35,618 nucleotides of DNA from a virus. The stretch's first letter is position 1. The number at the start of each line of letters is the position of its first letter. The notes under the pieces are model-generated. The model did no database searches and was not told the DNA's origin. It saw only the letters and a list, made by a program, of their open reading frames with translations. A program made the position numbers and the translations under genes. Of the stretch, positions 1 to 35,618 are shown in pieces. Location: positions 1 to 35,618 of the IMG/VR virus record IMGVR_UViG_3300035670_000731. One strand, written 5' to 3'.

Positions 1-127
1 AATACGTTAGCAGCTGTTACACCGACGTTGACATTACCTGAGCCGTATGCGCCAGTAGTAGTCATAGTGTAATTTTCCTTTGTAAATTAATTTGTAATTA
101 GCCAGCCATTGCTCGGTTGATTTCGTC
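1..127. repeat. 127-bp terminal direct repeat, left copy
   Basis: Bases 1-127 are identical to 35492-35618. An exact overlap of this length at both contig ends is what a de Bruijn assembler leaves when it closes a circle, so the unit genome is about 35,491 bp. The repeat holds the first 21 codons of the major capsid gene (complement of 1-65), its ribosome-binding site, and the last 30 bases of the scaffold gene. It is probably an assembly overlap rather than a physical terminal repeat, because it falls inside coding sequence at an arbitrary point. Confidence 0.9.
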
Positions 128-886
128 GTAGTGCTTTTGGAACCACGCTAGATCATTCTTGGCTACAAGTTGGTCTACGTTTTGAGGTGTAATCTTGATA
201 GATTGTACGCCTGCATTTGTAGCGTTACCTGTTGGGACGCTGGCTTGTTGTTTTTGGGCTAGATTCTCAAGGGTTTCCTTGCGAGCCTGGGACCTAACTT
301 TGTCAGGATTCTTGCTAACCGCCATAGCGTAAGCTGCTCTTAACATAGCTTCCGGTGAACCGTAAAGTCCACTGTTGTTCATTTCCTGAATCATATCTTG
401 CTCGTATGCCTTTGCTTCTGGGTTTGACTCAAAGAAATCTCTTATCGTGCTCTTAACCTCAAAGCGTTGCACTCGTTTAAGTAGTTCTGGGTCTTGCCCC
501 GTAGATATTGCTACCTGCTCGGCTGACTCATCACTTAACTCAGTCATTGAACGTTCAAGTTCTTTGGCTCGTTGGGCTTTCTGGTGCATTGCACGCTCAG
601 CTTCTCTTGCCGACTTGGCTAATTTGTTAATTGCTTCAGGATCGCTGGGGTCTATGCCTTTCGCTTTTAGCCATTTAGAGGTGTCGTCTTCGCTTGGTGC
701 TTCGGTTTCCACTGCAGTTTCCTGCTCTGGTTCCTCAGCTACTTCGGCTTGTGCCGGCTCATAGGCTTCCTGTTGCGGTTGTTCTTCTTCGGTGGGTCGT
801 AATACCGCCTCTGGCTTCCAATTGCCGCTCTCAGGTTGTGCCGTAGCGCCTGAATCAACAACTGCCTCGGTTGTGGTGTCGTCCAT
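98..886 (-). CDS. capsid scaffolding protein
   Basis: Predicted scaffolding protein (262 aa) that would guide procapsid assembly and leave before DNA packaging. The first 70 residues are very acidic and rich in Glu, Gln and Pro. Residues about 85-150 are charged and helical with coiled-coil character, and the C-terminus carries mixed charge, as in other scaffolds that contact coat protein. It starts at ATG behind a strong AAGGAG site. It lies between the portal and major capsid genes, the conserved scaffold position. The call rests on position and composition, since scaffolds diverge quickly. The upstream gap 887-986 can fold into alternative RNA structures that may tune its output. Confidence 0.75.
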   Translation of the reverse strand: MDDTTTEAVVDSGATAQPESGNWKPEAVLRPTEEEQPQQEAYEPAQAEVAEEPEQETAVETEAPSEDDTSKWLKAKGIDPSDPEAINKLAKSAREAERAMHQKAQRAKELERSMTELSDESAEQVAISTGQDPELLKRVQRFEVKSTIRDFFESNPEAKAYEQDMIQEMNNSGLYGSPEAMLRAAYAMAVSKNPDKVRSQARKETLENLAQKQQASVPTGNATNAGVQSIKITPQNVDQLVAKNDLAWFQKHYDEINRAMAG

Positions 887-904
887 CGTGTCTCCTTTAT
901 GTTA

Positions 905-973
905 ATGTTCCCTGCCCATAGCGGGAGGCGAGTAACACAAGGCAGGGTGTTATTTAATATTCTCGCCACTCCC
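905..973 (-). promoter_or_regulatory. structured leader, possible pseudoknot, before scaffold gene
   Basis: Read on the minus strand, four segments occur in the order L1 (973-962, GGGAGTGGCGAG), L2 (947-941, CCCTGCC), R1 (932-923, CTCGCCTCCC) and R2 (916-910, GGCAGGG). L1 pairs with R1 (6 bp plus 4 bp around a bulge) and L2 pairs with R2 (7 bp). The two stems interleave, so they form either a pseudoknot or two mutually exclusive hairpins. The scaffold ribosome-binding site follows about 20 nt later. A regulatory role is inferred; the complementarity is directly visible. Confidence 0.45.
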
Positions 974-986
974 TATGGAGAGGTAA

Positions 987-1193
987 CTACTTGTCTTTGG
1001 TACTAAGTACAGACTGTATATGGTCTAGCACTTCTCGAGCGCCTTTAGCCCTCTGAACGAAATCTCTTGCGTGTTCAGGGGACTGTTCAGCCTTAAGATG
1101 ATTGCTAGATACTATTTCTGTAATTATCTTGATAAGGTGCTCTCCGCCTTTTGACCTAAAAAAGGTGTTATAGGCTTTCTTTATCTCAATCAC
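987..1193 (-). CDS. hypothetical protein, 68 aa, between portal and scaffold
   Basis: I do not recognise this gene. It encodes a 68-residue, Lys/Glu-rich, probably all-helical protein with no Cys pair or membrane segment. Its GTG start overlaps the portal TGA stop (GTGA), so it is probably translationally coupled to the portal. Position between portal and scaffold suggests a head-assembly role or a small accessory protein. The conserved overlap and uninterrupted reading frame support it being real. Confidence 0.65.
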   Translation of the reverse strand: MIEIKKAYNTFFRSKGGEHLIKIITEIVSSNHLKAEQSPEHARDFVQRAKGAREVLDHIQSVLSTKDK

Positions 1194-2884
1194 ATCATCT
1201 CCAAAGGTATCTCCATAGGTATCTCAAGTGGTGGTTCCATTGGCATACCCTCCGGCATCAAAGGTAATGGATTGACTAAATCAGCTGGCTGTTCCATGCC
1301 CATCATACCCTCTGCAGGGTTAAGTAGTTCATCAACTTCATCTGGGTCAAGATCAAAGCCACGCTGTAAGACTAATTTCTTTAGAGCGTTCTGGTTTATT
1401 TCTGGATCGTTAAGGAAAGCAGCGTACATTTCTTTAGCTTGCATAGCCTGCTGTGCTTTTTGGCTGTTGACGGTTGTTTCTAGCTGTACTTCTACGTCGT
1501 AATCACCAGCAAACTCTAGTGGGTTAAACTCTTCCCATCGCACGCCATCCCTTCCTACAACACGAACCAACATAGGTTCAGTAACGTAGAGTTTAATCAT
1601 TTGAAGTACAAGTGTGGCTAATTGATGGAATCCTTCATCTTCTATTTGGGTAACCTTGAGTGCTAGTCTTTGGCCAGCTCCAGCGATTTGTGCTTGGATT
1701 TCAGTTGCAGTTTGCGAGCCACCGCCCTGTGCAGAAGTTCCCTTAATGATTTCGTTAGACGCTGTGGTTTCACGCATCTCATTCTTAATGTTAGTTCTCT
1801 CTAAGAAAGCGTCTTGAGGTACTGGTCGTTGCACGATTGGCTGTAAAGCACCTGCTTCTACCGGGTAGATTGCACCAGGCATGTTCTCGATTTCCTCAAG
1901 CAGGTGAGCATAGCGAGGGTCTAGTGTGTACATCTGATTGAGTGTAAAGGTAATAGAGTCGATGTTCTGGTTTGTTAAGTCGTTAAGTAGTTCTTGCTGA
2001 TCTGCAATAAAGTCAATCTCACCTTTAGCGTAGAACAATGAGCCGTCTACATAGTCTCTAAGCACACAGAAAGGCATCAAACCTTTGGCATACTTCTCAC
2101 CGTTTAGCTTTGCCTTGGACTTATAGTAGTTTTCGCTGTCCTCAATAACTGTTGAGCGATTGGCAATGCTTACCACTCGGTCTTTTGTCCAATATTCAAT
2201 AACTTCTACTAGGCTATCCTCGTCAGATACAGTAGAGCCATACCACATGTCCTTCTCTTCTTTGTCAGTGTTCTCGCCAGCACCGTTCTTAGTCTTAGAT
2301 ACTTGGTCTAGGTTCTTGTACTTAGGCTTCATTACAACTTCTAGTTCAGTCGTCTTTTCCATATCAACGATTTCAAAGCTCTTGAGCTCGTCCATTGAGG
2401 TTAAATATCTGCGTCCCATGTAAGCAGCGTTCTCTAAGCTGTTGCAGGTTGGGTCAATAAAGAAGTCTCTGATTGGCACGTTAATCATCTTAGGGCAGTT
2501 GCCGTCCCAGTGTAGGTAAATAACTGAAGTTCCGTAGCGAAGCATGTCTCTACCCCAGTTGATTACTTTCATACTCCACTTGTCTTTGTCCCAGTAGTAG
2601 TTAACAAGTGCGTTTAAGATATCTGTGTTCTGTCCGAACTTATCTGCAGGTGCTGTGTATTGGAAACGTGGCTTAGTTCCAAACAAAGCTGAAGTCATAG
2701 TTTCTATAGTAGAGAAAGTCATTGGCACAAACGTATCGGTGATGCCGTTGTAGCCTACTTTTACTCGATTGTTGTTATAAAGATAGTAGTTGTCGTTCCA
2801 GCGTGAATGCCAAGAACCTGAGCAGTACTCCCAAGAACTGTCAAAGTCGTCTAGTACTTGCTGTAAAGATATTGATTTTGCCAC
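1190..2884 (-). CDS. portal protein, P22-like
   Basis: Dodecameric head-to-tail portal through which DNA is packaged and ejected. The product is 564 aa. The N-terminal half has the podoviral portal pattern of an early Trp/Tyr-rich segment (WHSRWNDNYYLYNNNR), then VPMTFSTIETMTSALFG and VPIRDFFIDPTC (about residues 137-148). The C-terminal third is helical with Gln/Ala-rich segments, ending in a Met/Pro/Glu-rich tail (about residues 530-564). It starts at GTG, preceded by AGGG, just after a late-promoter element at 2900-2923, and follows terminase as expected. Residues about 185-215 are Lys/Glu-rich and look like a flexible insertion. The family call is from motif pattern and gene order. Confidence 0.88.
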   Translation of the reverse strand: MAKSISLQQVLDDFDSSWEYCSGSWHSRWNDNYYLYNNNRVKVGYNGITDTFVPMTFSTIETMTSALFGTKPRFQYTAPADKFGQNTDILNALVNYYWDKDKWSMKVINWGRDMLRYGTSVIYLHWDGNCPKMINVPIRDFFIDPTCNSLENAAYMGRRYLTSMDELKSFEIVDMEKTTELEVVMKPKYKNLDQVSKTKNGAGENTDKEEKDMWYGSTVSDEDSLVEVIEYWTKDRVVSIANRSTVIEDSENYYKSKAKLNGEKYAKGLMPFCVLRDYVDGSLFYAKGEIDFIADQQELLNDLTNQNIDSITFTLNQMYTLDPRYAHLLEEIENMPGAIYPVEAGALQPIVQRPVPQDAFLERTNIKNEMRETTASNEIIKGTSAQGGGSQTATEIQAQIAGAGQRLALKVTQIEDEGFHQLATLVLQMIKLYVTEPMLVRVVGRDGVRWEEFNPLEFAGDYDVEVQLETTVNSQKAQQAMQAKEMYAAFLNDPEINQNALKKLVLQRGFDLDPDEVDELLNPAEGMMGMEQPADLVNPLPLMPEGMPMEPPLEIPMEIPLEMM

Positions 2885-2899
2885 GTTATACCCTATATA

Positions 2900-2923
2900 C
2901 CCGCCTTGATTGCATTATATCAC
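2900..2923 (-). promoter_or_regulatory. late promoter element, copy 1 (portal)
   Basis: Minus-strand GTGATATAAT, an extended -10 (TGA then TATAAT at 2919-2914), is followed after 6 nt by AAGGCGGG. It sits in the 41-bp gap between the terminase stop and the portal start. The same two-part element recurs at 20138-20164, 23878-23904 and 28794-28818, always in the same orientation and before a virion gene. No -35 hexamer is conserved between copies. Confidence 0.7.
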
Positions 2924-2925
2924 AG

Positions 2926-4110
2926 TTAAGCACGACCATATTTGCGTTGCACCATAGCTTTAGGTTTGTATGCGTGTAGAACTTGACTTGGCTGATCACT
3001 GCTAATTGCGTAGCGCATAGCATCTAGGAAGTGGTCTAGTCCTGGCTCGGGCACACCTACATTTCTTCCGTCTTTGTCGGTTTTCCACAGGTAGCTGCGG
3101 TACTCCTTGATGCCGTTGATTGAGTTCTTGGTAATAGACATCTGTTTGTCTTGTATCATCTGGATGCCGTAGTTGACGGAGTCCTTGCCTTTTTCTGCAG
3201 GCAAAATGTTGACGCCATGTAGCTTAATCTCGTCAATGCTCTTGGGTTCTGCCGAGTCAGCAATCACCAAAGTGTTAGGCTCTGGTAGATTAAGTATGAA
3301 GTCAGCCAGTTGCTTGTTGCTCTGCCCCTTCTGGTACAGCCTTTCGTCCACGATGTAGCCACCGTTGTACTCATAAACGTCCACGATAACGCTAGGATCT
3401 ACCGAGTAACCGAAGTCTAAGCCTCTTCTTATCAGCCGGGCTTCATGTGGTATATCGTCAATTACTTGCCAGCCTGTGTAGATTCTTCCCTCAACTTCAC
3501 CAAGTTGACCTAAGCCATATATGCGATACCAATTATTGTTTGCTTTGCGTTGCTCTATTTCTCTGACAATCTCAGGTGCTAAGGCTTCGTTGTCTTTGTA
3601 AGTTAAGGTTATGAACTCAACATCATCACGCTTGCCAATGTAATCTGTGTACATAAAGAACTCTGACACAGGGTTCCAGTCTGCGAATGCGAACTCTTTT
3701 GTTCTGATTAATAACTGCTCAAATGCTTCCTGAGGTATGTTGTTACATTCGTTTACAAATAGTCGGTCACGTCTTGGACCACGCACTTTGCTTGGCTGAT
3801 CTGCTGAAAAGAACTCTATCTTGCTCCCGGTTTCAAATGTATAGGTAAAGTCTGTCTTGCTCCAACGCTCATCTTTAAAATAATTATGCTCCTGCATTAT
3901 GTTGAGAAAGTCACGCATTGCTCCTCGCCTCAGGTGTGGAAAACTCTCGCTCACAACTGAAGTAAGTGTTGGATGTTTGTCTGACTGAGCTCTAGCGATT
4001 AGGTATAAGAGAATAGATATTGTCTTAGATGCAGAAGTTCCTCCGGCTACTGCCCGTATACGCTTCGACATTGCGATAATCTTATCGGTTGCTGTCGTCT
4101 GGAGATACAT
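2926..4110 (-). CDS. terL: terminase large subunit
   Basis: ATPase-nuclease motor that packages DNA into the procapsid. The 394-residue product has the Walker A variant GGTSASKT (residues 23-30), Walker B RLFVNE (116-121) with the catalytic Glu, and a C-terminal RNase H-like nuclease. Nuclease acidic residues are visible in RGLDFGYSVDPS, VIADSAEP and GLDHFLDAMRYA. All key motifs are present, so it should be active despite being slightly short. It overlaps the small subunit gene by 29 nt, a tight arrangement typical of terminase pairs. Confidence 0.95.
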   Translation of the reverse strand: MYLQTTATDKIIAMSKRIRAVAGGTSASKTISILLYLIARAQSDKHPTLTSVVSESFPHLRRGAMRDFLNIMQEHNYFKDERWSKTDFTYTFETGSKIEFFSADQPSKVRGPRRDRLFVNECNNIPQEAFEQLLIRTKEFAFADWNPVSEFFMYTDYIGKRDDVEFITLTYKDNEALAPEIVREIEQRKANNNWYRIYGLGQLGEVEGRIYTGWQVIDDIPHEARLIRRGLDFGYSVDPSVIVDVYEYNGGYIVDERLYQKGQSNKQLADFILNLPEPNTLVIADSAEPKSIDEIKLHGVNILPAEKGKDSVNYGIQMIQDKQMSITKNSINGIKEYRSYLWKTDKDGRNVGVPEPGLDHFLDAMRYAISSDQPSQVLHAYKPKAMVQRKYGRA

Positions 4111-4447
4111 CTACCTTAATGATTGGCGTTGGTAGCTGTTGCCCATCCTTACCAGTCATTTCCTGCCTTAAACTAAACTCGTCTTTCTTCTTTCTCTCCA
4201 AGTATTTCATTGCCATATCAGGGTCTCGGCGTACTGCACGAGCTACTGTTGCTCGGCTATCTAGTATTGGTCTTTCCTTTAACATGGCCTTTCGCTCTGT
4301 AAACTCTGGGTGTTTCTCTTGATATTGATAGAGCGTTGCTGGAGCTATATCAGCCCAAAGACAAGCTTCTGTATCACTACAGCCCCAAGCAAATGCTTCT
4401 TCTAATTTAGCTATGGTTTCTGGTGTCATTACAGTTGGTCTAGCCAT
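4082..4447 (-). CDS. terS: terminase small subunit
   Basis: DNA-recognition subunit of terminase, 121 aa. Residues about 10-45 form a helix-turn-helix of the terminase small subunit type (TPETIAKLEEAFAWGCSD, then ACLWADIAPATLYQYQ), which would bind the packaging site. A central helical region (EFTERKAMLKERPILDSRA) resembles the oligomerisation domain, and the C-terminus is flexible and polar. It sits directly upstream of terL and overlaps it. A GGAGG site lies 12 nt before the start. The order TerS, TerL, portal fits the virion module. Confidence 0.88.
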   Translation of the reverse strand: MARPTVMTPETIAKLEEAFAWGCSDTEACLWADIAPATLYQYQEKHPEFTERKAMLKERPILDSRATVARAVRRDPDMAMKYLERKKKDEFSLRQEMTGKDGQQLPTPIIKVDVSPDDSNR

Positions 4448-4604
4448 TTGTTGGTTTCACCTCCACTCTTACTAAGGTTTCAGGGCTCATTGCTGCTAGA
4501 GCTAAGACTGCTGGGTCACTGGTCTGAAGCACAACTCGATAACTTATATCTAAGCTGGCTGTCTTTTTTGATTTGACCTCTATGATTTCACAATCGAAGT
4601 TCAT
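4440..4604 (-). CDS. small hypothetical protein, 54 aa, upstream of terS
   Basis: A 54-codon frame runs from ATG at 4604 to TAG at 4440 and overlaps the terS start by 8 nt. Its own ATG overlaps the TGA of the preceding 43-aa gene (ATGA), so it sits in an unbroken chain of coupled genes. The product begins MNFDCEIIEVKSKKTASLDI and reads like a small beta-rich polypeptide with alternating hydrophobic residues. I recognise no family. The overlaps at both ends and the lack of a gap make it likely to be real. Confidence 0.65.
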   Translation of the reverse strand: MNFDCEIIEVKSKKTASLDISYRVVLQTSDPAVLALAAMSPETLVRVEVKPTNG

Positions 4605-4732
4605 TTAGCTACCCTCTTCTTTCGTTTCAATTGTAACACAGGCACTTCAGGGAGTAATGGGAACTGCTTGTTGTTGGCTTCTAGCCAAGGGTCATAGGGA
4701 ACTAGTATTACTTTATTCAGCAGCTCTACCAT
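4601..4732 (-). CDS. small hypothetical protein, 43 aa
   Basis: A 43-codon frame starts at ATG 4732 inside the end of the NinG-like gene and stops with TGA at 4601. An AAGGAG ribosome-binding site lies 7 nt before the ATG, a good reason to accept it despite its size. The product is Pro-rich and hydrophobic in the middle (NKQFPLLPEVPVLQL) with a basic tail (KRKKRVAK). No family is recognised. It fills the gap between the nuclease and the 54-aa gene and overlaps both. Confidence 0.65.
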   Translation of the reverse strand: MVELLNKVILVPYDPWLEANNKQFPLLPEVPVLQLKRKKRVAK

Positions 4733-5111
4733 CAGACAACTCCTTCACCAGTGCCTTGTATTTCTTTATCATAAGGTCTAAATCGCTATCTGTCCATTTA
4801 GCTACATTTCGGGATATGGAGTGCAGATACTCAACTCTCTCTTGTCCATACTTCTTGATCATAAATAGTGCGTACCCAGCAGCGTTGCCCTCATTAAATC
4901 TATTGCAGTACCGGCATTGGATATGGACGTTCTGTTCGTGCCAGCGTACTGTTCTCCAGCGTCTGTTTATAAAGTGCCCGGCATCTCCTTGACTAACTGG
5001 CTTGCGCTCTCCACAAGAGCAACATAAAAAGACCCCATTGCTGGAGTCTCTTAACCGGATATATTTGGAGAATATCAAATCTAATTTCTTTTCTAGTGTT
5101 CTACTAGCCAT
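4713..5111 (-). CDS. NinG/Rap-like recombination endonuclease
   Basis: A 132-aa protein with the pattern of lambda NinG (Rap), a structure-specific nuclease that acts on branched recombination intermediates. Visible are CCSCGE (about residues 30-35), then GDAGHF, then a conserved Arg/Asn/His stretch (WHEQNVHIQCRYCNRFNEGN). This gives two Cys pairs and a DNA-binding HNH-like core. It pairs logically with the YqaJ exonuclease and putative annealing protein at 7176-8175. It begins at ATG with AAAGGTGG, directly after a TGTGATATAA promoter-like core. A free-standing HNH nuclease is the alternative reading. Confidence 0.75.
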   Translation of the reverse strand: MASRTLEKKLDLIFSKYIRLRDSSNGVFLCCSCGERKPVSQGDAGHFINRRWRTVRWHEQNVHIQCRYCNRFNEGNAAGYALFMIKKYGQERVEYLHSISRNVAKWTDSDLDLMIKKYKALVKELSDGRAAE

Positions 5112-5112
5112 A

Positions 5113-5128
5113 CCACCTTTATATCACA
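5113..5128 (-). promoter_or_regulatory. promoter-like extended -10 before NinG-like gene
   Basis: Minus-strand TGTGATATAAAGGTGG carries the same TGTGATATAA core as the late promoters, but the ribosome-binding site follows directly and no AAGGCGGG is present. If used, the transcript would have almost no leader. It could let the packaging genes be expressed apart from whiB. Confidence 0.4.
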
Positions 5129-5129
5129 T

Positions 5130-5402
5130 TTAGTCTTTAATGCTTAATTCTCTACGCATAGTTCTGCGTTGTCTTTCGCTAGTTCCACCCCACACGCCGA
5201 CTTTAATTTTGTTAGATAATGCGTAATGTAGACATTGTTCTACCACGATACAACCTGCGCACACTGCTAAGGCTTCTTTGGTGCTTTCTCCACGCTCTGT
5301 ATGAAACATAGCAGGGTCTAAGCCTCTACAGTTGGCTTCTTTAGCCCAATCACTAGGGAGTCCTGACCTATCTACATATGCTTCGCTCTCAAACTTCTCC
5401 AT
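5130..5402 (-). CDS. whiB: WhiB-family iron-sulfur transcription factor
   Basis: Actinobacterial-type WhiB regulator, 90 aa. The four [4Fe-4S] ligands are present at Cys25, Cys48, Cys51 and Cys57, the GVWGG turn is at 69-73, and a basic C-terminus (RQRRTMRR) follows for DNA contact. WhiB proteins bind the primary sigma factor and redirect transcription. Phage copies are known, for example in mycobacteriophage TM4, where the protein interferes with host gene expression. The gene overlaps the stop of the upstream gene by 1 nt. It is the best host marker in the window, because the family is restricted to Actinobacteria and their phages. Here it may modify transcription of phage late promoters or the host; that is inference. 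Confidence 0.93.
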   Translation of the reverse strand: MEKFESEAYVDRSGLPSDWAKEANCRGLDPAMFHTERGESTKEALAVCAGCIVVEQCLHYALSNKIKVGVWGGTSERQRRTMRRELSIKD

Positions 5403-5620
5403 TATTTTGACTTACCACGTTTTGAACGTGCTCCTCCAAGCTTACCTGCTTCGCTTGCCTTGCCTGATATTGCAAAACCTTTTAATGCTTTGCCTGTTTC
5501 TGGATTGACATTGACTTTACTTTTACCACCCAACGCTCCGATTCGTTTGTAGTGATCGTCGCCATGCCTTTCGTAATTAGTTTCTCGTGTTTTAATACCA
5601 CCTGCTTTATTGCCTGCCAT
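5402..5620 (-). CDS. Gly/Lys-rich small protein, KGG-like
   Basis: A 72-aa basic protein rich in Gly, Lys and Arg. It has repeated G-rich turns (RIGALGGKSK and AGKLGGARSKRGKSK) like the KGG or stress-induced repeat found in bacterial and phage small proteins. It probably binds nucleic acid or is unfolded; the function is unknown. A strong AAGGAGG site lies before the ATG. It is in a tight operon with whiB, whose start overlaps its stop. Confidence 0.7.
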   Translation of the reverse strand: MAGNKAGGIKTRETNYERHGDDHYKRIGALGGKSKVNVNPETGKALKGFAISGKASEAGKLGGARSKRGKSK

Positions 5621-5631
5621 AAACCCTCCTT

Positions 5632-5850
5632 TTAATTAATATCCCAAGTTTCATCGCACTTATCACAAGCGTTAAATACTTCTTTATGAAATACTGGTTC
5701 GCCGGTTGCACTAGCGCTCCAAGTGTTTGATTCGCTTTCTTCAGCTCCGGTGTGGTTGCACCATTCCATTTGGAACTCTCCGTTGTCTATAAATCCACCT
5801 TGAACTGTGATTGCCTCATGACTTGGCACATAATTAATCTTTATGTTCAT
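5632..5850 (-). CDS. small protein with C-terminal CxxC, 72 aa
   Basis: First gene of the whiB operon. I chose ATG at 5850 because the AGAAAGGACAAT leader shared by early genes sits immediately before it; a longer frame to 5928 would run through the promoter. The product begins MNIKINYVPSHEAI, has a beta-like middle and ends ACDKCDETWDIN, with a CxxC and one more Cys (EWCNHTG) that could bind metal. No family is recognised. Transcription is expected from 5876-5904. Confidence 0.7.
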   Translation of the reverse strand: MNIKINYVPSHEAITVQGGFIDNGEFQMEWCNHTGAEESESNTWSASATGEPVFHKEVFNACDKCDETWDIN

Positions 5851-5875
5851 ATTGTCCTTTCTTTTAAGTATTAGT

Positions 5876-5904
5876 ATTTTACACCATAAGCAACTTGCGT
5901 TCAA
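5876..5904 (-). promoter_or_regulatory. early-type promoter for whiB operon
   Basis: Minus-strand TTGAAC (5904-5899), 17-bp spacer and TAAAAT (5881-5876). The spacer contains TGCTTATG at the same distance from the -10 as in the promoter at 9144-9172. The start of the first gene is about 25 nt downstream. It lies back to back with the plus-strand promoter at 5914-5942. Confidence 0.65.
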
Positions 5905-5913
5905 GCTATTTTG

Positions 5914-5942
5914 TTGTAATTTATCCACAGTCTTGGTATAAT
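5914..5942 (+). promoter_or_regulatory. plus-strand promoter for predicted small RNA
   Basis: TTGTAA (5914-5919), 17-bp spacer and a perfect TATAAT (5937-5942). The predicted start is near 5949, only about 60 nt before a terminator hairpin, so the product would be a short RNA. It is divergent from the promoter at 5876-5904, and the two may compete or be co-regulated. Confidence 0.6.
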
Positions 5943-5948
5943 TTCGCC

Positions 5949-6012
5949 ATAGCAGCCCCAGTTTGGATTGTCCTTTCTAACTCTCCTACACTAATGGGGC
6001 TGTTTTATTTTG
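5949..6012 (+). ncRNA. predicted anti-Shine-Dalgarno small RNA
   Basis: A short transcript is predicted from the promoter at 5914-5942. The 8-bp stem CAGCCCCA (5953-5960) / TGGGGCTG (5995-6002), followed by TTTTATTTT, is an intrinsic terminator with a 34-nt loop. Loop bases 5963-5978 match 8953-8968 exactly (16 nt), meaning the RNA is antisense to the ribosome-binding leader of the gene at 8603. The loop is also antisense to the leaders before 9114 (14 nt), 5850 (12 nt) and 7125 (11 nt). A second pyrimidine tract, CTCTCCT, is also anti-SD-like. The sequence match is certain; expression and regulation are inferred. The alternative is a bare terminator containing a decayed copy of the leader. 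Confidence 0.5.
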
Positions 6013-6027
6013 CTTTTAAATTGGTTG

Positions 6028-6122
6028 TATAATAAAAAAGGCTACTGTGTGATGCGCAGTAGTAGAACCTAAGAAAACAAACACATAAATCTCATTACGG
6101 GGTGGTCTCATGAAGCCACCCC
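6028..6122 (+). promoter_or_regulatory. promoter -10 and two-hairpin leader of basic mini-protein operon
   Basis: TATAAT lies at 6028-6033, but the -35 region is only T-rich. The RNA would start near 6040 and fold at once: CTACTGTGT (6042-6050) pairs with GCGCAGTAG (6054-6062) over 9 bp including GU pairs. A second hairpin pairs GGGGTGG (6099-6105) with CCACCCC (6116-6122), without a U run, so it is not a terminator. A 5' hairpin of this kind often stabilises mRNA. Bases 5851-6154 hold no gene other than the small-RNA unit. Confidence 0.5.
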
Positions 6123-6154
6123 ATCCCCTACAAGTAACTATGAAAGGAAATAAT

Positions 6155-6247
6155 ATGCCTAAGGTAGGTAAAAAGAAATTCCCATACACTAAACTTGGTA
6201 AGAAACTAGCTTCAATGTACAAGAAAAAGATGGGCAAGAAGAAGTAA
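6155..6247 (+). CDS. lysine-rich mini-protein, 30 aa
   Basis: A 30-codon frame starting at ATG 6155 behind GAAAGG, with 13 Lys among 30 residues (begins MPKVGKKKFPYTKLGKK). An in-frame ATG at 6140 lies before the ribosome-binding site and is less likely. Its TAA overlaps the next ATG (ATGA chain). I recognise no family; such a peptide would bind nucleic acid or membranes electrostatically. It is first of four coupled basic genes on the plus strand. Confidence 0.6.
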   Translation: MPKVGKKKFPYTKLGKKLASMYKKKMGKKK

Positions 6248-6402
6248 TGAAAGCAATCTGGGACAAGAAACGCCCAAAGAGTTTAGGTAAGAGCAAGAAG
6301 TTAACTGCTGCTCAGAAGTCTAAAGCTAAAGCAATGGCTAAGAAAGCTGGTCGCCCATATCCTAATCTTCTAGATAATATGAGAGCAGCGAGAAAGAAAT
6401 GA
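6247..6402 (+). CDS. basic mini-protein with GRPYPN motif, 51 aa
   Basis: A 51-aa protein with 14 Lys and 4 Arg. The second half, [19 protein letters not shown], resembles a short conserved segment I associate with small basic proteins of many tailed phages. A helical Lys/Ala stretch (LTAAQKSKAKAMAKKAG) precedes it. The start overlaps the previous stop and its TGA overlaps the next ATG, so translation is coupled. Function is unknown; DNA or RNA binding is plausible from charge alone. Confidence 0.7.
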   Translation: MKAIWDKKRPKSLGKSKKLTAAQKSKAKAMAKKAGRPYPNLLDNMRAARKK

Positions 6403-6668
6403 TAAAGCGGGGTAAAGAATCATTCTCCGGCTATAACAAGCCAAAGAGAACACCATCACACCCGACTAAGTCACACGCTGTGTTGGCTAAGCAGGGTGAG
6501 AACATCAAGCTGATCAGATTTGGTCAGCAAGGTGTCAAGGGTGCAGGTTCTAACCCCAAGACTGCTGCGCAAAAAGCTAGGCAGAAATCATTTAAGGCAC
6601 GACACGCTAGCAATATTAAAAAAGGTAAGATGTCAGCAGCCTATTGGGCGGACAGGGAGAAATGGTAA
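6399..6668 (+). CDS. conserved basic phage protein, 89 aa
   Basis: An 89-aa strongly basic protein. The pattern [20 protein letters not shown], then [13 protein letters not shown], then [18 protein letters not shown] looks like a compact protein conserved across phages rather than random basic sequence. The ordered middle ([11 protein letters not shown]) looks like beta strands, and the Trp/Tyr-containing end is typical of the family as I remember it. Its function is unknown; a virion or DNA-associated role is possible. ATGA overlaps at both ends place it in the four-gene operon. Confidence 0.75.
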
Positions 6669-6805
6669 TGCCACTAAAAAAAGGTTATGGAAAGAAAACA
6701 ATCAGCTCTAACATTCGTAAAGAAATGAAGTCTGGTAAACCACAGAAACAAGCAGTTGCTATTGCGCTTTCAATGGCACGCAAGTTCAAACGTAAAAAGA
6801 AATAA
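6668..6805 (+). CDS. DUF6496-like basic mini-protein, 45 aa
   Basis: A 45-aa protein starting [20 protein letters not shown] and containing [17 protein letters not shown]. The [21 protein letters not shown] pattern matches the DUF6496 family of very small phage proteins as I know it. It likely forms two short helices with a basic tail (KFKRKKK). It is the last gene of the plus-strand cassette and is followed by a terminator. Function is not known. Confidence 0.75.
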
Positions 6806-6824
6806 AAGGTTCTACAAAAGAAAG

Positions 6825-6854
6825 AAGAGGCTCTTGCGATAGAAGCCTCTTTTT
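6825..6854. terminator. bidirectional intrinsic terminator
   Basis: AAGAGGCT (6825-6832) pairs with AGCCTCTT (6844-6851) and is followed by T residues on the plus strand. On the minus strand the hairpin is followed by TCTTTCTTTT. It separates the converging mini-protein operon and the minus-strand early operon ending at 6883. Confidence 0.75.
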
Positions 6855-6882
6855 CGTTTACCTCGTTTTACTCAAACTCAAG

Positions 6883-7125
6883 CTACTGTATTGTTCTGAC
6901 TTTGATTATCAAGAAGAATACCACCACGAATGCGAAGCCACCCCTAAAGTCATCTACTAGCATAGGTGTTATTGACATAATCCCTAGTGCTGCAAGAAAC
7001 CCTAGTGCTGCAAGCGACATCCAAGGTAATAGATGATCGTCTGCCCAGTTAGAAAACCGGTGCTTCCTTGTGCTTTTTATTAGTCTTTTTGCTGTCCCAA
7101 TTTCTTTTGGGTCTAGTAAGTCCAT
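6883..7125 (-). CDS. small two-helix membrane protein
   Basis: An 80-aa protein with a charged N-terminal part (LDPKEIGTAKRLIKSTRKHR) and two hydrophobic segments, roughly residues 35-53 (MSLAALGFLAALGIMSI) and 61-75 (GGFAFVVVFFLIIKV). It is expected in the inner membrane. It is last in the early operon but has its own early-type promoter inside the end of the exonuclease gene and the shared AGAAAGGACA leader. A role in host takeover or superinfection exclusion is possible but unproven; a holin is less likely so far from the lysis genes. Confidence 0.7.
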   Translation of the reverse strand: MDLLDPKEIGTAKRLIKSTRKHRFSNWADDHLLPWMSLAALGFLAALGIMSITPMLVDDFRGGFAFVVVFFLIIKVRTIQ

Positions 7126-7158
7126 AATTTTTGTCCTTTCTTTTTTATGGTACTTACA

Positions 7159-7187
7159 ATGTTAGCATAAGCACGTTATAAAGTCAA
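7159..7187 (-). promoter_or_regulatory. internal early promoter for membrane protein gene
   Basis: Minus-strand TTGACT (7187-7182), 17-bp spacer and TAACAT (7164-7159) preceded by TGC. The spacer carries TGCTTATG, as in the promoters at 9144 and 5876, but shifted 2 bp toward the -10. It lies across the 3' end of the exonuclease gene. Confidence 0.55.
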
Positions 7188-7745
7188 TCCATCCTCCAAG
7201 TGTTTTATTAGATTCCTGTGGATAACTTCGTCTTTTGGTATGTTTATCACCTTAAAAGCCTGTTTCGGCTCTAAGTCTGGGTTGTATAGCACTAGATCGC
7301 AAGAGTCTAACTCGCATATCAGCATTTGCATTTGCACCTGTGCCATAACTTCTGGTGGAATATCTCCTAGTGAAACTCTAATGTGTTTGTCTGCACCAAA
7401 GCATTTAACTTCAATCAGCTTGTCCCCTACGATTCCGTCGGGACTTGCCCCGGCATTTGGGTATTTAGGGTTAGTTACAAAGCCGACTGTCAGTATCTCA
7501 ATGTTGTCGTGTGTTCTGTGATAAATCTCTAGAGCTTCTGGCTCTAAGTCCTTGCCACGCTGCATTGCCCTGTTAGTAGGCACTGGCTTTTGCTCTGTGG
7601 CTTCTTTATAGCCCTTTTCAAGCATTTTCCAGGCATTACTGGCTGTGACACGCCCCTTACGTAATTCAAACCATTCTGGGCTGTTCTGTGCGCAATTATG
7701 AATTGTAGGCGTTGACGATTTCGTCTTTCTTTTCTTCTGACGCAT
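7176..7745 (-). CDS. YqaJ-like phage recombination exonuclease
   Basis: A 189-aa nuclease of the YqaJ/lambda exonuclease fold, expected to resect double-stranded DNA ends for recombination. Early motif QNSPEWFELRKGRVTAS is the YqaJ entry signature. The active site is visible as GASPDG (metal-binding Asp) and LIEVKC (Glu-x-Lys). EVMAQVQMQMLICE forms the conserved helix behind it. It starts at ATG 7745 with strong AGGAGG and overlaps the preceding gene by 50 nt in another frame. That gene is a likely annealing partner, forming a Red-like pair. Confidence 0.92.
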   Translation of the reverse strand: MRQKKRKTKSSTPTIHNCAQNSPEWFELRKGRVTASNAWKMLEKGYKEATEQKPVPTNRAMQRGKDLEPEALEIYHRTHDNIEILTVGFVTNPKYPNAGASPDGIVGDKLIEVKCFGADKHIRVSLGDIPPEVMAQVQMQMLICELDSCDLVLYNPDLEPKQAFKVINIPKDEVIHRNLIKHLEDGLTL

Positions 7746-8175
7746 GGTAACCCTCCTGCATTTCTTCTAATGGTGTTGATTCGAATCCAGCCATTTTCAT
7801 AATCCACCCTAGATAGATTCTGTAGGCTTTACCGATAGCTCTAGTTTGACACATAGAAGCTATTGCGTACTCGTCAAAGTATTGCTTGCCCTTTTCTTTG
7901 TTGGAACAAATTGCTACGCCAGAACTTACTAGCTGATCGCCACGATACAGTTCAACGACAGCCCGGTACTTTACTTCTTTATCTGTGCTCTGGTTCTCTA
8001 ATTCCTTGACGTTGGCTGTGATTCCGAGCATACCGCCCATAAATTGCCAGCCCTCTACATTTACATAAGGTCTGCCCTGCACGTTAGTCCAGAGCTTGTT
8101 GTCGTGTATAAACTTCTTAACTTCTGCTGAAAAGACCTGAATATCTTTCAGTGTTCCTAACTTTACTATTTCCAT
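7696..8175 (-). CDS. putative single-strand annealing protein
   Basis: A 159-aa protein directly upstream of, and overlapping, the YqaJ exonuclease, the position of phage single-strand annealing proteins. It contains YVNVEGWQFMGGMLGITA, a beta stretch (VKYRAVVELYRGDQLVSSG) and DEYAIASMCQTRAIGKAYR, followed by an aromatic helix (YLGWIMKMAGFE). The SM-QTRA-GKA segment loosely resembles ERF/Rad52-type proteins, and I have seen this family beside exonucleases in other phages. The function is inferred from context and weak similarity. Strong AAGGAGG precedes the start. Confidence 0.5.
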   Translation of the reverse strand: MEIVKLGTLKDIQVFSAEVKKFIHDNKLWTNVQGRPYVNVEGWQFMGGMLGITANVKELENQSTDKEVKYRAVVELYRGDQLVSSGVAICSNKEKGKQYFDEYAIASMCQTRAIGKAYRIYLGWIMKMAGFESTPLEEMQEGYHASEEKKDEIVNAYNS

Positions 8176-8194
8176 CGTACCCTCCTTGTTTTAA

Positions 8195-8413
8195 TTATTT
8201 AACCACTAATACCTGACTATCCAAAGCATAGGCACCTTGTAGATAATTGCCACTGATTGTTTTCTGTGGGTTGTATGTCTTTGGTGCTAGGTTCTTAGCA
8301 GGCTGAAGCTCTGTAAGTGGCTTTGTCTGCTGCATTGTCTTTGTGTTCTGGAGTGTTGTGCCGGTAGCACCCGTAAAAGTTACGGCTCCGAGTATCAATA
8401 AAGCTGTTTTCAT
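8195..8413 (-). CDS. small secreted or membrane-anchored protein
   Basis: A 72-aa protein with a signal-like start (MKTALLILGAVTFTGATG): one Lys, then about 14 hydrophobic or small residues. The rest is Gln/Thr/Lys-rich and polar with no Cys, so it would be exported or anchored by its N-terminus. Its ATG overlaps the previous stop (TAATG), with AAGGAG before it. I recognise no family. An envelope-directed early protein fits superinfection exclusion, but this is speculation. Confidence 0.65.
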   Translation of the reverse strand: MKTALLILGAVTFTGATGTTLQNTKTMQQTKPLTELQPAKNLAPKTYNPQKTISGNYLQGAYALDSQVLVVK

Positions 8414-8601
8414 TATTTCTCCTTATTTGCTTCTTTAATTTTCTTTTGGATTTCTATAATGCGTTCTGAAATAATCTCCTGCACCTTGTCTGGTTTATCT
8501 TCATACAGTTTTGCTACTGCTTTGATGTACTCTAGTCCTATTATTTCGTTTTCCCACGCATAGTTCTGCATAATCTGGAATTCGTCTAGTGCTTTGTTCA
8601 T
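8413..8601 (-). CDS. hypothetical helical protein, 62 aa
   Basis: A 62-aa, largely helical protein that is acidic in the first half and ends in a Lys/Glu/Ile-rich helix (IISERIIEIQKKIKEANK). There are no Cys pairs or membrane segments. It starts at ATG behind AGAAAGGA and overlaps the next gene by 1 nt. I do not recognise it. It is the second gene of the early operon, so it is probably made soon after infection. Confidence 0.65.
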   Translation of the reverse strand: MNKALDEFQIMQNYAWENEIIGLEYIKAVAKLYEDKPDKVQEIISERIIEIQKKIKEANKEK

Positions 8602-8602
8602 A

Positions 8603-8953
8603 TTAGTTTCCTTTCTTGTTAGTACGCCACATTACATATTCTGTCTCAGTTTTCTCAACGCCTTTAGGTAATTCGCCGTAAAGCTTTTCGTAGTTGCCAA
8701 TCTTGGTAGTATCAAGGCTGGTCTTGAGCATTGTAGTAGGCACTTCGTTAACGTTGCCCTTGTAGTTTGGACGCTTAACTAGGCTGATTGAGTAGTTATC
8801 ATTCTTAATAGAAACTATGTCGTGCTGTTTCATAGCTTCAAATAGCTCGGCTTTTAGATCAGCTTCTGCTTGTTCTAGTTGTTTCTGCAGCTCGATAGTA
8901 GCAAGTAGTTTGCGTTCTATCTGTGCAGGTAGTGAATTAGTTGTTAGTGTCAT
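8603..8953 (-). CDS. hypothetical early protein, 116 aa
   Basis: First full gene of the early operon. Residues about 10-48 form a long amphipathic helix or coiled coil (QIERKLLATIELQKQLEQ), followed by a short beta region (DIVSIKNDNYSISLVKR) and a Tyr/Lys-rich C-terminus. This order resembles small phage proteins with an N-terminal coiled coil and a compact beta domain, but I cannot name the family. ATG 8953 follows the shared AGAAAGGACAATCC leader, which matches the predicted small RNA loop at 5963-5978 over 16 nt. Confidence 0.7.
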   Translation of the reverse strand: MTLTTNSLPAQIERKLLATIELQKQLEQAEADLKAELFEAMKQHDIVSIKNDNYSISLVKRPNYKGNVNEVPTTMLKTSLDTTKIGNYEKLYGELPKGVEKTETEYVMWRTNKKGN

Positions 8954-9137
8954 TGGATTGTCCTTTCTTTATTGTGATACATCGGTAAGGCTCATTTAGA
9001 TTCTGCCATTGCTGGGAGCGGGGTTACACCGCAAGTCAGGTAAGTCTCGCACGAACCCGACTATAATCTTTGATGCCCTACTGGCGTACCACAATTTTGT
9101 AATATGCTTGCCAAGTGATTGTCCTTTCTACTTGACT
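8954..9137 (-). promoter_or_regulatory. long structured leader of early operon, with possible leader peptides
   Basis: About 180 nt of leader separate the early promoter from the first gene. Visible structure on the minus strand: AGTCGGGT (9062-9055) pairs with ACCTGACT (9041-9034) over 8 bp with one GU, and GCGG pairs with CCGC within 9018-9032. A possible 18-codon GTG frame (9052-8996, MRDLPDLRCNPAPSNGRI) and a pair of very short overlapping frames follow. A ribosome-binding site recurs at both ends of the leader. It may be a riboswitch-like or attenuation region; I match it to no known class. Confidence 0.45.
9061..9114 (-). CDS. possible 17-aa leader peptide
   Basis: A TTG start at 9114 lies 7 nt after AGAAAGGA, within the first 25 nt of the predicted early transcript, and gives 17 codons ending TAG (MASILQNCGTPVGHQRL). 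The good spacing to a strong ribosome-binding site is the only support. It could be a regulatory leader peptide or merely a second ribosome entry site. Confidence 0.3.
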   Translation of the reverse strand: MASILQNCGTPVGHQRL

Positions 9138-9143
9138 ATAACC

Positions 9144-9172
9144 ATAGTACAGCATAAGCAAGATAATGTCAA
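9144..9172 (-). promoter_or_regulatory. strong early promoter for recombination operon
   Basis: Minus-strand perfect TTGACA (9172-9167), 17-bp spacer and TACTAT (9149-9144). The spacer contains TGCTTATGCTG, shared with the promoter at 5876-5904. It faces away from the plus-strand genes starting at 9612. This is the best sigma70-type promoter in the window. Confidence 0.75.
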
Positions 9173-9208
9173 GTATAGTTTTTGCTAAACCTGTGGATAA
9201 CTTTAACT

Positions 9209-9231
9209 AGAAAACCACCCTTTCAGGTGGT
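9209..9231 (-). terminator. minus-strand intrinsic terminator upstream of early promoter
   Basis: Minus-strand ACCACC (9231-9226) pairs with GGTGGT (9219-9214) and is followed by TTTTC. It would insulate the early promoter from transcription arriving from higher coordinates. A similar hairpin with similar upstream sequence is at 10105-10141. Confidence 0.5.
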
Positions 9232-9611
9232 CGACCCATATCTTGCGACTTAGGGCTTGTAGTGCTATCCATTACTAGTGTATCATACTTATTAAGTATT
9301 TGTAGTGCTATATCCAACTGCAAATGCTTCAGGGGTATATTCTTAGACCGGTGCAAACCCGGAAACTTATACTCTTATCGACTTCCAACAAACGCAAGGG
9401 TAACTGGGTTTGAATGGGATGGTATAGGGAGAATATATGCGCTAAGACTTATAGGGGCTTAGGCGAGTTGACCAATATACGGAAACTTCAGGTCGTTGAA
9501 ATGCTTTCCTCTCTATTCACTAATGTAAACCTATTTAGTTTTGCATTGGGGGGTAGGGGGGGAGTCTCCCTCAACCGTTTCTTAGGTTTTGAAATGTAAT
9601 TAAGGAGTAAT
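9232..9611. other. 380-bp noncoding control region
   Basis: No convincing gene is present. It holds two exact 12-bp direct repeats TTGTAGTGCTAT (9257-9268, 9300-9311) that are 43 bp apart. Between them lies the palindrome ATACTT-ATT-AAGTAT (9285-9299). The first repeat supplies a possible -35 (TTGTAG) with TATCAT 18 bp later, so the palindrome would overlap a plus-strand promoter like an operator. Further right are CGGAAACTT twice, a hairpin-forming stretch near 9331-9374, and two G runs at 9548-9562. The layout fits a regulator-controlled promoter with a long leader or noncoding RNA, or an origin. Confidence 0.45.
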
Positions 9612-9926
9612 ATGGCAAGTAAATCTCAAGGTTTAGATTGGTTATATAGATCAATGTCGGCAGTAAATGGAGTTGGTTATACAGACAAATCATCACCAGA
9701 AGCATACGCAGAAAGTTATGTGAAGTTTAAGTTATGGAGAAGTAAACCAGAAGAAGCTCAATATGCTTTAAGAAACTGGGAAGAAACTCTCAAGTTTGCT
9801 GAACACTTATGTAACGCAAATGATGGATTATCACCTAACGCCAAAAACTATAGTAAATTTCTAGAGTTTAGTAATAACATCGACATTAACAAATTAGAGT
9901 TCAAAGATAATCAACAGTTATTTTGA
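9612..9926 (+). CDS. hypothetical plus-strand protein, 104 aa
   Basis: A 104-aa, mostly helical protein with many Trp, Tyr and Asn residues (LDWLYRSMSAVNGVGYTD, YVKFKLWRSKPEEAQYALRN). A strong AAGGAG site precedes the ATG. It opens a short plus-strand operon on the opposite strand from most genes, next to the main control region, where phages often place regulators. No DNA-binding motif is evident and I do not recognise the family. Confidence 0.7.
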   Translation: MASKSQGLDWLYRSMSAVNGVGYTDKSSPEAYAESYVKFKLWRSKPEEAQYALRNWEETLKFAEHLCNANDGLSPNAKNYSKFLEFSNNIDINKLEFKDNQQLF

Positions 9927-9927
9927 T

Positions 9928-10128
9928 ATGGCGTTCATTAGATTAAAGAATGGTAAAGGTATTGTAATTAGCGCAGAGCAAGCTAATGTTATGTGGTCTG
10001 TTTTTAATAAAGAAAAAATAGGAAATGAAGAGCAGCAGAAATTCTGTAAGCTAATTAAACAAATACATTTTAACCCAAAGACAGCACCAAAGTCTTGGCT
10101 CAATAAACAAAAAACCACCTATAACTAG
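9928..10128 (+). CDS. hypothetical plus-strand protein, 66 aa
   Basis: A 66-aa Lys-rich protein that starts 1 nt after the previous stop without a clear ribosome-binding site, so it is probably translated by coupling. It begins MAFIRLKNGKGIVISAEQA, a beta hairpin followed by a helix, and ends in a basic, Pro-containing tail. Its last codons lie inside a hairpin that acts as a terminator for the opposite strand. The family is not recognised. Confidence 0.6.
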   Translation: MAFIRLKNGKGIVISAEQANVMWSVFNKEKIGNEEQQKFCKLIKQIHFNPKTAPKSWLNKQKTTYN

Positions 10129-10141
10129 CTATTAAGGTGGT
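10105..10141 (-). terminator. minus-strand intrinsic terminator
   Basis: Minus-strand ACCACCT (10141-10135) pairs with AGGTGGT (10120-10114), followed by TTTTTTGTTT. It would end the minus-strand nucleotide-metabolism operon after it reads antisense through the homing endonuclease gene. Its upstream sequence (TATGGG, then GACCACC) resembles the hairpin at 9209-9231. Confidence 0.6.
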
Positions 10142-10189
10142 CTTTGCCCATAACGATCACAGCTCAAGTATGGGTATAGCTGGACTCAA

Positions 10190-10270
10190 TTGTCATTAGA
10201 TATTATAAGTTATAATAATATATGGAGACAATATAAAATAGTCTCCTGCCGACTAAAGCAAAAGGAGACT
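10190..10270 (+). promoter_or_regulatory. promoter and RBS-sequestering switch of homing endonuclease
   Basis: TTGTCA (10190-10195) and TATAAT (10211-10216, 15-bp spacer) form a possible promoter. The leader carries GGAGAC (10224-10229), AGTCTCC (10240-10246) and the ribosome-binding site GGAGACT (10264-10270). The middle segment pairs perfectly with the ribosome-binding site (7 bp, 17-nt loop) or with the upstream copy (6 bp, 11-nt loop). Which stem forms would decide whether translation starts. Phage T4 hides the RBS of I-TevI in a hairpin in a similar way. Confidence 0.55.
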
Positions 10271-10272
10271 AA

Positions 10273-10758
10273 ATGAATAGTAAAGCAAAAGACATACCTA
10301 AAGCAATTATAAAAGGTGATGTAGCTTACATACCACTTGTTGGTAAAAGAGGTGGTTATGCAATAGTAGATAAAGAAAACTCTTGGATAGATATGTATAG
10401 TTGGTCGCAAAACATAAAAGGATATCCACAATCTTATATAAATAAAAAAACAATAAAAATGCACGCTTTTTTGTTTGGTACTGAAATTGGTTTAGTTAAT
10501 GACCATATAAATAGAAATAAATTAGATAACCGTAAAAACAATATTCGCAAAACTTCCTATACTATAAATAGCAGAAACGTTAGTTTAGCTAGTAATAATA
10601 AGTCTGGAAGAACAGGTGTTAACTGGGATAAAGGTTACAAAAGATGGCAGGCTCGCATAAGTGTTAACCGTCATATTATCAAATTAGGATATTTCGAAAA
10701 TAAAGAAGACGCTATAAAAGCTAGGCAGGAAGCAGAAACGAAATATTGGAAAGACTAA
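10273..10758 (+). CDS. HNH homing endonuclease with AP2 domain
   Basis: Free-standing homing endonuclease, 161 aa. Residues about 70-98 form an HNH core (VNDHINRNKLDNRKNNIRKT) with the usual DH, N and N residues, followed by N-rich linker. Residues about 112-161 form an AP2-type DNA-binding domain (SGRTGVNWDKGYKRWQARI...LGYFENKEDAIKARQEAE). The same architecture occurs in the gene at 33309. It is more AT-rich than its neighbours and lies on the plus strand convergent with and touching the next gene, consistent with recent insertion. Confidence 0.88.
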   Translation: MNSKAKDIPKAIIKGDVAYIPLVGKRGGYAIVDKENSWIDMYSWSQNIKGYPQSYINKKTIKMHAFLFGTEIGLVNDHINRNKLDNRKNNIRKTSYTINSRNVSLASNNKSGRTGVNWDKGYKRWQARISVNRHIIKLGYFENKEDAIKARQEAETKYWKD

Positions 10759-11075
10759 TCGTCTGAACCAAATATCTCATCTAGTCGGTCAGCATATGCG
10801 TCTAAAACCATTTCATGCTCAGACTTATACAAGAATGACCGTTCAATAATAGGTAGTAACGCAAACTTGGCTATTTTACGAGCTTGCTCTTCTCCTAAAA
10901 CAACTTGTATTAACCCATCCTTGTCATCCATGCATTTCAATATCCATATTCCCAGCTCTTTCTGTACATGTATAGAGTCATATTTAGCATTAACAATTAA
11001 ATTATGCTCTTCTTGTCCGTCCCACATCGGTATTTCGTAAAAAGTATCGTCTTTTACAAACCTGTCAGCTTCCAT
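10755..11075 (-). CDS. hypothetical protein, 106 aa
   Basis: Last gene of the nucleotide-metabolism operon. ATG at 11075 is preferred over a TTG at 11150, which would overlap the upstream gene by 86 nt. The product begins MEADRFVKDDTFYEIPMWDG and has alternating strands and helices with an acidic C-terminus (DAYADRLDEIFGSDD). I do not recognise it. Its stop overlaps the converging endonuclease stop by 4 nt. Confidence 0.65.
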   Translation of the reverse strand: MEADRFVKDDTFYEIPMWDGQEEHNLIVNAKYDSIHVQKELGIWILKCMDDKDGLIQVVLGEEQARKIAKFALLPIIERSFLYKSEHEMVLDAYADRLDEIFGSDD

Positions 11076-11364
11076 AGTAGTAATGTACCATCTGCACAAA
11101 GCGTTGATAACATCTGTCTGCTTCTCTTTGGGTAAGTAATTGCTTCTCAATTAGGTCTATAAACCTATTCATCGCCTGTATCTTTATTTCGTTTACAGAC
11201 ATTGAAGGGTTTTGGACTAGCTGTTGCCCTACTTCCATTTGAATATTTTGCACAACCTTATCTACAAACTCTGGCTTGATATCTGCAACTTCTGCATAAG
11301 CCTCGATGCGTATATCGTCATCGTGGTAGTTGCCTTCTGAATCATATTTTGGTATTTCGCTCAT
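11065..11364 (-). CDS. hypothetical acidic protein, 99 aa
   Basis: A 99-aa protein with an acidic N-terminus (MSEIPKYDSEGNYHDDDIRI), two or three amphipathic helices and an aromatic end (VQMVHYYYGS). It overlaps the deaminase stop by 4 nt and the next gene start by 11 nt. No known motif is visible. The operon suggests a link to nucleotide or DNA metabolism, but that is only context. Confidence 0.65.
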   Translation of the reverse strand: MSEIPKYDSEGNYHDDDIRIEAYAEVADIKPEFVDKVVQNIQMEVGQQLVQNPSMSVNEIKIQAMNRFIDLIEKQLLTQREADRCYQRFVQMVHYYYGS

Positions 11365-11831
11365 AGTTCTAAATTTTGTCCGTTGAATCTTAATTCTACA
11401 CCCACAGTAGGCGTAAGTTCAATGATTTGTATACCACTTTCTCGTAACATTAAATCTCCCATCCTAGTAGATTCTCTCCATCGCTCTGGGACCTCAAATG
11501 GGTACCTTACAAGCGTTTTAATGCCACATTGGATAATTCCCCTTGCACAGTCAGAACAGCTCGCAAATGGGGCGTACATGACCGTAGAGAGCAACATCTT
11601 TCCTACCTTTGCTGCAGAGTAAATAGCATTACGCTCAGCGTGTTCTACATAGGTGTATTTATATTCAGGCTCCCACCTGGCAGGAAAATCTGCCATATAG
11701 TCTGTAAAGCGATTAACATCAGCAGAGACTAACTTATCATCTTTATAAATCAACGCAGCGTTCTGAGTGTTCGGGTCGGGTGATGTCGTTGCATACCTGA
11801 TTGCTCTCGCTAGGTTTTTGTCGTGATTCAT
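11361..11831 (-). CDS. deoxycytidylate deaminase
   Basis: A 156-aa zinc-dependent deaminase that likely converts dCMP to dUMP to feed dTTP synthesis. The zinc site is visible as VEHAERNAI (His ligand and catalytic Glu) and FASCSDCARGI (two Cys ligands). A Ser replaces the more common Pro before the first Cys, a known variant. NTQNAALIY is the usual substrate-side strand. It follows a dATP/dGTP hydrolase-like gene with an 89-nt frame overlap. Two nucleotide enzymes together indicate reshaping of the host dNTP pool. Confidence 0.88.
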   Translation of the reverse strand: MNHDKNLARAIRYATTSPDPNTQNAALIYKDDKLVSADVNRFTDYMADFPARWEPEYKYTYVEHAERNAIYSAAKVGKMLLSTVMYAPFASCSDCARGIIQCGIKTLVRYPFEVPERWRESTRMGDLMLRESGIQIIELTPTVGVELRFNGQNLEL

Positions 11832-12150
11832 TTAGTTTCTCCTTTACCATTTCTGCGGCTGAAATATTAAACATAACTGCACTTGCATGATCTTCATCGG
11901 TATCATTTCGCCACCATTGGACAAAATGTCGGAATGCGCTGGCTACAAATCTAACCAACTCTTCTTCACTATTAGCTACTTCCCAATTACGCTCACCATA
12001 TTTCTCAGCGCCCCTCATCATAAGTTCAGCCCACCGAGTAAGCATTGACTCTGGTAGTAAGTCATATCTCGCCTTACCAGTTTGTAAATCACGCCTCATG
12101 CCTGATTCATACTCCTGCCTAGCTCCACTGTCTTTAGTCTCATAACCCAT
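11743..12150 (-). CDS. dATP/dGTP diphosphohydrolase-like protein
   Basis: A 135-aa protein matching the N-terminal dATP/dGTP diphosphohydrolase (DUF5664) pattern: RRDLQTGKARYDLLPESML, then GAEKYGERNWE, then FRHFVQWWRNDTDEDHAS. The Glu/Asp-rich helices resemble the metal-binding motifs of MazG-type hydrolases. The C-terminus after about residue 106 overlaps the deaminase gene and may be a read-on tail. The ATG has no Shine-Dalgarno sequence, and TATACT lies 10 bp upstream, so the mRNA may be leaderless. Confidence 0.8.
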   Translation of the reverse strand: MGYETKDSGARQEYESGMRRDLQTGKARYDLLPESMLTRWAELMMRGAEKYGERNWEVANSEEELVRFVASAFRHFVQWWRNDTDEDHASAVMFNISAAEMVKEKLNESRQKPSESNQVCNDITRPEHSERCVDL

Positions 12151-12160
12151 AATTATTACG

Positions 12161-12166
12161 AGTATA
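12161..12166 (-). promoter_or_regulatory. -10 element of a possible leaderless transcript
   Basis: Minus-strand TATACT ends 10 bp before the ATG at 12150, and no ribosome-binding site is present between them. A start at the usual distance would leave about 4 nt of leader. Leaderless mRNAs are common in Actinobacteria. No convincing -35 is seen. Confidence 0.45.
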
Positions 12167-12211
12167 CTATATTTAATAATCTATATGCAGCCTACCGACA
12201 CTGATTAATTG

Positions 12212-12952
12212 TTATTTGTTAATGCGTTCGCGGTATTCTTCTGTGCCGAAAATCACTTCGTTTAATCCGATATTGTATATGCGGTTTAACTCTATGAAAT
12301 ATCCAACTTCACTAGACCTGTCTTCAAATTCGTTGATGTGGTTATTGAATTGGCTAATCATTCTATCGTGATCATAATTGTCTTCTTGAGCTAATCTCAG
12401 GAATGCTAGGGCAAAGTTTCTGGTGCTGTACCTCTTGAACTGGTTAAAGTCTGCAAGCATTTTTAGTAGTTCCATAGACTTCTTAAAGTTAGGAACGACT
12501 AAGATGCCCTGCTTAAATGACATATTAGTTACTGGAGTATCAAGCGCTAGATATTTAATTAAGCTATCGTGGTTAATACCATAGATGCTTTCCTTCGCTT
12601 TGACATAGTAGGCATAGTTTTTATTTCCCTTTTGTTCATACGCTCTAGCGTAGTCAATGGGTTGCCACTGTTTAGCATTTGAATTTAGCTTTTGAACTAT
12701 ATCCAAGCCTAATCCTTTGTGTCTAATGAAGTAAACAGGAAGACCTAGCTGTTTAATCGCTTCTAGTCTGTGTTGTCCATCTATCACCTGATACTTTTCG
12801 TTTACAAGTATTGGTGCGAATAGGATAGTTCTTGGATCTATTACTATCGATTCTTTTAATTTTTTAACATGCGCACTGCGCACTTTACGGTTACCGTCTA
12901 TAGTCTTAAATAGAGTGTAATTCTCTGTAGACTCAATGATTGGTGTTCCCAT
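12212..12952 (-). CDS. ParB/Srx-like domain protein
   Basis: A 246-aa protein with an N-terminal ParB/sulfiredoxin-like fold. The hallmark DGQHRLEA lies at about residues 58-65, preceded by a strand (ILFAPILVNEKYQVI) and followed by a short strand (LPVYFI). The C-terminal 150 residues are helical and Tyr/Asn-rich with no known motif. Phage ParB-like proteins may be nucleases, NTPases or regulators rather than partition proteins, and no parA is present, so partition is unlikely. It starts at ATG with GAAGGAG. Confidence 0.78.
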   Translation of the reverse strand: MGTPIIESTENYTLFKTIDGNRKVRSAHVKKLKESIVIDPRTILFAPILVNEKYQVIDGQHRLEAIKQLGLPVYFIRHKGLGLDIVQKLNSNAKQWQPIDYARAYEQKGNKNYAYYVKAKESIYGINHDSLIKYLALDTPVTNMSFKQGILVVPNFKKSMELLKMLADFNQFKRYSTRNFALAFLRLAQEDNYDHDRMISQFNNHINEFEDRSSEVGYFIELNRIYNIGLNEVIFGTEEYRERINK

Positions 12953-13015
12953 GGTTAGTTTCTCCTTCTAAAAAGATATTAAAAGTCGATAGACTGCATA
13001 CAAATTATTAAAGAA

Positions 13016-13026
13016 CTTATATCACA
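13016..13026 (-). promoter_or_regulatory. promoter-like extended -10 upstream of ParB-like gene
   Basis: Minus-strand TGTGATATAAG shares the TGTGATATAA core of the late promoters but lacks AAGGCGGG. It lies in the 97-bp gap between the peptidase and ParB-like genes, leaving a leader of about 55 nt. Confidence 0.45.
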
Positions 13027-13049
13027 TTACCATGTTTCTTATATTAGTG

Positions 13050-13421
13050 TCAAGACTTACGATGAACGCCTAGTATAGCCCTAGCAATACTCTGCACACA
13101 AAACTCTTCTAACTTATGATGTTTACTTGGTAGATGGTCACTCATAGGCGCTACTAGGATATGCCCTAACTCGTGTATCGCCGCCTCATCTAACTCATCC
13201 TGTGTAAGCTCTGCAGCGCTCTGATACCAAATAATAGCTGCTTCTCTATACTCCCAGTTAGTAATGACTTCTGCTGTGTGTTCTGGCGCTTCATCACTGA
13301 AGTAATTCTTAACAGTAATAAAGCCCAGATCCATTACGGTCTGCCATCTAGCTACGGTCTTTTCAATGTTTTTCTTGTAGCGTTCCATCAAACTCTCTAT
13401 TCCGATAATAAGCGATGCCAT
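13050..13421 (-). CDS. HExxH metallopeptidase-like protein
   Basis: A 123-aa protein with a zincin motif AAIHELGHILVAP (about residues 82-94): two His ligands and a catalytic Glu. A hydrophobic strand (AAIIWYQSA) precedes it, and a Cys-containing helix closes it. The size fits small phage peptidases such as ImmA-like proteins, but no helix-turn-helix partner is adjacent. The start is uncertain: ATG 13421 overlaps the previous gene by 59 nt and lacks a Shine-Dalgarno, whereas ATG 13388 has GAGAG. A target cannot be told from sequence. Confidence 0.75.
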   Translation of the reverse strand: MASLIIGIESLMERYKKNIEKTVARWQTVMDLGFITVKNYFSDEAPEHTAEVITNWEYREAAIIWYQSAAELTQDELDEAAIHELGHILVAPMSDHLPSKHHKLEEFCVQSIARAILGVHRKS

Positions 13422-14676
13422 TATTTATAGCAATATGGTCGAACTGATACTGCCCATTTAGGAAGTCTGTGACTACTAGGATGCTTTGTTGCCAGTTCTC
13501 TTGCTTAGGAACAGGGATACCGTAATCATCTACAGCCGACCCGTAAGATGGAACAAGACCATCGATGCGACAAGTACAACCCACCATAATGCTAGCAAGA
13601 TAAAGACCAGCTCTATTAGTTCTATAATGTGTTTCCATCCTATGCCCGTGACCTCTAACGATGTGTGTTTCGGGGTTGTCTTTGCTTTCTTTGTTAGCCG
13701 TACTACCATTACTAACAACAGTAACGCCGTGCTTAAAAACAATAGGGGGTGCTTGATAATCTGTTCCATATACATAACTTGCGGCTCCATATCCGCTATG
13801 CCACTTCACATCTACTGCGTCTAGGTTCGCAAAGAATGGATAAGTAAGGGCTGGGTAACTAGTTTCATCTGTACCTGCCTGCCTTATACCGTAAAGCTCT
13901 GGCACCTTATTTAATATAAATTTTCCTAGACGAGTGTTATGGTTGGAATCCACCTCGTGTATTTCTGCATGTGGGTTATCGGCTCTGAGTTCTGCGTACA
14001 TTCTATGGACTCTATTGAATGCTGGATTAAGTGAGTGGCGGAAATGGTCTGAGTCAGGGGCGAAGCGGGACAATGCCGCTAAATCAATGGTATCTCCGAG
14101 ATTAACTATCACCTCAGGCTGGTAAGTCTTACAGACCTGCCTGACTACATCTAGTGCTCTCTCATCGTGGATGGGAACCATCTCGCCACCGATGCTTCGG
14201 TATTCAATCTGGCTGTCTCCGAAAACAACAATCATTTTGTAATCACGCTCTTTTTTCTTGAGTTTGCTAGGTTTGATAGCCACTGGGTCGGCTTGGCTTA
14301 TAAAGTCTTCTAAAGCCCTTTCCTTGCGTTTTCCGAATTGAACGTTCGGAAGTGGCTTAGTGTACTCAATCTCGCCTTCTGCGTTGCGTATGAAGCCCAC
14401 ATGAAATCCTGCACGACTAGCACCCTCTAAGTCCTCAGCGTTGATGTTCAAACCAGCTTCTTTAAATATGTTGGCTAGTTTATCTAACTCGGTTGGTTCT
14501 TGGTCTTTTGGTCGTGGTTGTTTTTCCATTTGTATCTCCCTTAGTTTTGCTCGGTATTTTCTTCTTGTTCTTTGTAATGCTTCCCAATCTATCCAATGAT
14601 AAAATTCTTTAAGTTCTTTATTTGATAAAGTAAGTAATCTACGCAGGTTGTCTGGATCTTGCCAATCTACTTTCAC
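13363..14676 (-). CDS. calcineurin-like metallophosphoesterase
   Basis: About 437 aa, starting at one of three consecutive GTG codons after AAGGAG; the third is best spaced. Residues about 1-140 are helical and charged. The rest has ordered metallophosphoesterase motifs: FGDSQ, NLGDTIDL, DSNHN (in place of GNHD), KHG and RGHGHRMET. These bind two metals and hydrolyse phosphoesters. Phage members can be DNA or nucleotide phosphatases or nuclease subunits. The long N-terminal region may be a targeting domain. It opens the operon after the late terminator. Confidence 0.85.
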   Translation of the reverse strand: MKVDWQDPDNLRRLLTLSNKELKEFYHWIDWEALQRTRRKYRAKLREIQMEKQPRPKDQEPTELDKLANIFKEAGLNINAEDLEGASRAGFHVGFIRNAEGEIEYTKPLPNVQFGKRKERALEDFISQADPVAIKPSKLKKKERDYKMIVVFGDSQIEYRSIGGEMVPIHDERALDVVRQVCKTYQPEVIVNLGDTIDLAALSRFAPDSDHFRHSLNPAFNRVHRMYAELRADNPHAEIHEVDSNHNTRLGKFILNKVPELYGIRQAGTDETSYPALTYPFFANLDAVDVKWHSGYGAASYVYGTDYQAPPIVFKHGVTVVSNGSTANKESKDNPETHIVRGHGHRMETHYRTNRAGLYLASIMVGCTCRIDGLVPSYGSAVDDYGIPVPKQENWQQSILVVTDFLNGQYQFDHIAINNGIAYYRNREFDGTLQEKH

Positions 14677-14687
14677 CACCACTCCTT

Positions 14688-14717
14688 AAAAAAACTGCCC
14701 TACTATTTTCGGGCAGT
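14688..14717 (-). terminator. terminator of the late operon
   Basis: Minus-strand ACTGCCC (14717-14711) pairs with GGGCAGT (14700-14694), followed by seven T residues (14694-14688). It closes the virion and lysis module and separates it from the metallophosphoesterase gene. Confidence 0.85.
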
Positions 14718-14722
14718 CTTTC

Positions 14723-14812
14723 TTATTCGTTTTTCGTTAGGAAGTTTCTCGTAATAGAAACGCCATTTGATGAGAACTTGCTGTTGCTTTGAGGCTTGCA
14801 AGCTTTCATCAT
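14723..14812 (-). CDS. possible 29-aa protein at end of lysis module
   Basis: A 29-codon frame from ATG 14812 to TAA 14723 fills the space between the holin-like gene and the terminator. A GAAGAG sequence lies close upstream. The product begins MMKACKPQSNSKFSSNGVSI and ends in a basic/Asn tail. I do not recognise it. Absence of stops and fit to the gap are the only support. Confidence 0.35.
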   Translation of the reverse strand: MMKACKPQSNSKFSSNGVSITRNFLTKNE

Positions 14813-14819
14813 AAACTCT

Positions 14820-15005
14820 TCAGCTCTTTACTATCTTGTGACCTACGCCCACGCCAGTCACAGCCATTATTACCCACTCAACTGTTTCGTCTCTAGCTAT
14901 GATGCCTTGTGCAACTAGCCCAGAGTAGATTACTGCTAGGAATAAACCAATTAGAGTCTTGCGACCGTTCAGTTTCTCCCATAGTTTTTTAGGTAATGCT
15001 TTCAT
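14820..15005 (-). CDS. holin-like membrane protein, 61 aa
   Basis: Probable holin that would form membrane lesions so the amidase reaches the wall. It has a basic N-terminus (KALPKKLWEKLNGRK), a hydrophobic segment (LIGLFLAVIYSGLVAQGI, about 19-36) and a second, weaker one (VEWVIMAVTGVGVGH, about 42-56). This gives two spans, like class II holins. AAAGGAG precedes the ATG. It lies two genes after the endolysin in the lysis block. The exact family is not identified. Confidence 0.65.
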   Translation of the reverse strand: MKALPKKLWEKLNGRKTLIGLFLAVIYSGLVAQGIIARDETVEWVIMAVTGVGVGHKIVKS

Positions 15006-15047
15006 AAAAGCTCCTTTGTTTAGTTTATATTAACTGGAATTACATTA

Positions 15048-15176
15048 CTAACCCCAGCGTACTATGTAATTTAATATCCACCAAGTTATAAACCCTAGTA
15101 CAAATGTGCTTAGCACTAGGTTGATGAACTCTATTGTTTTGTACAGAACCTTGGCAACTTTCTTTACCTTGTTCAT
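15048..15176 (-). CDS. small single-span membrane protein, 42 aa
   Basis: A 42-codon frame from ATG 15176 to TAG 15048. The ribosome-binding site AAGGGG is supplied by the last codons of the amidase gene, so translation is coupled to it. The product has a basic N-terminus (MNKVKKVAKVLYK) and one hydrophobic helix (INLVLSTFVLGFITWWILNY). It may be a second holin, antiholin or small spanin-like factor. No family is recognised. Confidence 0.7.
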   Translation of the reverse strand: MNKVKKVAKVLYKTIEFINLVLSTFVLGFITWWILNYIVRWG

Positions 15177-15178
15177 AT

Positions 15179-16042
15179 TTACCCCTTGAATGTAAACTTA
15201 CTTAATATTGCTTTTACCCAATTCCAAACGCTTTGTAACCATGTAGTTGCATCTTCACCTGGAGTTGGCATTGGTGGCTGTGGTGTCGGGGGAGTAGGAG
15301 GTACTGGCGGTGTTGGTGGGACAGGGGTAGGTTTATCTTCACAATCTACGACATTGATGCCGTTGTTGATACCCTTAGAGAATGAGTATTCAGTAAGGTA
15401 GTATAGTCCACCAAGCTCGTGTGTCGCTGTAGCTGATACTTCTAGCTCTGTTCCCTTAGGTAAGACCTTAACAGATTTAGCATCGCTCCACTTGGTAAAG
15501 CTCAAGTCCCAGAGGTTAGTGTCTTTCTTAGTAACTACAATCTTATTAATAATGTCGGTAACTACAATACGAGCGCTCTTTGGTGGTTCTGGGGTAAGTA
15601 AAGCTGTGGCTTTGTTCCAGATTTCTTCTACTGGTAAGTCTGCAGGACAGAGTGTTTGTGCGACTTGATTATGTCGGTTGTAAGAGATTCCAGGGTATAG
15701 ACTTCTTAACCAAGCGACTAGCTTTGCTGAGTTATCTATAACCTTTTGGCTGCGATAGCCGAATCGCCAGTCGCCATGATGCTCGATAGTTATACACTCT
15801 AGGTTAGAGTTCCAGTTGCCATTAGTCCAAGCGGTGTCGTTGGTATCTACACAGCACCAGATTTGATCCTCACCGACTACGAAGTGGCTAGATGTCTGGC
15901 TAGCTGGGTTAGAGAACTTATTGACTGCACTAATAGCTGTGGCTGCGGTATGGTGGAAGGTGATGAAGTTAATCTTCTTACCTTGCCTGCCCTGTGAGTA
16001 GTTGGGGCTTAGTTTGGTTGTAATCGGTGGTTGTGGATACAT
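15179..16042 (-). CDS. endolysin, N-acetylmuramoyl-L-alanine amidase
   Basis: Zinc amidase (Amidase_2 fold) that cuts the bond between muramic acid and the stem peptide. Zinc and catalytic residues visible: His30 in TFHHTA, Glu87 in ITIEHHG, His124 in NRHNQ and Cys132 in TLCP. Residues about 160-235 form a separate beta-rich domain, perhaps for wall binding. A Pro/Thr linker (about 238-263) follows, then a Trp-containing amphipathic helix (TTWLQSVWNWVKAIL) at the C-terminus. The helix after a proline linker is unusual and could contact membrane. It overlaps the XhlA-like gene by 1 nt. Confidence 0.92.
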   Translation of the reverse strand: MYPQPPITTKLSPNYSQGRQGKKINFITFHHTAATAISAVNKFSNPASQTSSHFVVGEDQIWCCVDTNDTAWTNGNWNSNLECITIEHHGDWRFGYRSQKVIDNSAKLVAWLRSLYPGISYNRHNQVAQTLCPADLPVEEIWNKATALLTPEPPKSARIVVTDIINKIVVTKKDTNLWDLSFTKWSDAKSVKVLPKGTELEVSATATHELGGLYYLTEYSFSKGINNGINVVDCEDKPTPVPPTPPVPPTPPTPQPPMPTPGEDATTWLQSVWNWVKAILSKFTFKG

Positions 16043-16332
16043 TATTTGCCTCCTAGCAATTCGCTTACTTTACTTCCAGCTAATCCTACTAATAGACTAG
16101 CAAATATAACTGCAAACCAAATTCTTTTTTTAAGTGCTGAGAATGGTGCTACTGTGTCTTTAATTTCGTCTACCTCCTTTTCTACTACGCCTAATCTTTC
16201 ATCAAGGTCTTTTATAACTTTAGTAAATGGAGCCAGCTCTTCTTTTAGAACTGCTCTTAGGTGGTCATTATTCCTAAGGATTGCGTTCTCAACAATCAAC
16301 TCTTCTTTACTCTTTTGAGAACGAGTAGGCAT
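16042..16332 (-). CDS. XhlA-like coiled-coil membrane protein
   Basis: A 96-aa protein whose residues about 8-65 form a charged coiled coil (VIKDLDERLGVVEKEVDEIK) and whose residues about 70-90 form a single membrane span (RIWFAVIFASLLVGLAG). This is the XhlA/hemolysin-like layout of phage lysis genes, which cooperate with a holin. It sits immediately upstream of the endolysin, overlapping it by 1 nt. Spanin or holin are possible alternatives. Confidence 0.65.
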   Translation of the reverse strand: MPTRSQKSKEELIVENAILRNNDHLRAVLKEELAPFTKVIKDLDERLGVVEKEVDEIKDTVAPFSALKKRIWFAVIFASLLVGLAGSKVSELLGGK

Positions 16333-17033
16333 TACAGAAATCCCATAAAATTATTTTGCGCTAAGGTAGTTACGACAAGTGCATCAGATGTCGTTTTAAC
16401 GCCACTGTCTTTGCGTCTTACTCGAACTTTTGTAGTGTAAGCAGTTGAGCTTGGTTTGCCGGTAATTGCTACTGTGCGTGAAGTAAAATCTCCTGAGTAA
16501 GCTGTTGTGTATGAACCGCCATTGTCGAGTGAGTATTCAAGTAAATCGCAGGTTACGTCAGTGCCCACGTTAAATGTCCAACCCTCATCGGTAATCGGAG
16601 AAGCGGTGAATTGAGTAAGCACTGCGTTACGAGCAATAGTCGGTAGCGTGTAATTAAACGATACTGTAGCTGTAGTAATGTATGGACTATTTGAGGCATT
16701 GTGATAAGCCTGAAAGTTAGCAGTTTTTGTACCGTCGGCGTTGTGGTTTATATAAACGTCGGTGTTTTGTTGAGTGAAGTAGAACGGACCATTAACACCA
16801 CTTCTAAAGTCATAATAATCCATCGTCCTGTTGACCGTAGTTCCGTCGTAAGTTAGAGTGCCCGGTTGGTCATTATAGTTATAAGCGAACGTGCTTGCAT
16901 CGACACGTCGCATGTCAGCTGTAAGTCTTACTAAAGAGCGATTGTTAATAGTGTCTTGAGAAAGTACAGAAACAGTCAAACGCCATCGATATGCGTATCC
17001 AGTAGTCCCACTGTATGCTACTTCTTGATTCAC
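16332..17033 (-). CDS. DUF859-like virion protein with C-terminal FN3-like domain
   Basis: A 233-aa beta-rich protein. The N-terminal 130 residues resemble DUF859 phage structural proteins: WRLTVSVLSQDTINNRS, then PGTLTYDGTT, then YINHNADGTKTANFQAYHNA and TATVSFNYTLPTIARNA. The last 90 residues look like an FN3-type beta sandwich (RVRRKDSGVKTTSDALVV). It likely decorates the tail or binds host surface. It lies between a tail-fiber-like gene and the lysis genes. Family assignment is from memory of the pattern. Confidence 0.6.
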   Translation of the reverse strand: MNQEVAYSGTTGYAYRWRLTVSVLSQDTINNRSLVRLTADMRRVDASTFAYNYNDQPGTLTYDGTTVNRTMDYYDFRSGVNGPFYFTQQNTDVYINHNADGTKTANFQAYHNASNSPYITTATVSFNYTLPTIARNAVLTQFTASPITDEGWTFNVGTDVTCDLLEYSLDNGGSYTTAYSGDFTSRTVAITGKPSSTAYTTKVRVRRKDSGVKTTSDALVVTTLAQNNFMGFL

Positions 17034-17035
17034 TC

Positions 17036-17521
17036 TTACGCCTCTCTAGCGACAGCTAGGGCGTCCCATTTTGTGTCGGCTGTGTTATATTTCAATCCTA
17101 CATAATATGTCTTGCCGTTTGGCACAGAAGTAGGTAAGGTAACACCCATTGCTCGATAAATAGCGTTCCAAGTTAGCGTGCGATCAGCGCCTGATGATTT
17201 GATTCTTAGTATTAAAGTCTGTCCATCTACCGGAGTACCTGATGGCGCTGCAATTGTAGGGTTTGTGGCCAGAGCTGTGACTGTGTACATATCCTTAGTT
17301 GACTCTGGCGTGATTGTTGCAGCTGAAGCTACTGTACCAACTGTAGAGAAAGTAAACTTCTGTGTTGTATCTATCTTTGCTGGTGTAATTGAACTATCTG
17401 CAATGTTGTCTGCGTCTATAGAACCGTTTATTGTGTCTACAATTGTGTTAAGTGGCACGTTGTAATCTGCCGCATCTATAGTCTGCCCGTCTGATGGTAG
17501 TGAAACTGATATAGTACCCAT
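17036..17521 (-). CDS. putative tail fiber or decoration protein
   Basis: A 161-aa Thr/Ser/Ala-rich beta protein. It starts with a short oligomerisation-like region (IDAADYNVPLNTIVDTINGS and IADSSITPAKID), common at the N-terminus of small fiber proteins, then a C-terminal beta sandwich (TLILRIKSSGADRTLTWNA). Four residues before the end, the motif KWDALAVAREA recalls fiber C-termini. It overlaps the upstream gene by 1 nt. Likely structural; the exact role is open. Confidence 0.6.
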   Translation of the reverse strand: MGTISVSLPSDGQTIDAADYNVPLNTIVDTINGSIDADNIADSSITPAKIDTTQKFTFSTVGTVASAATITPESTKDMYTVTALATNPTIAAPSGTPVDGQTLILRIKSSGADRTLTWNAIYRAMGVTLPTSVPNGKTYYVGLKYNTADTKWDALAVAREA

Positions 17522-19416
17522 TATTGTGCTCCTCCCACTTGTGATATTAGTGCTTCTTCAAGTGATGTTACATTAGTTGGTTGACCAAATTGTCTTTGAA
17601 GTAAATCTAATTTAGTTCGTAGTTGTTGACCACTGTCACCAATCTTAGGTGCGTATCTTTCAAGCAACTCTTTTTCTCCAGCAGTAAAGCTAGTGCCAGC
17701 ACGAGCCTTAGCAATGGTTGCCAAGAGGTTAGATATAAGTGTGTTGAACTCTAGTGTTGTAGGGTCTGCTGTGCCAAATATACCTTTAGCTTGCTCTAAG
17801 CGACCTGATACAGCACCAGTTTTAACTTTGCCAGTATTTAATAAGTCAATTGCGCCTTGAGTTAAATCTGTAATGTCCGTACGAGCTTGTTGAGCTTCTG
17901 TAAGTTTTGGTGTTGCGGCTGCTTCAGTTTTGTATCTATCTTCGTAAAGCTTGTAGATTCTTTCATAAAGAGCAGCGTTTCTTGGGTCTGCAGCAATTGC
18001 AGTTATAAGAAGTTCTGGTGTAAATGGATTCTGTGGTGTTTCAGCAACAGGTGCTTGAGTTATAGATGGTGCTCCTGTTGGAACTCCAGTAGGAACTCCT
18101 CCTAATCTTGGTGTTTCAGTTGGGCTGACCATTAAAGCATCTTCTAGCGTTGGTGGTTGGGTAAGTGTTCTTGTAGCGCCTGCTGCTCCCATAACTCCTA
18201 GCGCAGGCAATGCCCCAGTTGGTATTCTTTGAGTTATTCCACCTACAGATTCTGCTGTTCTGCCCGCTAAAGTTCTCAGGCTTTGAATAGCAGCTTCGCC
18301 AGACCTTGTTTTTATGCCTAATAAAGGAATTCCAATTGTTTTTTCAGCCGCTCTTGATAATCCAGGCGCAGCAGTTCTAAGATTGCTTAAAAATAAAGTA
18401 GCCGCTTTAGCATTGGGAGCTAGTTTAATTATTTGGTCATCAAGACCACGCCATATTGCTAACCTAGCAGCTTCTTTCGGGTTCAAATCTACCCCTCGGT
18501 TAACTTTTGCAAATATGTTTGTCATTTTGTTGCTTAAACTATTTTTAGCTAACTGAACTTGACTAGCATTTACGCTTTGGCCAGGAAAATTAGTGCTTAG
18601 TTGTCTAAGTTCGCTTGCTAATGCGCTGCGATATTTTGGGTCTGTTTGTAAAAACTGAGACAATCCTTTAGCTTTAGTTGTAATAGTTTGTAAAACATTA
18701 CTCTTGTTAGTTGTAGCTGTGCTTTTAGATAATATGTCACCTATTTCAGCGTATTTATTTTTTACTACCGCAGGAATATTATTTATCTTTGCTTGTGCAT
18801 TAGTGCCAGGAACTTGTTTCAAAACGCCTAGTAATTTTTTGCTTTCAGTAGCAGCCTCTAAACCTTTACCTTTTATACCTAACGCAGTTATTTGTTGACG
18901 TGCACCAGCTTCGGCCAATCTTCCACCTGAAACCAAACCTTTAGTAGCTTTAGCTGCTTGTACGCCTCTTATAGCGCCACCTAAACCACCAGCTATACCA
19001 GAAGTTACACCTTCACCAAGAGCTTGTTGTATTCTAAATTCGTCATCTCTAATTTTGTTTTCTAATGCTCTTCCAGCTGTGCCTCCAGCAAACCCGCCAA
19101 TCAAGCCACCTAATGCCCCACCTAACACTGTCCCTACGCCAGGAACTACTGATCCAATACCAGCACCTATGGTAGCACCTTTGGCTGCGCCTGCTAATCC
19201 ACCAGCTTCAGATATTAAAGAAGTAGCAAATCCACCTCTGCCTGTTGTTCTTGGAGCTGCTTGTCGAGGTGCAGGTGCTGCCCCAGTAACTCTTAAGCCA
19301 CCACCTTGTGGTGCTGGAGGTTGAAAGCCTGCGCCTTGTAGATAGCCTTGTATCTCGGTGTCTGAGTAACCTGCTGCTTTTGCTTGTTGAATTTTGTCGT
19401 TAAGATTTGGTTGCAT
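17521..19416 (-). CDS. internal virion/ejection protein with glycine zipper
   Basis: A 631-aa protein likely carried in the capsid and ejected to form a DNA channel. The N-terminus has a UBA-like helix (DKIQQAKAAGYSDTEIQGYL), also seen in ejection proteins. Residues about 75-112 form a glycine-zipper membrane stretch (GAGIGSVVPGVGTVLGGALG and GLIGGFAGG). Residues 130-420 are Ala/Lys-rich helices, and about 425-475 is a Pro/Thr-rich linker before a final helical domain. It follows the tail hub genes in the order expected for a P22-like virion. No lytic transglycosylase motif is seen. Confidence 0.75.
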   Translation of the reverse strand: MQPNLNDKIQQAKAAGYSDTEIQGYLQGAGFQPPAPQGGGLRVTGAAPAPRQAAPRTTGRGGFATSLISEAGGLAGAAKGATIGAGIGSVVPGVGTVLGGALGGLIGGFAGGTAGRALENKIRDDEFRIQQALGEGVTSGIAGGLGGAIRGVQAAKATKGLVSGGRLAEAGARQQITALGIKGKGLEAATESKKLLGVLKQVPGTNAQAKINNIPAVVKNKYAEIGDILSKSTATTNKSNVLQTITTKAKGLSQFLQTDPKYRSALASELRQLSTNFPGQSVNASQVQLAKNSLSNKMTNIFAKVNRGVDLNPKEAARLAIWRGLDDQIIKLAPNAKAATLFLSNLRTAAPGLSRAAEKTIGIPLLGIKTRSGEAAIQSLRTLAGRTAESVGGITQRIPTGALPALGVMGAAGATRTLTQPPTLEDALMVSPTETPRLGGVPTGVPTGAPSITQAPVAETPQNPFTPELLITAIAADPRNAALYERIYKLYEDRYKTEAAATPKLTEAQQARTDITDLTQGAIDLLNTGKVKTGAVSGRLEQAKGIFGTADPTTLEFNTLISNLLATIAKARAGTSFTAGEKELLERYAPKIGDSGQQLRTKLDLLQRQFGQPTNVTSLEEALISQVGGAQ

Positions 19417-20126
19417 TATCTAACCCTCAATGTTCCACTACTCATTGGTATTCCACCTTGTAGTCTAGTTGTGGTTGCTTGTAATGATGTTCTGCCTGCT
19501 GGCTGTAATGCTGGTCCTGTTGGCTGAAGTCTTACGCCGGCTGATGGTTGAACTATATTTTGAGGAGTTGGTGCTGTGACTCTAATCTGTGGCTGGGTTG
19601 CTTGTGGAGGAGGAGTGCCGAATATAGAACTTAGAGATGGTCTTTGAGTTGCAGTTCCGGTGCCGCCAGATAAATAAGCTAATAAATTGCTAAGTACAGA
19701 GCTAGTGTCGCTGGCTGCAGCGCCGCCACCTCTACTTGCGTTTGCTAATTCTGTAGCTATGTCTTGCTCTCTCTGTCTGCGTGCTATGGCTGCGTTTCTC
19801 ATTTCAGCTTGTAAGCCAAGTATTGTGCCCTCTAGATCACGAGCCGCTTCAGTGCCACGAGTTCTTGCTTGTAAGACTGCTGGTGCAAAAACTTGTGACG
19901 CATACTTAGCTTGTTCGCCTAGTGGAATCCCGGCAAATCCTAAGCCTCTTCTGCGTGCTCCAGTTAAGATATCTTCATATGCTTGAGTTTGAGCTGCCTG
20001 TGCAGCTTGTATGTCAGACTCGACTGTCTTTGGTATTTCTGCTTGGCGTTGTCTTAAAAATTCAATTGATGGCTGATAACTTGGTTGTAGTTCTGATATG
20101 ATTTGGTCTAGTGTTCGGGGTTGCAT
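19416..20126 (-). CDS. putative second ejection/internal virion protein
   Basis: A 236-aa protein. The first 130 residues are Gln/Ala/Arg-rich helices (QPSIEFLRQRQAEIPKTVES), then an Ala/Gly/Ser-rich stretch. The last 80 residues are Pro/Gln/Thr-rich and probably disordered. This helical, low-complexity composition is typical of small ejected proteins. It lies directly upstream of the glycine-zipper protein, overlapping it by 1 nt, behind late promoter copy 2. Both gene products begin MQP. Confidence 0.6.
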   Translation of the reverse strand: MQPRTLDQIISELQPSYQPSIEFLRQRQAEIPKTVESDIQAAQAAQTQAYEDILTGARRRGLGFAGIPLGEQAKYASQVFAPAVLQARTRGTEAARDLEGTILGLQAEMRNAAIARRQREQDIATELANASRGGGAAASDTSSVLSNLLAYLSGGTGTATQRPSLSSIFGTPPPQATQPQIRVTAPTPQNIVQPSAGVRLQPTGPALQPAGRTSLQATTTRLQGGIPMSSGTLRVR

Positions 20127-20137
20127 AATTTACTCGA

Positions 20138-20164
20138 CCCGCCTTGTTATTTGTATTATATCAC
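20138..20164 (-). promoter_or_regulatory. late promoter element, copy 2 (ejection genes)
   Basis: Minus-strand GTGATATAAT (20164-20155) is followed after 9 nt by AAGGCGGG (20145-20138). It sits in the 44-bp gap between the 20171 and 20126 genes. Confidence 0.7.
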
Positions 20165-20170
20165 TTTTCA

Positions 20171-20701
20171 TTATGCAGCCTCATATGTTCCTGTAACTTG
20201 TATCACATCAGTGTTAGCCCAAGTATGAGGAACACTAGAACTTAAATCACCCCCAGCAGCATAGCTTAAAGCTGCATTTAATGCTCTTATTGTCAAAGTA
20301 GAAGAGGACGCCCATCTAATTACTCCAATATAAGACGCTGTACCAAAGTCAAATAAAGAAGCTGTCCCATGTATATAATCAGCTGTTGAATTATAGTCTG
20401 CGTTAAGGTTTACAGGTAAGCTAAATGTAACACTGCCAGATACCCCAGCACCACCAAGAGTATATTTAAATCTGAAATGAACTGTTTTGCCTATTTGCGT
20501 GTATTTTGCGTAGTTAAGAGTTCCGCCAGAAAGATTAGTAAATGTAGGAGTCCAAGACTTCCAAACACCACCGGGTTCTCCTGATGTAATACTTAGGTCA
20601 GCATTCTTAATCTTTTTATTGTTTAAATCTCTAAGAGCGTTGTTTACGTTGTTGTAGTTCGCTAAATCAGAGTTATTAGTGTTAAGAGGTACAAAAGCCA
20701 T
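20171..20701 (-). CDS. putative fiber-tip or short tail fiber protein
   Basis: A 176-aa beta-rich protein. Residues 1-35 form an Asn-rich helical or coiled start (NNSDLANYNNVNNALRDLNN). The rest, WTPTFTNLSGGTLNYAKYTQ then TVHFRFKYTLGGAGVSGSVTFS, matches a small beta-sandwich often found at the tips of phage fibers. It overlaps the hub gene by 1 nt and may trimerise on it. Receptor binding is inferred. Confidence 0.65.
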   Translation of the reverse strand: MAFVPLNTNNSDLANYNNVNNALRDLNNKKIKNADLSITSGEPGGVWKSWTPTFTNLSGGTLNYAKYTQIGKTVHFRFKYTLGGAGVSGSVTFSLPVNLNADYNSTADYIHGTASLFDFGTASYIGVIRWASSSTLTIRALNAALSYAAGGDLSSSVPHTWANTDVIQVTGTYEAA

Positions 20702-23181
20702 TACCTGATTCTCCTAGTTTGTACTACAAGAGTGTGTCCTAGGAAAGTATGAGGTTGTCTGGTTGCGTAGTGCTTGTATCTAAGAGCAATTCTTCGGTAT
20801 TCACCGGGAACATACATATAAGCTTGTAGTTCGGAGGTTGTTCCGTATGTAGCACCTCCACCAAATGTTGAGCCATTACCATAAGTAAAGCCCTCGCCTT
20901 GAATATTCTGTGCGTTGTAAAGAGTCCAGTTATCTCGTAAGTCGTAGGCGTACTCGCAGTTAATATTGTAGGAGTCAGATTGTGCTGCAAACCTGGGCTC
21001 CCAGTATCGAATTTCTTTAAGTACAGCAGGACTTGCAAACGGCATATACGGTGTAGAAAGTTCAAACTCTATAAGGCCACCAGCGTTCGTGTAATCGTTT
21101 GTAGGTAGTTCCTGCCAAAATACCTGACCGACAAGGCTAGAAGCCACTAGAAGTGCGTTATTATCGTCATAAGCAGCAAATGCTCTTGATACATAGCTAA
21201 GTGTATCTCTGCTTTCAACTGTGTCTGATCTGCCAGAATAGTTAAGATTCCACACAAGACACTCGTCATTGTTTGAAGAACCTGCTGTCTGATACCACAA
21301 ATATAAACGGCCACCGTTTATTTGCAATGTGCATTCTGGTTTATCGGATAAGTCAAAGATTTCTTGGTAGACATTCTCGCTTAGAAGTTGAGCTTCAGAA
21401 CCATTTGAGCGGTAAACACCGTCATTAGATAGGTAATACATGAAGTTTTTGTCTTTTGTAACTGTTTCTTGTGTAAAAGTTCCTCTTTGGTCTGGTGCTT
21501 CGCCTAGTGAGAAGCTGTCCCGGTCGTCTCCTGCTAACAAGAACTTGTTATTTAACGTGTAGACAAATAGATAACCGTTCAAAGACACTAGAGCTGTTAC
21601 AGGATCGCCTGTTTTAGGTGCTGGTATGTATAGAAAATCAGTAGCTGTAAAGACTTCGTAATCTGCAAAGTTAGAAAACACTACTTTGTTAGGGTCTGAT
21701 TCATCTGCCAAGAACATTAGTCCCTTATGCTCGGCAATTGTGGTGTAGTTTGTAGCAGAAACCTGTGATTCTGTAGAGAAGTCCCACTTGCGGTATCCGT
21801 CGTAACCGTTGACGTAGTAGACAATGTCGTTAACCATAGCAAATCGGTATTTAGTAGCGCTTGCGTTAAGACCACTCTTGACCGCCGTAAGAGCCCCTGT
21901 GGAGTTGTTTACGCTGTAGAGAGTAGTTCCTTGCACAAAGAGGGTAACTTTAGTTCCATCGGTCTTGTATGCCCTGAAAAGCCCCTTAACTCCACCACTT
22001 GTTGCGTAGTATTCTTGAAAGTCTATTGTGTAGTTTTGAGTAGTCCAGCTTTGACCTATGTTCGTAGATATTAGCGCACCTGTTTCTACAGTGTTAGTAA
22101 GTGCTGTGTATGAACCTGTAGTGCTAGGTTGCGTATATAAAACAAACCAATAAGTACTGCCGCTTGTCAATGCTGGTGCTTCATTAAAGTAAAAGACTTC
22201 CTCTGCAAAGCTAGATGTAACTGCTGACGCAGCCACTGAAGATGTTGCTATTTTTGTTCCGGGTTCGCCACTGCTGTCTGTGTAAACATCGCAGAGGATT
22301 GTTCCAGTACCTGACAAGTCATTTTTAAGATAAGTAACTAGCTTTGTGAGTCTACCGTTTGCTCCGGCTGTAAAAGATTGAGCTAGTCTTTGTGTGTAGT
22401 TAAAATCTGCTTCTGATGGAACTCGCTCGTTAGTAATGTAATCCAAGTATAAATCAGTAGTATTTGACCAGTTGTTAGTTATGCTTCTTAAGTATGTAAA
22501 AGCTATAGACTTAATTGCAGTTCGGTCTACGGTACCAACTGTAGTTGTAGGTGCTGTGGATAAATCTAGGCTAACCTTTTGCCAAGTGGTGTTTGCCCAT
22601 GTTCCTGTAACTGGTGCAGCTATCTCCCATTCAAGACTATTAGTAGAAAAATTAGCATCGCTAGAAACCTTAACAAGTATCCTTGTGTTGCTGGTATTAA
22701 TTTCTGCCGAGAAGTACGAATAGAAATCTAGCGTACCTTTGTCGCTTGATAAATCAATGGTCGGGCTAAAGTTTAATTTATTAAATACAGCGTTGTTCTG
22801 ACCACCTACAGCATCAATCTTGAGTGAACCTGTTGCTTCGTATTTAACAGAAGTATCAAGACTTAAAGTTCCGTTTGTAGCTGTCCATCCAGTTGTTGCA
22901 TCACATTCGTCAATTATTATTGTAGAACTTATCTTATCGTCTAAAGTTTCCCCAGCTGCTGCTGAGTGAAAATCAACACCCTGCCTTGTGCCGTACTCGC
23001 CTAACGTAGTGATTCTAGCGTTCTTGGCCACTCGCCACATGTTAGATGACCCGCTCTTAGCAGGAAAGCTATCGTTGCTTATAAATGAGTTAAAGCCACC
23101 TGAATAGTCGTTGATTTCAACAGTCTGTTTAGGTGAACCCTGCGGTGGTATTCGCTTAGTTACTCTTCTTGCCCAAGGCAT
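20701..23181 (-). CDS. P22 gp10-like tail hub (DNA stabilisation protein)
   Basis: An 826-aa structural protein that closes the portal channel and carries the fibers. The N-terminus has the phage hub pattern DYSGGFNSFISNDSFPA, then NARITTLGEYGTRQGVDF. Residues about 85-250 and 255-375 look like inserted jelly-roll domains of carbohydrate-binding type (ATTGWTATNGTLSLDTSVKY, LRSITNNWSNTTDLYLDYI). The second half is repetitive and fits a beta-propeller (YYVNGYDGYRKWDFS, GYLFVYTLNNKFLLAGDDRD). The order adaptor, hub, ejection proteins fits P22 logic. It is larger than P22 gp10 because of the inserts. Confidence 0.75.
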   Translation of the reverse strand: MPWARRVTKRIPPQGSPKQTVEINDYSGGFNSFISNDSFPAKSGSSNMWRVAKNARITTLGEYGTRQGVDFHSAAAGETLDDKISSTIIIDECDATTGWTATNGTLSLDTSVKYEATGSLKIDAVGGQNNAVFNKLNFSPTIDLSSDKGTLDFYSYFSAEINTSNTRILVKVSSDANFSTNSLEWEIAAPVTGTWANTTWQKVSLDLSTAPTTTVGTVDRTAIKSIAFTYLRSITNNWSNTTDLYLDYITNERVPSEADFNYTQRLAQSFTAGANGRLTKLVTYLKNDLSGTGTILCDVYTDSSGEPGTKIATSSVAASAVTSSFAEEVFYFNEAPALTSGSTYWFVLYTQPSTTGSYTALTNTVETGALISTNIGQSWTTQNYTIDFQEYYATSGGVKGLFRAYKTDGTKVTLFVQGTTLYSVNNSTGALTAVKSGLNASATKYRFAMVNDIVYYVNGYDGYRKWDFSTESQVSATNYTTIAEHKGLMFLADESDPNKVVFSNFADYEVFTATDFLYIPAPKTGDPVTALVSLNGYLFVYTLNNKFLLAGDDRDSFSLGEAPDQRGTFTQETVTKDKNFMYYLSNDGVYRSNGSEAQLLSENVYQEIFDLSDKPECTLQINGGRLYLWYQTAGSSNNDECLVWNLNYSGRSDTVESRDTLSYVSRAFAAYDDNNALLVASSLVGQVFWQELPTNDYTNAGGLIEFELSTPYMPFASPAVLKEIRYWEPRFAAQSDSYNINCEYAYDLRDNWTLYNAQNIQGEGFTYGNGSTFGGGATYGTTSELQAYMYVPGEYRRIALRYKHYATRQPHTFLGHTLVVQTRRIR

Positions 23182-23192
23182 ATGTCACCTCC

Positions 23193-23864
23193 TTAAAAGT
23201 ATTGTTTGCCTGGTGCAAAGCGATTGATTCTCATTCTTAATGCTCGACCAGTTTGTGGCACACTATATTTGACAACCAACTTCTGCAACAGCTCATCGTA
23301 TTTGTTTTGTAATACACCTGCTTGATCGTAGTTGTCTTTGACCTGCAAGACACGATACGCTGCACCAACTACTAGCAGTTCTGAGAATTGACTAGGTATG
23401 CTTGGCACATCAGTGCTTATTGCAAGTTCTGCAGGCTTCTTGTAGTAGTGAAGTCTGACAGTAAGGTTCTCGCTTGATGCCGGGAACACTTTGATTGTTT
23501 CGTCGTAGAAGTACCAGTATTTAGGAATTGTAGGTGGATAAGCTGTCGTGTCATCTGGGTTTGGGTACATTGAGAATATTTCTTCATAAGGCATATAAAT
23601 CAGCTGAGCTTCTTTGCCCTCTGTAGTGATCTGCAAGTCTACTGCTTGCACATAGTCAGCTAATAGCCCGGAACCGTTAGTGATGTCAGGAACGTCAGCA
23701 AATAGAACATAATCCACATAAGTCTGCATGAAAGGCAGACGGTATTCGTTATAAATGTCGTTTTGAGTATCGTTTAAGTAGTCAGTTATTTCAGCTGTTG
23801 AATAGCCGGTGTCTCTAATTCTGCGCTGTACTTTGGATATTAGATCAGATAATTGATATGCCAC
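23193..23864 (-). CDS. P22 gp4-like head-to-tail adaptor
   Basis: A 223-aa adaptor that would bind beneath the portal and form the upper tail. The N-terminus is helical (LISKVQRRIRDTGYSTAEIT, DYLNDTQNDIYNEYRLPF), followed by a beta domain (YWYFYDETIKVFPASSENLTVRL) and a C-terminal helix (LQNKYDELLQKLVVKY). It starts at GTG after late promoter copy 3 and precedes the hub gene, as gp4 precedes gp10 in P22. The fold is recognised from this helix, strand, helix pattern. Confidence 0.75.
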   Translation of the reverse strand: MAYQLSDLISKVQRRIRDTGYSTAEITDYLNDTQNDIYNEYRLPFMQTYVDYVLFADVPDITNGSGLLADYVQAVDLQITTEGKEAQLIYMPYEEIFSMYPNPDDTTAYPPTIPKYWYFYDETIKVFPASSENLTVRLHYYKKPAELAISTDVPSIPSQFSELLVVGAAYRVLQVKDNYDQAGVLQNKYDELLQKLVVKYSVPQTGRALRMRINRFAPGKQYF

Positions 23865-23877
23865 GAGTAATCCTAAA

Positions 23878-23904
23878 CCCGCCTTGATATTCTTATTATA
23901 TCAC
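23878..23904 (-). promoter_or_regulatory. late promoter element, copy 3 (tail adaptor)
   Basis: Minus-strand GTGATATAAT (23904-23895) is followed after 9 nt by AAGGCGGG (23885-23878), directly before the GTG start of the adaptor at 23864. Confidence 0.7.
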
Positions 23905-24167
23905 TAAGTAACACCATAAATTGTTTCTATGTTAGCGTACTGAGTTCCCATAAGGGTTTGTATATTGGTGCCAGATACGCTGTCAAAGGCTCCGACATTT
24001 GTAGGTCCTACTGCACCTGCTGCTGGGTTAGTAACGTAAGGAAGCCCTGCGTAACTATAATCCATAGTAAAGGTATCAATATTCCCTGAAGCTGGAACAT
24101 CAACAAATGGAAGTCCACCATAGCTGTAATCCATTGTCTGAATATCTGTTTTATTCGGTAGTGCCAT
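23904..24167 (-). CDS. small repeat-containing structural protein, 87 aa
   Basis: An 87-aa protein with an internal duplication: TMDYSYGGLPFV and TMDYSYAGLPYV, 23 residues apart, each followed by a Pro/Ala turn. The remainder is small-residue rich. The repeat suggests a binding strip on the capsid or tail surface. It overlaps the upstream gene by 17 nt, with AGAGGA before its ATG. I cannot name the family. Confidence 0.6.
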   Translation of the reverse strand: MALPNKTDIQTMDYSYGGLPFVDVPASGNIDTFTMDYSYAGLPYVTNPAAGAVGPTNVGAFDSVSGTNIQTLMGTQYANIETIYGVT

Positions 24168-24354
24168 CTGGTTCCTCTGGGTCTGTTATTTCTTCTATAA
24201 CTATTTGAGATGATTGCCAGTCTAGTAGTTTTTGGGCGGCTTCTTCTTCTGTAATTTGGTGGTCATCTTCAACCATCATAGTGTTAAAGCCTTCAGTTAT
24301 AATCCAAGTAAAGTATTTACCGTCTATTTCTTCTTGTCTTGCTATTACACTCAT
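24151..24354 (-). CDS. small acidic protein, 67 aa
   Basis: A 67-aa acidic protein with an N-terminal beta part (KYFTWIITEGFNTMMVED) and an acidic helix (HQITEEEAAQKLLDWQSS), ending in a Glu/Asp/Pro-rich tail. No Cys or membrane segment. It lies between the tailspike and the small repeat protein, so a tail-associated or chaperone role is possible. The family is not recognised. Confidence 0.6.
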   Translation of the reverse strand: MSVIARQEEIDGKYFTWIITEGFNTMMVEDDHQITEEEAAQKLLDWQSSQIVIEEITDPEEPDGTTE

Positions 24355-24362
24355 ATTATCTC

Positions 24363-26459
24363 CTATTGGCTCACTGTTATATCATCTACATAAATTGATT
24401 CGTCTGCTGTGTTTGCTAGCCAGTAACCCTGAACATATATCTGTGCTACGCCTGCCGCTGTTGGTGTGAATGTAACAGTAAGTTCTTCCCAGTTAGTGTC
24501 TGCTGTTTTGGTGGCTGTTACATCTGCAGATATACCTGCTATTTCATTAGCCTGTATTAGAAGTTTGGCGCCAATGTCTGTGGCGTGAGATAGCTTTACC
24601 CAAGCCTTAACTGTTACAAGTGAGCCAGAGTTTACTGCTACTTTAGCTATAGGAAAATAAATTGGTCTTGAAAGTGTTTGGCTTGAATTTGTGATATTTA
24701 TTTGCCAAGCTATTCCAGTGGCAGTGTGACGAGTTGTAGTCTGGGATAAAGCATTTCCATATCGCCAAAAAGAACGATTATCGTTACTGTCATTGTTTAC
24801 TGAATTATACATAAGCACAGGGCTATTCCATATTTTTGTATAAGAAACGGCTCCCGAACCTATTAATTGAGTAGATAAAGCATTTGTTTGTTTTACTATT
24901 AGCGTATAAATTATTTCCCCTAAATTAGTATTACCTGAAGCGGTAAGTTTGTTTACAATTATACTTCTCGCAGCTGTTGCAGAAAATAATGTGGATGAGG
25001 TGTTATTGTTAACAATTAATTCTTTTATAAATATAAAACCGCTAAAACTCAAAGAACTAGAATTAGCGCTGTAGTCTAATTTGTCTAGTTCTACAAAATA
25101 CGAAGCACCAACTGTTAATTGGTTACTATTATTTTGCCAAGTTAAATTTGAACCACTTACGCTTGATAAGTTAGTAGCACCGCTAGTATTTAAAATATTA
25201 ATATTAATTACATTTTGCCCTAATGAACTTCCTATAACGCAACCATTAGAGCAGTTGTTAATTGTTGTGTTAAGAGTTGAATCAGTAAACATAGTTAATC
25301 CTTGAGTAGAATTAGTAATTATGGTATTTATTACGCAATCTCTGTTTGTAGAAGAGCAGTGAACACCTGTTCCAAATCTAGTTACCCCGAATCTTTCTAT
25401 TTTTATATATTGAATTGAACCAAACGATAATCCGTAACCAACTCCATTTTGACCATCAATCCAGGTTTCTCCATCTTGAGTATTAGAAGAAGTGTTCCAG
25501 CCCCCAGAATATGTTATTAAACTGCCTGCGCTACCACTTTCTTGAATTGGCTGGGCAGCACCAGTAGTAGAAGATTGAATTGCAAATTTGTATGTTGGTC
25601 TAACATAGGTAGTTACAGTATCTGGGCTTGTCCCAGTTGTATAGTAACCTCGATTACTAGAACCAACACCATCTTCATTTCTCATACCTAATGTTACTGT
25701 TGTGCCGTCTAAACTTTGTAGACCATGCCAAGTATCTGCTCCATCGTAAGCTGCAGAATTTTTGCTAATTAAAGCAGTTAAGTTAAGACCTGATTCATCA
25801 CAAGCCAAAACATTATCTATCCATATTTGCTGGCTATTACCAGGTGAACTTGAACCTGTGTATAAAGCTATAGACTGAATGCTTGACCCTAACGCACCAC
25901 CTCCAGTTCTTGTAAGTGTAAAAGGCACCCATCTAGTTGTAGAAGGTATAGCAGGTATAGCAAATTCGTCTACCGCAGTATCACCAGTAGCATCTGAGCA
26001 TAATTTCAAAACATATCTATTAGCGTCAGCGACTGCACTGGTGTTATTTCTAAACCAAAAAGTAATAGCATCATAAGAAGATAAATCAAGTGTTCCTGTA
26101 GCGTAATAGGCATATTTAGTTGCAGTAGCAGTTGAAGCAGGAGTGGTTATTTGCGCTGCGTTGGAACCTTGTTTTCTAGTCGTGGTAGTTGTAACAGTTG
26201 CGCTATTAGCAGCAGTCCAAGAACCATCTAAGTATAAATTGGTAGTCTGTGCTGTAGCTAAAGTTACAGTTGCTGATTTAGAAGTCCAAGTAGCATCACC
26301 AATAGATGTAGGGTCGGCAGTTTTAGCTACACGAATAATATCACCTGGAGCTGTTCTAGCCGCTGTAGCACCACTGTTGATTGTTTTCCAAGCATTTGCC
26401 CAGTCTGCACCTGTGTTTGCGTCATTTCCGTTTTCAAAGTCTAAATAAAATGTTGCCAT
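24363..26459 (-). CDS. right-handed beta-helix tailspike with carbohydrate-binding domains
   Basis: A 698-aa likely receptor-binding tailspike. The N-terminus has the pectate-lyase-like entry FYLDFENGNDANTGADWANA followed by ARTAPGDIIRVA. Residues about 75-225 look like a carbohydrate-binding jelly roll (YDAITFWFRNNTSAVADANR). Residues about 320-540 are a long N/T/S-rich repeat of short strands (VINTIITNSTQGLTMF, TTINNCSNGCVIG), fitting a right-handed beta-helix. The C-terminal 110 residues are another CBM-like domain ending ADESIYVDDITVSQ. It probably binds or cuts cell-surface polysaccharide. Catalytic residues cannot be assigned by eye. Confidence 0.8.
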   Translation of the reverse strand: MATFYLDFENGNDANTGADWANAWKTINSGATAARTAPGDIIRVAKTADPTSIGDATWTSKSATVTLATAQTTNLYLDGSWTAANSATVTTTTTRKQGSNAAQITTPASTATATKYAYYATGTLDLSSYDAITFWFRNNTSAVADANRYVLKLCSDATGDTAVDEFAIPAIPSTTRWVPFTLTRTGGGALGSSIQSIALYTGSSSPGNSQQIWIDNVLACDESGLNLTALISKNSAAYDGADTWHGLQSLDGTTVTLGMRNEDGVGSSNRGYYTTGTSPDTVTTYVRPTYKFAIQSSTTGAAQPIQESGSAGSLITYSGGWNTSSNTQDGETWIDGQNGVGYGLSFGSIQYIKIERFGVTRFGTGVHCSSTNRDCVINTIITNSTQGLTMFTDSTLNTTINNCSNGCVIGSSLGQNVININILNTSGATNLSSVSGSNLTWQNNSNQLTVGASYFVELDKLDYSANSSSLSFSGFIFIKELIVNNNTSSTLFSATAARSIIVNKLTASGNTNLGEIIYTLIVKQTNALSTQLIGSGAVSYTKIWNSPVLMYNSVNNDSNDNRSFWRYGNALSQTTTRHTATGIAWQINITNSSQTLSRPIYFPIAKVAVNSGSLVTVKAWVKLSHATDIGAKLLIQANEIAGISADVTATKTADTNWEELTVTFTPTAAGVAQIYVQGYWLANTADESIYVDDITVSQ

Positions 26460-26462
26460 CGT

Positions 26463-26849
26463 TTAAGCCTTATAAGTTGCCCATGATACTGATGGGTCGA
26501 ACTCTAGTGTTGTTGTTGATGATGCTGTGCCAATTGGTCGGATAACATAGTCCTGTGTTGTTGGTGCTGCGGTAGATATTCCTCCTGCAGTACTCATAAA
26601 GTAAACTGAACCAGCAGTTAGACCAGAGGTAGTAAATGTCCCAAAAGCTATAAACTCTCCAACTGCGTCTGCGTTGATTGTAGCGTTAGCTAGTAATAGT
26701 TTTGATGTGCCGGTAGAAGTAGAGCTTACTGAGGCTTTCCAGTATTTGCCGTCAGTATTTAGATATGCTAAGTCGCCAGCTACTAGGTTTTCCCCTGCCG
26801 TTTCATTAACCTTTATCGTGCTTAGTGATACTGGTTGAAATAAAGGCAT
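26463..26849 (-). CDS. small beta-rich virion protein
   Basis: A 128-aa Thr/Ser/Ala-rich protein. Strands VNETAGENLVAGDLAYLN and VGEFIAFGTFTTSGLTAGS resemble small capsid-decoration or fiber-cap domains, in which a repeated 'amount above baseline' beta turn is common. There are no Cys. It is between the tailspike and the long fiber gene with tiny gaps, so it is co-transcribed from late promoter copy 4. Decoration versus tail location cannot be decided. Confidence 0.55.
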   Translation of the reverse strand: MPLFQPVSLSTIKVNETAGENLVAGDLAYLNTDGKYWKASVSSTSTGTSKLLLANATINADAVGEFIAFGTFTTSGLTAGSVYFMSTAGGISTAAPTTQDYVIRPIGTASSTTTLEFDPSVSWATYKA

Positions 26850-26850
26850 T

Positions 26851-28779
26851 CTATGTCAGCTCCGTTACCCTACAAGTTGCTGTCCCACTTGCTGTTATGC
26901 CTGTAATAATTCCAGTGTATCCAAACGGAACTTCATAGTAAGCGTCTGGTATTAGTCGCACAGTGTAGCTAGTTGCTGATGCTGTAGATCCTAGTTTAAT
27001 AAGAGCGTTAACTGTTCCCTCGTTGTATATAGTGGCGCCTAGTCTTTGGTTGTTAGCTGCGAGAACTGTTGTGTTTGAGTTAGTAACTGAAGCTGTGCTA
27101 ACTGTTCCTGTGTCTGGAGTAGCACTTGTAGCTTCAACTGTAAGAGCGCCTGATGGATTTACTTTTACATTTACAAAGCCACCACCACCTGCAGTAGTTT
27201 CGCCAGTAATCACAGAGCGAGTAAGTGAAGCTAGGGTGTTGCTGGTAAGTGTTGAGCTAATCTTGGAGAAGTTAGAAGTTGTACCTGCTGCCCAGCAAGC
27301 TGTAGACATTGTGATGTTTGTAGCGCCTGCAGTCTTTTGTGCGTCTAATGTGATAGGTAGGTTTGGATTAGCTACTGATGGAACTACTTGACCATTAGGT
27401 ATGCGGATAATGTGGAATGGCACCCATTCACCGTCTGGGCTAAAGACTTCAAATAGTATAGGCGCTGCACCAAGCCAACCGAATCGGATACGGTATAGGT
27501 TGTCTTTTGTAGGATCAAGAGCTTCTGGAGTTCCACCACGAGTAAACTTAGAACCTGCTGCACCTGATAGTGTGTCTATATTAAATGATGCTTGAGCAGT
27601 AGTTGTATCAACTGTAGCTGTTCGCTTTGTTACACCGAAAGAAGTTCCCTCATAACCAATGAAGAAACCGTTGTTTGTGTCGTAAATACCGATTCTCTGG
27701 TATGAGTTAGCAACTCCAGCAGTAAAGATAGCTGTGAATGCTGCGTAGCTTTCTGCGTGTGGTCGGTAATCAATAGTCGTGTTGCTAACAGCTTTGATTC
27801 CACCGTTTGTCGCTACGCTAGTGGTAAAGACTGCTTGACCGTTAGCAGTTGCTGCATCACCACCGTTGCTCTTTGTGACTGTAAGCTCTGTAATTGAATC
27901 TGGGTCGTTGCCTGCGAAGTCTATCTCTACTTGATTGTATCTGGTGGCCGTAACTACTTGGCCGAACATGTCGGTGGTTTCGGTAGCTTCTACTGTTATA
28001 GGTAAATTGCCCTCTGCGTCTAGCTGGACTTGAGTTGCTGCGCCCTCGATATCTCTAAAAGGCAAAACATAGTTCGGTACAGGGAAACGAAGATTCTCAA
28101 TGCTATTTTGCACTGCAGCGACAGCCGAAGTCATTTCTGTAGTGTCAAACTCTGGTGCAGGAATAGCCTGTATTGCACTGCGTAGAGCGTCTAGTTTGTC
28201 CTCTAACGGGCTTAAATCAACTTCTGGATTAGACTGAACATTTACTTTTGGTGCTGGAACATTGACGACTGGCTTCACATCTATAACGCTGATTGAGCGT
28301 TCAATAGCTTCGGCGTTCTCTGCCATTGCCTCTTGGTTCTGAACCATAAACGCAGCTAGAGATTCTGCAAAGTCACTGAATGAGCGATCTAATTGTTTGG
28401 CAACCTTTTCGTCTTTGTTGTTATTAGCCAATACTCTGAGGGCTTCGTCAATCTTAGCAGCCAACGGAGCCATAATATCTTCAACATCTGTGCCGTTTGC
28501 TAAAACTACTGCAGGTTTACCCTGTGCCTTTTGGTTTCCGAGTAATTGAGCAAGCTGAACTTCTTTGAGTTGGTCGATGACTTCCTGTATGTCGTCTTTG
28601 CTGGCCATATCGTTAACAATCTTGACGTTCTTTGTCTTTTTGCTATCAGTCTCAATAGCATCCACAATTTGCTTAGTATTTTGTTTTGATTGTGCGATTG
28701 ATTGTTTGTGCAGGAACTCTTCTTTTTTATTTTCCTGCTGTTCTTTTCGTTTGTCGCTTACGGAGTCTAAGTAGTCCAA
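26851..28779 (-). CDS. long tail fiber / receptor-binding protein
   Basis: A 642-aa fiber. Residues 1-240 are helical coiled coil (KRKEQQENKKEEFLHKQSIA, then LEDKLDALRSAIQAIP), the shaft or anchor. Residues about 260-500 form a beta domain (FGQVVTATRYNQVEIDFAG, SYQRIGIYDTNNGFFIGYEG). The C-terminus has a tip domain common in fiber proteins (LGATIYNEGTVNALIKLGST, ending YEVPFGYTGIITGI). It starts at TTG behind AAAGGG and late promoter copy 4. It opens the tail module. Confidence 0.78.
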   Translation of the reverse strand: MDYLDSVSDKRKEQQENKKEEFLHKQSIAQSKQNTKQIVDAIETDSKKTKNVKIVNDMASKDDIQEVIDQLKEVQLAQLLGNQKAQGKPAVVLANGTDVEDIMAPLAAKIDEALRVLANNNKDEKVAKQLDRSFSDFAESLAAFMVQNQEAMAENAEAIERSISVIDVKPVVNVPAPKVNVQSNPEVDLSPLEDKLDALRSAIQAIPAPEFDTTEMTSAVAAVQNSIENLRFPVPNYVLPFRDIEGAATQVQLDAEGNLPITVEATETTDMFGQVVTATRYNQVEIDFAGNDPDSITELTVTKSNGGDAATANGQAVFTTSVATNGGIKAVSNTTIDYRPHAESYAAFTAIFTAGVANSYQRIGIYDTNNGFFIGYEGTSFGVTKRTATVDTTTAQASFNIDTLSGAAGSKFTRGGTPEALDPTKDNLYRIRFGWLGAAPILFEVFSPDGEWVPFHIIRIPNGQVVPSVANPNLPITLDAQKTAGATNITMSTACWAAGTTSNFSKISSTLTSNTLASLTRSVITGETTAGGGGFVNVKVNPSGALTVEATSATPDTGTVSTASVTNSNTTVLAANNQRLGATIYNEGTVNALIKLGSTASATSYTVRLIPDAYYEVPFGYTGIITGITASGTATCRVTELT

Positions 28780-28793
28780 GTCAATACCCTTTA

Positions 28794-28818
28794 CCCGCCT
28801 TTAGTTGTATTATATCAC
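28794..28818 (-). promoter_or_regulatory. late promoter element, copy 4 (tail fiber)
   Basis: Minus-strand GTGATATAAT (28818-28809) is followed after 7 nt by AAGGCGGG (28801-28794), in the gap between the epimerase gene and the fiber gene. Confidence 0.7.
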
Positions 28819-29763
28819 TTCTTGACTTAACCACGTTATCATCTCTTCAAAGCCTTGGCGTGGAGTAACTTTAGGCTGAAAGCCATAACAGTTGTTCCAC
28901 TTCTGGTTAGAGGTGCGTCTGGATAGCACGCCAACTGGTTTAGTAGTGTCATAGATAATATTTTGAGGGATGCCGACTATGTCGCAGCACATCTCAGCTA
29001 TACCTTTTATAGTGACTTCTGTGTCGCTGGCTACGTTAACTGGACCGAAGTATTCATCGTTGGCTAGAATTGCGTAGATTTTCTCTAGTGCGTCAGTAAT
29101 GTATAGAAAGACTCTTTGCTGTGAGCCATCGCCCCAGACTTCCACAGGCTCTCCACTACGCTTAGCTTTGATTACCTTAGTAGCAATCGAGGTAGGGAAC
29201 TTCATGCGATCGCCACTCTTTTCTTGGTAAACCCCATAGATGGTGTCAAAGATTCCCACTCGGGCGTCAAATGGTGCACGCTCACATAGTCTAAGCATCA
29301 TTAGCTTCTCCCAGCCGTAGCTCATGTCGCAGTTTGCCGGGTAAATCATTTCTTCGGTTAGCTCAGGGCTTTCGCTGGTCATATTTAAATGCGTTGGATA
29401 AACACAAGCCGATGCTGAGAAGAACATGCGTTTTACGACATTCTTTTCACAGGCTTTTAAGGCATTGAGGTTAATCTGATGAGAGTGTAAATAAGGGTAA
29501 TAATCATGTCCACCATGGAAAAAGCCCACACCACCCATATCAGCAGCTAGTTGCACCACCCAGTCCACGTTGCGTGTAGCCAAGTCCATGTTCTTGTAGA
29601 TTCTAAGGTCAGCGTCAATGACTTCGTCTGCCTTGTTCCACATCTCTTCACGATATTCAGGATAATCTAAATCGACTGAGCGAACCCAATGCCCCTTGTC
29701 TTTTAAGTAAGATATTAGGTTGCAGCCAATAAAGCCTCCCCCGCCTAAAACAGCGATTCTCAT
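28810..29763 (-). CDS. GDP-mannose 3,5-epimerase-like sugar nucleotide enzyme
   Basis: A 317-aa extended SDR epimerase/dehydratase. The NAD-binding motif GGGGFIG is at residues 7-13. VVQLAADMGGVGFF, FFSASACVYP (catalytic Ser) and SYGWEKLMM (catalytic Tyr-xxx-Lys) follow. EVWGDGSQQRVFLYI is the usual substrate-side motif. The set resembles GDP-mannose 3,5-epimerase, with UDP-glucose epimerases and GDP-fucose synthase as alternatives. It is last in the sugar operon and overlaps a glycosyltransferase by 4 nt, so it probably makes the donor sugar for those enzymes. Confidence 0.82.
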   Translation of the reverse strand: MRIAVLGGGGFIGCNLISYLKDKGHWVRSVDLDYPEYREEMWNKADEVIDADLRIYKNMDLATRNVDWVVQLAADMGGVGFFHGGHDYYPYLHSHQINLNALKACEKNVVKRMFFSASACVYPTHLNMTSESPELTEEMIYPANCDMSYGWEKLMMLRLCERAPFDARVGIFDTIYGVYQEKSGDRMKFPTSIATKVIKAKRSGEPVEVWGDGSQQRVFLYITDALEKIYAILANDEYFGPVNVASDTEVTIKGIAEMCCDIVGIPQNIIYDTTKPVGVLSRRTSNQKWNNCYGFQPKVTPRQGFEEMITWLSQEVI

Positions 29764-30428
29764 TTCATTAGCTTTCTTAGTTTATTTGCGTCTATCACTC
29801 TATCTAAGTGCATGCTGGAGTATTTCTCAGCAACCTTGTCGTCTTTCATGCGCTGGTATTTCTCTTTATAAGTAGCGTCTAGTTCGGTCTTGCCAAAGTC
29901 AGGGTGCAGGTGCTCGGTCATGATGTTAATGTGAAAATGCCTGCCAACCATTTTAGCAACGTCGTTAATCCAAGTGTCGGAGTAATCTCCCGAGAAGTGC
30001 GGTGGGCAAACATAGCCCAGCGTATCCACCCATTTGCGAGTCATGAAGCCATGCGTGCCGTATTTACCGTCGTGCACCTTAGAGCCGTCGTTACCAAACA
30101 CAAAAGCGATGCCGTCAGGAATGTTTTTGAATTTATCAATCACTAAGCTGTCCCAGTTAGGAGTCCTAAATACAATGTCATCAGCTGCATACATTAAGAT
30201 GTCACCGTTAGCTTTCTCAGCTGCTTTGTTCCACATCTCACTCAGTACAATGCGTGGGCCACGCACAATAGTTAACGGAAACGCTAGGTTATTGTAGCTG
30301 TCGTCGTCATCGTCGACATACAGCACCATCTCGATATCGCTTGGCACCGTAGCAGTTTCTATAATACTTTTCCACAGTCTTTCCACATTCTGTGGACGTT
30401 GTCTTGTTGGCACTAATAAACTTATCAT
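29760..30428 (-). CDS. glycosyltransferase, GT-A fold (GT2-like)
   Basis: A 222-aa GT-A protein. The start MISLLVPTRQRPQNVERLW is the nucleotide-binding beginning of GT2-type enzymes. Asp-rich motifs are YVDDDDDSY (about 37-45) and AADDIVF (about 81-87); the latter is probably the DxD metal site. The His-rich C-terminal half (PPHFSGDYSDTWINDVAKMV) fits the acceptor side. It is flanked by a second transferase and the epimerase with 4-nt overlaps. Confidence 0.82.
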   Translation of the reverse strand: MISLLVPTRQRPQNVERLWKSIIETATVPSDIEMVLYVDDDDDSYNNLAFPLTIVRGPRIVLSEMWNKAAEKANGDILMYAADDIVFRTPNWDSLVIDKFKNIPDGIAFVFGNDGSKVHDGKYGTHGFMTRKWVDTLGYVCPPHFSGDYSDTWINDVAKMVGRHFHINIMTEHLHPDFGKTELDATYKEKYQRMKDDKVAEKYSSMHLDRVIDANKLRKLMK

Positions 30429-31147
30429 TTGCCCTCCCTCATCTTTTTGATTAACTCTACCTTATCGTCATAAGATCTGTCGTACATGGTTTTCTCGTAA
30501 TAATCTAAGTAGTCTGACCAGTTGCTTTCGTTGGCGAAAGTCCAGCTTAGCTTTTCGCTCATGTGCCCCACTAGGTAACCATAGCTTTTTATATCTCGGC
30601 TTAGTCTGGAATCTTCTTGGACCTTTTCTCTGCTACCCTCCCAGCGACTCTCGTCGTAGCGAACGCCGCCGTTCCATATAGAGCGCTTGATTATATTCGG
30701 TCCACCCACTGCTCCAGGCCACTCGTTTAATCCCATGCCGTTAATGTAGATCGGTGGCTTTTCTTCACCACCCCAATAGTCCAAGCCCAACTGTCCAAGT
30801 CGGTCTATCTTCTCAAAGTATTCTGCCGCTTTAGTGTCCCAGCCTTGCTCAAAGTGCATGTCGTTGTCGCAGCGCATCAAGTGTGTGGCTTCGGGATACT
30901 CCTTAAGCCCCTCTGTCCAAGCAATATTAGCAGCTTTGCCAGGGTAATAGTTCTCTGGGTTGTGGATAACCTTGTGTATAAGTGATAAGTAGCTGAGATT
31001 GTCTAGGTATTCAGGCGTGCCGTCGCTGCTGTTGTTGTCTACCACCACTAAATAGTAAGGAACTTGGAGGGTTTCGGTTAAAGATTTAATAGTTTGCTTG
31101 GTGTAGTCCAAGCGGTTATAACTGATAAGTGCAATCAATAAACGCAT
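30425..31147 (-). CDS. glycosyltransferase family 2-like
   Basis: A 240-aa GT2 enzyme. The N-terminus MRLLIALISYNRLDYTKQTI and VVVDNNSSDGTPEYL is the classic GT2 start. The metal site is visible as RCDNDMHFE (DND). GVRYDESRWEGSREKVQEDS is probably part of the acceptor region. It overlaps the upstream HNH gene by 1 nt and the next transferase by 4 nt. Substrates cannot be told, but the epimerase suggests a hexose donor. Confidence 0.87.
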   Translation of the reverse strand: MRLLIALISYNRLDYTKQTIKSLTETLQVPYYLVVVDNNSSDGTPEYLDNLSYLSLIHKVIHNPENYYPGKAANIAWTEGLKEYPEATHLMRCDNDMHFEQGWDTKAAEYFEKIDRLGQLGLDYWGGEEKPPIYINGMGLNEWPGAVGGPNIIKRSIWNGGVRYDESRWEGSREKVQEDSRLSRDIKSYGYLVGHMSEKLSWTFANESNWSDYLDYYEKTMYDRSYDDKVELIKKMREGK

Positions 31148-31707
31148 TACTGTCTCCTTAAATATTTGGCTAAGTTTTCCAATATGTCGGGGTTATCTTT
31201 TACAAATCCTAATACTGTATTGCAATTACCATGCAATAACCCTCTTATTGCACCAGTTTTATGATTGTGGTCTATATAAGCAACGCCATCAATAGGGCTG
31301 TAACAAGCAGCACATAAACCTTTTTGTTGTTTATACATATTGTGGTAATCGGAAACTTCTATGCCATAAATACGTTTAATGGACCTGCCCCTGTTTCCAC
31401 ACTTTAAGCCACAAAATTTTGCGTCGGAACGTGTACCTCTTGGTGTAAATAATTCTCCGCAATACTGGCATTCTCTAGGTTGAGGTGGTGTATAACGCTT
31501 GGCTCGGTATCTTGCATGAACAACTTTTCTCATTCTAGTAGTACGAATATTACGACAAACCTCTGAGCAGTAAATTGGTTTATTGTATGTGTGAAAACTA
31601 TTAAATGATATTTTGCACTCTATGCATACATGTTTTCCCTCAACTGGTGTTTTAGGTTTAAAAGAGCGTTTTACGGAATATCTTTTCTTTATATTGTTTG
31701 CAATCAT
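31147..31707 (-). CDS. recombination endonuclease VII-like HNH protein
   Basis: A 186-aa HNH nuclease. The C-terminal part has the endonuclease VII pattern YGIEVSDYHNMYKQQKGLCA, then IDHNHKTGAIRGLLHGNCN. Two extra Cys clusters precede it (CIECKISF...CSEVC and CQYCGELF...CGLKCG), giving an N-terminal zinc-binding array. It sits in the sugar operon between transferase genes and overlaps both, consistent with a homing-type insertion. A host resolvase role is also possible. Confidence 0.88.
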   Translation of the reverse strand: MIANNIKKRYSVKRSFKPKTPVEGKHVCIECKISFNSFHTYNKPIYCSEVCRNIRTTRMRKVVHARYRAKRYTPPQPRECQYCGELFTPRGTRSDAKFCGLKCGNRGRSIKRIYGIEVSDYHNMYKQQKGLCAACYSPIDGVAYIDHNHKTGAIRGLLHGNCNTVLGFVKDNPDILENLAKYLRRQ

Positions 31708-32537
31708 ATCTTAAATTCTCCAAACTCGATAACAGTTTGCTTACTTTGTATAGGTTTAGCTTTCTCGGCAGCGATTAGCTTGTCTGCGTGCTCTTTGCTG
31801 ACGTTAATGAACCCGTCTAGCGTTTCTAAAGTAACCAGATTGCTCTTGCTGGTTAGCGATTCGGGTAGTTTCATGTATTCCTTGAGCGAAAAGTCTTTGC
31901 GAACCTTAGTCCAGTCCTCAATCTTGTGGGCTCCGTCGTTAGTGCCAGACTTTCCAAGCTCGATTAACTTGCGTTGCCCTAGTGTTTTGTCCATAACGTG
32001 TATATTTATGCCAGCTTTTTGCAATTTCATACCAAATGTTATGTCGTGTAGCCCATAGCCGTTACCCTTAGCCATCTTTCTAGCCACGAAACGCAGGCTT
32101 TCCTTGTCCCGATAGACGTTCCAGCCGATGTCGGAGCGAAAGTAAGGTGCCTTAAGCTGATCAAAGACCTCTCTTTTAATAAGCATAAATCCAGTACCCG
32201 AGTAGATAACCCGACCTGTGCCGTCGCTGAACACTGAACCACGCCCATTCTTAGTGATTGGGTAGTCATAAACCACCACATCTTCGTCAGCATCTAAGGC
32301 GTCCCAAACGGCGTTCTGGTGCAACTTCATGTCCTCCTCAATAATTAAGACGTGTGTGTTATCAAAATCGCATAGAGCCCTATTTACGGGGCTCTCAAAG
32401 CATTTCGGAATGGGCTTGCCATGTGCAAAGTAGAACTTGCGCCTGATGCCCCTAGTTTCCCGCTCTATTTCTTCAGCGGTGCGGCTAAACATCAGCCCTC
32501 TGCTGGCTATTACGATACCTAATTGTGTCTTAGACAT
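31704..32537 (-). CDS. glycosyltransferase-like protein A (tandem paralog)
   Basis: A 277-aa GT-A-like protein starting at ATG 32537, which follows AGAAGGGA; a longer frame begins inside the previous gene. LGIVIASRGLMFSRTAEE, then LIIEEDMKL and YSGTGFMLIKREVF, align with the next gene (IVPSRGLVFSETFEE, LICEDDLI, WSGTGFLLVAREIL). YGLHDITFGM and LGQRKLIELGKSG also match. The EED/EDD motif may bind metal. The two are clear tandem duplicates. The family is not named with certainty. Confidence 0.7.
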   Translation of the reverse strand: MSKTQLGIVIASRGLMFSRTAEEIERETRGIRRKFYFAHGKPIPKCFESPVNRALCDFDNTHVLIIEEDMKLHQNAVWDALDADEDVVVYDYPITKNGRGSVFSDGTGRVIYSGTGFMLIKREVFDQLKAPYFRSDIGWNVYRDKESLRFVARKMAKGNGYGLHDITFGMKLQKAGINIHVMDKTLGQRKLIELGKSGTNDGAHKIEDWTKVRKDFSLKEYMKLPESLTSKSNLVTLETLDGFINVSKEHADKLIAAEKAKPIQSKQTVIEFGEFKI

Positions 32538-33330
32538 ATTGGGCGTTCCCTTCTGTGTAGGTTGCTTGACCATCAACATATTCAATGAACGGTGGAATAG
32601 CGTCTAGTATTTGCACCCTTTTAACTCGCCTTAATCCACGCTTAAAAATATCGATGCTTTTAGCGTCCATGCTTTTAATCACCATATCTCTGCCAACCTT
32701 ATCAATGACTCTTATCTCGTGTCTACCGTTGTTGACTCCCGCTCTGCCTAAACTGACTAGCTTTCGCTGTCCTGCGGTGCGTGCCATCATCTTGACTGGC
32801 ATGCCTTGAGAGTAAAGCACCATCCCAAAGTGCACATCATGCAAACCGTAGGCTATCTTTTTTAGTTTCCTAGGCCAGAACAGCAAAGCGTCGCCCTTAA
32901 TCATGGTGTCGTAGGCTGTATCGGTGCGCCAGATAGGTTTAGGAAAAGCTTCTAATATTTCTCTAGCCACTAATAGAAAACCTGTGCCTGACCAGTAGGC
33001 GTAGCCGTTGGGGTCGTTTAATACTGTGGAGTCGCCGTTGTTCTTAAATGGATAGTCTAGCGCCACCACTGGGTAGTTCTGATTAAACATCTGCCTGAGG
33101 ATACCTTTAGGTATTATTAAATCGTCTTCGCATATGAGAACAGCGTAAACATCATCGTCTGCTAGCGCTCGCTCAGTAGGCTCCTCAAAACACTCTGGCA
33201 GTGGTCTTTCATGAGCCCAGTAAAAACGATAGTTAAAACCTTCCAGTTCGTTTAGAAGTTCTTCAAAAGTCTCGCTAAATACTAGTCCACGACTAGGAAC
33301 TATGACTGCTAATGTATCTCGTTGAGCCAT
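32530..33330 (-). CDS. glycosyltransferase-like protein B (tandem paralog)
   Basis: A 266-aa paralog of the neighbouring gene, with the same ordered motifs: VPSRGLVFSE, AHERPLPECFEEP, ICEDDLI, LDYPFKNNGDSTVL, WSGTGFLLV, YGLHDVHFGM and AGQRKLVSLGRAGVNNG. The N-terminal fold suggests a nucleotide-sugar transferase. The stop overlaps the next start by 8 nt, and the start overlaps the HNH-AP2 gene by 22 nt. It differs from protein A mainly in the C-terminal 60 residues, which may set acceptor specificity. Confidence 0.7.
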   Translation of the reverse strand: MAQRDTLAVIVPSRGLVFSETFEELLNELEGFNYRFYWAHERPLPECFEEPTERALADDDVYAVLICEDDLIIPKGILRQMFNQNYPVVALDYPFKNNGDSTVLNDPNGYAYWSGTGFLLVAREILEAFPKPIWRTDTAYDTMIKGDALLFWPRKLKKIAYGLHDVHFGMVLYSQGMPVKMMARTAGQRKLVSLGRAGVNNGRHEIRVIDKVGRDMVIKSMDAKSIDIFKRGLRRVKRVQILDAIPPFIEYVDGQATYTEGNAQYV

Positions 33331-33788
33331 GCAAATTCACCCCATTCTTTTCTAGCTGCTTCGTTATATGCTTTTGCGGCAGCTTCTTTAGTTAAAAATG
33401 TACCTAAGTGCGTAATCTTACTGTTAACACAAATATAAGCACGCCACTTGTCTCCTTTAGCAACCCGGCAAACACCTTTATAGCCTGAACTGTTATCCTT
33501 GCGTCTACTAACATTTGCTCTGTTCTGACTTTTAGTTGCAACTCGTAAGTTAACCATACGATTATCTAAGCCGTTTTGATTTATGTGGTCAATTTCCATA
33601 CCTTGAGGTGGCGTACTAATCATGTTGTGCATGAATATAGTATTGCCGTTAACTCTTGTAGCGGCATACCAATTACCTTTACTGGCCTTAGCGTGCCAGC
33701 GGTAATCTTTCAAATGCTTGTAATTTTCAGAGTCAACTAAAGCAACCTTACCTTTTGTAAGATTAACTTCAGCAACGCTAACGTTCAT
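33309..33788 (-). CDS. HNH homing endonuclease with AP2 domain
   Basis: A 159-aa free-standing homing endonuclease. Residues about 1-60 include a small Trp-containing entry region (HLKDYRWHAKASKGNWYAAT). The HNH core is MEIDHINQNGLDNRMVNLRV (about 79-98), and the AP2-like domain is SSGYKGVCRVAKGDKWRAYI...LGTFLTKEAAAKAYNEAA. It resembles the plus-strand gene at 10273 in architecture. It is inside the sugar operon, in frame with the transferase genes, consistent with an insertion that did not disrupt a gene. Confidence 0.88.
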   Translation of the reverse strand: MNVSVAEVNLTKGKVALVDSENYKHLKDYRWHAKASKGNWYAATRVNGNTIFMHNMISTPPQGMEIDHINQNGLDNRMVNLRVATKSQNRANVSRRKDNSSGYKGVCRVAKGDKWRAYICVNSKITHLGTFLTKEAAAKAYNEAARKEWGEFAWLNEIH

Positions 33789-33789
33789 G

Positions 33790-34083
33790 TTACGCCTCTA
33801 GTTCTGCAATAAATTCGTTGTAGGCTTTGAGTGCTCGAGTGAATTGTTTAATGTTAGAGCGCTTCTCAGTCTTTTTGGTGTTGCCGGCTGTAGCAACAGT
33901 CTCGTCGTCGCTTTCTGACATGTTTTGGGCAATGATGTAGTCCACCACTTCACGCCAAAGTATCTTCTTGATTTCGTCTACTTGGTTCTTAACAAACATG
34001 GTGCGAAACTCACTGTCTAGTTCCATATCCTCTGTTATGTTAAATTCTTCTGCTAGTTGTTTGTAGATGTCGAGATGCGACAT
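33790..34083 (-). CDS. hypothetical protein, 97 aa, first in sugar operon
   Basis: A 97-aa acidic, helical protein. I chose ATG 34083 because a strong AAGGAGG lies 5 nt upstream; a longer frame to 34185 would encode a membrane-like extension through promoter and terminator. Begins MSHLDIYKQLAEEFNITEDM and ends in helices (IKQFTRALKAYNEFIAEL). I do not recognise it. It leads the sugar operon and may be a regulator or scaffold for its enzymes; this is context only. Confidence 0.65.
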   Translation of the reverse strand: MSHLDIYKQLAEEFNITEDMELDSEFRTMFVKNQVDEIKKILWREVVDYIIAQNMSESDDETVATAGNTKKTEKRSNIKQFTRALKAYNEFIAELEA

Positions 34084-34108
34084 GTTACCCTCCTTAGTTT
34101 GTACCTTG

Positions 34109-34136
34109 AGTATAACAAAGCCGAGGCTAAATGTAA
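34109..34136 (-). promoter_or_regulatory. promoter of sugar operon
   Basis: Minus-strand TTACAT (34136-34131), 16-bp spacer and TATACT (34114-34109). It lies just downstream of a terminator and 26 nt before the ATG at 34083, so the sugar genes can be expressed independently of the capsid genes. Confidence 0.6.
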
Positions 34137-34153
34137 TAAAAATTATGACAAAG

Positions 34154-34182
34154 TAAAAACCGCCGTCGGGGTAGACAGCGGT
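34154..34182 (-). terminator. terminator after HNH gene
   Basis: Minus-strand ACCGCTGTC (34182-34174) pairs with GACGGCGGT (34167-34159) over 9 bp with one GU and a 6-nt loop, followed by TTTTT. It ends transcription from the HNH gene at 34252. Confidence 0.8.
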
Positions 34183-34251
34183 CAAAACTGAAGAATAATT
34201 GATTAAATTATTGTGCCTTTAGTAAAACAAAAAGAGCCTGCAAATGCAATA

Positions 34252-34611
34252 TTACAGCTGAAGATATTTTATTGCTCTCTCAAGAGTAATTATATTGTCC
34301 TTAAAACAACCTAAACCACGATTACAATGATTACACAACAACCCTCTAGCTAATCCAGTAGTGTGAGAATGGTCAAATACAAGCCCATCGGTATTTCCAC
34401 ATATAGAACATTGAGTTTCTTTGTATAAACGTAGTGCATCGTCAATGTTTATCTTTGTGAATTTAGCCCTCGTTAAAACGCTACAGCGGTATCTTGTTTT
34501 ACCATTAGGTCTTTTACCATTTTTTATAACTTTAACTGGTCCGCAATATCTGCAATCAGCAACCATATCGACTACATTTATGTTGTCTAACTTATGTATC
34601 CATTTACCCAT
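34252..34611 (-). CDS. recombination endonuclease VII-like HNH protein
   Basis: A 119-aa HNH nuclease with YKETQCSICGNTDG and FDHSHTTGLARGLLCNHCNR, the endonuclease VII core (Asp-His, then Arg-Gly and Cys-x-x-Cys). An extra N-terminal CxxC (DCRYCG) precedes it. It lies between two terminators, right after the capsid gene, with a weak ribosome-binding site. This isolation from both neighbours fits a mobile insertion. Confidence 0.88.
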   Translation of the reverse strand: MGKWIHKLDNINVVDMVADCRYCGPVKVIKNGKRPNGKTRYRCSVLTRAKFTKINIDDALRLYKETQCSICGNTDGLVFDHSHTTGLARGLLCNHCNRGLGCFKDNIITLERAIKYLQL

Positions 34612-34623
34612 AGCTTTATTATA

Positions 34624-34652
34624 AATAAAAAAGGGGGTGTTTCAAACCCCCT
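34624..34652 (-). terminator. strong terminator after major capsid gene
   Basis: Minus-strand GGGGG (34651-34647) pairs with CCCCC (34637-34633) and is followed by TTTTTTATTTAT. It ends the head operon 20 nt after the capsid stop, which isolates the capsid gene from the HNH gene. Confidence 0.88.
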
Positions 34653-34671
34653 CTTGTAGTTGGAAGAGTAA

Positions 34672-35556
34672 TTAACCCTTGATAACCCAACCGAAGTTTG
34701 ATCGGAGGTTTGCACATCCGAAAAGAACGTCAACTGTTACCAACCAACCAAGGTATGGCTGTTCGTAAGTAGCTTGAGTTCGTGGTTCCATCTGCATAGC
34801 AACAGCAAATGCTTCCTTGTGGAAGAACAAGTGGTTGTGCTCGTCAGTAGCAGTGTCAAGTACTACCAAGTTTTGGCTCATGTAAACCTTAACTCCGTAG
34901 ATTTCACCGATTTGACCGTTGCGGATAGAGTTTTCGCTGCCGCCGACACCAATTGCGTCGTAACGGATGTACTTGTCGATAGCAAGCATTTCAGCCTTAC
35001 CCTTAGGAGTAACAACAAGGCTTCTCTCAGTTTGAGGAGCTTTTGCGTCATCTAGGTAACGGTTAACAGCTAGGATTTCATCGTCAGTGATGGCTGTGCC
35101 ATACACACCAACAGTTTGTGAAGCATTAGTCCAAGCAGTTGTCATTTCGCTAGCAAGTGTGTAATCAACTTTCTCAGCAATAGCGTAAGCAGCAGCTTTG
35201 GTGTAATCGCTTCTTAGGTCGTAAGCAGACTGTACTTTAACAATATCTTCTACTAAGAATGAGCTTTCGTAGTGTTTGTTAAGAGTTACAGTTGTCTTAG
35301 TTTCAGTGTTGTAGTTTAGGGTAACAACAGTGTTTTGTGCTTTTAGGTTAGCAGTGATTGTAGATACGTTAGGGATTTCAAGTGTTTGTCCGCCTGATTT
35401 AACGTCTGCATCGTAGTGCTTAACAAGTGGAAGAAGAACTAAGTTGCTCTTTACGAACATCAAAACTTCTTTTGACCAGATGTTTGGCCTGAATACGTTA
35501 GCAGCTGTTACACCGACGTTGACATTACCTGAGCCGTATGCGCCAGTAGTAGTCAT
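34672..35556 (-). CDS. major capsid protein, HK97 fold
   Basis: A 294-aa HK97-fold coat protein. The N-terminus AANVFRPNIWSKEVLMFVKS and NLVLLPLVKHYDADVKSGG are the N-arm and early E-loop region typical of these proteins. Tyr-rich middle helices (AYDLRSDYTKAAAYAIAEKV), the loop EIYGVKVYMSQNL and a C-terminal P-domain segment (YLGWLVTVDVLFGCANLR) follow. AAAGGAAAA precedes the ATG. The order portal, 68-aa protein, scaffold, capsid through the circle junction completes the head module. It is isolated by a strong terminator, consistent with high expression. Confidence 0.92.
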   Translation of the reverse strand: MTTTGAYGSGNVNVGVTAANVFRPNIWSKEVLMFVKSNLVLLPLVKHYDADVKSGGQTLEIPNVSTITANLKAQNTVVTLNYNTETKTTVTLNKHYESSFLVEDIVKVQSAYDLRSDYTKAAAYAIAEKVDYTLASEMTTAWTNASQTVGVYGTAITDDEILAVNRYLDDAKAPQTERSLVVTPKGKAEMLAIDKYIRYDAIGVGGSENSIRNGQIGEIYGVKVYMSQNLVVLDTATDEHNHLFFHKEAFAVAMQMEPRTQATYEQPYLGWLVTVDVLFGCANLRSNFGWVIKG

Positions 35557-35618
35557 AGTGTAATTTTCCTTTGTAAATTAATTTGTAATTAGCCAGCCAT
35601 TGCTCGGTTGATTTCGTC
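35492..35618. repeat. 127-bp terminal direct repeat, right copy
   Basis: Exact copy of bases 1-127. Joining the two places the scaffold gene (98-886) directly upstream of the capsid gene (34672-35556) on the minus strand, the usual scaffold-then-capsid order. This supports circular closure and shows that no gene is lost at the join. Confidence 0.9.

Follow-up and report, generated by a model that had tools for sequence, protein, structure and literature searches.

The window analyzed here, the whole 35,618-nt stretch of IMG/VR virus record IMGVR_UViG_3300035670_000731, carries on its minus strand a set of virion genes preceded by short leaders (Table 1). A two-part element, GTGATATAAT followed after 6 to 9 nt by AAGGCGGG, was found to have four exact matches in the entire window, all on the minus strand, and none in 100 shuffles of the sequence, which bears out the sequence-only reading that had reported these four sites. 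The spacers are 6, 9, 9 and 7 nt at positions 2900-2923, 20138-20164, 23878-23904 and 28794-28818, respectively. The window holds four exact copies of GTGATATAAT and four of AAGGCGGG, the latter confined to the two-part sites. The start codon lies 11-15 nt beyond the last G of each site, and in 3 of the 4 leaders a separate ribosome site of the AGGG/AGGA type stands between this block, hereafter the tag, and the start codon. The downstream genes had been named portal, ejection, adaptor and fiber; PHROG matches support the portal and an adaptor-like structural protein, but not the names "ejection" and "fiber". Elsewhere in the window, ORFs at 10273-10758 (plus strand) and at 31147-31707, 33309-33788 and 34252-34611 (minus strand) resemble HNH/AP2 homing endonucleases by eye.

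Table 1. Genes, late promoters, tags and RNA elements of the window.
Feature	Position	Strand	Basis or remark
Scaffold-like gene downstream of hairpin	98..886	-	Position between portal and major capsid genes; no PHROG match
Portal protein gene	1190..2884	-	PHROG matches; heads predicted tagged transcript that also spans the hairpin
WhiB-like gene	5130-5402	-	Pfam PF02467
72-aa Gly-rich basic protein (MAGNKAGG...GGARSKRGKSK)	5402-5620	-	Adjoins WhiB gene; no Pfam match
First gene of predicted tagged transcript	19416..20126	-	No PHROG match
First gene of predicted tagged transcript, adaptor-like structural protein	23193..23864	-	PHROG tail/head structural families
First gene of predicted tagged transcript, virion structural protein	26851..28779	-	PHROG virion structural family
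Major head protein gene	34672..35556	-	PHROG; would follow gene 98-886 on a circular map, as presumed
Extended -10 (GTGATATAAT), putative portal late promoter	2914..2923	-	Predicted transcript start 2907; -1 Y/+1 A rule, 67 family sites
5' tag AAGGCGGG, portal transcript	2900..2907	-	Predicted +1 to +8
Extended -10, putative promoter of gene 19416-20126	20155..20164	-	Predicted start 20148
5' tag AACAAGGCGGG, leader of gene 19416-20126	20138..20148	-	Predicted +1 to +11
Extended -10, putative promoter of gene 23193-23864	23895..23904	-	Predicted start 23888
5' tag ATCAAGGCGGG, leader of gene 23193-23864	23878..23888	-	Predicted +1 to +11
Extended -10, putative promoter of gene 26851-28779	28809..28818	-	Predicted start 28802
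5' tag AAAGGCGGG, leader of gene 26851-28779	28794..28802	-	Predicted +1 to +9
Structured RNA hairpin, leader of gene 98-886	about 907..987	-	Fold and covariation
Long stem, including GGCGAG / CTCGCC	967-962 / 932-927	-	Part of hairpin 907..987
Inner stem TAACAC / GTGTTA	952-947 / 938-933	-	Part of hairpin 907..987
Apical loop CCTGCCTT (anti-tag)	939..946	-	Pairs AAGGCGGG with one G.U; predicted unpaired
3' strand GGGCAGGG	910..917	-	Can pair the loop in cis (pseudoknot) or the long-stem base

Three further sites match GTGATATAAT with one mismatch (5118-5127, 13016-13025 and 26335-26344) and AAGGCGGG was found at none of them (0/3). The first two agree with an earlier listing of sites near 5113 and 13016 that have GTGATATAAT only, and the third adds to it. 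At 5111-5127 on the minus strand the -10-like word abuts the next gene directly (GTGATATAAAGGTGGTATG), so the 5118 site may either bind ribosomes or start a leaderless transcript, which would begin at the A of the ATG if the -10 is in use. Similar leaderless arrangements are also seen at the portal and adaptor sites of the relative G019.

The reading that best fits the four sites is that of extended -10 promoters lacking a -35. From 81 late sites of the family we kept 67, chosen by the -10 alone, dropping those with a -10 score below 11.5. The seventh base after the -10 is A in 63 of these 67 sites and the base before it is a pyrimidine in 64, and this signature predicts the four transcript starts of Table 1, where transcription would begin. 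The best TTGACA matches upstream of the 67 sites are at the level of shuffled upstream DNA, in line with the earlier remark that no -35 is shared. The sites thus resemble host sigma-70 extended -10 promoters, with TGNTATAAT directly upstream of late-strand genes, no conserved -35 and an A start 7 nt downstream, but they differ from these in adding a genome-specific transcribed tag. AAGGCGGG occupies positions +1 to +11 in the transcripts so predicted and would therefore be a 5' tag of the mRNA. Across 97 gene-linked extended -10 sites, GGG begins 10, 11 and 12 nt after the -10 in 10, 21 and 11 cases, respectively.

Relatives of the window were found at the protein level. A megablast search with its first 12 kb matched no phage record, and the phage collection contains a single full-length relative of the portal protein (32% identity). 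Homologous loci were collected for the portal (14, later 73) and for the adaptor-like protein (27); G015 was left out as a near copy of G003, and many of the 36 stretches from the first pattern scan were chance or coding matches (e.g., L008, L017, L024, L025 and L037) and were excluded. In close relatives the four sites precede the same four genes, and orthologous sites are preserved in relatives down to about 50% protein identity, with both parts of the element kept and the spacer and surrounding DNA changed. Together with the start signature, these orthologous sites support the original proposal of a late promoter family that joins an extended -10 to a conserved downstream block. All four sites are exact in G003, while G006, G007 and G008 have variant tags such as ACAGGGCAG, AAGGTAGGG and CAGGCGGG, and more distant relatives have ACGGGC, ATGGGC, CTGGGC and similar words in place of the block. 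No tag was found at the portal site of L174, L175, L253 or the distant MW202692.

Two MAG contigs, one of them assigned to Saccharibacteria, are among the portal homologs in genome contigs and may be misbinned phage. The latter is L253 (JACDEK010000001.1), a 40-kb contig whose portal is 48% identical and whose portal leader has the extended -10 and lacks the tag; its Saccharibacteria host assignment may reflect misbinning. We infer an actinobacterial host for the window, from its WhiB gene only. In G029, the L222 leaders at 4068 and 10539 share an identical 36 nt and have a small hairpin, GGTGGAGTATCCACC, abutting the start codon in addition to the tag.

The tag is common to the late leaders of one genome and differs between genomes. 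When leaders were swapped between genomes within each gene class, the longest string shared by the leaders of a genome had a mean of 6.67 nt, against 4.51 (sd 0.17) in the permuted sets (0/2000), and the same measure for the 6-nt spacer between the -10 and the start was 2.42 against 2.20 (16/2000). Because the spacer shows almost none of the likeness, recent copying of the whole promoter does not explain it, and the word must be read by something in trans. Apart from the promoter, the late leaders have just one sequence in common, and this RNA word finds its match in a structured RNA of the capsid leader.

This structured RNA came to light from the list of tag copies, in which G003, G016 and G030 had tag-like words on the opposite strand within inverted repeats. 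On the late strand these repeats are hairpins that have the tag's reverse complement as their loop, and the hairpin of the window was located by searching for one of that type. A comparable hairpin is present in the same leader of relatives, with a mean fold z of -3.7 across 22 genomes. Almost no two elements have the same stem sequence, the 56 elements having 53 distinct 5' arms; among the closest five sequences, 99.3% of the pair cells are kept, both partners have been replaced in five pairs, and the score for covariation is above that of 500/500 shuffles. The minimum free energy fold fails to place the C-rich word in the chosen apical loop in 24 of the 56 elements. Rfam gave no match at the gathering score in the window or in six loci of relatives, and only weak matches (E of 0.35 and above) in region 880-1010. 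No promoter was seen in the 150 nt examined for the hairpin, so it would be made within the portal transcript, which we consider probable, or processed from it; as the portal transcript would itself be tagged, pairing inside that transcript is also possible.

Pairing between late leaders and the capsid leader of the same genome exceeds chance. Using 63 of the 67 sites, those in genomes with a capsid leader, and the 150 nt before the scaffold-like gene as target, the mean duplex energy was -16.33 kcal/mol compared with -13.13 kcal/mol (sd 0.38) after permutation (0/2000). The reverse complement of the leaders, used as a control, showed no such effect (-13.58 vs -13.20; 235/2000). The test was repeated with the 73 portal loci, of which 51 entered, 44 gave both parts and 33 passed the score; once already-used contigs and near copies were removed, 20 previously unused contigs were left, and these gave -14.19 vs -11.88 (sd 0.54; 0/5000). 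Without the -10 score filter, 29 contigs again gave 0/5000. When 8-bp matches of all promoter-linked leaders were placed along every position of the 150-nt leader, they peaked at -70 to -46, which is the loop. The pairing is also selective. With -11 kcal/mol or better as the threshold, pairing with the loop is seen for 37 of the 39 late sites that have a perfect -10 in 15 genomes but for only 12 of the 26 other perfect -10 sites, and several of those 12 are further late-type leaders with the full tag.

Further, we ranked 14-nt late-strand segments by their pairing with the late leaders, and the loop came first of 11,868 in the window. Five of 24 genomes had too few leaders and were excluded; by set boundaries the loop ranked first in 8 of the remaining 19 (the window, G003, G006, G007, G016, G017, G029 and G030) and 2, 2, 3, 5 and 8 in five more, and it ranked poorly (23-94) in G018, G019, G025, G033 and G035. 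In G008 the top-ranked segment is its loop and lies outside the set boundaries; the start codon of the scaffold-like gene was assigned mechanically and is probably wrong in this genome. The loop of G024 predicted promoter-linked leaders with GGACGGG that had been overlooked. The quite different tag of G026, CUUGGGGUUGGUG, matches its loop CACCAACCCCAA, as the tags AACAUGGGC of G030 and AACACGGGC of G016 match the loops GCCCAUGUU and GCCCGUGUU, respectively. In G029, the adaptor/portal sites (L221-L222) and the 19416-type sites use two tag registers, UCGGGCGAGG and GUACGGGCG, and both match the loop CUCGCCCGUAC. All four tags of the window pair with the 8-nt loop through seven Watson-Crick pairs and one G.U pair, and the best gapped duplexes of its P and A leaders involve the 3' arm of the stem next to the loop, not the loop itself. 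By prediction, tags are no more open than shuffled ones (0.53 vs 0.51).

We consider it likely, with a probability of about 0.7, that through this pairing the loop serves as a leader-borne antisense regulator of several late mRNA 5' ends. Transcripts from the four late promoters would share a tag as their first 8-11 nt, and this tag would base-pair with the apical loop of the hairpin conserved in the scaffold-like/capsid leader. A single loop would thereby address several late mRNAs and act in trans as an antisense RNA whose regulon consists of mRNA 5' ends; the candidate has loop-target complementarity beyond chance and, by prediction and covariation, a stable RNA structure. The RNAs are presumed to meet in the cell and to affect translation or decay. 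Our preferred sign, at a little under even odds, is restraint: pairing beside the ribosome site would restrain, or else protect, late mRNAs while capsid mRNA accumulates. Where a hairpin has a tag-like 3' strand (GGGCAGGG in the window), this strand could pair with the loop of the same hairpin as well, and the capsid leader may thus regulate itself likewise.

A rival arrangement, possible although we doubt it, is one in which the tags act on the hairpin as in a natural toehold switch, displacing the cis 3' strand and invading the inner stem to alter scaffold-like/capsid expression. Consistent with this, the tag of G016, G022 and G030 has the same sequence as the inner stem's 5' arm and pairs with the loop and the 3' arm. 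In addition, the cis duplex of 3' strand and loop, computed for 8 genomes with a strand of this kind, is similar in energy (-15 to -18 kcal/mol) to the trans duplex. However, the ribosome site of gene 98-886 is predicted to be open in the folded state, and we rejected a fold that hides this site on the same ground. In addition, cis pairing is weak in G026 (-6.6 kcal/mol) and G033 (-3.6 kcal/mol) and yet trans pairing persists in both, so we give priority to pairing in trans.

It is improbable that the tag is instead a DNA operator for a phage protein, with the capsid-leader copy an inverse operator inside a palindrome. To a DNA-binding protein complementary strands look the same, and concerted change within a genome is also compatible with a co-evolving protein; the small basic Gly-rich protein of Table 1, found by a home-made profile in 17 of 27 record sets, could be proposed for this role. 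Against an operator, the inverse copy is always on the late strand inside a covarying RNA stem-loop and the distance of the tag from the -10 varies. Further, where pairing in the group of the window departs from a perfect 8-nt complement, a G.U pair is kept in 18 of 24 cases, which points to recognition of RNA and not of DNA. The Gly-rich protein was not found in the tag-bearing G008 and G023 and is a weak lead at most as a reader of the tag.

Less probable still is that AAGGCGGG is a mere initially transcribed or discriminator sequence suiting the host polymerase, or an imperfect Shine-Dalgarno sequence. Its purine-rich makeup and its place at the predicted transcript start would suit such a role, but the word is common within each genome and different between genomes by the permutation tests, many other promoters of the same genomes lack it (14 of the 26 other perfect -10 sites do not reach the pairing threshold), and its complementarity to the loop would be left unexplained. 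As a Shine-Dalgarno sequence it was rejected, being too distant from the start codon and accompanied by separate ribosome sites. Pairing of GGGC-type tags with the 1400 region of 16S rRNA was dropped by argument, since G/A changes inside the tag would break it.

The sequence-only reading had left three roles for AAGGCGGG, a discriminator, an mRNA 5' tag or a binding site for a phage factor such as WhiB. Of these the mRNA 5' tag fits best, because the word is complementary to and covaries with an RNA loop. WhiB acting with a host sigma factor is a highly improbable reader although the window has a WhiB gene, as WhiB is present in 4 of 28 related records and in none of seven tag-bearing records of 35-39 kb (G008, G016, G017, G021, G022, G023 and G029); the element thus occurs where WhiB does not, and WhiB cannot be a general reader and is an accessory gene rather than a hallmark of the family. 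In another family of Nanopelagicales phages, WhiB is described in all members in the available text of PMC10202952.

A literature search, which covered few subscription journals, returned no description of such a tag and loop. The nearest systems in kind are c4 RNA and SAS/ESAS. The c4 RNA is made together with its target transcript. The c4 antisense RNA of phages P1 and P7 has complementary words in loops and binds near a ribosome site, in the available text of PMC12197685. The proposed regulator is likewise a phage RNA made with a transcript it would control, with complementary words in loops, but c4 acts in immunity on a single antirepressor mRNA, whose ribosome site it covers, whereas the loop here sits in a capsid-gene leader and matches the 5' ends of about four late mRNAs, which encode structural targets and carry the tag upstream of the ribosome site. 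In the accessible portions of their sources, SAS/ESAS are repeated short asymmetric words just upstream of start codons in Cluster K mycobacteriophages (PMC3203893), with words of this type in Cluster EF Microbacterium phages (PMC7302621); the consensus of the linked repeats varies by subcluster and their function is unexplained (PMC3203893, PMC7302621). As described there, SAS is a 13-bp GGGATAGGAGCCC-like word that contains AGGAG and is restricted to non-structural genes, where it lies at the ribosome site, 3-7 nt ahead of the start codon; an inverted repeat (ESAS) precedes it. In contrast, the word described here ends 11-15 nt before the start without AGGAG, precedes portal and virion structural genes, is linked to an extended -10 and situated where the transcript is predicted to start, and has an identified complementary RNA loop.

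A single pairing word for several mRNAs, with loop or toehold recognition, is also known from UTR-derived bacterial small RNAs, which control multi-gene regulons, and from engineered toehold switches. The proposed system differs from these in that it would target the very 5' termini of phage mRNAs, and in its word, a code specific to each genome whose partners change in step. Late-gene coordination in phages is usually ascribed to a late sigma factor, an activator or an antiterminator. If the antisense reading is right, the late regulon of these phages would be wired by RNA, with a code that evolves in step as one lock and several keys. We put forward more tentatively, as a speculative extension, a genome-specific RNA address code in which one capsid-mRNA loop recognizes the 5' address of every late mRNA and the mRNAs physically meet. 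If so, portal, adaptor and tail mRNAs would be tethered to the capsid mRNA for coordinated assembly or, alternatively, capsid output would be set by the summed other late mRNAs through a natural toehold switch, and lock and addresses would drift together into a private code for each lineage. The finding may also offer a lead on the unexplained start-associated sequences of other actinophages.

What the first reader, a model, noticed from the sequence alone, without database searches (positions are those of the whole stretch)
5912..6012. Candidate phage small RNA that is antisense to the ribosome-binding leaders of early genes
Seen directly: a plus-strand promoter (TTGTAA, 17 bp, TATAAT) is followed within 60 nt by a terminator hairpin. 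The 34-nt loop carries the exact reverse complement of the SD leaders of several minus-strand early genes: 16 nt against the gene at 8603, 14 nt against the entry site before 9114, 12 nt against 5850 and 11 nt against 7125. Established: small RNAs that pair with Shine-Dalgarno sequences block translation. Inference: this RNA would silence a whole set of early genes at once through their shared leader, a switch I do not know from phages of this type. A second pyrimidine tract in the loop could hit further SDs.
Basis: partly seen in the sequence, partly recalled or inferred. Interest (0 to 1): 0.78.

Follow-up and report, generated by a model that had tools for sequence, protein, structure and literature searches.

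The report
Phage small RNA matching its own leaders
A freshwater actinobacterial virus appears to make a tiny hairpin RNA whose loop mirrors the ribosome-landing sequences at the front of its own transcripts, and the loop and those sequences have changed together in two related viruses, as expected if the RNA switches those genes off by base pairing.

Summary
A plus-strand promoter (5914-5942) is followed by one 7-bp GC hairpin with a long loop and a T-tail (to 6012). The loop holds exact complements of four minus-strand leaders (16, 14, 12 and 11 nt). Two related phages carry the same unit at the same place. In each genome the 9-mer AGAAAGGAC occurs only in these leaders and, antisense, in the loop. 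Outside the 9-mer the loop flanks match their own phage's leaders better than those of the other two phages (per-genome p about 0.002-0.005). Among 111 long-loop terminator hairpins tested, these three rank 1-3 for complementarity to leaders.

Corrections: pairing is strongest at the two sites on the recombination-gene transcript (8960, 9121) and weak at 7133. The 9121 site is not a conserved gene's ribosome site; it borders a 139-nt covarying RNA absent from Rfam. One promoter leads into whiB, NinG-like and terminase genes, so "early" is inferred. Each target promoter also carries a DnaA-box sequence; one box lies inside the sRNA promoter.

Best reading: a trans-acting antisense sRNA blocking ribosome entry. 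RNA production and repression are not shown. Only three lineages.

The parts
5914..5942 (+). promoter of the candidate sRNA (TTGTAA-17-TATAAT)
   Evidence: found again in both relatives by a strict scan and alignment
5921..5929 (+). DnaA-box sequence TTATCCACA, inside the spacer of the sRNA promoter and upstream of the divergent promoter at 5904-5876
   Evidence: conserved in all three phages
5949..6012 (+). candidate sRNA of about 60 nt; 5' end inferred from the -10 box
5953..6002 (+). terminator hairpin, stem CAGCCCC/GGGGCTG, 34-36-nt loop; stem invariant in three phages
5963..5978 (+). antisense segment of the loop, TTGGATTGTCCTTTCT
5851..5862 (-). target leader 1 (12 nt), SD of gene 5632-5850; that transcript reads on into whiB, ninG and terminase
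7131..7141 (-). target leader 2 (11 nt), SD of gene 6883-7125; weakest predicted pairing (-16.0 kcal/mol)
8953..8968 (-). target leader 3 (16 nt), SD of gene 8603-8953 (Gp157-like), first gene of the recombination transcript; strongest pairing (-25.9)
9117..9130 (-). target site 4 (14 nt), 5' end of the same transcript; no conserved ORF follows
8969..9107 (-). covarying structured leader RNA between target sites 4 and 3 (44 pairs, 14 with changes on both sides in three phages), no Rfam match
5876..5904 (-). promoter of transcript with leader 1 (TTGAAC-17-TAAAAT, GCTTATG in spacer)
7159..7187 (-). promoter of transcript with leader 2 (TTGACT-17-TAACAT, GCTTATG in spacer)
9144..9172 (-). promoter of transcript with sites 3 and 4 (TTGACA-17-TACTAT, GCTTATG in spacer)
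7217..7225 (-). DnaA-box sequence upstream of promoter 7187-7159
9192..9200 (-). DnaA-box sequence upstream of promoter 9172-9144

Best explanation
The unit encodes a trans-acting antisense small RNA of about 60 nt. Its own promoter and intrinsic terminator produce one hairpin. The large loop carries GUCCUUUCU plus phage-specific flanks, which pair with AGAAAGGAC leaders at or near the ribosome-binding sites of the phage's own transcripts. Pairing would cover the Shine-Dalgarno sequence and block 30S binding. The main target is the transcript of the recombination genes (8603 to 7176), which has two sites; the other two transcripts are weaker targets. Shown by comparison: the unit, its conservation, and loop-leader covariation. 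Inferred: transcription, pairing, repression and timing. The DnaA-box sequence lies between the -35 and -10 of the sRNA promoter and upstream of the divergent promoter. One protein could therefore hold the sRNA off while the target promoters fire; this is speculation.
For: Promoter, stem, T-tail and GTCCTTTCT are conserved in three lineages while flanking sequence diverges. No ORF is conserved in it, and in relative B the hairpin stands directly before a convergent gene, so it is not an attenuator. AGAAAGGAC occurs in W 5, B 5 and C 4 times: the leaders plus one antisense copy in the loop, nothing else; AGAAAGGAG, the better anti-SD match, occurs 0 times. C's fourth leader reads AGAAAGGGC, which still pairs by G-U. 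Flank matches own versus other phages: W 4.25 vs 2.0/1.75, B 2.75 vs 1.25/1.0, C 4.5 vs 3.0/1.5; p 0.0047, 0.0045, 0.0019 against random genomic flanks. Mean duplex energies are also best within own genome: -21.7, -21.2, -19.8. Of 111 long-loop terminator hairpins in 76 other loci and the three genomes, these rank 1-3 for complementarity to leaders. Background: the hairpin pattern gave 6 viral hits, all from this clade, and 14 in 257 Gb of cellular genomes, scattered over unrelated phyla.
Against: No expression data. Only three lineages, so the covariation rests on few independent changes. The SD core must resemble the loop because the actinobacterial 16S tail is CCUCCUUUCU (from general knowledge). 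Pairing with 7133 and its B homologue is weak. Duplex energies ignore loop geometry. In cluster K mycobacteriophages, which have a superficially similar hairpin, the loop changes in some phages while the leaders do not, so such a look-alike can exist without being maintained.
Confidence: 0.6

Rival explanations
1. AGAAAGGAC is a double-stranded DNA operator bound by a phage or host protein just downstream of each promoter; the copy in the hairpin is the same operator in the other orientation, and no RNA pairing occurs.
For: Sites lie 14-18 nt after the -10 box at three promoters and 28 nt after the sRNA -10, all next to shared promoter elements.
Against: Site 8960 lies more than 150 nt from the promoter and occupies the SD position in W and B; C's variant there keeps RNA pairing by G-U. 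The antisense copy sits in the loop of a conserved terminator stem. Flanks differ from leader to leader within one phage.
Confidence: 0.13
2. The loop is a mimic of the 16S rRNA 3' tail that binds Shine-Dalgarno sequences of host mRNAs in general, to shut off or bias host translation; the phage leaders match only because they are good SDs.
For: UCCUUUCU equals the end of the actinobacterial 16S tail (general knowledge).
Against: The G of GUCCUUUCU, opposite the invariant C of AGAAAGGAC, does not fit the ideal SD AGAAAGGAGG; loop flanks follow the phage's own leaders. The host is not identified, so host targets could not be tested.
Confidence: 0.1
3. The RNA pairs with the leaders but activates or protects the mRNAs, or the leaders act as sponges for the RNA whose real target lies elsewhere.
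For: Site 9121 is not an SD of a conserved gene and sits at a 5' end beside a structured leader, where pairing could also shield the mRNA end or alter the fold.
Against: In W and B the other three sites are at SD positions, where pairing normally blocks ribosomes.
Confidence: 0.1
4. Coincidence or relic: an inverted copy of an early leader that happened to land between two stem arms of an ordinary terminator.
For: About 0.3% of equal-length windows have a repeat as long.
Against: Ranks 1-3 of 111 hairpins; conserved promoter; co-variation in three lineages.
Confidence: 0.07

Closest known systems
c4 RNA of phages P1/P7 and sar RNA of P22 (review PMC12197685)
   Same: phage-encoded RNA that blocks translation of a phage mRNA at its ribosome-binding site; in c4 the complementary segments likely lie in loops
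   Different: they act on one ant mRNA and control lysogeny; here three transcripts share one leader, the RNA has its own promoter and terminator, and no integrase or repressor turned up among the proteins searched (not every ORF was scanned)
6C/B11 sRNA of mycobacteria (PMC10470900)
   Same: actinobacterial sRNA whose C-rich loops pair with 5' UTRs of several mRNAs
   Different: chromosomal host gene, two C6-7 loops on G-tracts; here one loop with a specific 9-16-nt antisense
LhrC of Listeria (PMC4132741)
   Same: CU-rich terminator loop takes part in pairing over a Shine-Dalgarno region
   Different: multicopy host sRNA with several redundant sites
T4 RegA translational repressor (PMC3014915)
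   Same: one phage regulator competing with ribosomes at many phage mRNAs
   Different: RegA is a protein; this would be an RNA counterpart
Start-Associated Sequences of cluster K mycobacteriophages and Microbacterium cluster EF phages (PMC3203893, PMC7302621)
   Same: repeated extended SD leaders in actinophages; EF consensus GGGAAAGGACCCC shares AAAGGAC; in K1 phages the one antisense copy sits in a hairpin loop
   Different: no promoter or T-tail seen at that K hairpin; in several other K phages the loop differs while SAS stays; no antisense copy found in EF phage AnnaSerena

Membership tests
trans-acting antisense sRNA (general class) | free-standing promoter and terminator, no ORF | tested here: met
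trans-acting antisense sRNA (general class) | single-stranded seed complementary to mRNAs encoded elsewhere, maintained by covariation | tested here: met
   three lineages only
trans-acting antisense sRNA (general class) | transcript made and repression demonstrated | not testable with these tools
   needs RNA-seq and reporters
c4 / sar-type phage antisense RNA | sequence/structure family membership | tested here: not met
   no Rfam family reached the gathering score; best weak match ctRNA_p42d, E 1.6
c4 / sar-type phage antisense RNA | target is an antirepressor gene controlling lysogeny | tested here: not met
   genes at the target sites are Gp157-like/YqaJ recombination genes and small genes ahead of whiB and terminase
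6C sRNA family | two C-rich hairpin loops | tested here: not met
   single hairpin, no C6 tract; no Rfam match
Start-Associated Sequences of actinophages | non-SD positions conserved in a repeated leader | tested here: met
   invariant C after AGAAAGGA, 14 of 14 exact copies in three phages
Start-Associated Sequences of actinophages | same sequence as the K or EF consensus | tested here: not met
   AGAAAGGAC against GGGATAGGAGCCC / GGGAAAGGACCCC

The most novel reading that the evidence does not exclude
Some actinophages tag several of their own transcripts with one extended Shine-Dalgarno leader and make a single small hairpin RNA against it, an RNA counterpart of RegA. Here it is wired through a shared DnaA-box so that target promoters and sRNA alternate, and it acts on a two-site structured leader. 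The same logic might explain the unexplained Start-Associated Sequences of other actinophages.
Probability: 0.2. Interest if true: 0.85.

Novelty: new variant of a known kind. Interest (0 to 1): 0.64.

Why it matters
Phage RNAs that block one mRNA are known. I found none in the held papers that acts on a shared leader across several transcripts of its own phage, though most subscription papers could not be searched. If true, it gives a simple RNA switch in phages of abundant freshwater actinobacteria, and a testable idea for the repeated start-associated leaders described in 2011 and 2020 whose function is unknown.

Tried and rejected
Rfam: no family for the sRNA or the structured leader. Attenuator of the plus-strand basic-protein genes: rejected because relative B lacks them there. 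More distant relatives: 80 TerL loci, most 57-72% identical, and L019 (78% in one protein) lack both the hairpin and AGAAAGGAC leaders, so they add no test. L024 was a chance pattern hit. Hairpin pattern in cellular genomes: 14 scattered hits, none from a named actinobacterium. Cultured phages: no close relative. Cluster K hairpin as proof of a general mechanism: rejected, since the loop is not maintained in all K phages. The first run of the hairpin-leader comparison counted self-overlaps and was replaced. KU886271 and KU886273 are not held.

Full report
What was checked. The window is a 35.6-kb virus record with a 127-nt terminal repeat. It encodes a WhiB-like protein, a marker of actinophages (PMC10202952), so the host is probably an actinobacterium; the exact host is not known. 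AGAAAGGAC occurs five times where 0.41 is expected, in four leaders and antisense in the loop.

Relatives. Two other complete-length records, B (IMGVR_UViG_3300008266_000220) and C (IMGVR_UViG_3300025732_000133), and several fragments carry the same unit beside the homologue of gene 5632. In the alignment the TTATCCACAG-TATAAT block, the stem, the T-tail and TGTCCTTTCT are kept while most other positions vary. The plus-strand genes downstream in the window are missing there in B, so the unit stands alone.

Leaders. In B the 9-mer occurs four times in leaders and once in the loop; in C three times plus once in the loop, with a fourth leader AGAAAGGGC that still pairs by G-U. AGAAAGGAG, which would fit the 16S tail better, is absent from all three genomes. 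The leader is therefore more than a strong Shine-Dalgarno sequence.

Co-variation. Outside the shared 9-mer, each loop extends further into its own phage's leaders than into those of the other two; this holds for all three loops. Against flanks drawn from random genome positions, p is 0.0047, 0.0045 and 0.0019. Mean duplex energies show the same diagonal. Among 111 long-loop terminator hairpins from 76 other loci and the three genomes, these three have the longest leader complementarity (15, 14, 13 nt). In that test leaders are the 30 nt before an ATG, so the 16-nt match scores 15.

Targets. The best-pairing sites are 8960 and 9121 (B: 29107 and 29263; C: 6152, 9243 and 9016). The 5854 and 7133 leaders pair less well in W. 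Site 8960 is the SD of the first gene of the recombination transcript (Gp157-like, then YqaJ exonuclease). Site 9121 lies at the 5' end of the same transcript and precedes no conserved ORF. The 5854 transcript reads on to whiB, a ninG-like gene, terminase and portal, so 'early genes' is not established for all targets.

Structured leader. Between 9121 and 8960 lies a 139-nt element with 44 pairs. Of these, 14 show changes on both sides in only three sequences, against 4.7 in shuffles and 0-1 when the partner is slid. For that count a 66-nt insertion in C was left out. No Rfam family matches and it was not found outside this clade. It may be a riboswitch-like or ribosome-standby element; this was not part of the finding.

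Promoters. Each of the three target promoters carries a DnaA-box sequence (TTATCCACA) upstream and GCTTATG in the spacer, in all three phages. TTATCCACA occurs five times in the window against 0.27 expected. At the sRNA the same box lies between -35 and -10, which allows a model in which one protein favours the target promoters and blocks the sRNA. This is inference.

Known systems. Phage c4, sar and OOP RNAs block single mRNAs (PMC12197685). Actinobacterial 6C/B11 and Listeria LhrC use pyrimidine-rich loops on 5' UTRs (PMC10470900, PMC4132741). T4 RegA is a protein that represses many phage mRNAs (PMC3014915). Start-Associated Sequences in cluster K and EF actinophages are repeated extended SD leaders of unknown function (PMC3203893, PMC7302621). 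Their discoverers noted one antisense copy in four K1 phages. I find it in the loop of a hairpin in Angelica, Anaya and CrimD and in three further phages with differing stems. In Fefferhead, Shandong1 and SirPhilip the loop differs while SAS is unchanged, and neither promoter nor T-tail was seen there. It is a lead, not a confirmation.

Verdict. Transcription, pairing and repression remain undemonstrated. I rate it a new variant of a known kind.

Noticed in passing
window 8969-9107, minus strand (also L020:6189-6327, L018:8903-9107): A 139-nt covarying structured RNA leader with no Rfam match, flanked on both sides by AGAAAGGAC; conserved loop GUGCGAGACUU.
   Followed up: partly
L118:33635-33647, L119:34871-34883, L120:33836-33848: In cluster K1 mycobacteriophages the single antisense Start-Associated Sequence sits in the loop of a long hairpin (loop CCTCCTATCC); also in Validus, Niklas and SgtBeansprout, but lost in Fefferhead, Shandong1 and SirPhilip although their SAS are unchanged.
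   Followed up: partly
window 5921-5929, 7217-7225, 9192-9200: DnaA-box sequences at all three target promoters, conserved in two relatives, together with GCTTATG in each promoter spacer.
   Followed up: partly
window 6110-6805, plus strand: Cluster of small very basic proteins downstream of the sRNA; absent there in relative B, where homologues of two of them lie elsewhere.
   Followed up: no
window 10273-10758, plus strand: Weak HNH endonuclease match (below cut-off), possibly a homing endonuclease.
   Followed up: no
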